Shown: piece by piece, positions 1 to 64,000 of the stretch
How positions within the stretch are numbered: the stretch's first letter is position 1
Layout of the letters: each line of letters begins with the position of its first letter
Source: Runella sp. MFBS21
Lineage (GTDB): Bacteria > Bacteroidota > Bacteroidia > Cytophagales > Spirosomataceae
Assembly: GCF_029433105.1 (NCBI RefSeq)
Contig: NZ_JARNTW010000001.1
Coordinates: 124,001 to 188,000, forward strand
Direction: 5' to 3'
DNA length: 64,000 nucleotides
The notes under the pieces: model-generated
The model's database searches: none
The model's input: only the letters and a program-made list of their open reading frames with translations
What the model was told of the DNA's origin: nothing
Program-made: the position numbers and the translations under genes

Positions 1-498
1 ATCGTTGAGAGTACGGCGAATATTGAAGCGATTGACTTTCAGTTGTTGGCGGGTATTTTGGAGGTCGTTTACCAAGCGGCTTGCTTCGGTTTCTGACTGC
101 AAGAAGCTCAACTTTAAATTTTGATTCTCAAGTTTGAGCAATATCTGTCCTTGATTGACCATACTACCACCTTCTACAAGTTTTTCTTTAACGTACCCTC
201 CTACAATCGCATCTAAGCGGATGATTTTGAGGGGTTGTACCACCCCTGTTACCACAATAAACTCATCAAACGAACCTCTTGAGACTGAGGAAACCGTGAG
301 TTTTTCGGCTTCTACGTTAAGTTTAGAGCGTTTATCTGCAAAAAATACTTGATAAACGACAAAAGCCACGAGGGCTGCCCCGCCCGCAAACATGAGCATG
401 CGTTGGGTATTCCAAAATTTCTTTTTGCGTACGCGGTCCATTGAGCCTTGAGTATGGTTGCCCGTGGTTTGGTTGATGAGCGGATTCTTAACTTCCAT
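1..498 (-). CDS. Efflux periplasmic adaptor subunit (HlyD/MFP family), 3' end cut by window
   Basis: The first 166 codons of a membrane-fusion adaptor are present, starting at ATG 498-496; the rest lies outside the window. A short basic cytoplasmic tail (GSMDRVRKKKFW) precedes one membrane segment at about residues 37-54. Then comes the lipoyl/barrel-sandwich half typical of the family, around VVQPLKIIRLDAIVGGYVKE and VEGGSMVNQGQILLKLEN, followed by the start of a coiled coil. Such adaptors connect an inner-membrane pump (RND, or a MacB-like ABC pump) to an outer-membrane channel. The partner genes would lie downstream, outside the window. A sigma-54-like promoter and palindromic activator sites lie upstream, so expression is probably controlled by the divergent NtrC-type regulator. 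The family call is firm; the pump type is unknown. Confidence 0.85.
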   Translation of the reverse strand, partial: MEVKNPLINQTTGNHTQGSMDRVRKKKFWNTQRMLMFAGGAALVAFVVYQVFFADKRSKLNVEAEKLTVSSVSRGSFDEFIVVTGVVQPLKIIRLDAIVGGYVKEKLVEGGSMVNQGQILLKLENQNLKLSFLQSETEASRLVNDLQNTRQQLKVNRFNIRRTLND

Positions 499-646
499 GT
501 GAAATAAATTTAAGCAAAATAATTTTTAGAAAAATGGTAAACAAAATGGCTGTTAATAACAACGCCTTGTCTGGCTCACGCTTCTCTTAACCTAAACTAA
601 TTTTCAAATCGTGTTTTTATGGCTGTATGAGTTCATTTACAATGCT

Positions 647-663
647 GCCAATACCCGTGCCAG
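647..663 (-). promoter_or_regulatory. Sigma-54-like -24/-12 promoter for the efflux adaptor operon
   Basis: On the minus strand the sequence reads TGGCAC, five bases (GGGTA), then TTGG. This matches the sigma-54 consensus TGGCAC-N5-TTGC except for the last base, and the spacing is exact. It lies about 150 bases upstream of the adaptor ATG. Two palindromes at 716-754 sit 55-100 bp further upstream, a normal distance for enhancer binding. Confidence 0.65.
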
Positions 664-715
664 AAATATAAGTACCTGTATATGAGCGATTTGTTTTTGG
701 AGAATGATTCGCAAA

Positions 716-733
716 TTGTCCGAAAACGGACAA
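716..733. promoter_or_regulatory. Perfect palindromic activator site (UAS 1)
   Basis: TTGTCCG and CGGACAA form a perfect 7-4-7 inverted repeat around AAAA. Its size and symmetry fit a Fis-type HTH dimer such as the one at the C-terminus of the neighbouring NtrC-family regulator. It lies between two divergent sigma-54-like promoters and could serve both. Binding by that regulator is inferred. Confidence 0.65.
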
Positions 734-736
734 CCG

Positions 737-754
737 TTGTACGGCTTTGGACAA
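737..754. promoter_or_regulatory. Second, degenerate activator site (UAS 2)
   Basis: TTGTACG-N4-TGGACAA repeats the design of the site at 716-733 with two changed bases. The two centres are 21 bp apart, two helical turns, so two dimers would sit on the same DNA face. This supports a real tandem enhancer rather than a chance palindrome. Confidence 0.55.
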
Positions 755-805
755 GAATAAAAATAGCCTTATTTCTTAATGGTTGATAATGAGGGATTTC
801 GTATT

Positions 806-821
806 TTGGCATCCTAATTGG
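806..821 (+). promoter_or_regulatory. Sigma-54-like promoter for the two-component operon
   Basis: The sequence TTGGCAT, five bases (CCTAA), then TTGG has the sigma-54 spacing and ends in the same TTGG as the divergent promoter at 647-663. It lies 74 bases upstream of the response-regulator ATG and about 60 bp from the palindromes, so the regulator would activate its own synthesis. The rest of the 499-894 spacer shows no gene. Confidence 0.5.
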
Positions 822-894
822 GTAATAAATAATACAGAAAGTCTTCTTAAGATTACAGAGAAAAAATTAAATCGTCCATTCACAAATATCTCAA

Positions 895-2265
895 ATGCAG
901 ACAGCCAAAATATTAATTGTTGACGACGACGTGGATGTCCTTAGTGCAGCTAAGTTGCTCTTAAAGCGTCATTTTAGCCAAGTCGATATTGAAAAAAATC
1001 CGCAGCGCATCCCTTTTTTAGTCACCAATGGAGATTATGATGCCATTTTGCTTGACATGAACTTTACGCGGGATGTTATCAGTGGCAAAGAAGGATTTGA
1101 TTGGCTTGATCGTATCTTGGATATTGACCCCTTAGCGGTGGTGGTTCTTTTTACGGCGTTTGGCGATGTCGAAATGGCGGTTAGAGCTATGAAAGCTGGG
1201 GCAATGGATTTTGTTTTAAAACCTTGGGAAAACGACAAACTCTTGGCTACGATGCAAGCAGGAGTTCAGAAAAGGGCTAATGATAAAGCACAGGTGGGTA
1301 TAGCGGCCCCCATGACTACTAACAAAGCAACACCCCCTCACCAAAATTCTAGTATCAATTTGGTATTTGTAAGTTCGCTCATGCAGCAGCTCTTTGAAAC
1401 CGCCGAGCGCGTAGCCGTTACGGATGCTACTATATTGATTTTGGGAGAAAATGGTACCGGAAAAAGCGATTTGGCACAGTTGATTCATCAAAAATCCAAA
1501 CGTGCTGAAAAGCCTTTTGTCACAGTCGATTTGGGGGCTATTCCAGAAAGCTTGTTTGAAGGAGAATTGTTTGGACACGTCAAAGGGGCTTATACTGATG
1601 CAAAGGAAGACCGAGCGGGGCGTTTTGAAGAAGCCAATGGTGGCACTCTCTTCTTGGACGAAATCGGCAATTTGTCGTTGCCGATGCAGGCCAAATTGCT
1701 AACCGTTTTACAAAGCCGGGTCGTAACTAGGGTAGGCTCCAATAAGCCAAAACAGGTAGATGTTAGGATTATATGTGCTACCAATCAGCCACTGGGACAG
1801 ATGGTTGCCGAACGAGCCTTTCGTCAAGATTTACTATATCGTATCAATACCATTGAGCTGCGTTTGCCTGCTTTGCGAGAGCGCCCTGAAGACATTATGC
1901 CTCTGGCTGAGTTTTTCTTAAAGCAGTATCGGCACCAATATAAGCGCGTAGTTACTACTTTCAGTGCGCCACTGGTCAAACAATTACAACGGTATAATTG
2001 GCCCGGAAATGTGCGCGAGCTTAGAAGTGCTGTAGAGCGGGCGGTAATTCTTACCCAACAAAATGCCTTGCAACCCGAAGATTTTTTTCAAAATGCTTTT
2101 ACCGAAGCGTCGCAATTTTCGGAAACATACCAACTCGAAGAAATGGAAAAACAGTTGATTGTGAAAGCGATGAAAAAGTACAGTGGCAACATCACCGAAA
2201 TCGCACGAGAATTGGGGCTGTCGCGGCAAGCCCTCTACCGTCGCATGGAAAAATACGGGTTATGA
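895..2265 (+). CDS. Sigma-54-dependent response regulator, NtrC family
   Basis: This 456-residue activator has the three expected domains. The receiver is at residues 1-125, with acidic pocket DDD at 10-12, phospho-acceptor Asp54, Thr87 and Lys109. The AAA+ sigma-54 activation domain is at about 155-390, with Walker A GENGTGKS, the sigma-54 contact loop as GAYTDA in place of GAFTGA, and Walker B TLFLDEIG. A Fis-type HTH ends the protein (NITEIARELGLSRQALYRRM). Once phosphorylated by the kinase encoded next door it should drive sigma-54 promoters, most likely the two in the spacer at 499-894. The stop overlaps the kinase start (ATGA), so the two are translationally coupled. The product is probably an efflux-stress regulator, judging from the divergent adaptor gene; the signal is unknown. 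Confidence 0.93.
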   Translation: MQTAKILIVDDDVDVLSAAKLLLKRHFSQVDIEKNPQRIPFLVTNGDYDAILLDMNFTRDVISGKEGFDWLDRILDIDPLAVVVLFTAFGDVEMAVRAMKAGAMDFVLKPWENDKLLATMQAGVQKRANDKAQVGIAAPMTTNKATPPHQNSSINLVFVSSLMQQLFETAERVAVTDATILILGENGTGKSDLAQLIHQKSKRAEKPFVTVDLGAIPESLFEGELFGHVKGAYTDAKEDRAGRFEEANGGTLFLDEIGNLSLPMQAKLLTVLQSRVVTRVGSNKPKQVDVRIICATNQPLGQMVAERAFRQDLLYRINTIELRLPALRERPEDIMPLAEFFLKQYRHQYKRVVTTFSAPLVKQLQRYNWPGNVRELRSAVERAVILTQQNALQPEDFFQNAFTEASQFSETYQLEEMEKQLIVKAMKKYSGNITEIARELGLSRQALYRRMEKYGL

Positions 2266-3602
2266 GACATTTTTCTATCGGGATTTTGTGGCGGATTTTG
2301 TGGCTAGTGGCGAGTATATCGGCCTTGATTTATTTTTTTCCTCAGCAGCAATGGGTACTCTCTGCCCTCATAGGATTGGTGTGTTTGATTGCGGTGATTC
2401 AGTTGTATTATTATGTAACCAACACCAACCGCAAACTTGCCCGTTTTTTTGAGTCAGTAAGGTATTCTGATTTTGCCATCAAATTTCGCTCTGATGACAA
2501 AATGGGCGATAGCTTTCGCGAAATCAATCAACAATTCAATGAAGTATTGGAGGCATTTAGGGTGGCTCGTGCCGAAAAAGAAGCAAATCTACAATACCTC
2601 AATACCATCGTTCAGCATATCAGTACGGGACTAATCAGTTTTAGTGGTCAAGGGCGCGTAGAGCTTGTGAATAGTGCCGCCCTTAAAATGCTTAATATCT
2701 ATCGCCTGCGTCAGCTTGACGACTTGAAAGAGTCTCATCCGCAGCTGTATACTTTGGTAGAAAATCTTCATACTGGCGTAAGGCAGCTCTATCAAACGCC
2801 TGACGATGAGCCACTATCGGTGCAGGCTACGCAAATCCAACTGAGAGGTAAAGTTTTGAAAATTTTGGTGCTTCAAAATATTCAATCCGAATTGCAGCAG
2901 AAAGAAATCGAAGCTTGGCAAAACCTAACGAGGGTACTGCGCCACGAAATCATGAATTCTTTGACCCCGATTTTGTCGCTTGTAGGTACAATGAAAGACA
3001 TTGTAGAGCTTGATATATTGCCTGTAGTCCCTGAAAACGAAGGCGTACAAGACTTAAAAGAAGCCCTCCAAACTTTACAAAAACGCAGTGCTGGCATCAT
3101 CCAATTTGTGAATGCTTACCGTGATTTTACGACGCTCCCAAAGCCTGTTTTAGTAGATATTCCAGCCAAAGAATTGCTAAATAGGATTGTACAATTGTTT
3201 CAGAAAGGCTTACAAGATGCTTCTATCGAAACTACCGTAACAGTACTGCCCGAATCTCTCATCCTTAAAGCGGATGCCGACCAAATCGAACAGGTGCTTA
3301 TCAATTTAGTGAAAAATGCCATTGAAGCTTTAGAGGAAATTCCCAATGCTCACCTTACCGTTAAAGCCTATGCCGATATGAGTCAGCGTATGTATATTGA
3401 GGTTGCTGATAATGGACAAGGTATCGAACCCGAAGCATTAGAGCGGATTTTTATTCCTTTTTATACTACCAAAAAAACAGGCTCAGGGATTGGTCTAAGC
3501 TTGTCTCGTCAGATTATGCAGCAGCATGGAGGGCAGTTGAGTGTTTCGTCGGCAGTGGGCGAGGGGACTACTTTTGTGATGGTACTGCGGGGAGCGGAGT
3601 AA
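2262..3602 (+). CDS. Sensor histidine kinase, NtrB/NtrY-like
   Basis: This is a 446-residue membrane kinase. Two membrane helices lie at about residues 5-27 and 30-52 with almost no periplasmic loop, so the signal is probably sensed in the membrane or cytoplasm. A HAMP-like linker and a PAS-type region (about 105-205) follow. The H-box is LRHEIMNSLTPI with phospho-acceptor His228, which is the NtrB/NtrY form. The ATPase domain shows NLVKNAIEAL (Asn352), DNGQGI and GSGIGLSLSRQI. It overlaps the response regulator by four bases and should be its cognate kinase. Confidence 0.92.
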   Translation: MRHFSIGILWRILWLVASISALIYFFPQQQWVLSALIGLVCLIAVIQLYYYVTNTNRKLARFFESVRYSDFAIKFRSDDKMGDSFREINQQFNEVLEAFRVARAEKEANLQYLNTIVQHISTGLISFSGQGRVELVNSAALKMLNIYRLRQLDDLKESHPQLYTLVENLHTGVRQLYQTPDDEPLSVQATQIQLRGKVLKILVLQNIQSELQQKEIEAWQNLTRVLRHEIMNSLTPILSLVGTMKDIVELDILPVVPENEGVQDLKEALQTLQKRSAGIIQFVNAYRDFTTLPKPVLVDIPAKELLNRIVQLFQKGLQDASIETTVTVLPESLILKADADQIEQVLINLVKNAIEALEEIPNAHLTVKAYADMSQRMYIEVADNGQGIEPEALERIFIPFYTTKKTGSGIGLSLSRQIMQQHGGQLSVSSAVGEGTTFVMVLRGAE

Positions 3603-3617
3603 AAAGGCAAACTACCC

Positions 3618-3920
3618 CTAAGTTCGCTTTCCCCAGCTTATTTCCACAATCGCCTCTCGGTTAATCGGCCCATAGATGTGCGGAAAAGTTTCGGAACTAT
3701 CAGCAACCGCTTCGTACAAAAGCGGCGATGTGAGTTTTGACTCATCAATGTGGAGTAATAGCAATTCTGAAACGTTGCCATAAAAACGCTCTAATACCCC
3801 TGCAATCTGTTCGTGTCGGCTACAATGGATGAAATTTTCGGTAGCAAGAGACTCGCTCACATAGGCGGTCTCTTGCTCAAACTGTGCCCAATACGCTGGA
3901 CTTACGAGATGATAAATCAT
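3618..3920 (-). CDS. DUF952 family protein
   Basis: This small soluble protein of 100 residues matches the DUF952 (COG3502) pattern: an N-terminal HLVSPAYW, the central FIHCSRHEQ, an LHID strand, and FPHIYGPINREAI near the end. The biochemical role of the family is not established. Its ATG overlaps the stop of the TerC gene (ATGA), so it is translated with TerC. It converges with the histidine kinase gene with only 15 bases between the stops. Confidence 0.85.
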   Translation of the reverse strand: MIYHLVSPAYWAQFEQETAYVSESLATENFIHCSRHEQIAGVLERFYGNVSELLLLHIDESKLTSPLLYEAVADSSETFPHIYGPINREAIVEISWGKRT

Positions 3921-4987
3921 TGGGCAGTCTCTAGTTCGGGTTTTTTAGGAAATAAAAGAGACGCAATAACGGCGACTGATAAAATCCCCACAATGATATA
4001 AAGCGAATAAATCGTTTTAAAGCCCCATGCCTCTAGGTAGTGATGAGCCAGCATTTTGATACCTATGTATGACAACAATATACCAAGCCCAGGCTTGAGA
4101 TAATGGAATTTGTCCATAATACTCGATAAAAAGAAGAACATAGACCGAAGCCCCATAATGGCAAAAACATTGGAGAAAAATACAATGTAGGGGTCTTTGG
4201 TAATTGAAAAAATGGCCGGAATAGAATCTACCGCAAAAATCAAATCGGTAAAGGCAATCACAATCACTACTACAAAAATGGGTGTGATGTACCATTTTTT
4301 ATAACGTTTGTGATAGACAAAGAAATGATCAATGACATTTCTTTTATACACATTGAAGTACTTAGATGCAAACTTTACAGCAATATGCTCGTTGGGATTG
4401 ATTTGCTCGTCTTCTTCTTTTTGAAACAAAATCTTAATACCTGTGTATACCAAAAAAGCACCGAAGATATAAATAATCCATTCAAATTTTTGGAGCAAAG
4501 CTGCCCCTACGAATATAAATACAAAGCGGAGTAATACCGCCCCCGAAATCCCCCAAATGAGTACTTTTTTGTAGAATTTTTCGTGAACTCCGAAGGAGCT
4601 AAAAATCAAAATAAACACAAAAATATTGTCAGCGGAGAGGGAATATTCTACCAGATAACCCGTGATATATTCAAGGGCCATATTGTTTTGGAAAATTTGT
4701 AAACTTTCTTCAAAATTGCCGGGTACTAGCTTCAGATGATTCGCATATTTGCTGACAATTGCCTCAAGATGTTCCATATCCGAGACATCATGCACCAAAT
4801 AGCCGTAGTTTTTAATAAAGAAATAAAAACCAATTGATAAAGCTACCCAAACCGCGCTCCAAATCCCCGCTTCTTTAAAGCTAACAATATGGCTATGTTG
4901 TTTGGTGAATACACCAAGGTCAATGAGCATGATGAAGATAACAAAGAGCGAAAACGCTCCGAAAAATAGAAGTTCGTTAGAAATCAT
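3917..4987 (-). CDS. TerC/Alx family integral membrane protein
   Basis: This 356-residue polytopic membrane protein has the TerC hallmarks: an acidic membrane motif in LVEYSLSADNIFVFILIF and the second repeat with FTDLIFAVDSIPAIFSIT, followed by NVFAIMGLRSMFF. TerC/Alx proteins are linked to metal-ion export (manganese) and tellurite or pH stress. Compared with classic TerC of about 320 residues it carries an extra soluble stretch at about residues 65-100 between the first two helices. It heads a two-gene unit with the DUF952 gene. The family is certain; the substrate is not. Confidence 0.88.
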   Translation of the reverse strand: MISNELLFFGAFSLFVIFIMLIDLGVFTKQHSHIVSFKEAGIWSAVWVALSIGFYFFIKNYGYLVHDVSDMEHLEAIVSKYANHLKLVPGNFEESLQIFQNNMALEYITGYLVEYSLSADNIFVFILIFSSFGVHEKFYKKVLIWGISGAVLLRFVFIFVGAALLQKFEWIIYIFGAFLVYTGIKILFQKEEDEQINPNEHIAVKFASKYFNVYKRNVIDHFFVYHKRYKKWYITPIFVVVIVIAFTDLIFAVDSIPAIFSITKDPYIVFFSNVFAIMGLRSMFFFLSSIMDKFHYLKPGLGILLSYIGIKMLAHHYLEAWGFKTIYSLYIIVGILSVAVIASLLFPKKPELETAQ

Positions 4988-5110
4988 CGCTTACGCGTGG
5001 GTTAGTTGTGAACTGTTTTGGACTCATAAGCCCAAAACCTTGGTCAAAGTTCCGTAGATTCTTTCACATTGACAAATGGCAATAGAGAGAAGACGAGCGG
5101 ATAAAATTAC

Positions 5111-5827
5111 TTAAGTGGTTTGTAAGAAAGTTTTGATGGAGTCTGCACAAGCATCCGTATCTTCAATCATGCCCATGTGTCCTGCTTGGGCCAAAATCAC
5201 CGTAGAAGCTTTTTGGGGTAGTTCGGAAAGGCCGATGTTTTTTTCAAACACAATGAGCTTATCTTGTTTTCCAAAAATGAATAAAACGGGCACGGAGGTT
5301 TCGCTAAGTAGGTGGGTACGGTCAGGGCGATTCATGATAGCTCTAAACCCCGTAATGACGGCATCAGTGGGAAGTTGACTATACTGCTCTACGTGATTTT
5401 TGACGATTTCTGGGTTTTGCTCGGCAAATTCTTCGGCATACATATTAGGGCCTGATTGACGAATAAAAGCAGCAGCTCCGTGATTTTCCATGAATGCCAA
5501 CGTTTTTTTACGCTGTTCTTTTTTTGCTTCGTCGTCAGCATATGCCGTGGAATGAAAAAGACCAAAGCCTTCTAGCAAATCAGGATATTTTTCGGCAAAA
5601 GCTAAGGTGATATAGCCTCCCATCGAATGACCTAATAAAGTGCATTTTTCAACACCCACCGAAATCAGCCATTGATAGAGCCAATCGGCATAAGCTTCGA
5701 TACTTTGGTAAGCTACCTCTGCCGAATAGTCAGGAGTGAGTACTTGGTAATCGGAAAGTTTTGTGCTTAGAGGCTCCCATATTTTAGAGTCAACTCCGTG
5801 GCCATGCAAAAGTACTAAGGTTTTCAT
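5111..5827 (-). CDS. Alpha/beta hydrolase
   Basis: A 238-residue single-domain hydrolase with no signal peptide. It has the oxyanion region LLHGHG near the start, the nucleophile elbow GHSMGG (Ser68), Asp189 in FGKQDK and His217 in QAGHMG, giving a complete catalytic triad. Small esterases, lactonases and peptidases share this outline and the sequence does not reveal a substrate. It sits downstream of clpX but is separated from it by a strong terminator. Confidence 0.88.
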   Translation of the reverse strand: MKTLVLLHGHGVDSKIWEPLSTKLSDYQVLTPDYSAEVAYQSIEAYADWLYQWLISVGVEKCTLLGHSMGGYITLAFAEKYPDLLEGFGLFHSTAYADDEAKKEQRKKTLAFMENHGAAAFIRQSGPNMYAEEFAEQNPEIVKNHVEQYSQLPTDAVITGFRAIMNRPDRTHLLSETSVPVLFIFGKQDKLIVFEKNIGLSELPQKASTVILAQAGHMGMIEDTDACADSIKTFLQTT

Positions 5828-5865
5828 ACGTTAAAATCTGTGTTTTGGTGGGGATGAAGATAGCT

Positions 5866-5930
5866 AAAAAAAGACTTCCCAAGTTATGTTCTTACTCTTT
5901 TTGTTTGAGTAGAATTAACTTGGGAAAGTC
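5866..5930 (-). terminator. Rho-independent terminator after clpX
   Basis: A long imperfect hairpin pairs GACTTTCCCAAGTTA with TAACTTGGGAAGTC and adds an inner ACTC/GAGT stem. On the minus strand seven T follow directly (5866-5872). It begins about 25 bases after the clpX stop. Confidence 0.75.
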
Positions 5931-5954
5931 AAAATGGAAAAAAAATAGGGTGTA

Positions 5955-7193
5955 TTAAGCAACAGATTTTAGCACATATAGCGATGAACGCTCAAACTTT
6001 TCACGAGCATAATCAAGCGTAAGTGTAAACTCAGTGACATCTTTCATCGAAGGAAGGTCAAACATAGCATCGGTCATGATAGCCTCACAAATGGACCGCA
6101 ATCCTCTAGCGCCTAATTTGTAAGTAAGTGCTTGATCTACAATATACTCAAGTACGTCGGCGTCAAAGTGTAGTTTGATACCCTCCATCGCAAACAATTT
6201 TTGGTATTGTTTGGTGAGGGCATTTTTAGGCTCTGTCAAAATTTGACGTAAGGCATCAGCATCAAGCGGGTTGAGGTGAGTCAATGCTGGAAGACGGCCT
6301 ATCAATTCGGGAATCAAACCAAAAGACTTAAGGTCTTGCGCTGCTACATATCTCAGGAAGTTGCCTTTATCAAAAATCTCACCCAAACGGCGGTCGTTGG
6401 TAAAGCCTATGGGGCGGGAGTTGATGCGTTTGGCAATATGGCGCTCGATACCGTCAAAAGCTCCCCCACAAATGAAAAGGATGTTTTCGGTATTAAGCGG
6501 AATGAGTTTTTGGTCGGGGTGCTTACGACCTCCTTGGGGCGGAACATTCACGATAGAGCCTTCCAGCAGCTTGAGAAGGGCTTGCTGTACGCCTTCGCCG
6601 CTCACATCACGAGTGATAGAAGGATTATCGCTTTTGCGGGCTATTTTGTCGATTTCATCAATAAACACAATACCTCTTTCGGCGGCTTCGGCGTTGTAAT
6701 CTGCCGCTTGGAGAAGGCGAGTTAGAATCGTTTCTACGTCTTCGCCCACGTAACCCGCTTCGGTAACTACGGTCGCATCAGCAATACAAAAAGGCACTTG
6801 CAACATCTTTGCAATGGTACGTGCCAAGTAAGTTTTGCCTGTACCTGTTTCACCCACCATGATGATGTTGGTTTTTTCGATAGTCACCTCATCCTGAGAT
6901 TTGGGTTGCATGAGGCGTTTGTAGTGATTGTATACCGCTACAGATAATGTTTTCTTGGCTTCATCTTGGCCAATCACATACTGGTCAAGATAGCGTTTGA
7001 TTTCAAGGGGTTTGACAAGGTTAAACTTAGGTGTGCTAGTTTTTTCCTTTTTCTTTTTAGGATACAATTCCTCCTGAACTACGCCATAGCCCTGTTCGAT
7101 GCAGAAATTACAGATATGGGCATCAATTCCAGAAAGGAGGAGTTGAACCTCGTTTTTGCGCCTACCGCAAAAAGAACAATTTATTGCTGCCAT
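5955..7193 (-). CDS. clpX: ATP-dependent Clp protease ATP-binding subunit ClpX
   Basis: This AAA+ unfoldase recognises and threads tagged proteins into ClpP. From ATG 7193 it has 412 residues. An upstream TTG at 7214 would add seven residues without family support. The N-terminal zinc-binding domain has Cys6, Cys9, Cys28 and Cys31. Then come Walker A GETGTGKT, pore loop GYVGED, Walker [10 protein letters not shown], the conserved [15 protein letters not shown] stretch and sensor-2 GARGLRSI. clpP is not in the window. A TAnnTTTG-type promoter lies 41 bases upstream and a strong terminator follows, so it is probably monocistronic. Confidence 0.97.
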
Positions 7194-7233
7194 GGAAGGT
7201 GTCAATGTGAACAAATTAAGATTTTGATGAATG

Positions 7234-7241
7234 CAAATTTA
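7234..7241 (-). promoter_or_regulatory. Bacteroidota -7 box upstream of clpX
   Basis: The minus strand reads TAAATTTG, a perfect TAnnTTTG. A TTG lies about 22 bases upstream as a possible -33 element. The predicted start of transcription near 7228 gives a leader of about 35 bases. Confidence 0.5.
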
Positions 7242-7337
7242 AAGGGAAAACACAAAGAAACCCCAATAAGTTTATCTAACGGTCTTACGTATTTGAGAGT
7301 GAGGGCGTTGCAATATTGTATGATGGAATTTTAAAAA

Positions 7338-7385
7338 TAATTACGGCGACAAACTGCCGTTTTACACAGTTTGTCGCCGTAATTA
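7338..7385 (-). terminator. Strong hairpin terminator after sod
   Basis: The two arms pair over 19 bases around ACGGCGACAAACTG and its exact complement, with a 10-base loop. On the minus strand ATTTTT follows. It lies 23 bases beyond the superoxide dismutase stop and separates sod from clpX. Confidence 0.8.
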
Positions 7386-7408
7386 TAGGTTTTACCCTAA
7401 AAGATTAT

Positions 7409-8011
7409 TTAGCCTTGAAAATTAGCTTCGGCTACGTTCCAATCTACTACATTCCAAAACGCATCCACGTAATCGGGGCGTTTGTTTTGGTATTTCAAAT
7501 AATAAGCGTGCTCCCATACGTCAAGTCCGATGATAGGAGTTCCTTTTACATCGGCGATGTCCATCAAAGGATTGTCTTGGTTGGGAGTAGAAGTAATTGC
7601 TACGCCTCCGTCTTCAGTTTTGATAAGCCATGCCCATCCTGAGCCAAAGCGGCCAAGCGCTGCTTTTTTGAATTCATCTTTGAAAGCGCTGAATGAGCCA
7701 AATTTTGCATCAATAGCTTCAGCCAAAGCGCCTACGGGTTGTCCACCGCCGTTGGGCGACAAAATTCCCCAAAAGAAAGTGTGATTCCAGTGACCACCGC
7801 CGTTGTTGCGTACTGCTGGTGAAATAGCACCGGCATTGGCTACCAATTCTTCTAAGCTTTTATCTTCGTTGGGGGTACCTGCTACCGCGTTGTTGAGGTT
7901 GGTAACGTAGGTATTATGATGACGACCGTGGTGGATTTCCATGGTAGCTTGGTCAAAATGAGGCTCTAACGCATCAGAGGCGTAGGGCAGAGGAGCTAAT
8001 GTAAAAGCCAT
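7409..8011 (-). CDS. Superoxide dismutase, Mn/Fe type
   Basis: This 200-residue enzyme converts superoxide to hydrogen peroxide and oxygen. The metal ligands are His27, His77 (in HWNH), Asp164 and His168 (in DVWEHAYY). The position that carries Gln in iron enzymes is Gly here, while Gln is found in the NQD loop (about 145). That favours Mn or cambialistic use. No signal peptide is seen, so it is cytoplasmic. It is transcribed alone and ends at a strong terminator. Confidence 0.96.
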
Positions 8012-8076
8012 AGTAGATATTGAATTTATGAAGTTTTAAAAATTAAGATTCGACTCCAAAACACCATGCCAGCCGA

Positions 8077-8523
8077 TTACGTTCGCAGCTTGAGGAAAAA
8101 TTTCTTCAACAATTGGGTTATTTCTACCTCTAAAACGCCTTTTTTAACGATAGTTTTTGGATGTAAAATAGAGGGTTGAATGAGCGAAAAGCCACGTTTT
8201 TCATCAGAGGCACCATAAACAATTCTGCTGATTTGGGACCAATAAAGCGCTCCTGCACACATGACACAAGGCTCTAAGGTTACATAAAGTGTACAATCTT
8301 TGAGGTATTTGCTTCCTAAGTATTCGGCGGCAGCGGTGATGGCAAGGATTTCGGCATGAGCCGTGACATCGGAGAGTTTTTCAGTGTGGTTGAATGTTTT
8401 CGCAATCACATGATTTTGGCACACTACGACGGCTCCGACGGGAATTTCGCCCGCTTCTGCGGCAGCTTCTGCTTCATAAAGCGCCATTTGCATGTAATAT
8501 TCGTCCGAAAAAAGAGGGTGCAT
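8077..8523 (-). CDS. tadA: tRNA adenosine(34) deaminase TadA-like nucleoside deaminase
   Basis: The 148-residue protein has the zinc deaminase signature HAE (His56, catalytic Glu58) and PCVMC (Cys86, Cys89), and the PVGAVVV motif of TadA. It should convert the wobble adenosine of tRNA-Arg to inosine, although guanine-deaminase relatives look similar. ATG 8523 is preferred to one at 8568 because the latter lies inside the acpP terminator hairpin and adds a hydrophobic tail foreign to the family. Confidence 0.88.
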   Translation of the reverse strand: MHPLFSDEYYMQMALYEAEAAAEAGEIPVGAVVVCQNHVIAKTFNHTEKLSDVTAHAEILAITAAAEYLGSKYLKDCTLYVTLEPCVMCAGALYWSQISRIVYGASDEKRGFSLIQPSILHPKTIVKKGVLEVEITQLLKKFFLKLRT

Positions 8524-8555
8524 ATGTAAGCTCAAAAAGAAGTAGCTAAATATGA

Positions 8556-8590
8556 AAAGAGGATACAACTTAGGTAGTTATATCCTCTTT
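8556..8590 (-). terminator. Hairpin terminator between acpP and tadA
   Basis: AAAGAGGATA pairs with TATCCTCTTT (10 bp, 15-base loop). On the minus strand the second arm ends in a run of T. It lies 25 bases after the acpP stop. Confidence 0.65.
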
Positions 8591-8614
8591 ATGAATGTTT
8601 GGAAATAAGACCTC

Positions 8615-8851
8615 TTATGCCATAGCGACGTTTTGTTCTTCTTCCAAATACTGCATCAATTTACTCATTGTAGTGAGTTTATGATAATCTTCATCTGGAA
8701 TGCGAAGTCCAAATTCCTGTTCAAGTTTCATCATCAAATCTACTGTATCGAGGCTATCAAAGCCCAAATCTTTGACAAAATGAACTTGATCTGTTACGGT
8801 ACGGCGCTCGACGCCAAATTCTTCTAGGATGGTCAAGATACGGTCTTTCAT
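8615..8851 (-). CDS. acpP: Acyl carrier protein
   Basis: This acidic 78-residue protein carries growing fatty-acyl chains on a phosphopantetheine arm attached to Ser33 in the GFDSLDTVDLMM motif. Length and motif match fatty-acid-synthesis ACP. The usual partner fabF is not adjacent: the upstream gene is glgB and a terminator follows. It is therefore an isolated copy and could be a second ACP. Confidence 0.9.
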   Translation of the reverse strand: MKDRILTILEEFGVERRTVTDQVHFVKDLGFDSLDTVDLMMKLEQEFGLRIPDEDYHKLTTMSKLMQYLEEEQNVAMA

Positions 8852-9043
8852 GGCAATGTATGTTAATATTTAGTGTATAAACTCTACATTCGAATTAACG
8901 CCAAGAAAGACATAAAAATTTCAACAAATAAGATGAAACTAATAACTATTTATTTTTATTAAATCCAATCAACTTATGTTCAACAAGATATGAAAAAAGA
9001 TTTTTGTAAAAAAAACAGAATCCATTATTGATTTTAAAATAGA

Positions 9044-11065
9044 TTAAGGTTTTTTCTTCAAAACAATCCCTCCTAAAGGAGGAATGGTAATCACCGTTGA
9101 CTGCGGCTGATTGTGCCATTTGAGATTTTCTGTTTCGATGTGTTGGGTATTACTCACCCCACTACCATAAAAATCTGAAGCATCGCTATTGAAAACTTCT
9201 TCCCATTCACCCTCTGCTGGAATACCGATACGGTAGCCACTTTGGGGTGTGGGTGTCATATTGAGAACTACCACCAAAGTATCGCTGGGATTAATTCCTT
9301 TACGTGAATAAACGACGATACTATTGTCGCGGTCTTGGGCATCAATCCACTCAAAACCCTCGGCAGAGAAGTTATAGTCGTGAAGCGCAGGTTGGTTTTT
9401 GAGCAAATGATTCAATGATTTCAAACAATTTTGGGCTCCTTTGTGGGGCGCAAGTTGGAGGAGATGCCAATCAAGCGATTGCTCAAAATTCCATTCTTTT
9501 AGTTGGCCAAATTCCCCACCCATAAAAAGTAACTTGGTGCCTGGGTGTGTGTACATATAAGTAAACAAAAGACGTAGATTAGCAAAGCGTTTCCACTCAT
9601 CGCCGGGCATTTTATCAAGTAGGGAGCCTTTACCATATACAACTTCATCGTGAGATAAAGGAAGCATGAAGTTTTCGGAAAAAGCATATACTAGACTAAA
9701 TGTAATTTGGTCTTGGTGCCAACGACGATACATAGGGTCTTTTTGGAAATATTTGAGGGTATCGTTCATCCAGCCCATCATCCATTTCATCCCAAAACCA
9801 AGTCCTCCTATGTATGTAGGACGAGATACGCCGGGAAATGCCGTAGATTCTTCGGCAATCGTCTGTGCATCGGGAAATTCGCTGAAGATAGCCACGTTTA
9901 GCTCACGCAAAAAGGTAATGGCCTCTAGGTTTTCGCGTCCACCAAATTCATTGGGAATCCATTCGCCGTGTTTACGAGAATAATCAAGGTAGAGCATTGA
10001 GGCAACTGCATCTACCCTGAGGCCATCTACATGATAGCGATCAAGCCAAAATATAGCGTTTGAAATCAGGAAGGAACGCACTTCATTGCGACCATAGTTG
10101 AAGATAAAGCTTTTCCAGTCAGGATGATAGCCTTTGCGGGGGTCGGCGTGTTCGTAAAGGTGCGTTCCGTCAAACGCAAAAAGACCGTGAGCATCGCCCG
10201 GAAAATGCGACGGCACCCAATCCATATACACACCGATGCCTTCTTGGTGAAGGTGCTCAATGAGGTACATCAAATCTTGTGGAGCACCCATACGCGACGC
10301 GCAAGAAAAATAACCCGTGATTTGGTAGCCCCATGAGGGAGGATAGGGAGCTTCCATGATAGGCATCAATTCTACGTGCGTAAATCCCATATCTTTGACG
10401 TATCCCACAAGACTATCGGCAATTTCTCGATAGTTTAAGAATCGTGTAGGCTCCGCAGGGTCGCGCATCCACGAACTCAAATGCACTTCATATACCGATA
10501 TAGGCGAAGTGAGGGAGTTGTGTTTACGGCGATTGCGCAACCATTCAGCATCTTGCCATTCGTGCCATGTATCCCACACAACAGAAGCCGTTTTGGGGGC
10601 TACTTCACACCAAAGAGCAAAGGGATCTGCTTTTTCAATTTCTGCGTCATTGATGTTGGATTTAATAAAATACTTATAAACTTCTCCCCGTCCAATATGA
10701 GGTACAAAACCTTCCCAAATCCCTGAGTTGTCCCAGCGTAGACTCAAGGGATGACTTCCTTTGTTCCAACCATTAAAGTCGCCAATGACCGATAGGTATT
10801 GGGCGTTTGGTGCCCACACGGCAAAGTAAGTTCCTATTACTCCCTTGTATTCCATTACATGAGAGCCAAGCTTTTCGTATAGCTTATAGTGTTTGCCAGA
10901 TTTAAAAAGATATATATCAAAATCAGTAAGCCGGGAGTAATTTTCGACACCCTGCAAAGGGTCATTTACGATAGGTTCGGGTACGATTTCGGCTTTTTTG
11001 CGAGTTTTTTTGGGGGCGGGAACTTCGGCTACGACTTCTTTTTTAGTTTTTGCTGATTTTGCCAT
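9044..11065 (-). CDS. glgB: 1,4-alpha-glucan branching enzyme (GH13_9)
   Basis: This enzyme forms alpha-1,6 branches in glycogen. From ATG 11065 it has 673 residues; an upstream TTG (11125) is less likely. A Lys/Ala-rich tail of about 40 residues (KTRKKAEI) precedes the CBM48 domain (VWAPNAQYLSVIGDFNGWN). The GH13 barrel shows DGLRVDAVASM (nucleophile Asp), IAEESTAFPGV (acid/base Glu) and LSHDEVVYGKGS. A C-terminal beta domain ends the protein. No other glycogen gene is adjacent. The basic tail is unusual in composition but common as a variable N-extension. Confidence 0.95.
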   Translation of the reverse strand: MAKSAKTKKEVVAEVPAPKKTRKKAEIVPEPIVNDPLQGVENYSRLTDFDIYLFKSGKHYKLYEKLGSHVMEYKGVIGTYFAVWAPNAQYLSVIGDFNGWNKGSHPLSLRWDNSGIWEGFVPHIGRGEVYKYFIKSNINDAEIEKADPFALWCEVAPKTASVVWDTWHEWQDAEWLRNRRKHNSLTSPISVYEVHLSSWMRDPAEPTRFLNYREIADSLVGYVKDMGFTHVELMPIMEAPYPPSWGYQITGYFSCASRMGAPQDLMYLIEHLHQEGIGVYMDWVPSHFPGDAHGLFAFDGTHLYEHADPRKGYHPDWKSFIFNYGRNEVRSFLISNAIFWLDRYHVDGLRVDAVASMLYLDYSRKHGEWIPNEFGGRENLEAITFLRELNVAIFSEFPDAQTIAEESTAFPGVSRPTYIGGLGFGMKWMMGWMNDTLKYFQKDPMYRRWHQDQITFSLVYAFSENFMLPLSHDEVVYGKGSLLDKMPGDEWKRFANLRLLFTYMYTHPGTKLLFMGGEFGQLKEWNFEQSLDWHLLQLAPHKGAQNCLKSLNHLLKNQPALHDYNFSAEGFEWIDAQDRDNSIVVYSRKGINPSDTLVVVLNMTPTPQSGYRIGIPAEGEWEEVFNSDASDFYGSGVSNTQHIETENLKWHNQPQSTVITIPPLGGIVLKKKP

Positions 11066-11206
11066 AATATTGATATTGGAGGATGATTCATCGAGGGTTA
11101 TGTGATGCAAAATAGACTTTTTCAAGCTAAAATTGCACTATTGTACAAAAAAATAATTTGTTTGGTGAACATACTTCCATTCAAGCAAACACGCAAAGAA
11201 CACACA

Positions 11207-11866
11207 ATGAATTTTTTTGATATTAACACCATTTTTTTTGAGGCTTTGGGTTATAAAATGAGCCATTTAGAGTTTTGGGCTACTGTCACAGGGGCAGTGG
11301 CGGTGTGGTTGTCGGCTCGTGAAAATGTATGGAGTTGGATTATAGGTCTTTTTAATGTAGTTCTAGCTTTTGTGATGTTCTACCAAATCCAGCTTTATCC
11401 TGATATGTTTTTGCAGGTTTTCTTTTTTATTACAAACCTAATAGGCTGGTGGCAGTGGAAATTTCCTAAAGTAGAAGAGGCCAACCAAAAAAATGAATTA
11501 AAAATAAGCAAACTTTCAGTGAACCAATGGATAGTGCTTGGGGTAAGTGGGGTAGGAGCGACGTTTCTGATGGGACATTTTGCTAAAAATCTTCATGAGT
11601 GGTTTCCTCGCTTATTTAGTATTCCTAGTGCTTTTCCCTACATGGATTCGTTTACGACTATCATGAGTGTGGTGGCGACCTTTATGTTGATTCGTAAAAA
11701 AATTGAATCTTGGTATGTGTGGTTGTTAATTGATATTATTGCTACTTACATGTACTATATCAAAGACGTGAAGCTTTATTCACTTTTGTATTTTGTGTTT
11801 TGCTTTATTGCGGCTTTTGGAGCTTACCATTGGACCAAAGAATACAAAAGTTATTTCAAGTCGTAA
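11207..11866 (+). CDS. pnuC: PnuC-family nicotinamide (riboside) transporter
   Basis: A 219-residue membrane protein with about seven helices. It has the PnuC signatures WLSARENVWSWIIGLFNV and FITNLIGWWQW near the N-terminus and WLLIDIIATYMYYIKD near the end. PnuC proteins move nicotinamide riboside or related B vitamins by facilitated diffusion, with a cytoplasmic kinase trapping the substrate. No kinase gene is adjacent. The ATG at 11207 begins the family-typical region; longer in-frame extensions back to 11102 have no support. No riboswitch was recognised upstream. Confidence 0.85.
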   Translation: MNFFDINTIFFEALGYKMSHLEFWATVTGAVAVWLSARENVWSWIIGLFNVVLAFVMFYQIQLYPDMFLQVFFFITNLIGWWQWKFPKVEEANQKNELKISKLSVNQWIVLGVSGVGATFLMGHFAKNLHEWFPRLFSIPSAFPYMDSFTTIMSVVATFMLIRKKIESWYVWLLIDIIATYMYYIKDVKLYSLLYFVFCFIAAFGAYHWTKEYKSYFKS

Positions 11867-11894
11867 AACTTGCTCAATAAGATAGGCACAAAAA

Positions 11895-11918
11895 AAACCA
11901 ACCTGATATGGTTGGTTT
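11895..11918. terminator. Bidirectional terminator between pnuC and the small secreted protein gene
   Basis: AAACCAACC pairs with GGTTGGTTT (9 bp, 6-base loop). On the minus strand eight T follow; on the plus strand TAAATTTT follows. It lies between two convergent genes and is stronger for the minus-strand gene. Confidence 0.7.
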
Positions 11919-11968
11919 AAATTTTAGAAAGGATATATACACAAGCGATTAGACTTATCGCTTTGTGG

Positions 11969-12235
11969 TTATGAATTGATTAATTTCCAAAATATTGCCA
12001 CAATACTCCCAATCGTAGAAACAGCTTGGCGAGTTTCCTCCGCGCCATTTTGTGCTTTGGTAGTCACTTCTTTCAATACCGAAGTACTCGGGGTTACGTT
12101 TACTTTTTTCGGTTGATTTGCCGCTGTGCGTTCCACTAAAGCCTTGTGGTTAGCAAAGATATTGTGAGGGCGACCAATCGAAAAAGCAGAAGTGCTTAAC
12201 AAACACAAAACGGCGACGAGGGTGATAGCTTTCAT
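11969..12235 (-). CDS. Small secreted protein of unknown function
   Basis: This 88-residue product starts with a clear signal peptide (MKAITLVAVLCLLSTSAFS), with cleavage expected near residue 19-20. The mature part of about 68 residues is Thr/Ala/Lys-rich and ends in a short hydrophobic stretch (SIVAIFWKLI). No family is recognised. It is flanked by a terminator and a 343-base non-coding stretch, so it is monocistronic. The signal peptide and terminator favour a real gene. Confidence 0.6.
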   Translation of the reverse strand: MKAITLVAVLCLLSTSAFSIGRPHNIFANHKALVERTAANQPKKVNVTPSTSVLKEVTTKAQNGAEETRQAVSTIGSIVAIFWKLINS

Positions 12236-12578
12236 GACTGTACGGGTTTTTAAAATGGTCGATTTTTTATCTATTTTGTTGTCTGGCTGTAATGTTGATA
12301 CAAAGATATATGTTTGCTATGGTATTATGCAATACAAAGTACCTTGTTTTTTGTTGAATTAGTGATAGAAGGCAAATTTTCAGGATAAATGGTAGGCAAA
12401 TTTGGCTCTTCGCTAAATCCATCCGTTTGTCATATAAACATTGAAGATTTGCTTCACACAACATTATGATGCAAAGGTGTGATGGAAGGTTGCATCACAC
12501 CAAAAAAAAATGACAAACTCGCTCTTATTCCCGATGAAACGGATAAAACGTGGGGCGAACCGAGCCAGTTTTTAGAGC
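12236..12578. other. Non-coding stretch between small secreted protein gene and pyrC
   Basis: I see no convincing gene here. The clearest structure is a hairpin at 12476-12501, where GGTGTGATG pairs with CATCACACC (9 bp, 8-base loop) and a run of nine A follows on plus. It lies about 80 bases after the pyrC stop and could help end pyrC transcripts, but its T-run is on the wrong side for the minus strand. Confidence 0.35.
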
Positions 12579-13943
12579 CTAATGAGAAAAACGCAAACGT
12601 TTGCCTTGCTTCGATTCGTCAAAAGTACCATTTTCATAAACCACATGTCCTGATACCAAGGTATGAGTCACTTTAGATTGAAACGTAGTGCCTTCTAGCG
12701 GAGACCAGCCGCATTTAAACAAAATATTTTCTTTGGATACGGAGGTAGTTTGATTCAAATCAACTAGTACCAAATCTGCCCAATAGCCTTCTCGAATGTA
12801 TCCGCGTTTTTCAATCCTAAATACATCGGCTACGGCGTGGCTCATTTTCTCCACCACTCTTTCAAGAGAGATTTTACCTTGGGCTACAAATTCGAGCATT
12901 ATATTGAGGGAATGCTGCACCAAAGGTAAGCCTGAAGGGGCAGCCCAATATCCCTTGGATTTTTCTTCCCACGTATGAGGTGCATGGTCTGTCGCAATTA
13001 CATCAATACGATTGTCTAAAACGGCCTGTAGTATTTGCTCTTTATGATGAGGAGCTTTGATAGCGGGATTGCACTTTATCAAATTTCCAAGTCGGTGGTA
13101 GTCTTCGGCATCAAACCATAAATGGTGTACACAGGCTTCGGATGTGATTTTTTTTCGCTGCTTTTCTGTGTCGCTTATGGATGAATTTCCATAACTTCCT
13201 ATTTCAAAAAGTGAAGTTTCTTCGCCAGTAGAAATATGCAATATGTGTAAACGGGTGCCATATTTTTGGGCAAGGCTTACCGCCAACGACGACGATTTCA
13301 AACAAGCCTCTTCGTTTCGAATCAGGGCATGAATATCATAGGGGACTTGGTCACCATAGCGTTCTTTAAACATTTCGGTACGTTGACGTACAGTCGGCTC
13401 ATCTTCACAGTGGGTTGCAATGAGACAAGGTGCCGTTGAAAATAGTTTTTCTAGCACATCGGGTGAATCAACAAGCATATTACCGGTAGAAGAACCCATA
13501 AAAATCTTGATTCCACATACATCAGGGCAAATTGTTTTCATGACCTCATCATAATTATCATTGGATGCCCCCATAAAAAAAGAGTAGTTAGCCAACGAGG
13601 TTTTAGAGGCAATTTGATACTTGTCTTCCAACAATGCTTGAGTAAGTGCATTTGGTACTGTATTGGGCATTTCCATAAAGGAAGTCACTCCGCCAGCTAC
13701 GGCAGCTTTGGCTTCGGTATAGATAGAAGCTTTGTGAGTAAGACCTGGTTCTCTGAAATGTACTTGGTCATCAATAACCCCCGGCAAAAGATACTGCCCA
13801 TTGGCATCGATGATACGGTCGGCAGTAAGATGTGCAAGATTAGTACCTAACTGCTCAATAAAGCCATTTTTTACAAAAATGTCTTGCGAAATTGTCCGCC
13901 CTTCGTTGACAACTTGAGCGTTAAGAATAAGGATATTTTCCAT
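12579..13943 (-). CDS. pyrC: Dihydroorotase (class I)
   Basis: The enzyme cyclises carbamoyl-aspartate to dihydroorotate in pyrimidine synthesis. It has 454 residues, an amidohydrolase barrel and the sequence GVIDDQVHFREPGLTHK, where the usual metal-binding HxH is QxH. Other metal and substrate motifs are present: ATHCEDE, LHILHIST and IATDHAPHTWEEK. The Q-for-H form is, as far as I recall, usual in Bacteroidota dihydroorotases, so it is probably active rather than degenerate. It stands alone, divergent from the TonB receptor gene. Confidence 0.93.
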   Translation of the reverse strand: MENILILNAQVVNEGRTISQDIFVKNGFIEQLGTNLAHLTADRIIDANGQYLLPGVIDDQVHFREPGLTHKASIYTEAKAAVAGGVTSFMEMPNTVPNALTQALLEDKYQIASKTSLANYSFFMGASNDNYDEVMKTICPDVCGIKIFMGSSTGNMLVDSPDVLEKLFSTAPCLIATHCEDEPTVRQRTEMFKERYGDQVPYDIHALIRNEEACLKSSSLAVSLAQKYGTRLHILHISTGEETSLFEIGSYGNSSISDTEKQRKKITSEACVHHLWFDAEDYHRLGNLIKCNPAIKAPHHKEQILQAVLDNRIDVIATDHAPHTWEEKSKGYWAAPSGLPLVQHSLNIMLEFVAQGKISLERVVEKMSHAVADVFRIEKRGYIREGYWADLVLVDLNQTTSVSKENILFKCGWSPLEGTTFQSKVTHTLVSGHVVYENGTFDESKQGKRLRFSH

Positions 13944-14057
13944 ATTATTTTGATAGAGATTTTACTTCCCTATTAGCAAATGATACTATTTTCAGTAAAG
14001 AATTCGTTTTTCAAATTAAAAATCAAACTTACGACGCATTACCTAAACAGCCATAGA

Positions 14058-16463
14058 ATGAAGTTTTTTTTATTTTGTTTTCTAATCTCAATTTCTACTT
14101 TATCGCAGCAGCGATTCACTATTAGCGGTTATATTAGAGAACAAGGGAGCCAAGAGCAACTCATTGGAGTAAATGTTTTTTTACCCGGAACAACTACTGG
14201 CACCACTTCCAATACTTACGGTTTTTATTCTCTGACTCTCCCTAGCAATGATTCTGTCACAATAGCCTATTCTTTTGTAGGATATGAAACCGCACAGCGT
14301 AGTTTTCGATTAAATAAAAACACTGAACTAAATATCTCTTTAGCGCCAATAGGACGGCAGCTGGAAGAAGTGGTAGTCTCTGGCAAGCGTGACAATGAGC
14401 GTATCAGCGAATCGCCTCAGATGAGCCGAATTGATATTCCGGTACAGCAAATCAAGAAAATTCCAGCTTTTTTGGGTGAAAAAGACGTACTGCGTGTATT
14501 GCAGTTAATGCCTGGTGTGCAAAAAGGCTCGGAAGGACAAACAGGTATTTATGTAAGAGGAGGGGGCCCCGATCAAAACCTTGTGATTCTGGATGATGCC
14601 CCCGTCTATAATGTAAGTCATTTGTTTGGGTTTTTCTCGGTGTTTAATGGAGATGCGCTCAAAAGCGTCGAGCTGATCAAGGGGGGATTTCCGGCGCGTT
14701 TTGGAGGGCGACTCTCTTCAGTCATTGAACTTAACATGAAGGAGGGCAACAAAGAAAAACTTCATGGAGAAGGGGGTGGGGGATTAATTGCTTCGCGACT
14801 TACCCTTGAAGGCCCCATCAAAAAAGGCAAATCCTCTTTTTTAGTATCAGGGAGGCGTACTTATCTTGACCTTTTGGCTCGTCCGCTCATTGCTGCCCAA
14901 AACGACGGTAATAGTACCGGAGGATATTATTTTTATGACTTGAATGCCAAACTAAATTATGATTTTGGACAAAAAAATAAGCTATATGCCAGTGGCTATT
15001 TCGGACAAGATCGATTTTTCTTTAGAGACAATAGTTCGTCTTCTTCAAGCGAAGGGGGGCTTAATTGGGGGAATGCCACAGGTACAGTTCGTTGGAATCA
15101 CCTCTTCAATGAGAAAATGTTTTCGAATGCCTCGCTCATTTTTAGTAATTACAAATTTCAGATTTATGCCAAAGACACCCGCACCAGTGGAACTACCCAG
15201 AATGAATACGAACTTAGATATAGCTCAGGAGTGAGAGATTGGGGATTAAAATATGATGTTGATTATTTTCCTAATCCACAGCATGCTTTACGCTTTGGCG
15301 TTGCGACTACTTTTCATCGGTTTACCCCTAGCGCTGTAGTGGTCAAAGATTCTGACATTGCACAATTTAAAACAGAAGTAGAGGCTTTAGATAATGTAGA
15401 GTCGGGGATATATGTAGAAGACACCTGGAAACCTACCAATAGGCTGAAAGTAAATGCAGGGCTAAGATTAAGTTATTTTCAGGCCGAGACAAAACGCTAT
15501 CTACGTCCCGAACCTCGTATTTCAGCAGCATTTATGTTGCGTTCGGATTTGTCTTTCAAAGCTTCTTATGCTCGTATGAATCAGTACATCCATTTGCTTT
15601 CTAATACAGGAATAGGATTACCTACTGATCTTTGGGTACCAAGCACTGACAAAATCGCACCTCAACAATCAGGTCAGGTCGCGGCGGGTTTTGCCAAAGA
15701 TTTCACTAAAAGAGGACTTGCCTTATCGATTGAAGGTTATTACAAAACCATGAACAACATCGTTAACTATAAAGAAGGAGCAAGTTTTTTATTGATAGAT
15801 GGTCCCGAAGGAGCCGATAAAATTCGCTGGGATGACAATCTCACTGCGGGTAGAGGCTGGTCGTATGGAGCAGAAGTATTGTTACAGAAAAAAACAGGGA
15901 AATTGTCGGGTTGGATTGGCTATACGCTGTCTTGGACTCAATGGCAATTTGCGGAGCTTAATGCGGGCAAGACTTTCTTTCCTCGTTATGACAGACGGCA
16001 TGATTTTTCTATTGTGGGTATTTATGAGCTTTCACCGCGTGTCACCTTGTCGGGGACTTGGGTATACGGGACAGGCAATGCACTCACTCTGCCTCAAAGT
16101 AATTATACGGCTTTTCAGCATGCCGCTATTCCCTATTTAAGCAACAACAACTCTTCGTTGATCAATACTACTTTTGGAGGAGTAAGAGCCGTAAGCGACT
16201 ATGGACCCAAAAATAGCTTTCGAGCTGAGCCCTATCATCGTTTTGATTTAAGCCTCCAGTTTCATAAGAAAAAACGCTATCACGAACGTACTTGGGAATT
16301 AAGTATCTATAACTTATATAATCGGCGAAATCCATTTTTTTATAATTTAATCACTCGCCCCGTATACGATAGCGCTGGTAAAGTCATCAGTAATGAAAGG
16401 GTATTACAACGCGTTTCGGTTTTCCCGATTGTTCCTACTTTAAGCTATAACTTTAAATTTTAG
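14058..16463 (+). CDS. TonB-dependent receptor with carboxypeptidase-regulatory-like N-domain
   Basis: This outer-membrane gated channel has 801 residues from ATG 14058. That start gives a good signal peptide (MKFFLFCFLISISTLSQQ); an ATG at 13980 would bury it. Residues about 20-110 are a CarboxypepD_reg-like beta domain (ISGYIREQGSQEQLIGVNV). The plug follows, with VRGGGPDQNLVILDDAPVYN, then a long beta-barrel ending in aromatic FPIVPTLSYNFKF. The next gene, four bases away, encodes a DUF4249 lipoprotein, a pairing distinct from SusC/SusD. The substrate is unknown; TonB energises uptake. Confidence 0.9.
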   Translation: MKFFLFCFLISISTLSQQRFTISGYIREQGSQEQLIGVNVFLPGTTTGTTSNTYGFYSLTLPSNDSVTIAYSFVGYETAQRSFRLNKNTELNISLAPIGRQLEEVVVSGKRDNERISESPQMSRIDIPVQQIKKIPAFLGEKDVLRVLQLMPGVQKGSEGQTGIYVRGGGPDQNLVILDDAPVYNVSHLFGFFSVFNGDALKSVELIKGGFPARFGGRLSSVIELNMKEGNKEKLHGEGGGGLIASRLTLEGPIKKGKSSFLVSGRRTYLDLLARPLIAAQNDGNSTGGYYFYDLNAKLNYDFGQKNKLYASGYFGQDRFFFRDNSSSSSSEGGLNWGNATGTVRWNHLFNEKMFSNASLIFSNYKFQIYAKDTRTSGTTQNEYELRYSSGVRDWGLKYDVDYFPNPQHALRFGVATTFHRFTPSAVVVKDSDIAQFKTEVEALDNVESGIYVEDTWKPTNRLKVNAGLRLSYFQAETKRYLRPEPRISAAFMLRSDLSFKASYARMNQYIHLLSNTGIGLPTDLWVPSTDKIAPQQSGQVAAGFAKDFTKRGLALSIEGYYKTMNNIVNYKEGASFLLIDGPEGADKIRWDDNLTAGRGWSYGAEVLLQKKTGKLSGWIGYTLSWTQWQFAELNAGKTFFPRYDRRHDFSIVGIYELSPRVTLSGTWVYGTGNALTLPQSNYTAFQHAAIPYLSNNNSSLINTTFGGVRAVSDYGPKNSFRAEPYHRFDLSLQFHKKKRYHERTWELSIYNLYNRRNPFFYNLITRPVYDSAGKVISNERVLQRVSVFPIVPTLSYNFKF

Positions 16464-16467
16464 AACT

Positions 16468-17388
16468 GTGAAAATAGTTGCAACAATTGCTACTTTGCTT
16501 CTTCTCATCGTATTTACTGCTTGTAATACCCTCATCAAAGATGTTGATTCTAGCCTATTGCCTCAGACTGCTAACAAACTTGTGATACACGGCTATCTTT
16601 CTCCTCAAGATACCGCAATCAATATCATGGTCAATCGAAGCAACGAAGTACTTGGAAATATTTATGGTAGCTCTAGCAGTTCGGCCTCTTTAGCCGGAGC
16701 AACTGTTTTGCTTGCGAGCCAAAATCGTGAAGTGAAAATTCCTTTCAATACCAAAGATTTAGTGTACCGAATATCTGTTAAAGACATGCCTATCGTAGAA
16801 GGTCAAACTTATTCTTTGAAAGTCACTCTGGGTGACCAAACAGTTCAATCGTCTTGTACTGTCCCTAAGGCCACATTTATCAAAGAAATAAAATTTGATT
16901 CTACACTTTCAACCTCCATGTTTTCATCAGCTCAAACTTATTACGACTATCTCTACCGCATTGTATGGCAAGATGTCCCAAATCAGGTTAATTATTACCG
17001 AGTAGCGGGGTATTTATTTCAAATAGAAAAAATACAAACAGGGCCTGACAAGTATCAAATGATGCCCAATATTACCAATATCAACTTTAGGGATAAAAGT
17101 CGTCTTGGTGATTTGGTATCAGACCAAAATGCTGATGGTGAAACCATGATTTCAGAACCTGGAAGAATAAGCGCTTATACGCTTACTCGCCCCGTAGAAA
17201 ACTCCCGACAAGTAACCTTAATGCTTCTAAGTTGCGATAAAAGCTACTATGATTACCACCGAACCGTACGTTCTTTTGATGATGACAACCCTTTTAGCGA
17301 ACCTACTTTGATTCCAAGCAACATCCAAAATGGACTTGGGTGTTTTGCTGCTTACAATAAAAGTTCTGTCACTATTACTCTAAAATAG
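16468..17388 (+). CDS. DUF4249 family lipoprotein
   Basis: A 306-residue protein with a lipoprotein signal (LLLLIVFTAC, lipidated Cys19) and the N-terminal LVIHGYLSPQD typical of DUF4249. It starts at GTG 16468, four bases after the receptor stop, and is surely co-transcribed. DUF4249 proteins accompany TonB receptors in Bacteroidota and probably form the surface or periplasmic partner of the channel. Their ligand is not known. Confidence 0.85.
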   Translation: MKIVATIATLLLLIVFTACNTLIKDVDSSLLPQTANKLVIHGYLSPQDTAINIMVNRSNEVLGNIYGSSSSSASLAGATVLLASQNREVKIPFNTKDLVYRISVKDMPIVEGQTYSLKVTLGDQTVQSSCTVPKATFIKEIKFDSTLSTSMFSSAQTYYDYLYRIVWQDVPNQVNYYRVAGYLFQIEKIQTGPDKYQMMPNITNINFRDKSRLGDLVSDQNADGETMISEPGRISAYTLTRPVENSRQVTLMLLSCDKSYYDYHRTVRSFDDDNPFSEPTLIPSNIQNGLGCFAAYNKSSVTITLK

Positions 17389-17390
17389 AT

Positions 17391-18362
17391 TTAAGGCTTG
17401 AGTAAGACCTTACCCCACCGTCCTGAGGCCTCTGCATGAGAAACGGCTTTTTTGATTTCATCCAATCCATATACTGCTTCTACGGGTATTTGTACTTGGC
17501 CAGTTACGAGTAGGTTTATTACTTCTTGAGATACTCTTTGACGAGTATTGGTATCTACCCTACGCATCCAATCAGTAAGCCAAAATCCCCTCAATGTCAG
17601 TTCTTTGAATATCATCAGCCCCACATTTACTTGCGGATCTTGGAGACTAAGTGAACCGTATATAAGCATTAATCCTCCTCTACTGATACATTTCACGGCT
17701 TCGCTTGCGGTGTGGCCTCCTACACACTCTAGTACCGCTTTTACGCCTTCGTATTTGGTGATATGTTGGACTTTTTTAGGGAGATTTTCTTCTGAGGTAT
17801 TCACTACTTCATCTACTCCAAGGCTTTTAAGGTCTTCAGTATGTTCATTATGGCGTACAGTTCCGATGGTTTTGATTCCTCTCATTTTACAAATCTGAAT
17901 CACCATTTTGCCGAGAGCGGATGCTGCTGCCGTAATCATGAGCCACTCACCGCTTTTTACGCCTGATTCTTCAACCATTGCTACTGCCGTAAAGGGATTG
18001 ACAAACAACTGCGCTGCTACATCATCTGTCATGGCTTCGGGTACTGGTATCAAAGTTCGATGATTGGTAAGCACATACTCTGCCCATGTTCCGATTCCTG
18101 TAAAACTTACCCGTGTGCCTATCGGTATTTTGACGTTTTCACCAAAAGACTCTACAATACCCACTCCTTCAAACCCTGCGCCAGAGGGTAAATGAGGTCG
18201 AATACCATATAAATTTTGTACAAACATAATATCAGAAGGATTGATAGGGCTGGCTATTACTTTGATAAGTACTTCGTCGGTATTAGGGCTTGGCTTAGGT
18301 AATTCTTCTACCGCCAATATATCGGAAGGTTTGCCAAATTGATGGAATACAACTTTTTTCAT
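17391..18362 (-). CDS. MDR-family oxidoreductase, enoyl-thioester-reductase-like
   Basis: This 323-residue member of the medium-chain dehydrogenase superfamily starts at ATG 18362. It has the GroES-like N-half (SPINPSDIMFVQNLYG, GFEGVG) and a Rossmann half. It lacks the catalytic and structural zinc cysteines, so it is a quinone- or enoyl-reductase type. The motif LTLRGFWLTDWMRR matches the GFWL stretch of mitochondrial-type 2-enoyl thioester reductases (MECR/ETR). The divergent neighbour is a PlsC-type acyltransferase, consistent with a lipid role. Substrate specificity is inferred. Confidence 0.82.
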   Translation of the reverse strand: MKKVVFHQFGKPSDILAVEELPKPSPNTDEVLIKVIASPINPSDIMFVQNLYGIRPHLPSGAGFEGVGIVESFGENVKIPIGTRVSFTGIGTWAEYVLTNHRTLIPVPEAMTDDVAAQLFVNPFTAVAMVEESGVKSGEWLMITAAASALGKMVIQICKMRGIKTIGTVRHNEHTEDLKSLGVDEVVNTSEENLPKKVQHITKYEGVKAVLECVGGHTASEAVKCISRGGLMLIYGSLSLQDPQVNVGLMIFKELTLRGFWLTDWMRRVDTNTRQRVSQEVINLLVTGQVQIPVEAVYGLDEIKKAVSHAEASGRWGKVLLKP

Positions 18363-18464
18363 GTGATTTTGAGACTTAGTGAAAGGTTTCGCTAAAACAT
18401 TTTCTTGTTCAATATTCGACAATTACTTTTACATTTTTGGTATCGTCATTTACAATTTTCGTTA

Positions 18465-19199
18465 ATGAAACTTATTTATACGATTTGGTGTGGTTTTTGG
18501 CTCGTGATTATCTTTTTGGTTTTATTTCCTGCGATGTTTATTTGTTTACAACGTCGCCCATGGAAACCTTATGCACATTGGCTTAATCGGCTTTGGGGCA
18601 AACTTTTTTTTCCATTAGCAGGTATCCGAATCGAAATAGAATACCGTTATAAACCTTCCGCTGACAAAGCCTATGTTTTTTGTGCCAATCACTTCTCATA
18701 CTTAGATATTGCAGTGATGGGGGTTATTCTAGAAAATTACTTTGCTTTTGTCGGAAAGCATGGCGTGAAGAACATCCCTTTGTTTGGGTATATGTTTCGG
18801 CACTTGCACATACAAGTAAACCGTGAAAATAGCCAAAGCCGTGTATCCTCTCTCAATAAGGCGATTAAGACCTTATCACAAAATAGAAGTGTGGTGATTT
18901 ATCCTGAAGGGGGAATCAAAACAAAACAGCCACCCCAAATGCACTATCCTTGGATGGACGGAGCTTTTAGGATGGCTATTCATCAACAAGTACCGGTAGT
19001 ACCGATTACATTGTTGACCAATTATAAAATTTTACCAGACAAAAACCCTATTCGCTTGCATAGATACCCAATGCGAGCGATAGTACACGAGCCTTTACTT
19101 ACAATAGGTCTAACCTCTCAAGATGTCTCAATGCTAAGAGACAAATGCTATCAAGTCATAGACGACGAGTTAAAAAAACATCATCTTCTCGAAAATTGA
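18465..19199 (+). CDS. 1-acyl-sn-glycerol-3-phosphate acyltransferase (PlsC family)
   Basis: The 244-residue membrane-attached protein has an N-terminal helix (IWCGFWLVIIFLVLFPAMF). The acyltransferase motif NHFSYLD carries His76 and Asp81 in the HX4D spacing. The substrate motif is VIYPEGGIKT, a variant of the usual EGTRS. It transfers acyl chains to lysophospholipid-type acceptors in phospholipid synthesis. ATG 18465 gives the family-typical N-terminus; an earlier ATG at 18405 overlaps the divergent MDR gene. Confidence 0.88.
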   Translation: MKLIYTIWCGFWLVIIFLVLFPAMFICLQRRPWKPYAHWLNRLWGKLFFPLAGIRIEIEYRYKPSADKAYVFCANHFSYLDIAVMGVILENYFAFVGKHGVKNIPLFGYMFRHLHIQVNRENSQSRVSSLNKAIKTLSQNRSVVIYPEGGIKTKQPPQMHYPWMDGAFRMAIHQQVPVVPITLLTNYKILPDKNPIRLHRYPMRAIVHEPLLTIGLTSQDVSMLRDKCYQVIDDELKKHHLLEN

Positions 19200-19230
19200 G
19201 AAGGAGAAAGAATATTGCACAAAATAGAAA

Positions 19231-19260
19231 AGCAGCCAACCTTTAGCACTTTAGGCTACT
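19231..19260 (-). terminator. Possible terminator after the ECF sigma operon
   Basis: AGCAGCC pairs with GGCTACT (7 bp including one G-T) around a 16-base loop. On the minus strand TTTTCTATTTT follows. The first arm overlaps the stop codon of the small gene. It lies between convergent genes. Confidence 0.4.
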
Positions 19261-19490
19261 GGCAGACTGCTCTTATAATTTTGTGAATACTCCAGAATGT
19301 TAGCAACGACACCCTTAGAAGGGGTACGTTCTATTTTGTTCATTAGCATTTTTATCTCAAGGGTCTCAAGATAAAACTCTAAAAGCTCTTGATCGCTAAT
19401 CAAAGCATCTTCAATGAGCGTGTTTTCTTCATCGGTAGTTTCTTCATAAACATACCGAATTACATCATCTGGGGTAAACGTTTGTGTCAT
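19251..19490 (-). CDS. Small acidic protein coupled to ECF sigma factor
   Basis: This soluble 79-residue protein is rich in Glu and Leu, with no membrane segment or Cys/His cluster. It overlaps the end of the sigma-factor gene by 26 bases, so the two are made together. The region around DVIRYVYEETTDEENTLIE resembles the short N-terminal helix of anti-sigma proteins, and I infer a regulatory partner of the sigma factor. No biochemical function is recognised. Confidence 0.7.
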   Translation of the reverse strand: MTQTFTPDDVIRYVYEETTDEENTLIEDALISDQELLEFYLETLEIKMLMNKIERTPSKGVVANILEYSQNYKSSLPVA

Positions 19491-20064
19491 ATATAGGAAC
19501 GCGTTTGCTGAGTTGCTTTCGCAAATTGATCAGCGCGTAACGCATTCTCCCCAAAGCCGTGTTGATACTCACTCCTGTGGCATCGGCAATTTCTTGGAAA
19601 CTCATGTCTTCGTAGTGCCGCATAATAAGCACTTCTCTTTGAGGATCCGGTAACCGTTGAATCAGTTCGCGAAGGTGTTCGTGCGTTTCTTGACGAATCT
19701 GAAGAGACTCAATTGAATCTTCTGAAAAGTCTAACGTATTAAACACGTTGCTTCCGTCTTCAAACACTATTTCGGGGTAGCGTTTGTCGCGCCGAAAATG
19801 GTCAATAGCCAAATTGTGAGCAATTCTCAGTATCCACGGCAAAAACTTGCCTTCATCGTTATACTTACCCGATTTGATGGTGTCAATCGCTTTTACAAAA
19901 CTATCTTGCATCAAATCCTCAGCCACGTACTGATCCTTAACAATCAAATAAATGGTGGTGTAAATTTTGGACTTGTGACGCTGAACGAGTTTTTCGAATG
20001 CTTTCTCGTTGCCATGCATATACAATGAAACCAGCTCACTGTCGCTAACTTGGTACTTTTCCAT
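19465..20064 (-). CDS. ECF RNA polymerase sigma factor
   Basis: A 199-residue group-4 sigma factor. Region 2 covers about residues 20-90, with DLMQDSFVKAI and WILRIAHNLAIDHFRR. Region 4 covers about 130-185, with REVLIMRHYEDMSFQEIAD and an HTH in VSINTALGRMRYALINL. The linker is acidic. It directs RNA polymerase to promoters of its own class. A -7/-33 type promoter lies upstream (20163-20194) and the small acidic gene overlaps its 3' end. Neither the signal nor the regulon can be read here. Confidence 0.93.
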   Translation of the reverse strand: MEKYQVSDSELVSLYMHGNEKAFEKLVQRHKSKIYTTIYLIVKDQYVAEDLMQDSFVKAIDTIKSGKYNDEGKFLPWILRIAHNLAIDHFRRDKRYPEIVFEDGSNVFNTLDFSEDSIESLQIRQETHEHLRELIQRLPDPQREVLIMRHYEDMSFQEIADATGVSINTALGRMRYALINLRKQLSKRVPIYDTNVYPR

Positions 20065-20162
20065 TTCAGTATGTACAATTAGTTAACGTAAAGCTTTGTT
20101 TCGATATTGTATCCTCCGTAGGTTTAAGTTGAAGAAAAATTATTTGCGTCTGTTCGTTGTGC

Positions 20163-20194
20163 CAAAGATAAAACATAAAAAAAATATTGTGCAA
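20163..20194 (-). promoter_or_regulatory. Bacteroidota -33/-7 promoter of the ECF sigma gene
   Basis: On the minus strand TTG is followed after 21 bases by TATCTTTG, a perfect TAnnTTTG. Transcription would start near 20157, leaving a leader of about 93 bases. The remaining part of the 20065-20375 non-coding stretch is AT-rich and shows nothing else. Confidence 0.55.
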
Positions 20195-20375
20195 GTATTT
20201 GCCAAATTTTTTTTAAAGTGTAAAGGAAACACCAAATTTAATTCTGATTATTTTCGTGAATGCCGAATTAATGTCTGTATTACACTAATCAAAGAAAAAA
20301 TTGGATAGGTATATTTTTTGAGGCTTAAATCAATGATTTGACTGTATTTTCCTTAAGTAAAAATCATTATTATTT

Positions 20376-21098
20376 CTAGGCTATCCACTTACTAAGCTCT
20401 GACAACGATACCCTACCTTCATAGATAGCTTTACCAATAATCACGCCAAAAAGATTCATTTCGGCTAATTTTTCAATATCGGCCAGGTTGCTCACCCCGC
20501 CGCTCGCAATTATATTTAAAGAAGGAGATTGCTGTTGAAGTTTTTTGTACAAATCAAAGGAAGGACCTTGAAGTAATCCATCTTTAGCGACATCTGTACT
20601 AATGACATAGGTGGCACCTTTTTCTACCCACTGCTGCACAAAATCATATACCCAAATCGCGGTTCCTTCTTCCCAGCCACTTACGGCTACTTTTTCGTTG
20701 CGAGCGTCGGCTCCCAAAATCATTTTATCGCCCCCATGCTTTTGAAGCCATCCTTCAAATAGCTCAGGCTTTTTGACTGCTATGCTCCCGCCTGTTACTT
20801 GTTTGGCTCCCGATTCAAACACGACACGTAAATCATCGTCTGACTGTACACCTCCTCCAAAATCAATATGAAGACTTGTTTTGGTAGAGATAGTTTCTAG
20901 CACTTTCCAGTTTACGACTTTTTTGGCTTTTGCCCCGTCAAGGTCTACTAAGTGCAATCGACTCAGGCCTGCATCCTCAAATTGCTTCGCTACTTCTAAT
21001 GGATTTTCGTTGTATACCGTTTTTTGATTATAGTCACCTTGGGTAAGGCGCACACATTTTCCTTCGATGAGGTCTATGGCAGGGATGATTTGAAACAT
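20376..21098 (-). CDS. hisA: Phosphoribosylformimino-AICAR-P isomerase HisA
   Basis: This 240-residue TIM-barrel enzyme performs the Amadori isomerisation of ProFAR to PRFAR in histidine synthesis. It starts with IIPAIDLIEGKCVRLTQGDY (catalytic Asp9) and has HLVDLDGAK, IDFGGGVQ, Asp131 in ILGADARN and the phosphate loops VISTDVAKDGLLQGP and IASGGVSNL. Other his genes are not adjacent, so the gene is detached from an operon. It is divergent from mutS2. Confidence 0.95.
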   Translation of the reverse strand: MFQIIPAIDLIEGKCVRLTQGDYNQKTVYNENPLEVAKQFEDAGLSRLHLVDLDGAKAKKVVNWKVLETISTKTSLHIDFGGGVQSDDDLRVVFESGAKQVTGGSIAVKKPELFEGWLQKHGGDKMILGADARNEKVAVSGWEEGTAIWVYDFVQQWVEKGATYVISTDVAKDGLLQGPSFDLYKKLQQQSPSLNIIASGGVSNLADIEKLAEMNLFGVIIGKAIYEGRVSLSELSKWIA

Positions 21099-21170
21099 GT
21101 TTTTAGGAAACTACAGAAGACTAAAATTGCTAAATACGATGCGAAAGTAGCTTAAACGCTGCGTTAGTCC

Positions 21171-21178
21171 TACCTTTG
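21171..21178 (+). promoter_or_regulatory. Possible -7 box upstream of mutS2
   Basis: TACCTTTG is a perfect TAnnTTTG, 90 bases before the mutS2 ATG. No good -33 TTG lies at the right spacing, and the box is embedded in a small palindrome (CCTAC/GTAGG). Weak support. Confidence 0.35.
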
Positions 21179-21268
21179 TAGGAACTTTTCGTGGAATATT
21201 TATCATTTATCACTAAGCATTTACTGCCTCTAAATGGATGAATATTCGGTGGTAAATGTTTGATATAT

Positions 21269-23674
21269 ATGTTATACCCGCAAGATTTAGAACAGAAATT
21301 AGGATTCGACCGTATTCGTGAGCAACTAAGTGAGCTATGCCTAAGCCCACTTGGACAAGCTTTTGTGCAAAAAATCCGCTTTTCCGACAATTTTGTCGTG
21401 ATTGATAAACTTACCCGCCAAACTGCCGAAATGAAAAACATTTTGGAAGAAACGACGGGAGAGTTTCCAGCCCAAAACTATTTGGATGCTACTCCTGCTT
21501 TAGAAAAAATCAGAATAGAGGGCATGTTGCTTTCATTGGATGAGTTTTTTGATCTTAAGCTTTCGTTACGTACCATTCGACAAGTATTGAAATTTCTGGC
21601 CGATCAAGAAGAAGGACGTTTTCCTTTCTTAACAGATTTGGCCGGTAATGTTAAAGTAGAGAAATCGGTCAGTGACGCTATTGACCGTATCATCGATGAC
21701 CGTGGTCAAATCCGCGATAATGCCTCTCCTCAGTTAGCGGATATTCGTCGTAGGCTGATTGCTGAAGCGGCAAGCGTACGCAAAAAACTCGACTCTATGC
21801 TCAAACATGCCAAAAGTAGTGGATGGGTAGGAGATGATGTATCATTGACGGTCAGGAATGGCCGAATGGTGATACCTATTGCGGCCGAACATAAACGTAA
21901 ACTCAAGGGTTTTGTGCATGATGAATCTGCCACGGGTCAAACTCTCTTCATCGAACCCGCAGATGTGTTGGACGCTAACAATGAAATCAGAGAACTAGAA
22001 TATGCCGAACGCCGCGAAATCAATCGGATTTTGATTGAATTAGCCAATCGAATCCGTCCTCATTTGACTGATTTACAAAAAGCGTATCAGTTTTTAGGAA
22101 TGGTAGATTTTATCAGAGCCAAAGCAAAATTTGCTTCTATACTTGGTGCTACGAACCCTAAATTTGTGAATCAGCCTATTGTGGACTGGCGCCTGGCACA
22201 GCACCCTTTGCTTTTTTTATTTTTCCAAAAACAAAATAGAAAAGTAGTGCCCCTCACCATTCAACTCCAACAGAATCAGCGCATTTTGGTGATTTCGGGG
22301 CCCAATGCGGGAGGAAAATCAGTGGCACTGAAAACCCTTGGATTGGTACAATATATGCTACAATGCGGCTTGTTGGTACCCATGCGTGAGGACTCGACAG
22401 TAGGTCTTTTTCAAAACCTCTTTATTGACATTGGCGACGAGCAAAGCCTTGACAATGACCTTAGCACCTATAGTAGTCACTTGACTAATATGCGTCATTT
22501 TTTGCAGTTTTCGCACAAGCGTACTTTGTTTTTGATTGATGAGTTTGGGACTGGTACTGAGCCAAGTTTGGGTGGAGCTATTGCGGAGGCTATCTTAGAA
22601 GACCTTACCAAATCTGGAGCCTATGGTGTAATCAATACCCACTATACCAATCTCAAGACCTATGCCGACAAAACCAATGGCTTGGTCAATGGAGCAATGC
22701 GCTACGACGGAGAGCACCTTGAGCCTCTGTATGAGTTAGAAATCGGGAAGCCAGGCAGTAGCTTTGCTTTCGAAATCGCCTCTAAGATTGGTTTGCCCAA
22801 AGCAGTGGTGGAAAGAGCTAAAAGTAAGCTTGGTACTCAACAAGTCAATTTCGAAAAGTTGCTCAAAGAACTAGATATTGAAAAGAAAGTATTTGCCGAC
22901 AAAAACCTAGAGATAGGAATCAAAGAACGCAAGCTGGCTCAACAACTTGTAGAAACGACTGCGCTGCAATTAAAGCTTGATACTGAGCAAAAAAAGATTT
23001 TGAATGAAGCCAAACAAAAAGCGAAGCAGCTCTTAGCAGAAACCAACCAACGTATCGAAAACACGATTCGGGAAATTAAGGAAAACAAAGCCGAGAGAGA
23101 TACTACCAAAATCGTGAGGCAGGAGTTAGAGCAATTTGAGAAAAAGGAACTCCAAATTGAAACCGTAATCGAACCAGAAAGAGAAGAGTTTTTGCCAGAA
23201 AAAGGCGAAATCGGCGTAGGTAGTTTCGTTCGTATCAAAGGCCAATCTACGGTGGGAGAAGTATTAGCTTTGAAAGGTAAAGATGCTGAAATACGCATCG
23301 GAGATTTAAAATCCAATGTCAAACTCAACCGTCTTGAAAAAGTCTCCAAAAAGGCTTTTAAAGAGGCTACTGGCGAAAAAAGCCCAGCCCCAAAACTAGG
23401 TGGCATTGACCTTAATGAAAAGATGTTGAATTTTAGTTTTAATCTTGACATAAGAGGTAAGCGTGGTGAAGAAGCAATAGTGGAGCTGGATGATTTTATC
23501 AATAATGCCATTGTACTAGGCTACGACGAACTACGCATAGTACATGGGAAAGGCGACGGGATATTGAGGCAATTGGTTCGGAATCATCTCAAGTCATTCA
23601 AACAAGTTGGCAAAATGAACGACGAACACCCCGACCGTGGTGGTGCTGGAGTCACGATTGTGCAGATGCGATAA
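21269..23674 (+). CDS. mutS2: Endonuclease MutS2
   Basis: An 801-residue MutS-family ATPase starting at ATG 21269 (a TTG nine bases earlier is less likely). The core and lever domains are followed by the ABC-type ATPase with Walker A GPNAGGKS (344-351) and Walker B LFLIDEFGTGTEP. A coiled coil (about 510-640) and a C-terminal Smr nuclease domain follow (LDIRGKRGEEAI, IVHGKGDGILR). MutS2 does not take part in mismatch repair. It acts on recombination intermediates and, in Firmicutes, on collided ribosomes. It lacks the MutS mismatch-recognition domain. Confidence 0.95.
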   Translation: MLYPQDLEQKLGFDRIREQLSELCLSPLGQAFVQKIRFSDNFVVIDKLTRQTAEMKNILEETTGEFPAQNYLDATPALEKIRIEGMLLSLDEFFDLKLSLRTIRQVLKFLADQEEGRFPFLTDLAGNVKVEKSVSDAIDRIIDDRGQIRDNASPQLADIRRRLIAEAASVRKKLDSMLKHAKSSGWVGDDVSLTVRNGRMVIPIAAEHKRKLKGFVHDESATGQTLFIEPADVLDANNEIRELEYAERREINRILIELANRIRPHLTDLQKAYQFLGMVDFIRAKAKFASILGATNPKFVNQPIVDWRLAQHPLLFLFFQKQNRKVVPLTIQLQQNQRILVISGPNAGGKSVALKTLGLVQYMLQCGLLVPMREDSTVGLFQNLFIDIGDEQSLDNDLSTYSSHLTNMRHFLQFSHKRTLFLIDEFGTGTEPSLGGAIAEAILEDLTKSGAYGVINTHYTNLKTYADKTNGLVNGAMRYDGEHLEPLYELEIGKPGSSFAFEIASKIGLPKAVVERAKSKLGTQQVNFEKLLKELDIEKKVFADKNLEIGIKERKLAQQLVETTALQLKLDTEQKKILNEAKQKAKQLLAETNQRIENTIREIKENKAERDTTKIVRQELEQFEKKELQIETVIEPEREEFLPEKGEIGVGSFVRIKGQSTVGEVLALKGKDAEIRIGDLKSNVKLNRLEKVSKKAFKEATGEKSPAPKLGGIDLNEKMLNFSFNLDIRGKRGEEAIVELDDFINNAIVLGYDELRIVHGKGDGILRQLVRNHLKSFKQVGKMNDEHPDRGGAGVTIVQMR

Positions 23675-23719
23675 GAAAGCTTATATTGCATCTGCAATCT
23701 ACTTCATCATCAGCCCACT

Positions 23720-24901
23720 ATGCCTTTGTTTCAAGACCCACTCGCTATCTTAGTCATTTTGATGCTCAATATCGTTATTTCTGAGCAGCTAGCACGTTTG
23801 CCTTATCTACGTCATATGGGTACGGCACTAATCGTAATTTTGTTCACCGCCTTTACTTCCAATATTGGCTTGATTCCTGCCTCCACCCATGTGCCCCCTC
23901 TCTATGACGGCATTTTTACTTACCTCGCTCCCGTTTCTATTTTTTATTTATTGCTTACTGTCAATCTTAAGGATATTCAAAAGGCGGGCAAGCCCATGAT
24001 AGGTAGTTTTTTGCTCGGAGCACTTGGTACAATGATGGGCGTTACGGCGGGGATTGTTGCTATCAACGGCCCCGAGGGTTTCGGTAAATTTTATTATGCA
24101 CTAGGAGGGATGTTTACGGGTACCTACATTGGAGGAAGTAGCAACTTCAACGCGATTGCTCTTCATTATGGTATCAACAAAGAGGGACATTTGTATGCCT
24201 CTGCCACGGCGATAGATAATATTTTGACGGCTCTGTGGATGATATCAACCCTTCTTTTGCCGCAGCTGTTGAATCGTTACTTTCCTCGTCGGAGTCCAAG
24301 TTCTTCTTCAGCCCAAGTTCCACCTTCAGTTGAAACGGAAATATCTTCGGCCACCAACGATACCGAGACCTTTACGCCTCAAGATTTAGCTATCTTAATC
24401 GGGCTGGGGGCTTTTGGCCTTTTGGTATCTAGTCAAGTATCGCTTTGGTTTCCCAAAATACCTTCGATTTTGGTACTTACGACTTTAGCTTTAGGATTAG
24501 CACAGTGGCCTGTGATTCAGCGTTTGCGGGGAATGAAAGTGCTTGCTATGTTTTGTATTTACTTATTTTTGGCAGTGATTGGCGCATTCTGCGATATTGA
24601 GGCACTTTTCAAAGACGGCACTTTGGCTCTTAGTATGGTCATTTTCGTAAGTGTGCTCATAACGGTTCATGCCAGTATTATTTTTGGAATCGGAGCCTTA
24701 TTGAAGCAAGATTGGGATATATTGGCGATAGCGTCGCAAGCCAATGTGGGAGGTTCGGCCTCTGCTTTAGCTCTTTCCAAAAGCCTCAATCGTCCAGATT
24801 TGTATCTGCCTGCTATCTTAGTGGGCGCTTTAGGCAATGCCCTGGGTACTTACTGTGGGTTGGGAGTAGCTCAACTCTTAATCACTATATTTGGCACCTA
24901 G
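23720..24901 (+). CDS. DUF819 family membrane protein
   Basis: This 393-residue integral membrane protein has about ten helices in two halves joined by a polar Ser/Pro linker at about 190-215 (SPSSSSAQVPPSVETE). The glycine-rich repeat GGMFTGTYIGGSSNFNAIA and the later ASQANVGGSASALALSKS are characteristic of DUF819 (YjcL-like). The two-halved fold with glycine-rich re-entrant stretches suggests a transporter, but no substrate is established. It ends 23 bases before murI and could share its transcript. Confidence 0.85.
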   Translation: MPLFQDPLAILVILMLNIVISEQLARLPYLRHMGTALIVILFTAFTSNIGLIPASTHVPPLYDGIFTYLAPVSIFYLLLTVNLKDIQKAGKPMIGSFLLGALGTMMGVTAGIVAINGPEGFGKFYYALGGMFTGTYIGGSSNFNAIALHYGINKEGHLYASATAIDNILTALWMISTLLLPQLLNRYFPRRSPSSSSAQVPPSVETEISSATNDTETFTPQDLAILIGLGAFGLLVSSQVSLWFPKIPSILVLTTLALGLAQWPVIQRLRGMKVLAMFCIYLFLAVIGAFCDIEALFKDGTLALSMVIFVSVLITVHASIIFGIGALLKQDWDILAIASQANVGGSASALALSKSLNRPDLYLPAILVGALGNALGTYCGLGVAQLLITIFGT

Positions 24902-24924
24902 TTTTTAATCATAAAATAAAGTCG

Positions 24925-25749
24925 ATGCAGGGAGCAATCGGAGTATTTGATTCGGGCTATGGAGGCCTTACTATTTTGAAGGAATTAGTAAAACAGCTTC
25001 CCTCTTATGATTATATGTATCTCGGCGACAATGCTCGCGCTCCTTATGGTACGCGGTCGTTTGATACGGTATATCATTATACTTTGGAATGTGTCAAACA
25101 TCTATTTGCCAAAGGTTGCCCTCTCGTTATTTTGGCATGCAATACCGCCTCGGCTAAGGCCTTACGCAATATTCAGCAACTAGATTTGCCTCATATTGCT
25201 CCTGACCGAAGAGTATTGGGCGTCATTCGACCTACTACCGAAGTTATTGGGGATTTTTCCCACACAGGGCATATTGGTATATTTGCTACCGCAGGTACAG
25301 TGGCTTCTGAATCTTATTTGGTCGAAATTGAAAAATTCTTCCCCGGAACTCAGGTTTTTCAAGAAGCTTGCCCGATGTGGGTTCCTTTGATTGAAAACAA
25401 TGAATACGACAAAGGAGGGGCTGATTATTTTGTAAAAAAACACATTGACAATTTACTAAAAAAATCTCCTGCTATTGATGCTGTGCTGCTAGGATGTACG
25501 CATTACCCACTCCTTATCCAGAAAATCCGCCAATTTTTACCTACTCATATCCAAATCATCAATCAAGCCGAAATCGTCGCTAGAAGTTTGACAGATTATC
25601 TACACAGGCATCCCGAAATCGATGAGCGGTGTAGCAAAAATGGAAATCGTACGTTTTATACCACCGATTCCACCGAAAACTTTGACAAGCAATCTGCCGT
25701 ATTTTTTGGTCAAAACGTAAAAAGCTTCCATCAAGATTTAATTCATTAG
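24925..25749 (+). CDS. murI: Glutamate racemase
   Basis: The 274-residue enzyme makes D-glutamate for peptidoglycan. Both catalytic cysteines are visible: Cys72 in LACNTASA, and the second in LLGCTHYPLL at about residue 190. The N-terminal motif GVFDSGYGGLT supplies the catalytic Asp-Ser pair. ATG 24925 is chosen because the motif should begin a few residues from the start; the open frame extends back to 24712 only inside the DUF819 gene. Confidence 0.95.
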   Translation: MQGAIGVFDSGYGGLTILKELVKQLPSYDYMYLGDNARAPYGTRSFDTVYHYTLECVKHLFAKGCPLVILACNTASAKALRNIQQLDLPHIAPDRRVLGVIRPTTEVIGDFSHTGHIGIFATAGTVASESYLVEIEKFFPGTQVFQEACPMWVPLIENNEYDKGGADYFVKKHIDNLLKKSPAIDAVLLGCTHYPLLIQKIRQFLPTHIQIINQAEIVARSLTDYLHRHPEIDERCSKNGNRTFYTTDSTENFDKQSAVFFGQNVKSFHQDLIH

Positions 25750-26022
25750 ATGATTGTCTTTCAATCTCCACCAATGAATTTTATATTTCTTCGAATATTT
25801 TATTTGACTCCTTTTTTTGCAGCTTAATATTCCTATATCATCTTCTTAGTGGCACAAATAAGCCTTTATGAAGCAGAAACGCTTTTTCTAGTTAATCTCT
25901 ATATAAAAACAACATAATATCCTCATAATCAATGTTGTAAATCGGGGTGAGTTTTTTTGGAAATAATTAGGATTTTCAAAAAAAAAGGTTTCTTTTGTAT
26001 TATTAAAAGAATAAATAGTATT

Positions 26023-27381
26023 ATGGAAAAAGTAATTACTATTAAAAAAGGTTATAATATAAAGCTAAATGGTGTAGCTGAAAAGATAACCTCCTCCCTT
26101 GACCTCCCCAATTTAATCGCTATTAAGCCTCATGATTTTCCTATGCTTATCCCCAAACTTTCTGTAGAAGTAGGGCAGGAAATATTGGCAGGTCATCCAC
26201 TTTTTTATGATAAAAACAACCCACTCATTCGTCTTCCTTCGCCAGTAAGTGGCGAAGTGGTCGAAATCGTCAGAGGTGAAAAAAGACGAATTTTAGAAAT
26301 TCGAATTTTGCCCGACAAAATCCCCAAGTATATTTCCTTCCCCTCACCCAACCTTAAAGAAGCCGCGCGAGAGTCAATCATAGACTTATTATTGGAAAGT
26401 GGCTGTTGGAGTTACATTCGCCAGCGCCCCTACTGCTTCATCGCCAATCCTACTGATATTCCTAAAGCTATTTTTGTGTCTTGTTTCGACACGGCCCCTC
26501 TTGCTCCCGATTTAGGATATATTATCGAACAAGAACGCGCCAATTTTCAACTAGGAATTGAAGTATTGGACAAACTTTCCAACGGTCATCTTCACATTTC
26601 AATTCACGATTCGACAAAAGAGAAAATCTCAGAAAGTGATTTTCAGGAATTTTCTCACCATAAAATACATCATTTTAGAGGCCCTCATCCCGCCGGCAAT
26701 GTAGGTATTCAGATACACCATATTGCTCCTATTCAGAAAGGAGAAGTTGTGTGGTATATTCATCCGCAAGATGTGATTATCATTGGGCGTTTGTTCAGCG
26801 AAGGTCGCTATCGCGCTCACAGAACGGTCGCACTTACAGGGAGTGGGGTGATTCATCCCCACTATGTTAGAGTCATGACGGGCCAAAAACTAAGCACTAT
26901 CTTAGAGCATCAACTCCATGAGGGCCATTATCGTATTATACAAGGTAATATCCTTACAGGAAAGCGATCTAGCAGCGACGATTTTCTTTCTTTTTATGAA
27001 AATCAGCTGACTATTGTCCCTGAGGGAAACGAACCTCAGTTCTTGGGGTGGCTTCTTCCTGGTCTTCATAAGCTTAGTCTTTCTCGAACTTTTCTGTCGT
27101 GGCTTACTCCCGACCGTAGCTATAATCTGAATACAAATACCAACGGTGAAGAACGTGCCTTTGTCATGACAGGGCAATACGATAAAGTACTTCCCATGAA
27201 TATCTATCCGGTACATTTGCTCAAAGCTATTTTGGCCAAAGACATTGAACGTATGGAAGATTTGGGAATATACGAAGTATCAGAAGAAGATTTTGCGCTC
27301 TGTGAGTTTGTGTGTACTTCCAAAATTGACGTACAACGTATTATTAAAGAAGGTCTCGATTATATCCGCAGTGAAGGCTAG
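26023..27381 (+). CDS. nqrA: Na+-translocating NADH:quinone reductase subunit A
   Basis: This is the soluble cytoplasmic-side subunit of the sodium-pumping NQR complex, 452 residues from ATG 26023. Diagnostic segments are IKKGYNIKLNGVAE, IAIKPHDFPMLIPKLSVEVG, PSPVSGEVVEIVRGEKRR and FRGPHPAGNVGIQIHHIAPI. It heads a tight six-gene nqr operon followed by the flavin-attachment gene apbE. An alternative start at 25957 adds 22 basic residues unlike the family. No clear promoter box was found in the 273-base upstream gap. Confidence 0.96.
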   Translation: MEKVITIKKGYNIKLNGVAEKITSSLDLPNLIAIKPHDFPMLIPKLSVEVGQEILAGHPLFYDKNNPLIRLPSPVSGEVVEIVRGEKRRILEIRILPDKIPKYISFPSPNLKEAARESIIDLLLESGCWSYIRQRPYCFIANPTDIPKAIFVSCFDTAPLAPDLGYIIEQERANFQLGIEVLDKLSNGHLHISIHDSTKEKISESDFQEFSHHKIHHFRGPHPAGNVGIQIHHIAPIQKGEVVWYIHPQDVIIIGRLFSEGRYRAHRTVALTGSGVIHPHYVRVMTGQKLSTILEHQLHEGHYRIIQGNILTGKRSSSDDFLSFYENQLTIVPEGNEPQFLGWLLPGLHKLSLSRTFLSWLTPDRSYNLNTNTNGEERAFVMTGQYDKVLPMNIYPVHLLKAILAKDIERMEDLGIYEVSEEDFALCEFVCTSKIDVQRIIKEGLDYIRSEG

Positions 27382-27418
27382 TGTCTTAGAAAATGTTTAA
27401 CCTCTACTTTCGTTTAGT

Positions 27419-28576
27419 GTGAAAATAGCTCAAAATCTCATTCAATCCGTAAAACCGCATTTTGAGAAAGGGGGGCGATTTGAAAAATTCCATCCCGCCT
27501 TTGATGCTCTCGAAACGTTTTTGTTTGTACCAGCTCATACTACAGCTAGTGGGGTACACATACGCGATGCGATTGACCTCAAGCGAACCATGTTTACGGT
27601 TATTATTGCATTGGTACCCACCCTACTCTTTGGAATGTGGAATGTAGGTTATCAGCATCACCTTGCTTATGGCGTACAAGTATCAATGATGGATAATTTT
27701 TTATTTGGCTTTTGGAAAGTCCTCCCCATCATCGTGGTCTCTTATACGGTAGGGCTAGGGGTCGAGTTTATTTTTGCTATTATTCGCAATCACCAAGTCA
27801 GCGAGGGTTACCTTGTTACGGGGCTACTGATTCCGCTCACCATGCCCGTCACGATTCCGCTGTGGATGGTGGCACTTGCGGCTATTTTCTGCACCGTATT
27901 AGGTAAAGAAATTTTTGGGGGCACTGGCATGAATTTCATGAACCCTGCTTTATTGGCGCGGGCCTTTTTATTCTTTGCTTTTCCAGCGTATATGTCTGGT
28001 GATATCTGGACTGATTTGTCGTCCGAAAATGGACATTCGCTTGTTGATGCCTATTCCGGAGCGACCAATCTCGTCACTTTTGATACTGATTTCACAAAAG
28101 TAGGGACTGTATCAGATATGTTTTGGGGGTTTGAACAAGGCTCGATTGGCGAAACAAGCGCTTTTGCGTGTCTGATTGGTGCTTTTATTCTCATTGTTAC
28201 TGGCATTGGAAGTTGGCAAATTATCGTCTCTTGCTTTGTGGGGGCATTGGTGATGGGGCTAGTACTCAATGGCCTCGCGCCAGTCGACATCCCTACCCAT
28301 CCTATGCATACTCCCGCCTACTATCATTGGCTGATGGGAGGGTTTGCGTTTGGGGCAGTGTATATGGCTACTGACCCCGTCAGTGCTGCACATACCGAAG
28401 TAGGTAAGTGGATATATGGTTTACTTATTGGGATGTTTACGGTCATTCTAAGAGTCTTTAATCCTGCCTATCCAGAAGGAGTGATGTTGAGCATTTTATT
28501 GATGAATGTTTTTGCTCCTTTGATTGATCATATTGTAATAGAACAACACATCAAAAATCGCAAGAAACGTGCATAG
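27419..28576 (+). CDS. nqrB: Na+-translocating NADH:quinone reductase subunit B
   Basis: A 385-residue membrane subunit starting at GTG 27419. It has about ten helices and the FMN-attachment motif SGATN with Thr216, the residue to which ApbE joins FMN through phosphate. NqrB carries riboflavin and FMN and is at the heart of the sodium path. Its stop overlaps the nqrC start by eight bases. Confidence 0.96.
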   Translation: MKIAQNLIQSVKPHFEKGGRFEKFHPAFDALETFLFVPAHTTASGVHIRDAIDLKRTMFTVIIALVPTLLFGMWNVGYQHHLAYGVQVSMMDNFLFGFWKVLPIIVVSYTVGLGVEFIFAIIRNHQVSEGYLVTGLLIPLTMPVTIPLWMVALAAIFCTVLGKEIFGGTGMNFMNPALLARAFLFFAFPAYMSGDIWTDLSSENGHSLVDAYSGATNLVTFDTDFTKVGTVSDMFWGFEQGSIGETSAFACLIGAFILIVTGIGSWQIIVSCFVGALVMGLVLNGLAPVDIPTHPMHTPAYYHWLMGGFAFGAVYMATDPVSAAHTEVGKWIYGLLIGMFTVILRVFNPAYPEGVMLSILLMNVFAPLIDHIVIEQHIKNRKKRA

Positions 28577-29300
28577 CAATCGATATACTCTCCTCTACGC
28601 CGGGGTATTATCCATCATTACGGCGATTGTACTGACTGTAGCTGCCGAAGGGCTGAAACCTGCCCAAGTAGCCAACATTGCTCTCGATAAGAAATCTAAC
28701 ATCTTGAAAGCGGTGCGTTTATCTTTTACAAAAGGTGAAGAGATTGAACATGCCTATACCAAAGGTATTCAGGAAGTTGTATTGAATAGTTCGGGAGAAG
28801 TATTAACGGGACTAAAAATAAACGACATTGATTTAAAAAAAGAACTCTCTAAACCCGCCAAAGACCGCCACCTTCCTTTGTATATCTTCACCGCAGACGA
28901 CGCCCGCAAATACTACATTGTTCCGTTGAGAGGGGTAGGGTTGTGGGGGCCAATATGGGGCTATATTTCTCTTGAAAATGACCTAAATACAGTATATGGC
29001 GCTTTTTTTGACCATAAAAGCGAAACCCCTGGCTTAGGTGCTGAAATAGCCGAAATTCCTTTTCAGCAACAATTTCAAGGAAAAAAAATCATCTCTGAGC
29101 AAGGGCAGTTTGTATCCGTAAACGTGGTCAAAAAAACGGATAAACTAAACCTCAGCGACGAACATCGTGTAGATGCTATCTCAGGGGGAACCATTACCTC
29201 CAAAGGCACTGATGCCATGCTCAAAAATTGTACAGCCCCCTATTTAGCTTATTTTGAAAAAATCAAAAACGAATCACCATCAAATCAACAAGCACCATGA
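28569..29300 (+). CDS. nqrC: Na+-translocating NADH:quinone reductase subunit C
   Basis: A 243-residue subunit with one N-terminal membrane helix and a periplasmic domain. The FMN-attachment motif is SGGTIT with Thr208, where the usual form is SGAT; a Gly-for-Ala change at that position should be tolerated. It starts at GTG 28569 inside the end of nqrB and its TGA overlaps the nqrD ATG. It also has a TPGLGAEI stretch characteristic of NqrC/RnfG. Confidence 0.95.
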   Translation: MHSNRYTLLYAGVLSIITAIVLTVAAEGLKPAQVANIALDKKSNILKAVRLSFTKGEEIEHAYTKGIQEVVLNSSGEVLTGLKINDIDLKKELSKPAKDRHLPLYIFTADDARKYYIVPLRGVGLWGPIWGYISLENDLNTVYGAFFDHKSETPGLGAEIAEIPFQQQFQGKKIISEQGQFVSVNVVKKTDKLNLSDEHRVDAISGGTITSKGTDAMLKNCTAPYLAYFEKIKNESPSNQQAP

Positions 29301-29977
29301 GCACCGAAACTTCAGCTACATTGGCTACTCAGGAGACAAAAAAGGAGGGATTGTTGTCGAAAAAAAATATCCAAATTTTACGCGACCCTCTGGATGATAC
29401 CAACCCTGTCACGGTACAGATATTAGGTGTATGCTCGGCTTTGGCGGTGACTGTCCAAGTGAAGCCTGCGCTTATCATGGCTTTGGGGGTGACTCTGGTT
29501 ACGGCTTTTTCTAATCTTATTATTTCTCTCATTCGAAATTCCATCCCAAACCGTATTCGAATCATTGTGCAGCTTATCGTAGTAGCAATGCTCGTCACGA
29601 TTGTAGATCAAGTATTAAAAGCCTATCTGTTTGATGTCAGCAAAAAGCTATCCGTATTTGTGGGTTTGATTATCACCAATTGTATCGTTATGGGGCGTCT
29701 AGAAGCTTTTGCACTTGCTCAAAAACCTTGGCCTTCGTTTTTGGATGGCATTGGCAATGGGCTTGGTTACGGGATTATATTAGTGGTAGTAGCTTTTGTT
29801 CGGGAGTTGCTGGGGGCGGGTTCGGTTTTTGGTATCAAAGTCGTTCCTCAATGGTTGTACGATATGGGCTATGTCAACAACGGCCTCATGATGCTCCCTC
29901 CCGCTGCTTTATTTTTGATTGGAATCTATATATGGTGGCAACGAAGCCGCAACAAAAACCTTATCAATGCCTCCTAA
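29297..29977 (+). CDS. nqrD: Na+-translocating NADH:quinone reductase subunit D
   Basis: A 226-residue membrane subunit with six helices. It has the ILGVCSALAVTVQVKPALIM segment and LIITNCIVMGRLEAFA, where the Cys helps bind the iron centre in the membrane between NqrD and NqrE. An N-terminal extension of about 35 residues precedes the first helix. The ATG overlaps the nqrC stop (ATGA). Confidence 0.95.
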   Translation: MSTETSATLATQETKKEGLLSKKNIQILRDPLDDTNPVTVQILGVCSALAVTVQVKPALIMALGVTLVTAFSNLIISLIRNSIPNRIRIIVQLIVVAMLVTIVDQVLKAYLFDVSKKLSVFVGLIITNCIVMGRLEAFALAQKPWPSFLDGIGNGLGYGIILVVVAFVRELLGAGSVFGIKVVPQWLYDMGYVNNGLMMLPPAALFLIGIYIWWQRSRNKNLINAS

Positions 29978-30022
29978 TTCGGTGATTACTAGAGATATAT
30001 TTACTCCTAAAACTAAGTAAGT

Positions 30023-30637
30023 ATGCAAAACCTAATCAATATCTTAATCAAGACCATATTTGTCGAAAATGTCATTTTTGCCTTTTTTTTGGGAATGTGT
30101 TCCTTTTTGGCTGTATCCAAAAAAATAAAAACGGCCTTTGGGCTTGGGTTGGCAGTGGTGTTTGTGATGCTCCTTACCACTCCACTCAACTATCTCATTC
30201 TACGCTATATGCTTCAAGAAGGAGCACTGAGTTGGATACACCCTTCTTTGGCTTCGGTAGATTTAACATTTCTTTCGTTTATTTTATTCATATCCACTAT
30301 TGCAGGGGCAGTACAATTGGTAGAGATGGTTGTTGAAAAATTCATGCCCGGCTTATACAATTCTCTCGGTATATTTTTGCCGCTCATTACGGTCAATTGT
30401 TCCATTTTAGGGGCGTCGTTGTTCATGCAAGAACGCGAGTATAATTTTGCCGAAACTACTGCTTTCTCTCTCGGTGCAGGTATTGGCTTTTTCTTAGCGA
30501 TTGTATTGCTTGCTGCTATTCGCGAACGTCTACGGTATTCCAATATTCCTGCGCCTTTGCAAGGATTAGGGATTGCGATGATTATCACAGCCTTGATGGG
30601 GCTTGCTTTTTTAAGTTTCTCAGGAATTCAACTCTAA
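30023..30637 (+). CDS. nqrE: Na+-translocating NADH:quinone reductase subunit E
   Basis: A 204-residue membrane subunit with six helices, homologous to NqrD in inverted topology. FVENVIFAFFLGMCSFLAVSKK and LITVNCSILGASLFMQ carry the conserved cysteines for the intramembrane iron centre. It lies 45 bases after nqrD and 6 before nqrF. Confidence 0.95.
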   Translation: MQNLINILIKTIFVENVIFAFFLGMCSFLAVSKKIKTAFGLGLAVVFVMLLTTPLNYLILRYMLQEGALSWIHPSLASVDLTFLSFILFISTIAGAVQLVEMVVEKFMPGLYNSLGIFLPLITVNCSILGASLFMQEREYNFAETTAFSLGAGIGFFLAIVLLAAIRERLRYSNIPAPLQGLGIAMIITALMGLAFLSFSGIQL

Positions 30638-30643
30638 CATCCT

Positions 30644-31894
30644 ATGCTGCCTGTACTTTCTGCCAGTGTTGTCGTCTTTATTCTAGTGATTTTGTTGTTT
30701 GCATTCCTTATTTTGACGGCCAAAAATCGGTTATTGCCTCAAAAGGATGTGGCTATTGTCATCAATGGCAACCAAGACACTCCCCTCATTGTCAAACCCG
30801 GTTCCTCTTTGCTGTCAACCTTAGCCGCTCAAAATCTCTTTTTAGCCTCCGCGTGTGGAGGCGGCGGAACCTGCGCCATGTGTAAATGCCAAGTATTTGA
30901 GGGCGGCGGCGAGGTATTGCCCACCGAAACCAATCACCTCAACCGCCGACAAGTAAACGAGAAGATAAGGCTTGCTTGCCAAGTCAAGGTCAAAGATGAT
31001 ATGGAAATCAGAATCGCTGACGAAGTATTTGGGATTAAAAAATGGGAGTGTACGGTAATATCAAACGAAAATGTATCTACCTATATCAAAGAATTTGTAG
31101 TAAAACTGCCTGAGGGAGAGTTGCTTAAATTCAAATCTGGGGATTATATACAAGTGGATGTTCCTTCTACTATGATTGATTTCAAAACCCAGCTTTATCA
31201 GATTCCCGAACGCTTTAAAGACGAATACGATAAATTTAAGATTTGGGATTTGAAAACCAAAATCGATGAGCCGCTTTTTAGGGCATATTCAATGGCCAAT
31301 CACCCCGCCGAAGGCAACATCATCATGCTCAATATTCGATTGGCTACTCCTCCTTGGGATAGAACTCGCAATGCCTTTATGGATGTAAATCCTGGGGCTT
31401 GTTCTTCGTATGTTTTTTCACGAAAACCCGGTGATAAAGTCACCATAAGTGGCCCCTATGGCGAATTTCATATCAAAAATACCGATAAAGAAATGATTTA
31501 TATCGGGGGCGGTGCTGGGATGGCTCCTCTCCGTTCTCACGTTTTTCATTTATTTCATACCCTCCAATCGGGACGTAAAGTATCTTATTGGTACGGTGCG
31601 CGTAGCAAAAGAGAAATATTTTATGAAGAAGATTTCAGGGCGATTGAACGGCAGTTTCCTAATTTTCGGTTTGAAATCGCGCTGTCTATTCCTTTGCCCG
31701 AAGACAATTGGGAAGGTTATGTAGGGTTTATTCATGAAGTTGTAAAAAACGAATATTTGGATAGTCATGAAGCCCCTGAAGACATCGAATACTACTTGTG
31801 TGGCCCACCTATGATGCTATCGGCCGTACAAAATATGCTCGACAATCTTGGAGTGGCTAGAGAAAATATTGCTTTCGACGATTTTGGTAGTTAA
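30644..31894 (+). CDS. nqrF: Na+-translocating NADH:quinone reductase subunit F
   Basis: The NADH-oxidising subunit, 416 residues. One N-terminal membrane helix is followed by a plant-type 2Fe-2S domain with ligands Cys71, Cys77, Cys80 and Cys112 ([10 protein letters not shown]). A FAD domain ([10 protein letters not shown]) and an NADH domain ([22 protein letters not shown]) follow, ending in FDDFGS. Electrons pass from NADH through FAD and 2Fe-2S to the intramembrane iron. Confidence 0.96.
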
Positions 31895-31896
31895 GT

Positions 31897-32892
31897 ATGA
31901 AAAGTTTGCAGAGGGGTATTTTGTTTATCAGTTTTTGGGTAAGTAGCTGTCAACAATCACCTACTTTCACTACCTTGGAAGGAGAGGCTCAAGGAACTAC
32001 CTTTAAAATTGTATATGACAGCAAGGAAGATTTTTCGCACTCCATCGATAGCCTTTTTAGAGTCATAGACCATAGTATGTCGCTTTGGGACAGCACTTCT
32101 ATTCTTCGCGCTGTCAATACCAATCAATCCTCCATAAAAGTTGATTATCATTTTGAAAAAGTGTTCGAAAAATCGCAGTCTATATCCCAAATCACCAATG
32201 GAGCTTTTGACATTACGGTGGGACCTTTGGTAAAAGCATGGGGATTTAGCTACAAAAAAGGAATGCCTTTTCCTGCTCAAACTACACTTGATAGCCTCCG
32301 GCAATTGATAGGGTATCAGTCGGTACAACTCAAAAATGGCGTAGTTCAGAAGCAAAACCCACGAACCGAAATCGATTTTAATGCCATTGCACAAGGCTAT
32401 ACAGTAGATGTAATGGTAGCGTTTTTAGAAACTAAGGGTATTAAAAACTATCTGGTGGAAATAGGAGGTGAAGTGCGCGCCTTGGGACATAACCAACACG
32501 GCAAAATATGGCAAGTAGGGATCGACAAACCTATTTCAAATTCCGATAATCAACGACAACTTCAAGCTATTGTCGCTTTAAACGGCCAAGCCTTGGCTAC
32601 ATCGGGGAGTTATCGAAAGTTTGTGGTACGTCAGGGGCAGAAGTTCAGTCACGCTATCGACCCCAAAACAGGTACCCCTATTACTCATCATTTGCTAAGT
32701 GTCTCTGTAATAGCCGACGATTGTATGACTGCCGATGCCTTCGCTACGGCTTTTTTGGTGATGGGGTTAGATGCTGCAAAAAAAATAGCAGAGCAGCAGC
32801 GTTTAGAGTTCTACTGTATTTATACCCTGCCCAATAAGGATTTTCAAACTTATCATACTCCAGGTTTTTTTAATACCCCTTCTTCAAACTGA
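31897..32892 (+). CDS. apbE: FAD:protein FMN transferase ApbE
   Basis: This flavin transferase attaches FMN to the SGAT-type threonines of NqrB and NqrC. The 331-residue product has a lipoprotein signal (FISFWVSSC), so it acts at the periplasmic membrane face where those threonines are exposed. Family motifs are EGEAQGTTFKIVY, FDITVGPLVKAWGF, DFNAIAQGYTVDVM, ALATSGSYRKF and the magnesium-binding DDCMTADAFATAFLVMG. It lies two bases after nqrF and is clearly part of the operon. Confidence 0.94.
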   Translation: MKSLQRGILFISFWVSSCQQSPTFTTLEGEAQGTTFKIVYDSKEDFSHSIDSLFRVIDHSMSLWDSTSILRAVNTNQSSIKVDYHFEKVFEKSQSISQITNGAFDITVGPLVKAWGFSYKKGMPFPAQTTLDSLRQLIGYQSVQLKNGVVQKQNPRTEIDFNAIAQGYTVDVMVAFLETKGIKNYLVEIGGEVRALGHNQHGKIWQVGIDKPISNSDNQRQLQAIVALNGQALATSGSYRKFVVRQGQKFSHAIDPKTGTPITHHLLSVSVIADDCMTADAFATAFLVMGLDAAKKIAEQQRLEFYCIYTLPNKDFQTYHTPGFFNTPSSN

Positions 32893-32899
32893 AGTAGCT

Positions 32900-33088
32900 T
32901 CAAGATTTATTGCTACAAGCTTCTCCTACTTTTTTTCCACAAACACCACACACAATTCCATCCTTTTGTAAAAATGGGTTATTGTTGGCACAACTGCCTT
33001 TAAATTCGCCATTTTTGACAAAAATCAATCTCACTCCCAACAATAACACACTTATAATCACTACCAAAACGGATAAAACCAGAAGCAT
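32900..33088 (-). CDS. NqrM-like small Cys4 membrane protein
   Basis: A 62-residue protein with one N-terminal helix (about residues 2-24) and a short tail with four cysteines (33, 47, 50 and 58), including GEFKGSCANNN and CGVCGKK. NqrM, the factor that helps insert iron into NqrD/NqrE, has the same plan: one helix, a GSC motif and four cysteines. Here the gene converges on apbE with seven bases between stops, opposite to the usual operon order. The NqrM role is inferred from design and location. Confidence 0.6.
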   Translation of the reverse strand: MLLVLSVLVVIISVLLLGVRLIFVKNGEFKGSCANNNPFLQKDGIVCGVCGKKVGEACSNKS

Positions 33089-33234
33089 AACTATTTATCT
33101 TTTTAAATGACAATTATCAAATAAATATACACAAATATAATAATATTTTTCATATATTTATTTGTATATATTCAACATTGTTTATATATTCGTATATGTC
33201 TACTCGCTACTAACTCACTAAATATGAAACGCTT

Positions 33235-33669
33235 ATGAAATCAGTCAAAAAATTGCTTACCGATAAGCCACAGTCCTATGTCTGGAGTGTTTCTTCCGAC
33301 AATACTGTCATAGATGCCTTGCACTTAATGTCCGACAAAAACATCGGTGCTGTAGTAGTAATCGACAACAATCAGCTCGTGGGTATATTTTCTGAGCGAG
33401 ATTATGCACGAAAAGGAATCATCAAAGGGCGAAAAGCCAAAAGCACTCCTATTGCAGAAGTCATGACTTCAAGGGTATTTACGGTAAGTCCTGATACAGA
33501 CATCAAAGAGTGTATGAAACTTTTTAGTGAGAAAAAATTCCGCCACCTACCTGTCGTAGAAGATGACCAAGTGATTGGGATATTGAGTATTGGTGATATT
33601 GTAAATTCAATCATGAAAGAACAAGTGGATCATATCCAATTTCTTGAAAGTTATATTACGAATGCCTAA
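33235..33669 (+). CDS. CBS-domain protein
   Basis: A 144-residue soluble protein made of two CBS motifs (about 8-65 and 72-130), with IGAVVVIDNNQLVGIFSERDYARK and FRHLPVVEDDQVIGILSIGDIV. Paired CBS motifs bind adenosine nucleotides and act as energy or ionic-strength sensors. It stands 37 bases before nhaD and after the nqr block, so it may sense cell energy for Na+ handling. It has no other domain. Confidence 0.9.
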   Translation: MKSVKKLLTDKPQSYVWSVSSDNTVIDALHLMSDKNIGAVVVIDNNQLVGIFSERDYARKGIIKGRKAKSTPIAEVMTSRVFTVSPDTDIKECMKLFSEKKFRHLPVVEDDQVIGILSIGDIVNSIMKEQVDHIQFLESYITNA

Positions 33670-33706
33670 TTTTCGGCTCAATTCCCAACCTCTCTAATTT
33701 TCTATC

Positions 33707-35014
33707 ATGATTATTTTACTGACGGCCGTATTCATCTTAGGGTACGTGCTCATTGCGCTTGAGCATCCTCTCAAGATTGACAAAGCAGCCTCCGCTTTAT
33801 TGACGGGGGTTTTTTGTTGGGTTATACTACTCATTGGATATGATTATATGCCCGCCTTTCAAGGAGCTAACGGAGATGCCCACGAGACTCTTAATGAATC
33901 TCTCTTCGAACATTTGGGGGAAATCGCCGGTATTCTTTTCTTTCTACTTGGAGCGATGACTATTGTGGAGCTGGTAGATGTGCATGATGGATTTAAAGTA
34001 ATTACGGATCGCATCTCTACCACCAATCGTGTCACTTTATTGTGGATTATTTCTTGGATAACATTCTTTTTATCGGCGGCCTTAGACAACATGACCACGG
34101 CTATCATCATGTGTGCGTTGCTTCGGAGGATTATTAAAGACAAGGAAAATATTTGGTTTTTTGGGGGCTTTGTGATTTTAGCAGCCAATGCTGGTGGGGC
34201 ATGGTCGCCGATTGGGGACGTGACGACCATTATGCTGTGGATTGGCGGACAAGTAACTACCCTAAGTGTTATGAAAACCCTGATTCTTCCCTCGGCGGTT
34301 AGTCTTCTCACTCCTTTGTTAATAGCCTCTTATACTCTGCGTGGGCATATAGAAACCCCTAAAGTGACCGAAAAAGAAAAGAAAGCTCATGCCTATACTA
34401 CGCCTCTAGAGCGTAATTTAATGTTTGTACTAGGCGGCTTGGGACTGCTATCCGTACCGGTATTCAAAGCCCTTACTCATTATCCGCCTTATATGGGAGT
34501 ATTGCTAGCGGTGGGGCTTCTATGGTATTTTACTGAATTTTTGCATCGGCATAAAGAGCCAGAATACAAACAAGGCTATTCGGTAGCGGCTATGTTGCAC
34601 CGTATTGATACACCCAGTATTTTGTTTTTTCTAGGGATTTTATTGGCGGTAGGAGCCCTCAATACTTCGGGGCATCTTCGTTTGATGGCTACTTATCTAA
34701 ACGAAACCTTTGGTAGTATTTATTTGATTAATGCCCTCATTGGGTTACTGTCGGCGATTGTAGATAATGTGCCTCTAGTAGCAGCTGCTATGGGAATGTA
34801 CCCTATTTCTACTTACGCACCCGACCATGATTTTTGGAATTTGTTGGCCTATTGTGCTGGCACAGGTGGTAGTATTTTGATTATTGGCTCGGCGGCGGGC
34901 GTAGCTTCGATGAGTATCCTAAAAATCGATTTCATATGGTATCTCAAACGAATCTCAGGGTATGGATTGGCAGGGTATTTGGCTGGCATTGGTGTTTATT
35001 ATTTAACGCATTAG
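33707..35014 (+). CDS. nhaD: Na+/H+ antiporter NhaD
   Basis: A 435-residue ion-transporter-superfamily protein with about 11-12 helices. Matching segments include FLSAALDNMTTAIIM, AANAGGAWSPIGDVTT and LLSAIVDNVPLVAAAMGM, the two-fold repeated DN motif that defines NhaD. It expels Na+ in exchange for protons. With the nqr operon directly upstream, the chromosome region encodes both a primary Na+ pump and a secondary antiporter. Confidence 0.93.
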   Translation: MIILLTAVFILGYVLIALEHPLKIDKAASALLTGVFCWVILLIGYDYMPAFQGANGDAHETLNESLFEHLGEIAGILFFLLGAMTIVELVDVHDGFKVITDRISTTNRVTLLWIISWITFFLSAALDNMTTAIIMCALLRRIIKDKENIWFFGGFVILAANAGGAWSPIGDVTTIMLWIGGQVTTLSVMKTLILPSAVSLLTPLLIASYTLRGHIETPKVTEKEKKAHAYTTPLERNLMFVLGGLGLLSVPVFKALTHYPPYMGVLLAVGLLWYFTEFLHRHKEPEYKQGYSVAAMLHRIDTPSILFFLGILLAVGALNTSGHLRLMATYLNETFGSIYLINALIGLLSAIVDNVPLVAAAMGMYPISTYAPDHDFWNLLAYCAGTGGSILIIGSAAGVASMSILKIDFIWYLKRISGYGLAGYLAGIGVYYLTH

Positions 35015-35277
35015 ATTGACTACTTAGCTATAGGCTTTAGGCGATAAGCTCCTAGCTAAAAAAGTTTCAGCGACAGATAAACTGTCTTTGTGCCTTGAAA
35101 ATCAATAACTTGGTTGTTGTGTAGGTTTGCGATTTTGGTTTCCTGAAAATGCATATCACTAAATGATTTCCTTTTATTTTAAAAAAATATAGAAGTGGTG
35201 CAACGTTACGAATCAAATTAGCATCTTTTTAAAAAATCACCAACAATTTCATCCTCTCATTTATAAATTTACAGCTC

Positions 35278-36315
35278 ATGAAAACCTTCTTAACCTTCGC
35301 AATGCTTGTTGGCACAGTTGCCGTTGCCCTTGCCCAAAACGACGACAAACCTTATTTTACCAAAACATTTAACCCTTCTTCTTTTAAAGCTTTGAATGTT
35401 CGTACTTCCGGAGGAAGCATTCAGGTGACAGGCGAAAGCGGTGAAGCAAGGGTAGAAATGTATGTACGGTCTAACAATTGGAATGGAAAGTCTTCGATGA
35501 GCAAGGAAGAAATCGATGAGCGCCTCCAAGATTATGAAGTAAGAGTGGCATTGGACGGCGAAACCCTCGTCTGCAAAGCCAAACGTAAAAGCGAAAACGA
35601 TAGCTGGGACTGGAAAAAATCACTTAGTATTTCTTTTAAAGTGTTTGTTCCCGAAAAAACCACTACGGATTTGGCTACAAGCGGTGGAAGCATCAAATTG
35701 GCTCGTTTGTCGGGTATACAAAATTTTACCACTAGCGGCGGTAGTCTTCACCTCAACGAATTAAGAGGTAACATCAAAGGCCGTACCTCTGGTGGCAGTA
35801 TCCATTTGACCAATTGTCGCGAACAATTAGATTTAAGTACAAGCGGTGGAAGTATTCACGCCGATGCCTGTGACGGTGATATTAAACTTGTGACTTCGGG
35901 TGGCAGTATTCAATTGGATGAAGTAACGGGCTATGTAAAAGCTACTACAAGTGGAGGAAGTATCAAAGGCGGAGGTATCAAAGGTGAGCTTGTGGCTTCT
36001 ACTTCGGGCGGCTCTATTAGACTTATGGGAGTAGCTGCTGCCCTCAAAGCTAGCACAAGTGCTGGTAGTATCCACGCCGAAATCGTAAGTCTCGGCAAAT
36101 ACCTTGATCTTTCAACTTCGGCCGGTGGGATTCATGTACAAATGCCACTCAACAAAGGACTTGACCTTGACCTACGTGCCAATCGGGTGCATGCTGGCAC
36201 TCTCCAAAACTTCAGCGGTATTATAGAAAAAGACCGTATCAATGGCAAACTCAATGGCGGCGGTACGCTCGTCACTATGAGAGCTAGCTCGGGTTCTATT
36301 TCTATCAATGATTAA
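35278..36315 (+). CDS. Secreted DUF4097-type beta-repeat protein with TSGGSI repeats
   Basis: The product has 345 residues and a signal peptide ending at ALAQ (about residue 20). From about residue 130 a repeat of about 18 residues appears nine times in a row, each unit beginning TSGGSI or a close variant (TSGGSL, TSAGSI, TSAGGI). An isolated unit precedes them at about 43 and a degenerate one (ASSGSI) ends the protein. This fits a right-handed beta-solenoid with one turn per unit, as in DUF4097/GIN-domain adhesin-like proteins. The unit is 54 bases long in DNA. It is followed by a strong terminator and is probably monocistronic. Function is unknown; cell-surface or periplasmic location is expected. 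Confidence 0.8.
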   Translation: MKTFLTFAMLVGTVAVALAQNDDKPYFTKTFNPSSFKALNVRTSGGSIQVTGESGEARVEMYVRSNNWNGKSSMSKEEIDERLQDYEVRVALDGETLVCKAKRKSENDSWDWKKSLSISFKVFVPEKTTTDLATSGGSIKLARLSGIQNFTTSGGSLHLNELRGNIKGRTSGGSIHLTNCREQLDLSTSGGSIHADACDGDIKLVTSGGSIQLDEVTGYVKATTSGGSIKGGGIKGELVASTSGGSIRLMGVAAALKASTSAGSIHAEIVSLGKYLDLSTSAGGIHVQMPLNKGLDLDLRANRVHAGTLQNFSGIIEKDRINGKLNGGGTLVTMRASSGSISIND

Positions 36316-36350
36316 ATTTTTAATTTTAGTTTGTAAAGGTTTCCTTATTA

Positions 36351-36381
36351 GGCCTCTTGCTTTGGTAAGAGGTCTTTTTTT
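36351..36381 (+). terminator. Terminator after the DUF4097 gene
   Basis: GGCCTCTTGC pairs with GTAAGAGGTC (10 bp, two G-T pairs, TTTG loop) and is followed by seven T. It shows that the downstream gene starts at 36482 rather than at the earlier in-frame ATG 36308. Confidence 0.8.
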
Positions 36382-36481
36382 ATTCCTATATTTTGAGCCT
36401 CATTACTTGGGATTGTTTCTGCTTTTTTTGACTTTTGATGATACAAACTCTTTATATTCCACATTTTACTTCATCTTTCCC

Positions 36482-38413
36482 ATGAAACAACTATTTTTTT
36501 ATGCTACTTTATTGCTGATTTGGAGTAGTAGCGCCATGGCTCAATACACCGGCAACGCCCTCAAATTAACTACGGATAGGCCTATCGTAGGGCAAGCAAT
36601 GGGGGTAACTTATGACCCTAGTCAAACAAAACTTAGAGAGGCCACATCCCTCGAAGCAGTCGTATATTGGTTACGTACCAATAACGAACCTCTGGCGCAA
36701 GCATACACGTTCACAAAAAAAGCAACGAAGTTTGAGGCACAAATTACGGCTCCTACCGACGCTGTCGCGTTTTGTATCATTCCCCAGACCGAAGAAAAGA
36801 AAGACCTCAACAATGGTCAAACTTATGCTTTTTTGTTGTATGGAACCGACGCCAAGCCTCTGTCGGGTAGCTATGCAAGTCTAAGCTATGCCTACGCCAA
36901 CTATTATTATGATATGGGACTCGACGACCGCGACATAGACCTAGCAAAATCACTCATTGAAAAAGAGTTTGGTCTTTATCCTCCCAACAAACGCAAATTT
37001 TTCAAAGAATATGCTTCTACGCTGAGTCCTCGGAAAGAAGAAGACAAAAAACAGCTCCTCTCCGATGCAGATTTACTTGCCCAAAATTCCGACTTAAATG
37101 AAGAAGAATTGGGTACGTTACAACAAGTTTATCAAAGATTTCAACAAAAAGAAAAAGCCGAAGCTGTCCAAAAAGTGAAAGAAAGTAAGTTTGGTAAAAA
37201 AGAAGATATGGTAGCTACGTATAGCAATTTTGTACGTACCAAATCATCAATTGCCGACAAGAAAAAAGAATATGCTAAAGTCTGGAATAATTTTCCCTCA
37301 GAGCCAAAGCCTATTGATTGGCAGTACATGACATACATTCATAATACTTATTTGAGAATGCTCGCCGATTCTAATCAATGGGATGATTTCAAAAAAACAG
37401 TAGCCGAAGCGCGTCCTAAACTAAAATCCCAGTCGATGCAAGTATATAATTCAAGCGCATGGAATTTGGCCAAAAAAGACCAAAACTTAGAACAAGCCGC
37501 CGAGCTATCGATCCAAGCTACCCAATGGGCCAAGGAGCAAATCAATCAACCCCGCCATGCAAGCGACCCTTCTTCAAGTACTGATGCGAAAATTCGGAAA
37601 GGACGCGAAAATCAATACAGTACCTTTGCTGATACCTACGGTTATATTTTACTCAAACAAGGCAAAGCTGCCGAAGCCGTGCCGTTTTTGAAAGATGCGG
37701 CCATTACATATGGTCATTACAAAAATGCCGAAATGAATGAGCGATACATTCAAGCTTTAGAAAAGGTAAACCCTGCTGCTATCAAAGAAGTGGCCGAAAA
37801 TGCCATCAAAAAGGGCAAGTCTACCGAAGCTATTCATACTGCTCTCAAACAAGCGTACTTAAAAGAAAAAGGAAATGAAAATGGTTTTGAGGGATACATA
37901 GCGGAGTTGAATCGTATCGCTTCCGAAAGTACGCGCGCCGAACTTCGCGAAAAAATGATTCTAAAACCTGCTCCTGCTTTTAGTCTCGTCAATCTGGAAG
38001 GCAAGCCCGTGACCTTGGCCGACTTAAAAGGCAAAACCGTAGTAGTTGATTTTTGGGCTACTTGGTGTGGGCCTTGTATCATGTCGTTTCCCGGAATGCA
38101 AAAAGCCGTTGACAAATTCAAAAATGACCCCAATGTAGCTTTTGTTTTCATCGATACTTGGCAAACCGAAACCGACAAACGCAAAAATGCGGCTGATTTT
38201 ATCGAAAAGAAAAAATATACATTCAATGTGTTGCTCGACGAAAAAGACGAAGTAGTGGCTTCTTATAAAGTATCGGGGATTCCTACCAAGTTTGTGATTG
38301 ATAAAACAGGCAATATTCGTTTCAAAAGCATTGGTTTTGGCGGAAATACCGATGCACTTGTAGATGAGCTTTCGACCATGATTGCGCTCGCTAATGAGAA
38401 TAATCAGCCATAA
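36482..38413 (+). CDS. TlpA-like thioredoxin-fold protein, exported
   Basis: A 643-residue secreted protein with signal peptide MKQLFFYATLLLIWSSSAMA. The N-terminal half (about 25-430) holds an immunoglobulin-like start and helical TPR-like repeats. The C-terminal about 150 residues form an AhpC/TSA-TlpA thioredoxin fold with WATWCGPC (Cys529, Cys532) and the cis-Pro stretch VSGIPTKFVID. It probably reduces or isomerises periplasmic disulfides. It lies between two terminators, so it is transcribed alone. Confidence 0.87.
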   Translation: MKQLFFYATLLLIWSSSAMAQYTGNALKLTTDRPIVGQAMGVTYDPSQTKLREATSLEAVVYWLRTNNEPLAQAYTFTKKATKFEAQITAPTDAVAFCIIPQTEEKKDLNNGQTYAFLLYGTDAKPLSGSYASLSYAYANYYYDMGLDDRDIDLAKSLIEKEFGLYPPNKRKFFKEYASTLSPRKEEDKKQLLSDADLLAQNSDLNEEELGTLQQVYQRFQQKEKAEAVQKVKESKFGKKEDMVATYSNFVRTKSSIADKKKEYAKVWNNFPSEPKPIDWQYMTYIHNTYLRMLADSNQWDDFKKTVAEARPKLKSQSMQVYNSSAWNLAKKDQNLEQAAELSIQATQWAKEQINQPRHASDPSSSTDAKIRKGRENQYSTFADTYGYILLKQGKAAEAVPFLKDAAITYGHYKNAEMNERYIQALEKVNPAAIKEVAENAIKKGKSTEAIHTALKQAYLKEKGNENGFEGYIAELNRIASESTRAELREKMILKPAPAFSLVNLEGKPVTLADLKGKTVVVDFWATWCGPCIMSFPGMQKAVDKFKNDPNVAFVFIDTWQTETDKRKNAADFIEKKKYTFNVLLDEKDEVVASYKVSGIPTKFVIDKTGNIRFKSIGFGGNTDALVDELSTMIALANENNQP

Positions 38414-38439
38414 AAAGCGTTTTTGAATAGCTATTTGTC

Positions 38440-38463
38440 AAAGCCCGTTGCAAAACGGGCTTT
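38440..38463 (+). terminator. Terminator after the TlpA-like gene
   Basis: AAAGCCCGTT pairs perfectly with AACGGGCTTT (10 bp, GCAA loop) and is followed by ATTTATA. Confidence 0.8.
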
Positions 38464-38497
38464 ATTTATAGGTAACAGCGTTATGACGCTAATTTAT

Positions 38498-38505
38498 TAT
38501 TTTTG
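38498..38505 (+). promoter_or_regulatory. -7 box of the rmlA promoter
   Basis: TATTTTTG, a perfect TAnnTTTG, lies 61 bases before the rmlA ATG. No clear -33 TTG is present. Confidence 0.5.
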
Positions 38506-38566
38506 CGCTTATCAGCTTAATACCTGCTACCAAATCAATTGAAACCAATTCGATAATCATCCAAAT

Positions 38567-39427
38567 ATGAAGGGAATTATTCTTGCCGGAGGCTCTGGCA
38601 CTCGTCTTCACCCACTTACGTTGGCCGTAAGCAAGCAGCTCATGCCTGTTTATGATAAACCTATGATATACTACCCCTTGTCAATTTTAATGCTAGCGGG
38701 TATTCGTGAAATCCTCATTATTTCTACGCCTCATGATTTACCTCATTTCCAAAAACTTCTGGGTGATGGAAGTCGGATTGGGTGTAAATTTGAATACGCC
38801 GAGCAACCTAGCCCCGACGGACTCGCACAGGCGTTTATCATTGGAGCTGATTTCATTGGCAATGATAAAGTAGCACTTGTATTGGGCGACAATATTTTTT
38901 ACGGCAGTGGATTGAGTAAATTGCTCCAAGCCAACAACGACCCCGAAGGAGGAGTAGTATATGCTTATCAAGTACATGATCCTGAGCGCTACGGCGTGGT
39001 GGAGTTTGACAAAGATTTCAATGTGCTTTCTATCGAGGAAAAACCCGAAAATCCTAAGTCAAATTATGCCGTACCAGGACTTTATTTTTACGACAACGAA
39101 GTAGTAGAAATTGCTAAAAATATCAAACCTAGTCCTCGTGGGGAACTAGAAATTACGGATATAAACCGTGTTTATCTTGAAAGAGGTAAACTAAAAGTAG
39201 GTGTTCTCAATCGCGGTACTGCTTGGCTCGATACGGGTACTTTCGCTTCTCTAATGCAAGCAGGCCAATTTGTGGAGGTAATTGAAGAACGTCAAGGGCT
39301 TAAAATTGGTTGTATTGAAGAAGTCGCTTATCGAATGGGCTTTATCAACGAAGAACAACTTCGCACAATCGCCCAGCCTTTGTTAAAAAGTGGTTATGGA
39401 CGCTATTTGCTAGGACTTCTTAAATAA
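38567..39427 (+). CDS. rmlA: Glucose-1-phosphate thymidylyltransferase RmlA
   Basis: The enzyme makes dTDP-glucose, the first step to dTDP-rhamnose and other deoxy sugars for surface glycans. The 286-residue protein starts with the nucleotide-binding loop [16 protein letters not shown] and contains [27 protein letters not shown] and [10 protein letters not shown]. rmlBCD are not adjacent, so it is a single detached gene. Confidence 0.95.
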
Positions 39428-39437
39428 TTTTTTGACT

Positions 39438-39474
39438 AATCAGCTAGTGACTTCGCTAGCTGGTTTATCTTTTT
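39438..39474 (+). terminator. Terminator after rmlA
   Basis: AATCAGCTAG pairs with CTAGCTGGTT (10 bp, one G-T, 8-base loop), followed by TATCTTTTT. Confidence 0.65.
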
Positions 39475-39488
39475 GAATCTCGAAATCT

Positions 39489-40082
39489 ATGTTTACGGGC
39501 ATTGTTGAAACTACCGCCGAAGTAATCGAAATCCTTGCCGAAGGTACCAACCTCACTTTTAGGCTTCAATCGCATTTGGCATCAGAACTCAAAATCGACC
39601 AAAGTGTAAGTCACAATGGCGTATGTTTGACTGTGACGAGTTTAGAAGAGCAATCTTACACCGTCACGGCGGTAGATGAAACCCTCAAAAAAACCAACTT
39701 AGGACAATGGAAAATAGGCACCAAAGTAAACATCGAGCGCTGTATGCCAGCGCATGGGCGTTTTGATGGGCATATTGTGCAAGGACATGTGGACCAAACG
39801 GGGATTTGTACTTATATCGAAGAGGTAGGCGGAAGTTGGCTTTTCGATTTTCAATATGATGAAAGTATTGGTAATATCACCGTTGAAAAAGGTTCGATTT
39901 GTGTCAATGGCGTGAGTTTGACTGTTTTTAATTCAAAAGACGATGGCTTCCGCGTAACCATTATTCCATATACCTACGAGCATACCAACTTTCATCAGCT
40001 TCAGGTAGGAGATAGTGTCAATTTGGAGTTTGATATTTTAGGGAAATATATGCAGAAGATATTAGCGAGGAGGCAAGGATAG
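39489..40082 (+). CDS. ribE: Riboflavin synthase alpha chain
   Basis: This enzyme dismutates two 6,7-dimethyl-8-ribityllumazines to riboflavin. The 197-residue product has the N-terminal MFTGIVE and two related lumazine-binding repeats, the first with SHNGVCLTVT and the second with SICVNGVSLTVF. No FMN-type riboswitch was recognised upstream, where the rmlA terminator lies. It is a short monocistronic unit followed by a toxin-antitoxin pair. Confidence 0.94.
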   Translation: MFTGIVETTAEVIEILAEGTNLTFRLQSHLASELKIDQSVSHNGVCLTVTSLEEQSYTVTAVDETLKKTNLGQWKIGTKVNIERCMPAHGRFDGHIVQGHVDQTGICTYIEEVGGSWLFDFQYDESIGNITVEKGSICVNGVSLTVFNSKDDGFRVTIIPYTYEHTNFHQLQVGDSVNLEFDILGKYMQKILARRQG

Positions 40083-40130
40083 TACAACTCTCAGTATAAA
40101 AAGGTTATATTTGGTAAAATTTCATATTTT

Positions 40131-40355
40131 ATGAATGCAATCAGTGATATAATAGAGGTAAAAGCCCACAAGATAACCTATTCACTCCCTCCAGATTTCG
40201 ATGCAAAAAGGGTGCAAATTATTATTTTACCCATTGAGTCAAAAACTGAAAAGCCTGCAAAAAAAAATCGTATTCTTGGTCTTAAAAGAAGCATTTTAGG
40301 CGAGGAAGGGCGCCGTTTAGAATCACATCTCAAAGAAATCAGAGAAGAATGGTGA
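40131..40355 (+). CDS. Putative antitoxin of a PIN-domain pair
   Basis: A 74-residue protein with a short beta-like start (EVKAHKITYSLPPDF, VQIIILPIE) and a charged helical tail. No classic RHH or AbrB motif is seen. The position seven bases overlapping the PIN gene, the small size and the charged tail fit the antitoxin of a VapBC-like module. The assignment rests on context. Confidence 0.65.
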   Translation: MNAISDIIEVKAHKITYSLPPDFDAKRVQIIILPIESKTEKPAKKNRILGLKRSILGEEGRRLESHLKEIREEW

Positions 40356-40738
40356 AACGTTTCTTGGTAGATAGTTCTATTGTAAGCAAGTATTTGAATG
40401 GGCTTCTTCCTGAGAAAGGGTATGAGTTTATGGACTCTATTTTTGAAATAGAAAGCAATATTTCCATTATCACTAAAATAGAGTTATTGAGCTGGACAAC
40501 TACTGATAAAATGCTGTATCAGCAAATTGAGATATTTATAGAAGATTCTACTATCTATTCTCTTTCAGATGAAGTAGCCCAAAAAACCATAGCACTCAGG
40601 CGAAAGTATCGGATAAAAACTCCGGATGCAATTATAGGAGCGACCGCTTTAGTTCATCAATTAACCTTGCTGACAGATAACGAACGTGATTTTCGGGCTA
40701 TTAAATCCCTTAAAATTGTCAATCCTACCCGTTTATAA
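40349..40738 (+). CDS. PIN-domain ribonuclease, VapC-like toxin
   Basis: A 129-residue PIN nuclease. Acidic active-site residues are Asp8 (FLVDSS), Glu45 (ITKIELLSW), Asp93 (KTPDAIIGATAL) and Asp110/Asp114 near LLTDNERDF. It probably cleaves tRNA or another RNA when released by the overlapping antitoxin gene. A stop only 12 bases before the next gene suggests the pair is followed by read-through into the GH13 gene. Confidence 0.9.
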   Translation: MVKRFLVDSSIVSKYLNGLLPEKGYEFMDSIFEIESNISIITKIELLSWTTTDKMLYQQIEIFIEDSTIYSLSDEVAQKTIALRRKYRIKTPDAIIGATALVHQLTLLTDNERDFRAIKSLKIVNPTRL

Positions 40739-40750
40739 CTTTTACATATC

Positions 40751-42223
40751 TTGTCTCACCCACGCATTTGTTACGAAATCTTCGTTCGCTCATTTTGTGA
40801 TTCAAACGGCGACGGTATCGGTGACCTCAATGGTATCACTTCCCGATTAGATTATCTCACCGACTTAGGCATTGAAGCTATCTGGCTCACTCCTATTTTT
40901 ACTTCCCCGAGTTATCACAAATACGATGTGATTGACTACTACGCCATCGACAAAGAATATGGCACGCTCGACGATTTCCAGCGGCTGCTCTCAGAAGCGC
41001 ACGCGCGTGGCATTGCTGTCATCATGGATTTAGTCATCAATCACACAAGTGCCAATCATCCTTGGTTTCAGGAGTCGGTTAGGGGCAAAAACAATCCTTA
41101 TCGAAATTTTTATAATTGGAAAAGCCCTCAAGAAATCGAAGAACTAGGCATTGCTACGCGCGAAGTTACGCCCGACACTTGGGATCGAAACCCTTGGCAC
41201 GAATGGCCCGATAACATTGAAAAATACTACGGGCTGTTTTGGAGAGGAATGCCAGATCTCAATTGTGACCATCCTCCAGTGCGCAAGGCGATTTATGAAA
41301 TAGGGCAGTTTTGGCTTAAAATGGGAGTAGATGGCTTTCGACTTGATGCAGCACGGCATATTTATCCCGAGTGGGAAGAATATAAAAATCATGATTTTTG
41401 GGTGGAATTCCGTATCGAAATGCAAAAAATCAATCCACAGGTATATCTTGTGGGTGAGGTATGGACCGAAGCACCCAAAATTGCCCCGTATTTTCGAGGG
41501 CTTACCGCCAATTTTAATTTTGACTTGAGTTTGGCACTCCAAAAAATCACCGCCACCGAACGGGATTCGGTAGGTTTGGTAAAAAAGCTTGCTCAAAATC
41601 GCCTGATTTTTGCGCAAACCAATCCGCGTTTCATTGATGCTATCATGCTTACCAATCACGACCAAACCCGCATCGGAAGTGCGTTGAAGGGTAATATCAA
41701 CCGCCTAAAAGTCGCCGCCAATATTTTGTTGACTTTGCCTGGGCAGCCTTATTTGTACTATGGAGAAGAAATCGGAATGTTGGGTAAAAAACCTGACGAG
41801 TATATCCGTGAGCCTTTTTGGTGGGATGAGCCCGAAAAAGACCATCAACGCACACACTGGATGGTGCCTAAATACAACAAAAATAAAAGAATAATCCCTT
41901 TGGGAGTACAACGCCAAAACCCTGATTCACTCTTTAATCACTACAAACGCCTCATTCATTTCCGAAAATCGAACGCAGTTTTGGGGGATATTCGAGGAAA
42001 TCTCCAACCCTTAGATACCCACTCCGACCGTCGCATGGTGGCTTTTAAGCGTAGCGTGGGGGAGAATGAAGTCTGGGTGATTCATAATATTTGTGGTGAA
42101 GAAGTTACGTTTTCGGCTCCGTTTTTACCTCATCATGTTTTGTTTAGTACGTCTTCGGTTACTTTCCTAAAAGCCGACACTCTTTCTATTGCTCCTTATA
42201 GTTGTGTGGTATTGGGGGAGTGA
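40751..42223 (+). CDS. Alpha-glucosidase/alpha-amylase-like GH13 enzyme
   Basis: A 490-residue cytoplasmic glycoside hydrolase with no signal peptide. It has a calcium-type loop (DSNGDGIGD), catalytic Asp199 (GFRLDAARH), Glu236 (LVGEVWTE) and His303-Asp304 (LTNHDQTR), plus the C-terminal beta domain. The QIG box and barrel match oligo-1,6-glucosidase, alpha-amylase and trehalose-related enzymes, and the exact substrate cannot be read. It starts at TTG 40751, unusually, as no in-frame ATG occurs near the start; the ends of related enzymes support this. Family sure, substrate not. Confidence 0.87.
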   Translation: MSHPRICYEIFVRSFCDSNGDGIGDLNGITSRLDYLTDLGIEAIWLTPIFTSPSYHKYDVIDYYAIDKEYGTLDDFQRLLSEAHARGIAVIMDLVINHTSANHPWFQESVRGKNNPYRNFYNWKSPQEIEELGIATREVTPDTWDRNPWHEWPDNIEKYYGLFWRGMPDLNCDHPPVRKAIYEIGQFWLKMGVDGFRLDAARHIYPEWEEYKNHDFWVEFRIEMQKINPQVYLVGEVWTEAPKIAPYFRGLTANFNFDLSLALQKITATERDSVGLVKKLAQNRLIFAQTNPRFIDAIMLTNHDQTRIGSALKGNINRLKVAANILLTLPGQPYLYYGEEIGMLGKKPDEYIREPFWWDEPEKDHQRTHWMVPKYNKNKRIIPLGVQRQNPDSLFNHYKRLIHFRKSNAVLGDIRGNLQPLDTHSDRRMVAFKRSVGENEVWVIHNICGEEVTFSAPFLPHHVLFSTSSVTFLKADTLSIAPYSCVVLGE

Positions 42224-42245
42224 AAATTTATTTTTCCAATTGAAT

Positions 42246-42263
42246 TTTCAATTATTTTTGAAA
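42246..42263. promoter_or_regulatory. Palindromic operator upstream of gbsR-like gene
   Basis: TTTCAA-N6-TTGAAA is a perfect 18-bp palindrome. A near-copy (16 of 18 bases) lies at 42847-42864 before the operon that follows. It overlaps the -33 element (42257-42260), so binding there would repress. Confidence 0.6.
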
Positions 42264-42287
42264 TTACGATAGCTTGTTATACATTTG
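42257..42287 (+). promoter_or_regulatory. -33/-7 promoter giving a leaderless transcript
   Basis: TTTG at 42257-42260 is followed after 19 bases by TACATTTG (42280-42287), the full Bacteroidota consensus. The start of transcription falls near 42291, the ATG itself. Confidence 0.6.
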
Positions 42288-42290
42288 GCT

Positions 42291-42797
42291 ATGGAATTAC
42301 AAGAGGCAAAAGATCGCTTTGTTCAGGCGTGGGGGACATTGGCAACTCAATGGGGTATCAATCGTACAATGGCACAGATTCATGCGTTGTTAATGATTTC
42401 TCTCAATCCACTCACGACCGAAGACTTGATGGCGCAGCTGCAAATTTCGCGAGGGAATGTAAGCATGAACTTGCGGGACTTGATGGATTGGGGGCTAGTT
42501 TTTAAAGAATTACGCCCTGGCGAGCGAAAAGAGTATTTTTTTGCCGAAAAAGATGCTTGGAAAGTAGCAAAACAAGTGGCTAAAGAGCGCAGAAGAAGGG
42601 AAATAGAGCCTGTCATTAAGCTGTTAGAAGAGCTTCGAGCTGTTCCTGTTCGGGCGGGTGATGCCGATTCAGAAACATTTCATGCGACTATAGAAAGCAT
42701 CAGTCGAGTGGTAAACCTCGCCGACGGGGCGCTGGACGCCGCCATGAAAGCAGAAGAAAGCCTGATTTTAGGAACACTCATTAAATTATTACGATAG
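42291..42797 (+). CDS. GbsR/MarR-family transcriptional regulator
   Basis: A 168-residue winged-helix regulator of the GbsR class: WGTLATQWGINRTMAQIHALL, then the recognition region LMAQLQISRGNVSMNLRDLMDWGLV and the wing with RPGERKEYFF. ATG 42291 follows the usual start of such proteins (MELQEAKDRFV). Two identical-looking palindromes lie before it and before the next gene, so it probably represses itself and the membrane protein/epimerase operon. The ligand is unknown. Confidence 0.88.
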   Translation: MELQEAKDRFVQAWGTLATQWGINRTMAQIHALLMISLNPLTTEDLMAQLQISRGNVSMNLRDLMDWGLVFKELRPGERKEYFFAEKDAWKVAKQVAKERRRREIEPVIKLLEELRAVPVRAGDADSETFHATIESISRVVNLADGALDAAMKAEESLILGTLIKLLR

Positions 42798-42846
42798 CAT
42801 TCAAACCGTAAATGAGCACTCATGTGCTTATTTTTTGAATCTTAAA

Positions 42847-42864
42847 TTTCAATAATTTCTGAAA
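42847..42864. promoter_or_regulatory. Operator copy before the membrane protein/epimerase operon
   Basis: TTTCA-N8-TGAAA agrees with the site at 42246-42263 at 16 of 18 positions. It lies 18 bases upstream of the ATG at 42883, next to a degenerate -7 box (TAAATTTA, 42869-42876). Confidence 0.6.
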
Positions 42865-42882
42865 ATTATAAATTTATAGAAA

Positions 42883-43461
42883 ATGAATCGTGTCATGAAT
42901 CTTCCGACCCAGGCCCCCGACATTCGTTCGGCCTTTCGTAAAAAATGGTTTTGGTTATGGGCTTTGTTACCCATTGGAGCCTACTATATAAGTTGGTTGT
43001 TAATGATGATGCCCTTTCCTGTGTTTTTGGTCATTGGACAATGGCTAGCTTTGGAGAGCTTCCAAAAAAAGAAGAAACCAATGATTTTATGGCTACTGAA
43101 CTTGGGGACACTTTTGATAACGGGACTGATTATCACGTTTCTGATTGAAAAAATGTGGACAAACAAATACGATAACTATCTCATTTTTTTCCTTTTTGGG
43201 ACATACTATCTATTCCAGTGTTTCAATGAGTGGATTTTCTTTAAATTATTTCCTTCTTGGCGTTTTGGTTATTGGTCGGCCGCCAATCTCATCGCGGCGG
43301 TAGTATGGATAGTAGTTTTAATGGGAGGTAAACACGCTTTACCTTTCACTGTAAAGCAAGAATATGTGCTTTGGTTTATCATTCCATTGCTTGGAATCAT
43401 CTCCAATAGCATCACAGGCTTAGGAATACACATCGCTACCCAAACCCGTTATGGACTATGA
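42883..43461 (+). CDS. Membrane protein of unknown function
   Basis: A 192-residue integral membrane protein with about five to six hydrophobic helices and aromatic-rich loops (FQCFNEWIFFKLFPSWRFGY). No family is recognised. Its stop overlaps the epimerase start by four bases, and both lie under the GbsR-like operator, so the two act together, perhaps in an envelope stress or lipid function. Confidence 0.7.
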   Translation: MNRVMNLPTQAPDIRSAFRKKWFWLWALLPIGAYYISWLLMMMPFPVFLVIGQWLALESFQKKKKPMILWLLNLGTLLITGLIITFLIEKMWTNKYDNYLIFFLFGTYYLFQCFNEWIFFKLFPSWRFGYWSAANLIAAVVWIVVLMGGKHALPFTVKQEYVLWFIIPLLGIISNSITGLGIHIATQTRYGL

Positions 43462-44393
43462 AAAAGATAGTAATTGCGGGAGGGACTGGGTACTTAGGAA
43501 GAGTGCTTACCGATCACTTTGTTGCAGAAGGGTATCAATGCGTTGTTTTAACTCGCAGTCTTCCCCCATATTCTCCTCAAACCTCCCAAATCAAATGGGT
43601 AGAGTGGGATGGGAAATCGTTGGGAGCATGGAGTAGGGAATTGGAAGGAGCAGAAGCTGTAATAAACTTAAGCGGGCGAAGTGTCAATTGTCGATACAAT
43701 GACCGTAATAAATTAGCTATTTTTATTTCCCGACAATGGTCAACGTTCGTTTTGGGAAAAGCCCTACAGGAGTGCCAACATCCACCTAAAGTGTGGCTTA
43801 ATTCTTCTTCCGCTACCATTTATCGACATGCTGAAGACCGTCCAATGAATGAAGAAAATGGAGAATTGGGTGCGGGTTTCTCGGTTGAAGTGTGCCAACT
43901 TTGGGAACATACTTGTAATGCGTTCCAATTGTCTAATACCAGAAAAATCCTTTTACGTACAGCCCTTGTTTTAGGAACGAGTGGGGGTGTTTTTCCTGAA
44001 TTAGTGGGATTGACGAAATGGGGGCTAGGTGGAAAAATGGGGAGTGGGCAACAAATGGTAAGTTGGCTTCATGAAAAAGATTTTGTTGGGGCAGTACATT
44101 GGCTTATAAACAATAATGGCGCGAAAGGAGTGTATAATTTGGTAGCCCCTACAGCAACTTCTAATATAGAAATGATGACGATTCTAAGACGGGCATTAAA
44201 AATTCCGATTGGATTGCCCAGCACCAATTGGATGCTAAATATAGGTACGTGGCTGAAGCAAACAGAAGCGGAACTGGTCTTAAAAAGCCGTTGGGTATTA
44301 CCGACTCGCTTGCTCAATGAGGGTTTTACTTTTGAATTTGTAACTTTTAAAGAGGCTTGCCAAAATCTCCTACTAGAAAAACCTACTGTGTAA
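43458..44393 (+). CDS. TIGR01777/YfcH-like NAD(P)-dependent epimerase
   Basis: A 311-residue extended SDR protein with the N-terminal nucleotide loop IAGGTGYLGRVL and the TIGR01777 hallmark INLSGRSVNCRY. An SSATIY stretch stands in the catalytic-Ser position, and the usual YxxxK pattern is not obvious. Substrates of the family are unknown. It is translationally coupled to the preceding membrane protein gene and is the last gene of the GbsR-controlled unit. Confidence 0.85.
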   Translation: MKKIVIAGGTGYLGRVLTDHFVAEGYQCVVLTRSLPPYSPQTSQIKWVEWDGKSLGAWSRELEGAEAVINLSGRSVNCRYNDRNKLAIFISRQWSTFVLGKALQECQHPPKVWLNSSSATIYRHAEDRPMNEENGELGAGFSVEVCQLWEHTCNAFQLSNTRKILLRTALVLGTSGGVFPELVGLTKWGLGGKMGSGQQMVSWLHEKDFVGAVHWLINNNGAKGVYNLVAPTATSNIEMMTILRRALKIPIGLPSTNWMLNIGTWLKQTEAELVLKSRWVLPTRLLNEGFTFEFVTFKEACQNLLLEKPTV

Positions 44394-44534
44394 GGTTGCG
44401 TGAGAATAAAACGGACGCTAAAAATAACATCAATTTTGGTGCTTCCGATTCAGTTGCCGAACTTTGTGGCTCAAATTACAGTATTACGTAAGGGCATAAG
44501 GAGTTGAATATCTGTATTATTTAGCGATGTCACC

Positions 44535-44642
44535 TAAAGTCGGAGACTTTAAGCCGTATTCGTCCCGACATTATGTGGGGACGAGCCTTAGCTTGCCCCA
44601 AACTGTATTTGGGGCACACCTGGCCTTGCGTCTCCGACGCAA
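44535..44642. repeat. Cluster of four hairpins with inverted GTCGGAGAC ends (REP/MITE-like)
   Basis: Within 108 bases of the 342-base gap after the epimerase lie four perfect hairpins: TAAAGTC-GGA-GACTTTA (44535-44551), TCGTCCC/GGGACGA (44560-44584), TGCCCCAAA/TTTGGGGCA (44594-44616), and TTGCGTC-TCC-GACGCAA (44626-44642). The first and last contain GTCGGAGAC and its exact reverse complement, so the block has inverted ends. This looks like a mobile palindromic element. No transposase is near. The rest of 44394-44735 shows nothing. Confidence 0.55.
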
Positions 44643-44735
44643 AGCATAAAAACTAAACAGTTAAAATCAAACAATCCATAGTTGGAAGAAATAAAAGAGG
44701 CTTTACCCAAAGCAGGTGAGTCGTACAAATAATCA

Positions 44736-46043
44736 ATGAAAACCAAAGGAACCAAACGAAACAAAGTCAATATCGTGACACTGGGTTGTAGTAAAAACTT
44801 GGTGGATAGCGAAAATATCTTTACGCAACTCAAAGGTAACGGTTATAACGTGACCCACGAGTCGCAAAAAGACGATGCCAATATCGTGATTGTCAATACG
44901 TGTGGTTTTATCGACAATGCCAAACAAGAGTCGGTGGATACCATTCTGCGCTATGCCGATGCCAAAGAAGCGGGGTTAGTGGATAAAGTATATGTAACGG
45001 GTTGTTTGTCACATCGTTATAAGGACGAATTGGCAGTTGAGATTCCCACAGTAGATGCGTGGTTTGGAACGAATGAACTCCCACGTTTGCTCAAAACCCT
45101 CAAAGCCGACTACAAACAAGAGCTCGTTGGAGAACGTCTATTGACGACGCCCGCGCACTATGCCTACCTCAAAATCGCGGAAGGCTGCGATCGTCCTTGT
45201 AGTTTTTGCGCAATTCCGTTGATGCGCGGCGGCCACGTGTCGCGCTCGATAGATGAGTTGGTGACCGAGGCGAAATCATTGGCGCGCCGTGGCACGAAAG
45301 AGTTGATTTTGATTGCCCAAGATTTGACCTACTACGGGTTGGATATTTACAAAAAACGCAATTTGTCGGAGCTACTCAACCACCTGGCCGATGTAGAAGG
45401 CATTGATTGGATTCGTTTGCAGTACGCATATCCGTCGGGTTTTCCGCTAGATGTGTTGGATGTGATGCGCGAGCGTTCCAACATTTGTAAGTATTTGGAC
45501 ATGCCGCTTCAAAGTGGTAGCACCGAAATGCTGAAACTCATGCGCCGTGGTATCACACGCGAGAAAACCGAAGACCTCATCAAGACCATTCGTGATAAAG
45601 TACCTGGCATTGCGCTGCGTACTACGCTTATTGCAGGACACCCAGGGGAAACGGAAGAAATGTTTGAAGAAACCCTTGAGTTTGTGGAGCGTACCCGTTT
45701 CGATCGATTGGGGGTTTTTGCCTATTCGCACGAAGATCAAACGTACTCGTTTACAATGCCCGACGACGTGCCTGCCGACGTAAAACAACAACGTACCGAC
45801 GACATCATGGCGGTGCAACAAGATATTTCGTGGTCGTTGAACCAAGCTAAAATTGGCAATACGTACAAGGTGTTGTTTGACCGTAAAGAAGGTGGGTATT
45901 TTATTGGTCGTACCGAATTTGATTCCCCCGAAGTGGATAATGAAGTACTGATTTCGGCTGAACAATACGTTCGTTTAGGGGATTTCGCCCAAGTAAAAGT
46001 CAATGATGCCGAGGAGTTTGACTTATATGGGGATTTGGTATAA
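44736..46043 (+). CDS. rimO: Ribosomal protein S12 methylthiotransferase RimO
   Basis: The 435-residue radical-SAM enzyme methylthiolates Asp89 of ribosomal protein S12. The UPF0004 domain holds one iron-sulfur cluster through Cys18, Cys56 and Cys90. The radical-SAM cluster is bound by Cys151, Cys155 and Cys158 (CDRPCSFC). A TRAM domain ends the protein. TLGCSKNLVDSE and CAIPLMRGGHVSR mark RimO rather than MiaB. It ends at a strong hairpin (46076-46116). Confidence 0.95.
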   Translation: MKTKGTKRNKVNIVTLGCSKNLVDSENIFTQLKGNGYNVTHESQKDDANIVIVNTCGFIDNAKQESVDTILRYADAKEAGLVDKVYVTGCLSHRYKDELAVEIPTVDAWFGTNELPRLLKTLKADYKQELVGERLLTTPAHYAYLKIAEGCDRPCSFCAIPLMRGGHVSRSIDELVTEAKSLARRGTKELILIAQDLTYYGLDIYKKRNLSELLNHLADVEGIDWIRLQYAYPSGFPLDVLDVMRERSNICKYLDMPLQSGSTEMLKLMRRGITREKTEDLIKTIRDKVPGIALRTTLIAGHPGETEEMFEETLEFVERTRFDRLGVFAYSHEDQTYSFTMPDDVPADVKQQRTDDIMAVQQDISWSLNQAKIGNTYKVLFDRKEGGYFIGRTEFDSPEVDNEVLISAEQYVRLGDFAQVKVNDAEEFDLYGDLV

Positions 46044-46075
46044 AGAATTTTAATCACAAAGGTCTCAAAGAATAG

Positions 46076-46116
46076 CACCAAGGGGCACAAAGAAATATTT
46101 CTTGTGCCCCTTGGTG
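46076..46116. terminator. Long palindrome between convergent rimO and oxidoreductase genes
   Basis: CACCAAGGGGCACAA pairs with TTGTGCCCCTTGGTG, and GAAAT/ATTTC continues the stem across one bulged A (20 bp in all). It lies between two convergent stops and should act in both directions, though T-runs are weak. Its CACAAAG theme returns at 51145-51183, hinting at a dispersed repeat. Confidence 0.6.
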
Positions 46117-46130
46117 TGTAGAACCAGAAG

Positions 46131-47495
46131 CTACTTCTTCGCTTTTGCGATTTTAAGTGCTTCGGTAGTGGTATAATATTTCGAAATCATATTAGGCACT
46201 TCCCACTCAGGCAATTTGCCCGCTTTCAGAAAATCCATATATTTTTTGGCAACTTGCGAAAAATGCGCTTCGTGGCCGATGTCGTATTTTTTCGGAATCA
46301 CCACTTCCCAACCTTTGTCGTTTTTCTTTAACTCAACGCCCGGATAAGTGGCTTGCACTTTCTTAAAAGCGTCCGCAACGGCTTTTTCATAGGCAGGCGT
46401 GTTGTTGATAGCTTCGATGTACAGTACAGGCTTGAAATTTTGTTCTTTGCCTTGACGAATGATAAGATTTGCCTTACTTCCTTTCATGATTGAGTAATGC
46501 GTATCACCCGTACCTTGTGGAGCCTGAAAATTCCAAATCACCGATGCGCGCGCATGAACACCCTTGAGTGTGTAGTCAATCTGACCATTGGCGTATACTT
46601 CTAGGTTTTTACCTTTTACGTCTTTTTTGAGATAGTCAGGATAAGTGTCGTTTTTGGTAACTAGCTTAAACTGCTCAGGTGTGAGCGTAGTAGGAGTGTG
46701 GGTAGCGTTTATGATTTTTATATCTTTTTGATAATCAAGAGACTGATTAGGAAAACAGCTCCATTGAATCAAATCTACTAAGTGGGTAGTGACGTCCACA
46801 ATGCCTTCTCCTTGCTGCGCTACATCAAAAAACCAACTTGGGCGAATCAACGGCTCGCCTGATACATATTTGAAAAAATGGTGAACGCTTTCTTTGGTCA
46901 CAGCAGGGTCTTGAGGTGTTCCTTTTTGTAGGGTACCAAACAATGCCGGCAGTAAGGCCAATTCGCGTTGAAGGGCGTTACTGATTTCGTAGCGCTCCGT
47001 CATGATATCATATAGCAACACATTGTTTTTCTTGGCCTGCGCAAAAGCCTGTTTCAACAACGTAAATCCAGCGGCATCGATTGCCATAGGCTTATCGGCC
47101 AATACATTCAAGCCCGCATCTACCGATTTTTTAATATAATCTGTCTTTTTTTGATTATTTCCAGCCAATACCACCAAGTTTCCAGCTTTTTCAGAAATCA
47201 TTTTTTGGAAAAAATCAGGACCGGTATAAACCTTTTCATCCCATTTGGTGGGGTCTTCGGGGCGGGTATTGTACTTCTTGATTTTGTCGAGGTAAGCTTC
47301 TACATCAGGGCCTTTGGAGGCATATACATGCACGACAGGGTTGACGTTGTCATAGCGCGTATTTTGAACCAAAGCGGCATGAAAGTGGCCTGGCTCTAAT
47401 ACAATCAAATTAACAGGCTTACTATTTTGTTGTCCCATACTTGGAATCACGACACTACTTGCGGCTAATAAACAACCTAAAATGCGGGTTTTCAT
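46131..47495 (-). CDS. Exported Gfo/Idh/MocA-type oxidoreductase
   Basis: A 454-residue protein with a Sec-type signal peptide (MKTRILGCLLAASSVVIPSMG). The N-terminal Rossmann-like part has LEPGHFHAALVQN in place of GxGxxG and LADKPMA in place of the EKP motif. A C-terminal substrate domain of the Oxidoreduct_C type follows. Family members use bound NAD(P). It is downstream of nagB in the same direction, with 51 bases between them. The odd nucleotide loop suggests a tightly held cofactor or altered chemistry. Substrate unknown; a sugar is likely. Confidence 0.8.
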   Translation of the reverse strand: MKTRILGCLLAASSVVIPSMGQQNSKPVNLIVLEPGHFHAALVQNTRYDNVNPVVHVYASKGPDVEAYLDKIKKYNTRPEDPTKWDEKVYTGPDFFQKMISEKAGNLVVLAGNNQKKTDYIKKSVDAGLNVLADKPMAIDAAGFTLLKQAFAQAKKNNVLLYDIMTERYEISNALQRELALLPALFGTLQKGTPQDPAVTKESVHHFFKYVSGEPLIRPSWFFDVAQQGEGIVDVTTHLVDLIQWSCFPNQSLDYQKDIKIINATHTPTTLTPEQFKLVTKNDTYPDYLKKDVKGKNLEVYANGQIDYTLKGVHARASVIWNFQAPQGTGDTHYSIMKGSKANLIIRQGKEQNFKPVLYIEAINNTPAYEKAVADAFKKVQATYPGVELKKNDKGWEVVIPKKYDIGHEAHFSQVAKKYMDFLKAGKLPEWEVPNMISKYYTTTEALKIAKAKK

Positions 47496-47546
47496 AAAAA
47501 TGTGGGTGTTTTTTAGGGGAATAAGCTAGCTAAGAGACAAATTTAC

Positions 47547-48332
47547 TTACAAACTTACGGCTTCCCTCCATTTTTGGGCGCTATTTTGGTCAATAAACAG
47601 CGTAGCATTAGGGTGCTTACGCAAAATCGTTGAGGGGTATAATTCTTGAATATCATCTATCAAAGTATGATAGATTGCTTCTGCCTTGTGAGCCGCAGGC
47701 ACCATACAAAATACACTTGGGGCTTTGACTAGCGCCGGAATCGTAAGCGTAAGGGCATACTCTGGTACTTGTTCGAGTGTGGCAAAACATCCATCATGCA
47801 CTTGCTGTAGGCGGCTTGTAAGGTCTAGGTCAATTCTTTTTACCAATACAGGGTCGTCAAAAAATGCAACGTGGGGGTCGTTGAAAGCAATATGACAATT
47901 CTCGCCGATACCCATAAATACAATGTCGGTAGGGTACGCCTCCAAGAGTGCCGAATAGCGTTGACATTCTTCGGCGGGGTCAGAGATATTGCCGTTGAGA
48001 TAATAGACGTTTTTAAGAGGTACTTTGTCAAAAAAACGGTCTTTCAAAAAATTCCCAAAACGTTGTGGTGCGTCATCGGCTAAGCCAATGTATTCGTCCA
48101 TATGAAAGGCATTTACCCGTCCCCAATTGATGCCCTCCTGAAGTGACAATGCATCCAAAAACTCATTTTGGGAAGGCGCTGCTGCAAATATGATATTAAC
48201 TACGTCTTGATTTTGGAGTAATTCTTTGATTTTAACGGCGGCCATTTCAGCTGCATTTTGACCCAATTCTTGACGCGTTTCAAAAAGTTTAACGTTGAGT
48301 TGGTCAACGATTGTTTCTTGTAATGGATTCAT
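47547..48332 (-). CDS. nagB: Glucosamine-6-phosphate deaminase-like protein
   Basis: A 261-residue member of the NagB/6-phosphogluconolactonase fold. FHMDEYIGL keeps the catalytic Asp region. The active-site loop reads GIGENCHIAFNDP where E. coli NagB has GVGNDGHIAFNEP: the catalytic His is kept, the first Asp is Asn and the last Glu is Asp. Asn at the first position is common, but the Glu-to-Asp change and the Cys are less usual. The adjacent nagA and permease support conversion of GlcN-6-P to Fru-6-P. Confidence 0.82.
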   Translation of the reverse strand: MNPLQETIVDQLNVKLFETRQELGQNAAEMAAVKIKELLQNQDVVNIIFAAAPSQNEFLDALSLQEGINWGRVNAFHMDEYIGLADDAPQRFGNFLKDRFFDKVPLKNVYYLNGNISDPAEECQRYSALLEAYPTDIVFMGIGENCHIAFNDPHVAFFDDPVLVKRIDLDLTSRLQQVHDGCFATLEQVPEYALTLTIPALVKAPSVFCMVPAAHKAEAIYHTLIDDIQELYPSTILRKHPNATLFIDQNSAQKWREAVSL

Positions 48333-48498
48333 TTTTGAGAATGTTTTATAAAGCTTTTTTCTACCACAACGAAGTGTAGTTAGGATATGTGTATTAGAAT
48401 TCTATTGTGTTCGTGGCGATTAAGTAAGCAAATCTATCGCACCAACCTAAAGGCGTAGGGTTAGAGGAGAACCTTGTTGTTTTATTATATTTTGATTA

Positions 48499-49707
48499 TC
48501 AGATAGTTGACTTTGTCTTGAATCCGACCTGATAATTTGAATAAACCACTCTTCCCTCTACCATCGTCATACTTACCGTGATGTCTTTATCGAAAATCAC
48601 AATGTCGGCATCTTTCCCTTTGGCCAACGAGCCTTTCTTTTCTCCTACACCCATGATACGAGCAGGTGTAGTACTCGCCATTTTGACGGCTTCGAGCAAG
48701 GAAACATCGGCCATAAAGACCATATTTCTGACCAAACGGTCGAAGGTAGCGACACTGCCCGCAAAAGACGTGCGGTCGGGGAGTTTGGCAACCCCGTCTT
48801 CAATAATGACCTTCAGTCCATTTTTGAGTGAACCTAGCGTACTTTCACCCTCTGGCATCCCTGCACCACGCATAGCGTCAGTGATAAGAGCGGTACGGTC
48901 AGCACCTTTGATTTTGTGAACCAATTTGAGAAGAGGAGCTGGCAAATGAATGCCATCGCCGATGATTTCGACATCTAAGTCTAGCAAATAAGCACTTTCA
49001 ATCACTCCTGCATAGCGGAAGGCATTTTTACGAGTTACTCCCGACATAGCCGAATACAGGTGTGTAACGAGCGAATATCCATTTTCATATGCCTCCAGCA
49101 CGTCATCATAAAAGGCATCGGTGTGGGCAATAGCTGCTAAAATTCCTTTTTGACGAAGTCGTTGCCCAAAAGCAATAGCGCCGTCTAGTTCGGGTGCGGC
49201 ACTCCATCGTACAATCGACGACGAATGAGCGAGTATCTCTTCGTATTCGGCAGGGTCAGGATTGCGAATATAGCGCGGGTCTTGCGCCCCTCGCTGACTT
49301 AGGGCAAAATAAGGGCCTTCGAGATGTATCCCCAAAAACGCCGCCCCACTTGTATTCAAGCGATTGGCATTTTCATAGACATCGAGGGTTTGAAGTAAGT
49401 CTTCTTTTTCGGCGGTGAGTGTAGTGGGTACGAGGGCTGTGGTGCCGTATTGGGCATGGAGTTGGGCTATTTTCAAGAAAGCTTCTTCGGTGCCATCCAT
49501 AAAATCGAACCCTCCTCCTCCGTGCACATGAATATCAATAAAACCTGGAGCGATGTATAGCCCTTGGGCGTCTATTTCCTCGGCGTCGGGTACTTCTACG
49601 TTACCTTCGTGAACCCCTAAAATTTTCCCGTCTTCCACAACTACCGTTCCGTTTTTAATGGCGCGGAAAGGAGTAAGAACGGTACCGTTGGTTATCTTTA
49701 TTTTCAT
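48499..49707 (-). CDS. nagA: N-acetylglucosamine-6-phosphate deacetylase
   Basis: A 402-residue metal-dependent amidohydrolase. It shows the metal motif GFIDIHVHGGGGFDFMDG, AIAHTDA and THLYSAMSG, and the ALITDAMRGAGMPEG region with the catalytic Asp. It removes acetate from GlcNAc-6-P, giving the substrate of the next enzyme (nagB, 166 bases downstream). The upstream permease makes a complete GlcNAc import and entry pathway, except that no GlcNAc kinase is seen in the window. Confidence 0.93.
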   Translation of the reverse strand: MKIKITNGTVLTPFRAIKNGTVVVEDGKILGVHEGNVEVPDAEEIDAQGLYIAPGFIDIHVHGGGGFDFMDGTEEAFLKIAQLHAQYGTTALVPTTLTAEKEDLLQTLDVYENANRLNTSGAAFLGIHLEGPYFALSQRGAQDPRYIRNPDPAEYEEILAHSSSIVRWSAAPELDGAIAFGQRLRQKGILAAIAHTDAFYDDVLEAYENGYSLVTHLYSAMSGVTRKNAFRYAGVIESAYLLDLDVEIIGDGIHLPAPLLKLVHKIKGADRTALITDAMRGAGMPEGESTLGSLKNGLKVIIEDGVAKLPDRTSFAGSVATFDRLVRNMVFMADVSLLEAVKMASTTPARIMGVGEKKGSLAKGKDADIVIFDKDITVSMTMVEGRVVYSNYQVGFKTKSTI

Positions 49708-49749
49708 GAAAAATGTCTTCTTTTAGTGCTTCGCTCTAATTACCTTATT

Positions 49750-49784
49750 CAAACCTTCCAAGTTTTCAAAACTTGGAAGGTTTG
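49750..49784. repeat. Perfect 17-bp inverted repeat between permease gene and nagA
   Basis: CAAACCTTCCAAGTTTT is followed after one base by its exact reverse complement. It begins four bases after the permease stop. Sequences of this kind (AACCTTCCAAGTTTT and its mirror) are, as I recall, widespread between genes of Bacteroidota and act as terminators or attenuators. Copy number in this genome cannot be seen here. Confidence 0.6.
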
Positions 49785-49788
49785 AGAA

Positions 49789-51111
49789 CTATAAAGACCA
49801 GCGTTTTACTTTATGGCCGTAAGCGGCATAATACACCAAATACAAATAGCAAGGGAATAATACCCAGTAAGCGGTGCGGACATCATACAAATCGGCAAAA
49901 TATCCGTAAAACAAGGGCATGATGGCATTGCCACAAAGCCCCATAATCAAGATAGAAGCGCCTAGCTTGGTATAACGCCCCAGACCATCAAGTGCTAAGG
50001 GCCAAATACCTGCCCATACCAAGGAATTGGCCAACCCTAACAAGACCACAAACCAAATTGAGAGATCAGCGGTATGACCTAGAAAAGAGACTGTTCCTTT
50101 CGCGAAAATGATGAACAAAGTAAATATCGTGCCCAATACCGTACAAAACCGTAAAGCATTGACTTGGCTAATGAATCGAGGAATAGTAACGATACCGATG
50201 ATATAACCTGCAATCGTACAAGCCAAGGTATAAGAAGGAAATGTTTTGGCTTTGAGCAAGTCAATCCCCATCGAATTGGCATAACCAATGACGGTATCAA
50301 TCGCGATTACTTGAGTACCTACGTGTAGGAAAATGGCCACAGCCCCTAAAATCAAATGTGGAAACTGAAAAATACTGTTTTTGCCCGCATTGGCCGACGC
50401 CACTTCGGGGCTTTCGTGCTCGGTGTTGATTTCGGGCAAAGGCGAACGATAGACCAAATAACCCAGTACAAATAAAAATACGCCTAAAACAGAGTAAGGA
50501 GTAATGACCCGTCTCACCAATTCATCCAAAGCTGCTCCTCGTTCGGCATCACTCATGGTACTAAGTTGGGCAAACAAATCGGTATCGGTAGGTCTTAAAA
50601 TGACCGCTGCAAATACCAATGGCGACAAAATTCCCGCTGCTTTGTTGCAAATCCCCATGATACTTATACGCTGAGCACCACGTTCTTTAGGCCCCAAAAT
50701 CGTAATGTAAGGATTGGCCGCAGTTTGAAGAATAGCCAACCCTATACCAATGGTAAAAAGACCCGCTAAAAAAACGCCGTAGGTGCGCGTCATAGCCGCT
50801 GGTACGAAAATAAACGCCCCCAATGCCATAAACCAAAAACCAAACATCATTCCTTTTTTGAATCCTTGGGTTTTGAGCAAATACGATGCCGGCACCGACA
50901 TGATGAAGTAGGCGATATAAAACGCAAACGCTACCAGATATGCCTGAAAACTCGTAAGCTCACAGGCGATTTTGAAATAAGGAATCAGGATAGAATTGAC
51001 CCAAGAAATAAAACCAAAGATAAAAAACATCAACCCGATGAGGAAGATAGAAACGGTGGTTTCGCGGGGACTTAGGCTGCTTACTTCAACGGCAGCAGTA
51101 GAGGGTTTCAT
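49789..51111 (-). CDS. Sugar MFS permease, NagP/FucP-like
   Basis: A 440-residue major-facilitator protein with 12 helices starting at ATG 51111. Features of the FucP/GluP/NagP subfamily are FFIFGFISWVNSILIPYFK, SVPASYLLKTQGFKKGM, LQTAANPYITILGPKERG and RISIMGICNKAAGIL. A TTG at 51153 would add 14 residues without support. Downstream nagA and nagB suggest that N-acetylglucosamine is the cargo. GlcNAc specificity is inferred. Confidence 0.87.
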   Translation of the reverse strand: MKPSTAAVEVSSLSPRETTVSIFLIGLMFFIFGFISWVNSILIPYFKIACELTSFQAYLVAFAFYIAYFIMSVPASYLLKTQGFKKGMMFGFWFMALGAFIFVPAAMTRTYGVFLAGLFTIGIGLAILQTAANPYITILGPKERGAQRISIMGICNKAAGILSPLVFAAVILRPTDTDLFAQLSTMSDAERGAALDELVRRVITPYSVLGVFLFVLGYLVYRSPLPEINTEHESPEVASANAGKNSIFQFPHLILGAVAIFLHVGTQVIAIDTVIGYANSMGIDLLKAKTFPSYTLACTIAGYIIGIVTIPRFISQVNALRFCTVLGTIFTLFIIFAKGTVSFLGHTADLSIWFVVLLGLANSLVWAGIWPLALDGLGRYTKLGASILIMGLCGNAIMPLFYGYFADLYDVRTAYWVLFPCYLYLVYYAAYGHKVKRWSL

Positions 51112-51144
51112 AGCAAGAAAAGGGGTTTCAGGTTGAATTTGTTT

Positions 51145-51183
51145 GAACCACAAAGAGCCTATAGAATCGCTTCTTTGTGGTTC
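51145..51183. repeat. Palindrome between oxidoreductase gene and permease gene
   Basis: GAACCACAAAG pairs with CTTTGTGGTTC (11 bp), and the loop folds further (AGAGC/GCTTCT with a bulge). No T-run follows. The CACAAAG theme is shared with the hairpin at 46076-46116. It separates the Tat-exported oxidoreductase from the nag genes and may be an attenuator or a dispersed repeat. Confidence 0.5.
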
Positions 51184-51194
51184 TGAAAGAATCG

Positions 51195-52562
51195 CTACAC
51201 GGTAGGCTCCCAGCCTTTTTCGTATTCGCGTTTCCAGAGTTTTTGGGCTTCTTTATTGTTTTTGATATGTCCGTTAGAAGGGTCAATATCAAGGATACTA
51301 TTGGAGCGAATCGCGATATTACCTAGTTGACAAAGTAACGTGCTCTGATGCCCTCCCACAATACCAGAAGCTAAGGTTGACCCTTGTTTGATAGCTGATA
51401 CAAAATTCTGGAAGTGGAATGCATCAAGTGCCTGCGACGGATCCATTTTGTTGCGTGGGTCGATGACCAAATCATTTTTTACATCCTTTACAATCTTATT
51501 GTCTAAATCGTAAATTTTGTAGGCATTGCCACCGCCATATTCTAATGTGCCTTTTTCACCATAAAATGATACTCCTACACTGCTTCCTTCAATGTTGCGG
51601 CTATTGCAACTGCGGCCTTCCCAAGTCATAAACTTATCTTTACCAAACTCTAAGTTAATCACTTGCGTATCGGGAGCTTCCCAGTCATCTTGATAACGAT
51701 AGCGCCCACCCGACGAGGATACTTTGGTTGGGTATTCAACTTGCAACCCCCATCGCATCAAATCAAGCATGTGCGTGCCATTGTTGAGGGCTTCGCCGGT
51801 GCCCCAATGCCAAAACCAGTGCCAGTTATAGTGAATCACATTGTCTTTGTAAGCTCGGCGTGGGGCTGGCCCTTGCCACAGGTCATAATTGAGCCACGAA
51901 GGTACCGCTGCCGCTTTACCGATTCCGATTGAGGCGCGGTTGTTGGTGTACCAGCCTTTGGCGAAATAAGGCCGACCAATCACTCCATCATGTATTTCCT
52001 GAATGGCTTGCTTCACATTAGGCCACGAACGACGCTGATTCCCCATCTGAATCACATTTTTGTATTTGGCGGCTACTGCCATTAGCAATTCACCTTCATT
52101 GGGATTATGACTACATGGTTTTTCAAGATATACGTGTTTGCCTGCTTTCGACGCCAAAATCGCCGCCGGTGCGTGCCAATGGTCAGGAGCTGCCACGATA
52201 AGCCCATCCATGTTTTTGTCTTCCAGCGCTTTGCGAAAATCAGGCGTATCCTTCGGCTTTGAGTTTTGGATAGTCTCTACGGCCTTGATACATTTTTCAG
52301 CAGCACGAGAATCTACATCCGAAATCGTAACTATCTCACAGTTGGGTTGTAATGCAAAATTTTTGGCCAAGGCTAAACCACGGCTATTGACCCCCATTAC
52401 TCCGAGTCTTACTTTTTCGTTGGCTCCTATGATGCGTCCATAGCTTTTCGCACTGACGCCCGGTAAAATTCCACCAACGGTGATGGCGGCCGTTCCGGTC
52501 AAAGTCTTTTTGAGAAAATCGCGTCTCGACGCACTGTTTGAAGAGTTTTCCTGCTTATTCAT
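51195..52562 (-). CDS. Tat-exported Gfo/Idh/MocA oxidoreductase
   Basis: A 455-residue protein with a twin-arginine signal (SASRRDFLKKTLTGTAAITV). The mature part has the Rossmann start KVRLGVMGVNSRGLALAKNF, the GLIVAAPDHWHAPAA loop and YLEKPCSHNPNEGELL with the catalytic EKP-like motif, then the C-terminal substrate domain. Tat export means that the protein folds with its nicotinamide cofactor before leaving the cytoplasm. Such exported members probably oxidise sugars or sugar-like rings. The HiPIP-like gene is next upstream (28 bases). Confidence 0.9.
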   Translation of the reverse strand: MNKQENSSNSASRRDFLKKTLTGTAAITVGGILPGVSAKSYGRIIGANEKVRLGVMGVNSRGLALAKNFALQPNCEIVTISDVDSRAAEKCIKAVETIQNSKPKDTPDFRKALEDKNMDGLIVAAPDHWHAPAAILASKAGKHVYLEKPCSHNPNEGELLMAVAAKYKNVIQMGNQRRSWPNVKQAIQEIHDGVIGRPYFAKGWYTNNRASIGIGKAAAVPSWLNYDLWQGPAPRRAYKDNVIHYNWHWFWHWGTGEALNNGTHMLDLMRWGLQVEYPTKVSSSGGRYRYQDDWEAPDTQVINLEFGKDKFMTWEGRSCNSRNIEGSSVGVSFYGEKGTLEYGGGNAYKIYDLDNKIVKDVKNDLVIDPRNKMDPSQALDAFHFQNFVSAIKQGSTLASGIVGGHQSTLLCQLGNIAIRSNSILDIDPSNGHIKNNKEAQKLWKREYEKGWEPTV

Positions 52563-52590
52563 GCAAAGATTTGTTTTGAAAAAAAGGTTT

Positions 52591-52926
52591 TTATTTGCTT
52601 TGAGGAACCCAATAAGTACAATAGCCCGTAGCCTCTACAGGGCCTTTAAACAGCATACAGCCTCCGCAAGCTTTTTGCTCTTTGGGCGGAAGCCACAAAT
52701 TACAATTGCTGCATTGAGACTCAGCTTGGGGTGACACCGCTACATAGCCTAATTTCTTTCGGGTCTTCAGGTCATTTTCCGATAGTCCCGATAAGTCTTT
52801 ACAAGGGTCAATGTTTACTTTTGAGTTCTTTTCCTCAGAAGTCGATTTTGACTGGCAGCTACTCACCCAAATTCCTAAGGCAGGGATAGTGTAGAGCGTT
52901 TTTTCGATAAAATTCCTTCTTTTCAT
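52591..52926 (-). CDS. HiPIP-like iron-sulfur protein, Tat/lipoprotein signal
   Basis: An 111-residue protein with a twin-arginine start (MKRRNFIEKTLYTIP) and a lipobox (GIWVSSC), so it is probably exported folded and anchored as a lipoprotein. The C-terminal part has four cysteines with high-potential iron-sulfur spacing: CSNCNLW, then GGCMLFKG, then GYCTYW. Such proteins carry one 4Fe-4S cluster and pass single electrons in the periplasm. It lies between the PVC-type dehydrogenase-like gene and a Tat-exported oxidoreductase, so it may accept electrons from that pathway. The exact ligand choice is inferred. Confidence 0.8.
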   Translation of the reverse strand: MKRRNFIEKTLYTIPALGIWVSSCQSKSTSEEKNSKVNIDPCKDLSGLSENDLKTRKKLGYVAVSPQAESQCSNCNLWLPPKEQKACGGCMLFKGPVEATGYCTYWVPQSK

Positions 52927-52960
52927 GTTGATGAATCAGCCTCTTTTAAGTCACCTTATT

Positions 52961-55066
52961 TTATGGGTTTTTGCTTGTGTTAGAGGAAATTAAAAATTCA
53001 ATGTTTGCTTTGGTAGTGCTGTCGGCAGTTGCGACTTGTTTTTTTAGTATTTCCTTCAAAGAATCTTCAGGTATTACTTTTAGTTTTTTCATTCCTCTTA
53101 TTGCTCCTTTCACCACCCAAATTTGCGACTCAGACCCTTCTTCAAATATCCCGAATAGCTCAGCGATTTCCCCTCTACGATTACGAGCTCCGATGACGTG
53201 CCCAAATTCTTCTAAAAATTCATTTTTTGCAAGAACAGTTTGTTGGAAAAAGTTTTTTTGCTGTAATCCCTTCAACAAACTTAACGAAGCTCCCGTCTCT
53301 GCGCTCAACACACCCATGCGAAACCATTTGTCTGAAACTTGCTTTTCTAGCACGCTAGCCAATGCTTCCGTGCTTTGAGGAGTCATAAACTGACCTACAC
53401 TCAAACACGCCTGAAAAGCTACTCTAGGAGAGGTGTCTTTAGTGGCAGCTAGTATTTGGGCAAAAAGCGTAGGAAAACGCTCCGCTTCGGCTACAGCATA
53501 GGCTCTTATTTCGGGTTGTTTGTCTTTCAAAACTTCAGCTACGAGACGCTCTTCCAAAGCATTAAGACCTTCCAGTGTAAAAAAGGCGTGTAAACGAGCA
53601 TGAGGATTTGCATCTTTTAGCAACATTTCTTTCAGCGATGCTACCACCGATTTGTCCTGTTTTTCGAGCAAAAGGCGTTGTGCTTGTAGCCTCCACCATT
53701 GCTGAGGATGCGCCAAAAGAGCTACTAATTCGGCCGCACTTTTCGACCTCAACCGAGGCTGAACGGGCGTAGGTTTAGCGCCTTTAGGTATAATACGATA
53801 AATCCGTCCCAATTGACTACCCTTGAAAAAATCCATTTCTTCTTTTAAATCTTCGGGAATCGCCGTAGGAGTTTCGATGTGTTGACGATACATATCAATT
53901 ACATACAAAACGCCATCAGGTCCCACGCTCAACTGAACAGGACGAAACCAAGGGTCGGATGAGACCAAAAACTCCTTATCTTTTTCTTTGTCGCCTCTTT
54001 TGGCAATAAAAGTGGGACTATTGGAAGCCAAAGTAAGTATGTCTCGATGCACCAGATTGCCAGCCACTTCTCCCGTAAAAACCGACCCTTGGTATTCTTT
54101 GGGTAATAAGTCTGCCCCATAAAAAGTACCGCCCGAAGCTCCCGTAAAGTGGTCTTCGGCGTATTCATGACGGTCTAGCTTGGCTTCGGCAAATTGTTCG
54201 TTTCGGCGTTTGGTTCGTTCTTTACGCCAATAGGGCGGTGGGGTTTGCTGAAACATTTCAGGGTCGTGGTCAGAGATATTGAGTGCCACATCGTAAGAAG
54301 GCAAAAACCCGTGACGATACAGATACCGCCCTGCGATAGGCGCATGCTGAATATGAATGGAGTTTTCGGTAAAAAAACGATTTCCCCAATCATCTACCGC
54401 CATCCCAAACTGCCCCGAACTAGACTCAATTTCAAACTTCCCTTTGTCTAATCGAAATCTAAAATCTCCACCCTTGATTGAAATAGCAGGAGCTTGGGGA
54501 TTTCTTAAAAACTTGATTTCGCCTGCTTGCCCACAGTTAGAAGCATAAATCCAGTTATCTACATTGTAATGCAAATTGGTGATTTGAGCTTCGGAATTGC
54601 TGGCAAAAAAGCCCGTAAAAAGCACTTCCTTCACATCAGCGCGGAAATCGCCCGTTGTGTCTTTCAAAAACAAAATATCGGGCGCAGCGGCCACCAATAG
54701 CCCCCCTGCCCACGGCAAAATACTGGTAGCCTCAGAAAGATGATCCGCAAAAACGACGGCGGAGCCAATCCGTCCGTCTCCGTTGGTATCTCTCAATAGC
54801 CGAATCGCCCCGTTGAGCGTGCCATCTTCGGGTTTGGAAGGATAGTCGGGCATTTCTACTACAAAAGCATTTCCTTCTTCGTCAAATACCATCTCTACAG
54901 GGTCGAGTACCTGAGGCTCAGTAGCGAAAATGTCAACAGTAAGTCGGTCGTCGCTCAAGGTGAAACTTTTAAGAGCCTCCTCTGCTGTGAGCGAATCGGT
55001 ATAGTGTCTACAGGATAAACTCATCCCTACCAAGACGAGAAGCCATAATTTTGTTGGAGCATTCAT
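52961..55066 (-). CDS. PVC-type membrane-bound dehydrogenase domain protein with HEAT repeats, no heme motif
   Basis: A 701-residue lipoprotein (GMSLSCRH lipobox at Cys19). The beta-propeller N-half matches the TIGR02604 type (VEMVFDEEGNAFVVEMPDYP, LLRDTNGDGRIG, YVIDMYRQHIETP). From about residue 430 HEAT-type helical repeats follow (LLAHPQQWWRLQAQRLL, LLKDANPHARLHA). Relatives usually end in a c-type cytochrome, but no CxxCH is found anywhere here, so electrons would need another carrier; the HiPIP-like gene lies 34 bases downstream. Substrate unknown; a sugar or alcohol is plausible. Confidence 0.85.
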   Translation of the reverse strand: MNAPTKLWLLVLVGMSLSCRHYTDSLTAEEALKSFTLSDDRLTVDIFATEPQVLDPVEMVFDEEGNAFVVEMPDYPSKPEDGTLNGAIRLLRDTNGDGRIGSAVVFADHLSEATSILPWAGGLLVAAAPDILFLKDTTGDFRADVKEVLFTGFFASNSEAQITNLHYNVDNWIYASNCGQAGEIKFLRNPQAPAISIKGGDFRFRLDKGKFEIESSSGQFGMAVDDWGNRFFTENSIHIQHAPIAGRYLYRHGFLPSYDVALNISDHDPEMFQQTPPPYWRKERTKRRNEQFAEAKLDRHEYAEDHFTGASGGTFYGADLLPKEYQGSVFTGEVAGNLVHRDILTLASNSPTFIAKRGDKEKDKEFLVSSDPWFRPVQLSVGPDGVLYVIDMYRQHIETPTAIPEDLKEEMDFFKGSQLGRIYRIIPKGAKPTPVQPRLRSKSAAELVALLAHPQQWWRLQAQRLLLEKQDKSVVASLKEMLLKDANPHARLHAFFTLEGLNALEERLVAEVLKDKQPEIRAYAVAEAERFPTLFAQILAATKDTSPRVAFQACLSVGQFMTPQSTEALASVLEKQVSDKWFRMGVLSAETGASLSLLKGLQQKNFFQQTVLAKNEFLEEFGHVIGARNRRGEIAELFGIFEEGSESQIWVVKGAIRGMKKLKVIPEDSLKEILKKQVATADSTTKANIEFLISSNTSKNP

Positions 55067-55156
55067 GGGGTTATTTATGGAATATCTGCACCTTTTGTTG
55101 TTGCGGGGTTATTTCTACAAATATTTCGGTGCGCTGCACCTTTGGGGGGCTTTGTC

Positions 55157-56419
55157 TTACTTGGGGATTTTTACTAAATCTTGTATTTCGTGGCCTTCGT
55201 GGTCAAAACGGGCTAAAGTATAAACGCTACCGTCGTGACCCACGGCAATAGAGTTGACATAAGTCGGGCGACTACCATCAGGATAGAAAATAGGGCCGTG
55301 GTCTTTGTAAGTTTGAGTAGGAATATGAAACGTAACCAAATGCAAATTTTCTAAACCTTTAGCGGCTCCTTTGGCGATTTCGTCGGCTCCTTTTAAGCGT
55401 TTACCATCAATGTAAATAGGGCTACCCGTGAGATAATAAATGGTTTCATTGTCGGGTCCAGGCTGAAAACCCAAATATCCATAGCTAAATTGGTCAAACA
55501 TTCCGCTTTTTCGCGAAGGCTCTGAAGTAAGCCTTTCTACCAATTCTATTTTAGGGATTTTGGGATCAAAGCGAAACAGATAGCCCGAGTTTCCGTGGAT
55601 ACCATAGGCGACTTCTTCGGGTGCATACCAAAAGATTTTGCGCCAATTGTATCCCATACTTCCGGGACGGGTAGGGTCGTATTTGCCAAAATAATCCAAT
55701 CGTAAATCTACCCCTTCTAGTTTTTGAATTGATTCATTGTTAGGATGATACGTGAAAATGTCTCCTTCAGAAGTAGAAAAATAAACAGTCCCGTCGCGAG
55801 GGTCAACCACCATAGAGCGGCACAATACACGATAATCATCTCCCGGAATGCCCGCTTCGCCTTTGACCGATACCAGCCCGACGGTTTTGAGGGTTTGAGT
55901 ATTCAAATCAAAATGAATAAAATACCCTAACGGCCATGTGATTCCATATAAATGACCTCGCTCACGGTCGATAGTCATGGTAAGGATACCTTCTCCTTCT
56001 GGAGCAAGGGCTAAATTTTCAAACTGACCTGTTGCCAAATCATAAGATATAAAATGCCCGCCTGGATATAACGCTTTGCCCGCCGGCGCTGACACTGGCA
56101 AACGTTCCATACCATCAATCATGTCGTACACGCCTACATGCGTAGCAAAATAAAGCTTGCCATTGCTTTCATAAAATCGCACATGACTTTTGCCTTGCGG
56201 AATGGCATTGGCATTTTTTTCGCCGCATATTTCGGTCAGGTCAGCTACCCATTCGGTGAGGTCGGTGGCGGGGTCATAAGCATACATTTGACCACCAATC
56301 TCGTAAGATTCGGAGCAGAGAACATAATAAATTTTGCCGTTGCTTGCGGCTGTAATGGCATTGTAAGTATCATGGGCCAAATCAAAACCAGAGAAATAAG
56401 GAGTTGCAATCAGGGTCAT
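55157..56419 (-). CDS. Beta-propeller-like protein of unknown function
   Basis: A 420-residue protein starting at ATG 56419 (an open frame continues to 56497 without support). It is made of recurring strand pairs such as NGKIYYVLCSESYEIGG, GKLYFATHVGVYDM, GTVYFSTSEGDIFTYHPN, YLFRFDPK and GSVYTLARFDHEG, which suggests a 6-7-bladed propeller. No signal peptide or catalytic motif is visible. It lies between the PVC-type and ceramidase-like genes in the same direction, so it belongs to the same pathway. No family name is certain. Confidence 0.65.
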   Translation of the reverse strand: MTLIATPYFSGFDLAHDTYNAITAASNGKIYYVLCSESYEIGGQMYAYDPATDLTEWVADLTEICGEKNANAIPQGKSHVRFYESNGKLYFATHVGVYDMIDGMERLPVSAPAGKALYPGGHFISYDLATGQFENLALAPEGEGILTMTIDRERGHLYGITWPLGYFIHFDLNTQTLKTVGLVSVKGEAGIPGDDYRVLCRSMVVDPRDGTVYFSTSEGDIFTYHPNNESIQKLEGVDLRLDYFGKYDPTRPGSMGYNWRKIFWYAPEEVAYGIHGNSGYLFRFDPKIPKIELVERLTSEPSRKSGMFDQFSYGYLGFQPGPDNETIYYLTGSPIYIDGKRLKGADEIAKGAAKGLENLHLVTFHIPTQTYKDHGPIFYPDGSRPTYVNSIAVGHDGSVYTLARFDHEGHEIQDLVKIPK

Positions 56420-56533
56420 AAGTGAGAAGGATTTGAATTTGTCAAGGCACAACAATGACTTCAAAGGACTTTGGTTCTTTGCTAGTGTGCTTGACAATAA
56501 GTTTTTTAGCTATAAAAACGTTGTTTTCAATTG

Positions 56534-57877
56534 TTATTTAGGAGTAAGACCTACTTGAGCGGCTAATTTATCTATTTCTTGATAAATTAGCCCCGGCATA
56601 CGTGCATCCCAAACACTCGGCAAACCATACACCATTTGAGAAGAAGCCCCCTCATAGCCACCTTCTTTCAGAATAGTAGCCGACGGGATGTAGCCCATCA
56701 CGTCGTTGGAATAACCCATCACGAAGGCATCTTGTCCAAATCGCTTTTTGCATTCAATGGCATATTCTATCACTAGCTCTCCGCCAAAACTAAACAATGC
56801 TTGGTCGCCTATTTTCCAGATTTGGATGGGGTAGCTATAAGAAGAAAGAAAAGGTTTGCCTTGTTTTTTTTCATTCAAAAGTCTCGTAGCCCAGCGTTGC
56901 ATATAAGGGGCATCATCTTTTTGGACTTTAAGCAATTCGGCTTCCGTAGGGGGAGGCGACAAGGGCAAATCTATTTCAGCATAAGCCGTGAGAAGCTCCG
57001 CTGCCAACGGGCGCATAGGTTCTTCGATGACACGTTCTACTGCTGCCGCCAGCTCACGCCCGTACTGTTTTGCCAACGCAACCGTCCGACGAGGAAGGGG
57101 GTTTTGGTCGCCCGCAGCTCCCTGAAAAAACAAAGCAGTGGCCTCGGGATGGGCTTTTTCAAGCTCAATTTGAGCAAATCCCGGATAGTCTCCCGACAAT
57201 TGATAAATATCCAGTACCGTAGGATGGCACGCATACCCAAAAGCCAAAGCTTTGAGTACGCCTTTGGCATTGACGACTTTGATGACTGGTACTGCATAGT
57301 CGTTGGGGCCTTTGAGTTCTGTTTGTTCTCGCAAACTCCCTTCTTTATTGTTGCGACGATTTACCTGAAACCTTGTTACTCCATTTTGGGCAAATAGTTC
57401 GACTGGTTCCAAAGATTGAATGGCTTTGGCCGCCAATGCGATAACCTGCGCTTCTAATTGGCGAGAGTATTTGGCAATTTTGGCTTCTTCAGTTTCATTC
57501 AAGGGATAAATATCGTGCAAAGCATCGTCCAATACTGGTCCCGAATGCGTGTGGGAGCTGTTGAGAATGATTTGGGCTTTTGATAATCCAAACTGCCGCT
57601 TGAGCTGCTCCCGAATTCGGTCAGACATTGCCTTGGGAAACCCTAGCATATCAGTCGTAATAAGTAAAGCCTTTTGGCCTTTTTCGTCTTCCAAGGCCAA
57701 CGCTTTTGCCCACAAATTATGTAGTTTTCCTTCGGAAGCGTGCGTACGAGAAGCATAGCCTGCTTGCCAAATCGCCGTTTGAGGCGTGATAATGACTTTG
57801 GCTACGCCGGCTTTCCAACCTTTGGCCCAAGTGGTAAGACTCACCAAAAGACCAATCACCCAAAACATTTTTTTCAT
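56534..57877 (-). CDS. Neutral/alkaline ceramidase-like N-terminal-domain protein, exported
   Basis: A 447-residue protein with a signal peptide (MKKMFWVIGLLVSLTTWA). The mature part begins with GVAKVIITPQTAIWQAGYASR and contains the zinc-binding strand NSSHTHSGPVLDDA, LAFGYACHPTVLDIY, YPGFAQIELEK and FFQGAAGDQNP, all of the non-lysosomal ceramidase-type amidase. In Bacteroidota many such proteins act on amide-linked glycans or lipids rather than ceramide. The ATG overlaps the DegT gene stop (ATGA), so the two are translated together. True substrate unknown. Confidence 0.87.
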   Translation of the reverse strand: MKKMFWVIGLLVSLTTWAKGWKAGVAKVIITPQTAIWQAGYASRTHASEGKLHNLWAKALALEDEKGQKALLITTDMLGFPKAMSDRIREQLKRQFGLSKAQIILNSSHTHSGPVLDDALHDIYPLNETEEAKIAKYSRQLEAQVIALAAKAIQSLEPVELFAQNGVTRFQVNRRNNKEGSLREQTELKGPNDYAVPVIKVVNAKGVLKALAFGYACHPTVLDIYQLSGDYPGFAQIELEKAHPEATALFFQGAAGDQNPLPRRTVALAKQYGRELAAAVERVIEEPMRPLAAELLTAYAEIDLPLSPPPTEAELLKVQKDDAPYMQRWATRLLNEKKQGKPFLSSYSYPIQIWKIGDQALFSFGGELVIEYAIECKKRFGQDAFVMGYSNDVMGYIPSATILKEGGYEGASSQMVYGLPSVWDARMPGLIYQEIDKLAAQVGLTPK

Positions 57878-59274
57878 TTCAAACTGATGAGTTTATCGGC
57901 GTGAGTGTAGATTTTCTCAATGGCATTCACAATCTCATCCATATCGGCGCGTGTACCTAGGAGCATATTTTGTGTAAACCAAACTGCCTCTTCGTTGCAG
58001 AGTTTGTCATTTTGAGGGCAATGATTCCTTTCTACGTATCCTTTAAAATTCAATTGAGATTTTGGATACATTTTCTGGAAATTTTTCGATTGAAAAGCGT
58101 CATTGAGATAAGGCATATTGTTGAGCGTAGCGTAGCCTTTTGAACACGGAACTCCCTCCGCATTAAGTGCCTTTAAGAATGTATCTCTCGACAACCCCTT
58201 GAAATCTTGCTTTTTATAACGAAAAGGAAATAAATGAAAGGCTGCACGGGTTACATTGTCATATAATTGGTAGGGGACAATGCCCGGTATCTTTTCAATC
58301 TTCGCTTTTAAATAAGCCGCATTTTCGTTGCGCAACGTTGTTTCGGCATCTAGGCGTTTGAGCTGTGCTAATCCAATCGCCGCTTGGTACTCGGTGATGC
58401 GTTGTTTGTTGCCTTGCATAATCGTCCCGGCCCCAATCACGCCTGAGGCCATTCCATAAGGATTTCCGTAGTTGTGATATGAAAAACAACGATCCATAAA
58501 CAGGTCGTTGTTGCTCACGATAGCCCCCGCTTCGCCAATAGCCAAGTTTTTAGAGTTTTGGAAACTAAAACAGCCTGCATCCCCAAAAGTGCCTACTTGT
58601 TTGTGGTTTATTTCGGCCAAATGCGCTTGGCAAGCATCCTCAATCACGGCCAACTTGTGTTTTTTCGCGATTTCTAAAATCTTGGGCATATTGGCAGGTA
58701 AGCCCAAAATGTGCACCGGAATGATTGCCTTGGTACGTGGCGTAATTTTTGCTTCGATTTTGGCCGGGTCAATTTGAAAAGTTTCAGGGTCCACATCCAC
58801 AAAAACCGGCATCGCTCCGTTTGCAATCACGGGTGCCACTGTACCTATAAAAGTATAAGGCGGTACCAATACCTCGTCACCACCCCGAATATCCAATTGT
58901 GCCAAAGCCGTAATGAGGGCATTGGTACCGTTGACGACCGCCAAAGAGCGTTTTGCACCGACGGTTTCGGCCCATTTTGCTTCAAATTCAGTGACGACAC
59001 CCGCCCGTGACCATACGCCACTCCGAATCACTTCAAGGAGCTGTTTTTCGTCAGTTTCGGGCTTCCAAATCGGCCACGTGGGCCACGGTTTTGTCCGCAC
59101 GGGCTTGCCTCCTAATAGAGCAGGTGGCTCCGCCAACGAAAAAGTAACGGGTACTTCTTGTGGGATTGGCGTTTGAAGTTTTTCGGTGAGTAAGGTAGGC
59201 GTTAGCATGGCGCCTAAACCCGTCAGAGAATTGCGCTTCAAAAATTCGCGTCTGGAAAAGGGTTGAGAGGGCAT
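57874..59274 (-). CDS. Tat-exported DegT/DnrJ/EryC1/StrS-type PLP enzyme
   Basis: A 466-residue protein from ATG 59274 with a twin-arginine signal (FSRREFLKRNSLTGLGAMLT). The mature part is a complete DegT fold: VLVPPYTFIGTVAPVIANG, the PLP-pocket VIEDACQAH (Asp213), and the Schiff-base Lys242 in CFSFQNSKNLAIGEAGA. DegT enzymes are sugar aminotransferases or dehydratases and are normally cytoplasmic. Tat export fits a cofactor-loaded enzyme used in the periplasm. It stands 19 bases downstream of an exported Gfo/Idh/MocA gene and is coupled to the ceramidase-like gene. Aminotransferase against dehydratase is undecided. Confidence 0.9.
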   Translation of the reverse strand: MPSQPFSRREFLKRNSLTGLGAMLTPTLLTEKLQTPIPQEVPVTFSLAEPPALLGGKPVRTKPWPTWPIWKPETDEKQLLEVIRSGVWSRAGVVTEFEAKWAETVGAKRSLAVVNGTNALITALAQLDIRGGDEVLVPPYTFIGTVAPVIANGAMPVFVDVDPETFQIDPAKIEAKITPRTKAIIPVHILGLPANMPKILEIAKKHKLAVIEDACQAHLAEINHKQVGTFGDAGCFSFQNSKNLAIGEAGAIVSNNDLFMDRCFSYHNYGNPYGMASGVIGAGTIMQGNKQRITEYQAAIGLAQLKRLDAETTLRNENAAYLKAKIEKIPGIVPYQLYDNVTRAAFHLFPFRYKKQDFKGLSRDTFLKALNAEGVPCSKGYATLNNMPYLNDAFQSKNFQKMYPKSQLNFKGYVERNHCPQNDKLCNEEAVWFTQNMLLGTRADMDEIVNAIEKIYTHADKLISLK

Positions 59275-59293
59275 AGTAATGACTTTTTTAGAT

Positions 59294-60307
59294 TTATGCT
59301 TTTCTTGCTTTTTTGAGCACACTTTCGATGGTTACGGGTGCACCACCTTGGCGTTTGCTTTCGTCAGCTGCTTCCATAAAAGCAAAGATTTCAATGGTTT
59401 CTTCGGGGGTAACAGGCACACTTCCTGTATCAAAATAGTTGACAATATCTTTGAGCAACGGCTCATATCCACCATAAGGCCCTAAGACGATGTTGCCGTT
59501 TTGGGTATAAACCGTTCCGCCATAATCGTGTTTTCCCGTACGAGTGCCACGAAAAGTGCCTACTCGACCATCTGCCCAAGTACCTACTACAATATCCGTA
59601 CTGTCGTTGTTGACCCTCACTACCTGCTTGCAACCTGTGCCCATCACGGTATAGAGTGTCTCTACTCCATGAATACCGTACCAAAACAAATCGGGGTGCG
59701 TTTTTTCTAAAACGGCAGGACTAAAGGTATCTGCTCCTACTACGGTACTTTTATCCACTTTTTCGATTCCTTTGATATGGCGTAAAGAAGAGGCCGAGAA
59801 AACGGGTATTTTGTACTTTTTGGACGCTTCAAAAATAGCAATCGCATCCGAAAGCGAAGCGGCGATTGGTTTGTCAATAAAAAGACGTTTTCCTGATTTA
59901 AGAACCTGAATCGCTTGCTCCAAATGCAGGCGTCCGTCGTTGGTTTCGAGCAAGACTACGTCCACCTTTTTTAGCAAATCAGCAATCGAATCTACGATTT
60001 CTACATTGTATTTTTTTACTTCTTCGATATAGCCCGGAATACGTTTCGTACTACTTTCGATGTCTTTGCTACCGTATGGATAAGCTGCTACTATTTTATA
60101 ACCCCTAAAATCAGTACTCGCTTCAGGGGCGTTGAGTACTTTGGTGAAGGCCGTACTATGAGAAGTATCAAGTCCGATAATGCCCACCCGCTTGCCTTCC
60201 ACTATCGTCTGAGCAGAAATACGAAGAGGGTCTAACATTCCCAAAGTCAAAGTTCCTAAAGTGGCATTTTTTACAAACTTTCTACGGTTATATAGTGATT
60301 GAGCCAT
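59294..60307 (-). CDS. Tat-exported Gfo/Idh/MocA oxidoreductase, first gene of the catabolic run
   Basis: A 337-residue protein with a twin-arginine signal (YNRRKFVKNATLGTLTLGM). The Rossmann part begins KRVGIIGLDTSHSTAFTKVL and the EKP-like motif reads LFIDKPIAAS. A short substrate domain follows. It is the first gene of the minus-strand run, facing gntR across 155 bases that carry three operator-like sites. The adjacent DegT enzyme suggests a keto-sugar intermediate passed from one to the other. Substrate unknown. Confidence 0.88.
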   Translation of the reverse strand: MAQSLYNRRKFVKNATLGTLTLGMLDPLRISAQTIVEGKRVGIIGLDTSHSTAFTKVLNAPEASTDFRGYKIVAAYPYGSKDIESSTKRIPGYIEEVKKYNVEIVDSIADLLKKVDVVLLETNDGRLHLEQAIQVLKSGKRLFIDKPIAASLSDAIAIFEASKKYKIPVFSASSLRHIKGIEKVDKSTVVGADTFSPAVLEKTHPDLFWYGIHGVETLYTVMGTGCKQVVRVNNDSTDIVVGTWADGRVGTFRGTRTGKHDYGGTVYTQNGNIVLGPYGGYEPLLKDIVNYFDTGSVPVTPEETIEIFAFMEAADESKRQGGAPVTIESVLKKARKA

Positions 60308-60403
60308 GATAAAATGTTGAGATTTAAATAAGAGACAATAATATATCTATATTTAGTAAGTCTTTTTGTACTATTACTACGGTAGTTTGAATAAATATTT
60401 TTT

Positions 60404-60461
60404 TAACTTTACAAAGATAGTTAAAATTTGTTTACATTTTTGCATAAAATTTGATTACAAA
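60404..60461. promoter_or_regulatory. Three 23-bp-phased operator-like sites upstream of gntR
   Basis: TTTGTTTACAAA-like 12-mers start at 60404 (9 of 12), 60427 (10 of 12) and 60450 (TTTGATTACAAA, 11 of 12). The starts are exactly 23 bp apart. The last touches the gntR ATG (60463), suggesting autoregulation. The same motif occurs as two sites, also 23 bp apart, upstream of the SusC gene (61264-61298). Confidence 0.65.
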
Positions 60462-60462
60462 A

Positions 60463-61101
60463 ATGAAGGTTGATTCTCTTGCTAATAAAGTATATATAGA
60501 GCTTCGCAAAAAAATCCTCTCCAATCAACTCGTATCAGGCACGCGCCTTAAGGAGGATATTTGGGCCAAACGCCTAGATGTAAATCGTATGGCTGTCCGA
60601 GAAGCCCTCACTCGTCTTCTAGGAGAACAACTCATCGAAAATGGTGAAAAAGGCGGCTTCTTTGTAAAGTCAATGAGTGCAGAAGATGTAAGGCAAATTC
60701 GCGAACTCCGCGAAATTTTAGAATTGGGGGCGATTCGGCTGGCGATTCAGAAAATCGATGAACAAGGGATTCAGAAACTTGAGGAAATTTGCAATGATTT
60801 TACATCAATGGTAGAGCGAGGGTATTTTGGGGGTGCTTGTGAAGCTGATGTTAAGTTTCATGAAACCTTGATTGATTGTGCTCAAAATGAGAAATTAAAA
60901 GATATTTATGAAATTAGCAATATTCCCTTGTTTCATCAGAAGCTAGGCAAGTCGCAGACTCATATGGATGACTATGAGCTTACTGACCAAGAGCATCGAC
61001 AAATCTTAAAGGCACTCAAAGAAAAGGACATAAAGCTTGCGGAGGAGACTCTTAGTAAGCATCTTCTACGTGGCGAAGTAGAAGCATTGGAGTTGGACTG
61101 A
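60463..61101 (+). CDS. GntR-family regulator, FadR subfamily
   Basis: A 212-residue regulator starting at ATG 60463. The winged-helix DNA-binding part spans about 5-75 (LANKVYIELRKKILSNQL, the HTH region WAKRLDVNRMAVREALTRLL, FFVKSMSAEDV). The FCD effector domain follows (about 80-210), with helices around ELREILELGAIRLAI and the metal-type ligands in DVKFHETLIDCA and EHRQILKALK. Repeated operator sites before its own gene and before the SusC gene suggest that it controls both. The ligand is probably a sugar acid or catabolic intermediate. Confidence 0.92.
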   Translation: MKVDSLANKVYIELRKKILSNQLVSGTRLKEDIWAKRLDVNRMAVREALTRLLGEQLIENGEKGGFFVKSMSAEDVRQIRELREILELGAIRLAIQKIDEQGIQKLEEICNDFTSMVERGYFGGACEADVKFHETLIDCAQNEKLKDIYEISNIPLFHQKLGKSQTHMDDYELTDQEHRQILKALKEKDIKLAEETLSKHLLRGEVEALELD

Positions 61102-61140
61102 CACTTATTATACATATCTATTGTTTCCTTGATTCACCCT

Positions 61141-61176
61141 AGGCTGTTATCTTATTAAGGTAGCAGCCTCTTTTTT
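61141..61176 (+). terminator. Strong terminator after gntR
   Basis: AGGCTGTTATCT and its partner AGGTAGCAGCCT form a stem of about 12 bp with two G-T pairs and a 5-base loop, followed by CTTTTTT. It isolates gntR from the SusC gene. The rest of 61102-61441 holds only the operator at 61264-61298. Confidence 0.8.
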
Positions 61177-61263
61177 CTCTAAAAACTCCAATTGTAGCTT
61201 GGCATTGTTAACTAACAAGCTTTGTGAAGTTAGTTTTCGTAAAAAAAACTTTATACAATTTTT

Positions 61264-61298
61264 TTTGTTTACAAAAATAAGTTTTCTTTGTAAACAAA
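61264..61298. promoter_or_regulatory. Perfect inverted operator pair upstream of the SusC gene
   Basis: TTTGTTTACAAA and TTTGTAAACAAA form a perfect 12-11-12 inverted repeat. Each arm is itself a palindrome (TTTGT-N2-ACAAA) of the FadR-type GT-AC design. The arm centres are 23 bp apart, exactly as in the sites before gntR. Confidence 0.7.
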
Positions 61299-61441
61299 TT
61301 AACGGAATATATGCCAACAATCATGATCAAATTGTTTTATATATTTTGGTAAACTGTAAGTCTAACCAATCAACATCTCAAAAAACCTGTCTGCATAAAC
61401 CCTATTTCAACGTAACGCATTCCTTAAAAACCATCTAACAC

Positions 61442-64000
61442 ATGAACAACTTTTTCCTACTCCGAAAAAAAGGAGTAAGTATGCTACTGCTTTGCCTACT
61501 TACCTCCATTGCGGTGTATGCCCAAACCCAAATCTCTGGTCGAGTAGTGGGTTCTGACGATTCGCAGCCAATTGCAGGGGCGTCAGTACTAATCAAAGGA
61601 AATACGACAAATGGCGCTATTACTGCTGCCGACGGCACTTTCAAATTATCGGTTGGCTCTAACGCGGTTTTAGTGATTTCTTATATAGGATACCAAGCCC
61701 AAGAAATTCCAGTAGGCAATCAAACCACTTTTAATATCTCTCTCACTCCCTCTTCTACGACTTTGGGTGAAGTAGTAGTAACAGGCTACTCTGCTGAAAG
61801 AAAAAAGGATATTACAGGGTCGGTATCGGTAGTGGATGTAAAAGCCATGAAGTCTATTCCGGCGGGGTCGGCAGTGCAAGCCCTTCAAGGCCAAGCGGCT
61901 GGGGTCAATGTGATTAGTTCGGGTGCCCCCGGTAGCCCAAGCAATATCTTCGTGCGGGGTATTTCTTCCTTTGGAAACACGCAGCCGCTTGTACTGGTAG
62001 ATGGCGTACAAGCCGAGCTCAACGACGTCAGTGCCGATGATGTAGAGTCGATTCAGGTACTTAAAGATGCTGGTGCGGCCTCTATTTATGGAGTTCGTGG
62101 TTCAAACGGTGTCATCATCGTTACGACCAAAAAAGGAAAATCAGGGCAGCCTGTGATTTCGTATGATGCCTACTACGGTAATCAGCAACCTTTGCAAGGA
62201 AATGTATTCAATTTGCTCAATTCGACGGATTTTGCTCGTTTGACCAAAATCGCTTACCCTACTACAGGCTTGTTTCAAAACGGTCTTCCTGACTTTACGT
62301 ATAGAGGTCCGGGTGCAACAGGGGTAGGAAAAGCAGGAGATGCCGCCGTAGACCCTTCTAAGTACAATTTCGACGCCAACGCGCCAGGTCGTAATTACTT
62401 GATTCAGGCTGTCAATAAAACAGGTACTGACTGGTTTCATGAGTTGTTTAAAAATGCCCCTATGACTAGCCACAACCTAACCGCGAGTGGTGGAACCGAC
62501 AAATCGAATTATATGGTTTCGTTGGGCTACTTCAACCAACAAGGTACCATGTTGAAGAGTTATTTGGAACGTTATTCGGCACGTATCAATACCCAATTCA
62601 AGATTAAAAACAACATCAGAGTTGGGGAAAATGTGTATATGTTTTATAAGAAAAACCCTGGTTTTGACAACCTAAGTACCGGAAATCCTATCGCTTGGAC
62701 TTACCGCGCTATGCCTATCATCCCTGTGTATGACATCAAAGGCAACTATGGTGGTACATTTGCTGGCCCAGAGCTAGGAAGCTCATCTAATCCAGTAGCG
62801 GTACAAATGAATACCGTCAACAACAAAAACAATGCTTGGGATGTAGTAGGAAATGTGTTTGCAGAAGTGGATTTCTTAAAGCACTTTACCGCTCGTACAA
62901 GTTTTGGGGGAACCATTGATAATCAGTACGCTACCAATTTCAACTTTACCCCTTATAACAATTCTGAAGGAAATACCAACCCCAACTCCTTCTCCGAAAT
63001 TGCGCTCTACAACAGTAACACCATGTGGACCAACACCCTTACTTATACCAATGCGTTTGGGAAACACAACCTAAAAGCGATTGTAGGTTCGGAGGCGATT
63101 CGCAATTATGGTCGCTATTTGATTGGGTCGGCAAGTAGATTATTTTCGACCAATTTTGATTATTTGAGCCTTTCAAACGGTACTATCAATATTACCAACT
63201 CCAGCAGTGCGTATCACAATACTCTCTTCTCCATTTTTGGTCGTGTTGATTATGCTTATGACGACAAATACCTCGTGGGTGTGACAGTTCGCCGCGACGG
63301 TTCTTCGCGTTTTGGGGCCAATCGCCGCTACGGAACCTTCCCTGCGGTATCATTAGGCTGGCGCTTGACAGGCGAAGAATTCTTGAAAGATGTAGCGTGG
63401 CTCAACGAGCTTAAACTCAGAGGTAGCTATGGTGTATTGGGTTCTCAAAACAACGTAAGTCCTCAGAATGCCTATACGCTATTTGGTGGAACTTTTGCCA
63501 ATGCCTACTATGATATCAATGGCAACAACGCCTTGGTACAAGGTTTTGCGCAAACTAGCATCGGAAACCCCAACACAGGTTGGGAGGAAAACATCGTGAC
63601 CAACGTCGGGTTGGATGCGACTATCCTAAACAATAAATTGGATGTATCGGTCGAATACTACCAAAAATCAATTAATGGACTGTTATTTACCCAACCTCTC
63701 CCTGCTACTGCGGGTGGAGCTACGGCTCCTACGGTCAATATCGGAGACATTCAAAACAAAGGGGTAGATTTGGGGTTAACTTACCGTCATGCAGTTAATT
63801 CTGAACTTAAATTTAACATTGGTGCCAATATTACCACTTACAAAAACAAAGTAGTAAATACGCCAAGCCCTGGGTATTTTGACGGAGCTAATACCCAAAA
63901 TTTAGGGAATGTAGTACGTAACCAAATCGGTCAGCCAGTAAGTTCGTTCTTTGGATATCAGGTGATTGGTTTATTCAAAAATGATGCAGAAGTGACGGCT
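61442..64000 (+). CDS. SusC/RagA-family TonB-linked outer-membrane protein, 3' end cut by window
   Basis: The first 853 codons of a nutrient-uptake porin are present, open to the window edge. A signal peptide ending at VYAQ (about residue 27) is followed by a CarboxypepD_reg-like domain (ISGRVVGSDDSQPIAGASVL, ending TTLGEVVVTGYS). The SusC plug follows, with SIPAGSAVQALQGQAAGVNV, FVRGISSFGN, PLVLVDGVQ and SIYGVRGSNGVIIVTTKKG, and then barrel strands. SusC proteins import glycans or peptides with a SusD lipoprotein, which would lie beyond the window. The start ATG 61442 is preferred because it gives a basic n-region. The GntR-type operator at 61264-61298 probably controls it. Confidence 0.93.
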   Translation, partial: MNNFFLLRKKGVSMLLLCLLTSIAVYAQTQISGRVVGSDDSQPIAGASVLIKGNTTNGAITAADGTFKLSVGSNAVLVISYIGYQAQEIPVGNQTTFNISLTPSSTTLGEVVVTGYSAERKKDITGSVSVVDVKAMKSIPAGSAVQALQGQAAGVNVISSGAPGSPSNIFVRGISSFGNTQPLVLVDGVQAELNDVSADDVESIQVLKDAGAASIYGVRGSNGVIIVTTKKGKSGQPVISYDAYYGNQQPLQGNVFNLLNSTDFARLTKIAYPTTGLFQNGLPDFTYRGPGATGVGKAGDAAVDPSKYNFDANAPGRNYLIQAVNKTGTDWFHELFKNAPMTSHNLTASGGTDKSNYMVSLGYFNQQGTMLKSYLERYSARINTQFKIKNNIRVGENVYMFYKKNPGFDNLSTGNPIAWTYRAMPIIPVYDIKGNYGGTFAGPELGSSSNPVAVQMNTVNNKNNAWDVVGNVFAEVDFLKHFTARTSFGGTIDNQYATNFNFTPYNNSEGNTNPNSFSEIALYNSNTMWTNTLTYTNAFGKHNLKAIVGSEAIRNYGRYLIGSASRLFSTNFDYLSLSNGTINITNSSSAYHNTLFSIFGRVDYAYDDKYLVGVTVRRDGSSRFGANRRYGTFPAVSLGWRLTGEEFLKDVAWLNELKLRGSYGVLGSQNNVSPQNAYTLFGGTFANAYYDINGNNALVQGFAQTSIGNPNTGWEENIVTNVGLDATILNNKLDVSVEYYQKSINGLLFTQPLPATAGGATAPTVNIGDIQNKGVDLGLTYRHAVNSELKFNIGANITTYKNKVVNTPSPGYFDGANTQNLGNVVRNQIGQPVSSFFGYQVIGLFKNDAEVTA

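Follow-up and report, generated by a model that had tools for sequence, protein, structure and literature searches.

What would a PLP enzyme of the DegT family do outside the cytoplasm? DegT enzymes are familiar from cytoplasmic amino-sugar biosynthesis, and to our knowledge PLP chemistry has seldom been reported in the periplasm. In Runella sp. MFBS21, a DegT gene with a twin-arginine (Tat) signal lies next to a gene for a Gfo/Idh/MocA-fold protein that has such a signal too. A sequence-only reading of this DNA took the two proteins as a pair for periplasmic amino-sugar interconversion, possibly catabolic, on the model of cytoplasmic pathways in which a Gfo enzyme makes the 3-keto sugar that a DegT enzyme aminates. 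Among the papers listed by searches of the PMC literature, which leaves out most subscription papers, none deals with DegT proteins exported by Tat or with the present cluster, judged by titles and starts of abstracts.

Gene content of the locus

The window is the whole 64,000-nucleotide stretch of DNA that was analysed. It contains an 11-gene minus-strand directon headed by the Gfo and DegT genes, which also encodes NagA-, NagB- and NagP-like proteins. The adjacent pair described in the sequence-only reading is there: both open reading frames are on the minus strand and score above family cut-offs, the DegT protein with PF01041 (318.3 bits, cut-off 19.8) and the Gfo protein with PF01408 (45.3 bits, cut-off 24). 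We refer to the latter as the GLDTSH Gfo. The genes in the window are:

59294..60307, minus strand: GLDTSH Gfo, Gfo/Idh/MocA fold, Tat signal, non-canonical GLDTSH loop, 337 aa
57874..59274, minus strand: DegT/DnrJ/EryC1-fold PLP protein, Tat signal, 466 aa from the ATG at 59274
56534..57877, minus strand: ceramidase-like protein, PF04734 (N-terminal part), Sec-type N-terminus by eye
55157..56497, minus strand: SMP-30/strictosidine-synthase-like protein, probably a beta-propeller, a conserved DegT neighbour
52961..55066, minus strand: DUF7133/TIGR02604 protein, start lipoprotein-like by eye
52591..52926, minus strand: small high-potential iron-sulfur protein, RR start
51195..52562, minus strand: second Tat-Gfo, GVNSRG loop, distant from the BT_2158 glycoside 3-dehydrogenase family (NF058561, 160 bits against a cut-off of 750)
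49789..51153, minus strand: FHS-type sugar symporter, NagP-like, below the NagP cut-off (NF046060, 379 against 625 bits) and above the gluP cut-off (TIGR01272, 239.9 against 202.55)
48499..49707, minus strand: NagA, N-acetylglucosamine-6-phosphate deacetylase, above the TIGR00221 cut-off (284.1 against 225.65 bits) and below that of the stricter NF008371 (205.5 against 483)
47547..48332, minus strand: NagB-like protein, motif GIGENCHIAFNDP, below the TIGR00502 cut-off (127.1 against 236.9 bits)
46131..47495, minus strand: Gfo-fold protein, PF16490 C-terminal domain, EPGHFH replacing the glycine loop, Sec-like start
60451..61101, plus strand: GntR/FCD regulator, divergent
61442..64000, plus strand: SusC-type TonB receptor, running past the window end

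Past the window, the plus strand continues with a gene in the SusD position (assigned by position only), then creatininase, 3HCDH, MR_MLE, EamA, DHDPS, SDR, GH20, one further gene and GH109. The GH20 and GH109 genes thus belong to the divergent run, on the other strand from the DegT directon.

The listed DegT frame starts with a GTG at 59322, which gives 482 aa and a 29-nt overlap with the Gfo gene. We rejected this start because the match begins only at residue 16–23 in more than half of 79 relatives. The likely start is the ATG at 59274, 19 nt past the Gfo stop; the Lys242 of the sequence-only reading agrees with numbering from there. At its other end, the DegT gene overlaps the ceramidase-like gene by 4 nt. 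His109, His111, His218, Glu367 and Tyr396 are conserved in the ceramidase-like protein. The propeller-like protein matched no family above its cut-off in the profile scan, and judged by eye it has no clear signal in Runella sp. MFBS21.

In 27 of 28 NagB-like copies, Asn replaces the Asp of GxGxDGH, which we take to be catalytic in NagB; the remaining copy is cut short. Since the NagB-like and NagP-like proteins fall under their equivalog cut-offs, the cytoplasmic substrate may differ from GlcNAc-6-phosphate. The locus proteins scanned with profiles included no match to a sugar kinase.

Export signals and active sites

The twin-arginine signals are MPSQPFSRREFLKRN in the DegT protein and MAQSLYNRRKFVKN in the GLDTSH Gfo. 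RR occurs within the first 80 aa of 89 of the 91 DegT-cluster ORFs from 79 named loci, and the pattern [STNGDQ]RRx[FIL] fits 87 of them. The ORF filter missed the DegT proteins of loci L098 and L114; the latter, recovered by hand, has RR. In a 49-row alignment, built without the four ORFs that miss the Tat motif and without many close relatives, RR is present in 100% of rows and the next Phe in 98%; no other signal position has one residue in more than 71% of rows. RR and the PLP lysine are nearly always kept across DegT subfamily records of six phyla (Bacteroidota, Balneolota, Kiritimatiellota, Verrucomicrobiota, Planctomycetota and Acidobacteriota); many of these records come from metagenome assemblies. 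This conservation supports the view that the export signals of the PLP enzyme are under selection. Among 28 relatives of the GLDTSH Gfo, RR is found in 25 and the motif fits 24; three have a Sec-like signal, and so does a fourth protein, in L165. The genome has one TatC match, and both proteins, with their RR signals, are predicted Tat substrates, in line with the sequence-only reading.

Tat export of the Gfo protein was considered as the unusual element of the locus and rejected: RR signals occur in 20 of the 30 Gfo proteins that score highest among the genome's 41 PF01408 matches. It is the DegT signal that is unusual, as the locus protein is the one full-length DegT protein of the genome's six to carry RR.

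The PLP site of the DegT protein looks intact, a view supported by its residues. Lys242, the PLP lysine, is invariant in all 49 chosen rows, as the sequence-only reading would have it, and DegT-cluster ORFs longer than 380 aa mostly keep S[FC]xxxK (88/90), the EDA.Q-type motif (85/90) and the GT-type motif (87/90). Among solved structures, those closest to it in sequence and fold are headed by 7b0d, BtrR (2c7t/5w71), Fic25 (8gyh) and AHBA synthase (1b9h), enzymes with small non-nucleotide substrates (in part according to the entry titles). BtrR, Fic25 and AHBA synthase are the best fold matches of the DegT model, at about 27–31% identity, and are sequence matches as well. They are biosynthetic DegT enzymes with small free substrates, and we know of no export signal in them. 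WbpE (also called WlbE) and NtdA are also among the relatives by sequence or fold.

The GLDTSH Gfo presents a different picture at its cofactor site. Its fold matches are to Gfo dehydrogenases (TM 0.58–0.69 by query length among the 50 listed) and include WlbA, KanD2 and GenD2. In 25 rows picked from the 28 relatives, D145-K146-P147, G211 and H213 are invariant, so the DKP motif is kept as claimed, and the catalytic-region Lys and His are present. The GxGxxG dinucleotide loop is absent from the same 25 rows, all of which have GxDxxH (G-L-D-T-S-H in this genome). Other Gfo proteins of the same genome have G-x-G in 27 of 29 cases and G-x-N in two (the best-scoring 30 of 41 PF01408 matches, less one; eight outside the locus are left out). 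On this alignment we rejected the GLDTSH Gfo as an ordinary NAD enzyme: its cofactor site is apparently lost, and it is probably not the redox partner of the DegT protein. Zymomonas glucose-fructose oxidoreductase shares the fold (1h6d and 1rye are among the fold matches) and is likewise an exported Gfo protein; this Tat-exported enzyme keeps its glycine loop and binds NADP tightly. The locus has a third Gfo-fold protein (46131..47495), which is closely related to the uncharacterised PF16490-type structure 4oo3 (E 6e-175) and resembles the GLDTSH Gfo only weakly (hhalign probability 51.5).

Gene associations across genomes

Among 395 drawn Bacteroidota genomes, the GLDTSH Gfo was found in 12 and the DegT protein in 6, with four or five candidates scored per genome and absence of DegT defined as no match at E 1e-120. 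All six DegT genomes have the Gfo, adjacent in four. The hypergeometric chance of this overlap is about 2e-10 if genomes are independent, which they are not. The six Gfo genomes with no DegT match all have a different Tat-Gfo, from the family of 51195..52562, with NagA- and NagB-like genes nearby. The co-occurrence and adjacency in the DegT genomes favour the sequence-only reading. Two weaker GLDTSH relatives in L171 (GLSEHSA and GLSPHSA) were above the search threshold and were set aside.

The DegT gene is accompanied more often by the ceramidase-like amidase and the propeller-like protein. Of the 52 named DegT loci that span 21 kb or more, 37 have the one gene and 37 the other. Where these longer loci have a second Gfo, the GLDTSH Gfo is present in 14 of 15; where they do not, it is present in 10 of 37. 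These associations read as two modules of one pathway. In 27 of the 52 loci there is no GLDTSH Gfo, second Gfo or NagA/NagB-like gene at the identities used, so the DegT module occurs outside the amino-sugar setting too. The DegT tree omits 17 loci and takes in ORFs longer than 380 aa; on it the Tat label takes five changes, so a single origin is not established.

In a number of loci from Runella, Dyadobacter, Spirosoma and Larkinella, the genes follow a single order on a single strand. Neighbour scans covered 158 proteins, 149 hand-picked from 192 plus nine from L114 and L123. They gave six GH20 matches at several DegT loci (25 commonest families per scan, no background control), two of which are the L114 pair added by hand. 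A Parabacteroides DegT gene has two GH20 genes within 7 kb. One neighbour, L160:10318-11439, looks like a NagX-type acetyltransferase and matched no Pfam family; a protein in L163 that resembles it matches DUF5009 at 29.7 bits (cut-off 25). The reading below makes no use of this lead.

A candidate pathway and its alternatives

The locus can reasonably be read as an exported route of amino-sugar catabolism. The DegT protein would load PLP in the cytoplasm and then be exported folded by Tat. In the periplasm its substrate may be a free sugar, or a compound like one, rather than a nucleotide sugar; it would remove or move an amino group there, with the ceramidase-like amidase acting before it to free the amine. 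The second Tat-Gfo would be the likelier sugar 3-dehydrogenase or redox enzyme of the locus. The GLDTSH Gfo, having lost canonical NAD binding, would probably act on the keto-sugar that the second Gfo makes, as a lyase, hydratase or isomerase. Products would be taken in by the NagP-like symporter and processed by the NagA- and NagB-like enzymes. The sequences themselves show which genes are present, their export signals and PLP residues, that the glycine loop is lost, and how the modules are built; the reactions, their order, the substrate and the catabolic direction are what we infer.

As a whole, we consider an 11-gene, partly periplasmic locus for N-acetylamino-sugar glycan catabolism the best explanation, and hold the chances of its being right and wrong to be about equal. 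It draws on the RR kept in six phyla, the PLP fingerprint, the one TatC, the nag-like genes and the GH20 and GH109 genes, and also on the small-substrate relatives of DegT, the module structure, the GxDxxH loop and the Sec-like variants. Counted against it are the lack of a sugar kinase match among the scanned proteins, the sub-cut-off NagB and NagP scores, the 27 of 52 loci outside the setting, the propeller-like gene without a clear signal, and the need for an amino acceptor, of which we know none in the periplasm. The presence of the GLDTSH Gfo in every drawn DegT genome would fit a direct partnership as well.

Such a partnership is what the sequence-only reading proposed: a Tat-exported dehydrogenase/aminotransferase pair that interconverts 3-amino sugar, 3-keto sugar and sugar on the periplasmic side, in the opposite direction to NtdC/NtdA or WlbA/WlbE. 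Adjacency, that genomic co-occurrence and the invariant Lys146 and His213 favour it, as do WlbA, KanD2 and GenD2 on the Gfo side and WbpE and NtdA on the DegT side. NtdA/NtdC (kanosamine) and WlbE/WlbA (UDP-diacetamido sugars) combine the same two classes; these are cytoplasmic systems acting on sugar phosphates or nucleotide sugars, and the adjacent Gfo of Runella differs from theirs in having no cofactor loop. With that loss, the Sec-like signals of some relatives, and retention of the Gfo without DegT beside a different Gfo, we think the pair unlikely, and a role of the adjacent protein as the NAD enzyme that supplies DegT is not supported. The amino-sugar and probably catabolic setting is supported, by the NagA-, NagB- and NagP-like genes and by the divergent run with its GH20 and GH109 genes; the pairing is the weaker part of the sequence-only reading. 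A bolder reading, tentative and less likely than not, is a periplasmic amino-sugar pathway in which a PLP aminotransferase exported by Tat is combined with two Gfo-fold enzymes (GLDTSH and EPGHFH/PF16490) that have given up NAD and are now cofactor-free keto-sugar lyases or isomerases. With the cytoplasmic cofactor gone, these two could go through Sec; the PLP enzyme and the Gfo that binds NAD would remain tied to Tat.

The chemistry of the DegT protein could also differ from transamination. An oxygen-dependent deaminase/oxidase or an eliminase, like exported PvdN, would need no amino acceptor; we know of none in the periplasm, which should be poor in free ones. Two points make us doubt this: PvdN is presumably not a DegT-family protein, and the active-site fingerprint, lysine included, is of aminotransferase type. 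PvdN also modifies pyoverdine, whereas the Runella DegT belongs to a sugar locus. Two papers describe PvdN of Pseudomonas aeruginosa as a fold-type I PLP enzyme exported by Tat with an RRxFLK signal (PMC6085387, PMC7497351), a likeness to the DegT protein in both respects; the first has it annotated as an aminotransferase, the second names it among new PLP oxidases. Finally, the exported DegT might serve something other than amino-sugar breakdown, for example tailoring of exported glycolipids or aminocyclitols, with the nag-like genes a neighbouring, separately used module. The 27 longer loci without that module and both Gfo types would suit this, and acyl amides are possible substrates of the ceramidase-like partner. 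Against it stand the one-strand, one-order genes of several genera and the GH20 genes near DegT in several loci, and we regard it as improbable.

A Tat-exported DegT subfamily would mean that sugar transamination, or another PLP reaction of sugars, occurs in the periplasm. It would likewise offer a clear test case for how the need for a cofactor ties an enzyme to Tat over Sec. It is also a source of candidates for unknown steps in the breakdown of amino-sugar glycans.

Layout of the locus

The genes for the GLDTSH Gfo, a Gfo/Idh/MocA-fold protein named for its cofactor loop, and the DegT-fold protein (DegT) stand at the head of an 11-gene minus-strand directon. It spans 60307 to 46131; no gap between its genes exceeds 166 nt, and the DegT and ceramidase-like genes share 4 nt. 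In order, all on the minus strand:

59294..60307, GLDTSH Gfo
57874..59274, DegT
56534..57877, ceramidase-like protein (PF04734)
55157..56497, propeller-like protein
52961..55066, DUF7133/TIGR02604 protein
52591..52926, HiPIP
51195..52562, second Gfo
Next gene, NagP-like symporter
Next gene, NagA
47547..48332, NagB-like protein
46131..47495, PF16490 Gfo

The HiPIP is small and has an RR start; the adjoining DUF7133/TIGR02604 protein lacks CxxCH, despite a model name that refers to a heme-binding CxxCH protein. Divergent from the directon are a GntR regulator and SusC. Beyond the window, the plus-strand run with SusC continues with a SusD-position gene (assigned by position), creatininase, 3HCDH, MR_MLE, EamA, DHDPS, SDR, GH20, a gene without a family and GH109. 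A creatininase-family protein that follows SusC and the SusD-position gene (L159:5534-6328) scores 75.4 bits against the 3-dehydro-scyllo-inosose hydrolase IolN, below the cut-off of 245. The genome is 7.9 Mb. The closest DegT from a named species is that of Runella zeae (97% identity), and the GLDTSH Gfo has a full-length match in 12 of 13 genomes of the genus.

Export signals, the PLP site and cofactor loops

The twin-arginine signals claimed by the sequence-only reading hold up for DegT as sequence features, and export itself is predicted. Of 91 ORFs in the DegT cluster, 89 have RR and 87 the fuller Tat motif; the genome has a TatC match. In a 49-row alignment, from which rows without the Tat motif had been removed beforehand, both Arg are at 100% and Phe at 98%, and at no other position of the signal does any residue exceed 71%. 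Only 57874..59274 carries a Tat signal among the six full-length DegT proteins of the genome. The four ORFs without the fuller motif are one L091 copy that lost it, an L103 protein and a second L123 copy that both lack a signal, and an L104 copy truncated where its contig ends. L091 is a Bacteroidales locus with four consecutive DegT genes (L091:10022-15950), the first being the one without the motif. Tat export of a PLP enzyme has a precedent in PvdN (PMC6085387, PMC7497351). The literature matches listed, with most subscription journals outside their scope, contain nothing on exported DegT proteins or on this gene cluster.

DegT is a credible putative PLP enzyme (model mean pLDDT 90.8). As the earlier reading had it, the PLP lysine is kept: it is invariant in the alignment, and S[FC]xxxK is found in 88/90 longer ORFs. 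Among its relatives by fold and by sequence, aminotransferases acting on small nucleotide-free substrates (7b0d, BtrR, Fic25, AHBA synthase) come first, with nucleotide-sugar enzymes close behind. Such small substrates fit a periplasm devoid of nucleotide sugars and leave the actual substrate unfixed.

DegT and the Gfo are related to the cytoplasmic couples NtdA/NtdC and WlbE/WlbA, and in such a pairing the adjacent Gfo would perform the couple's NAD-dependent step. Its loop speaks against this. The predicted model (mean pLDDT 86.7) and fold matches give a Gfo fold, but the cofactor loop reads G-L-D-T-S-H, with GxDxxH invariant in 25/25 chosen relatives. The genome's other Gfo proteins have G-x-G (27) or G-x-N (2) in an alignment of 29, from the best 30 of 41 matches. 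By its loop, then, the GLDTSH Gfo is predicted to be no ordinary dehydrogenase. The PF16490 Gfo also lacks the loop, with EPGHFH in its place. It is a close relative of 4oo3 (solved, uncharacterised) and has a Sec-like signal; none of 12 rows shows RR, and 11 begin with a hydrophobic stretch, the L079 row being truncated. Sec-like starts occur in 3 of 28 GLDTSH Gfo relatives, plus one in L165. RR occurs in 20 of the 30 fetched Gfo proteins of the genome, the other 10 looking cytoplasmic by eye. Since loop loss and export type agree, we infer that neither loop-less type still depends on cofactor loading in the cytoplasm. This could be reversed, because most GLDTSH proteins are still Tat-type and Lys146 and His213 are retained. 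Two weaker relatives (L171:5077-5979 and L171:9301-10302; loops GLSEHSA and GLSPHSA) possibly extend the loop-less Gfo proteins to a broader family.

Two associated gene modules

An even sample of 395 Bacteroidota genomes includes 12 with the GLDTSH Gfo and 6 with DegT. All six DegT genomes have the Gfo, adjacent in four; the other six Gfo genomes have no DegT match. The overlap has a chance of about 2e-10 if genomes were independent, and the drawn genomes share ancestry. In the six genomes without a DegT match (L160 to L165), the second Gfo, NagA-like and NagB-like genes are near the GLDTSH Gfo in every case.

We fetched 11 Gfo loci without DegT on the stretch; five of these come from genomes that carry DegT at another place. 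Nearby lie the second Gfo in nine (47-76% identity), a NagA-like gene in eight (28-80%) and a NagB-like gene in seven (38-69%); a ceramidase-like or propeller-like gene is near none of the 11. On the L166 and L170 stretches, none of these five genes was found. Across 52 named DegT loci (at least 21 kb each; partner identity at least 45%), ceramidase-like and propeller-like genes are each found in 37, the GLDTSH Gfo in 24, NagB-like in 16, the second Gfo in 15 and NagA in 14. By these neighbour counts there are two units: a core made up of the GLDTSH Gfo, the second Gfo and NagA/NagB-like genes, and a module that groups DegT with the amidase-like and propeller-like genes. Runella and its relatives have the two joined.

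A proposed catabolic route for amino sugars

NagA scores above an equivalog cut-off; the NagB-like and NagP-like proteins score below theirs. The NagB-like protein has the motif GIGENCHIAFNDP, with Asn at the position of NagB's catalytic Asp. Asn is found there in 27 of 28 copies, the other being cut short. Given these sub-threshold scores and the Asn, a variant hexosamine phosphate may be the final substrate. In the ceramidase-like protein, His109, His111, His218, Glu367 and Tyr396 are each conserved in 97% or more of 46 rows. They match the zinc site known from neutral ceramidases, which makes an amidase function plausible. GH20 and GH109 genes lie in the run divergent from the directon. A Parabacteroides DegT has two GH20 genes at most 7 kb away (L114:1437-3236 and L114:12805-14601, with a sulfatase/phosphodiesterase-like gene); this pair is among the 6 GH20 hits in 158 scanned DegT neighbours, a count with no background rate for comparison.

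The mechanism we propose starts from the observed gene order, signals, PLP residues and loop loss. Glycans would be trimmed to HexNAc compounds, and the putative amidase would release an amine. The second Gfo would oxidise a hydroxyl, probably at C3, giving a keto compound for the GLDTSH and PF16490 Gfo-fold enzymes to cleave or rearrange. An amino group would be removed or transferred by DegT, and the symporter would import the product for the NagA- and NagB-like enzymes. Given the accompanying genes, the pathway would run in the catabolic direction.
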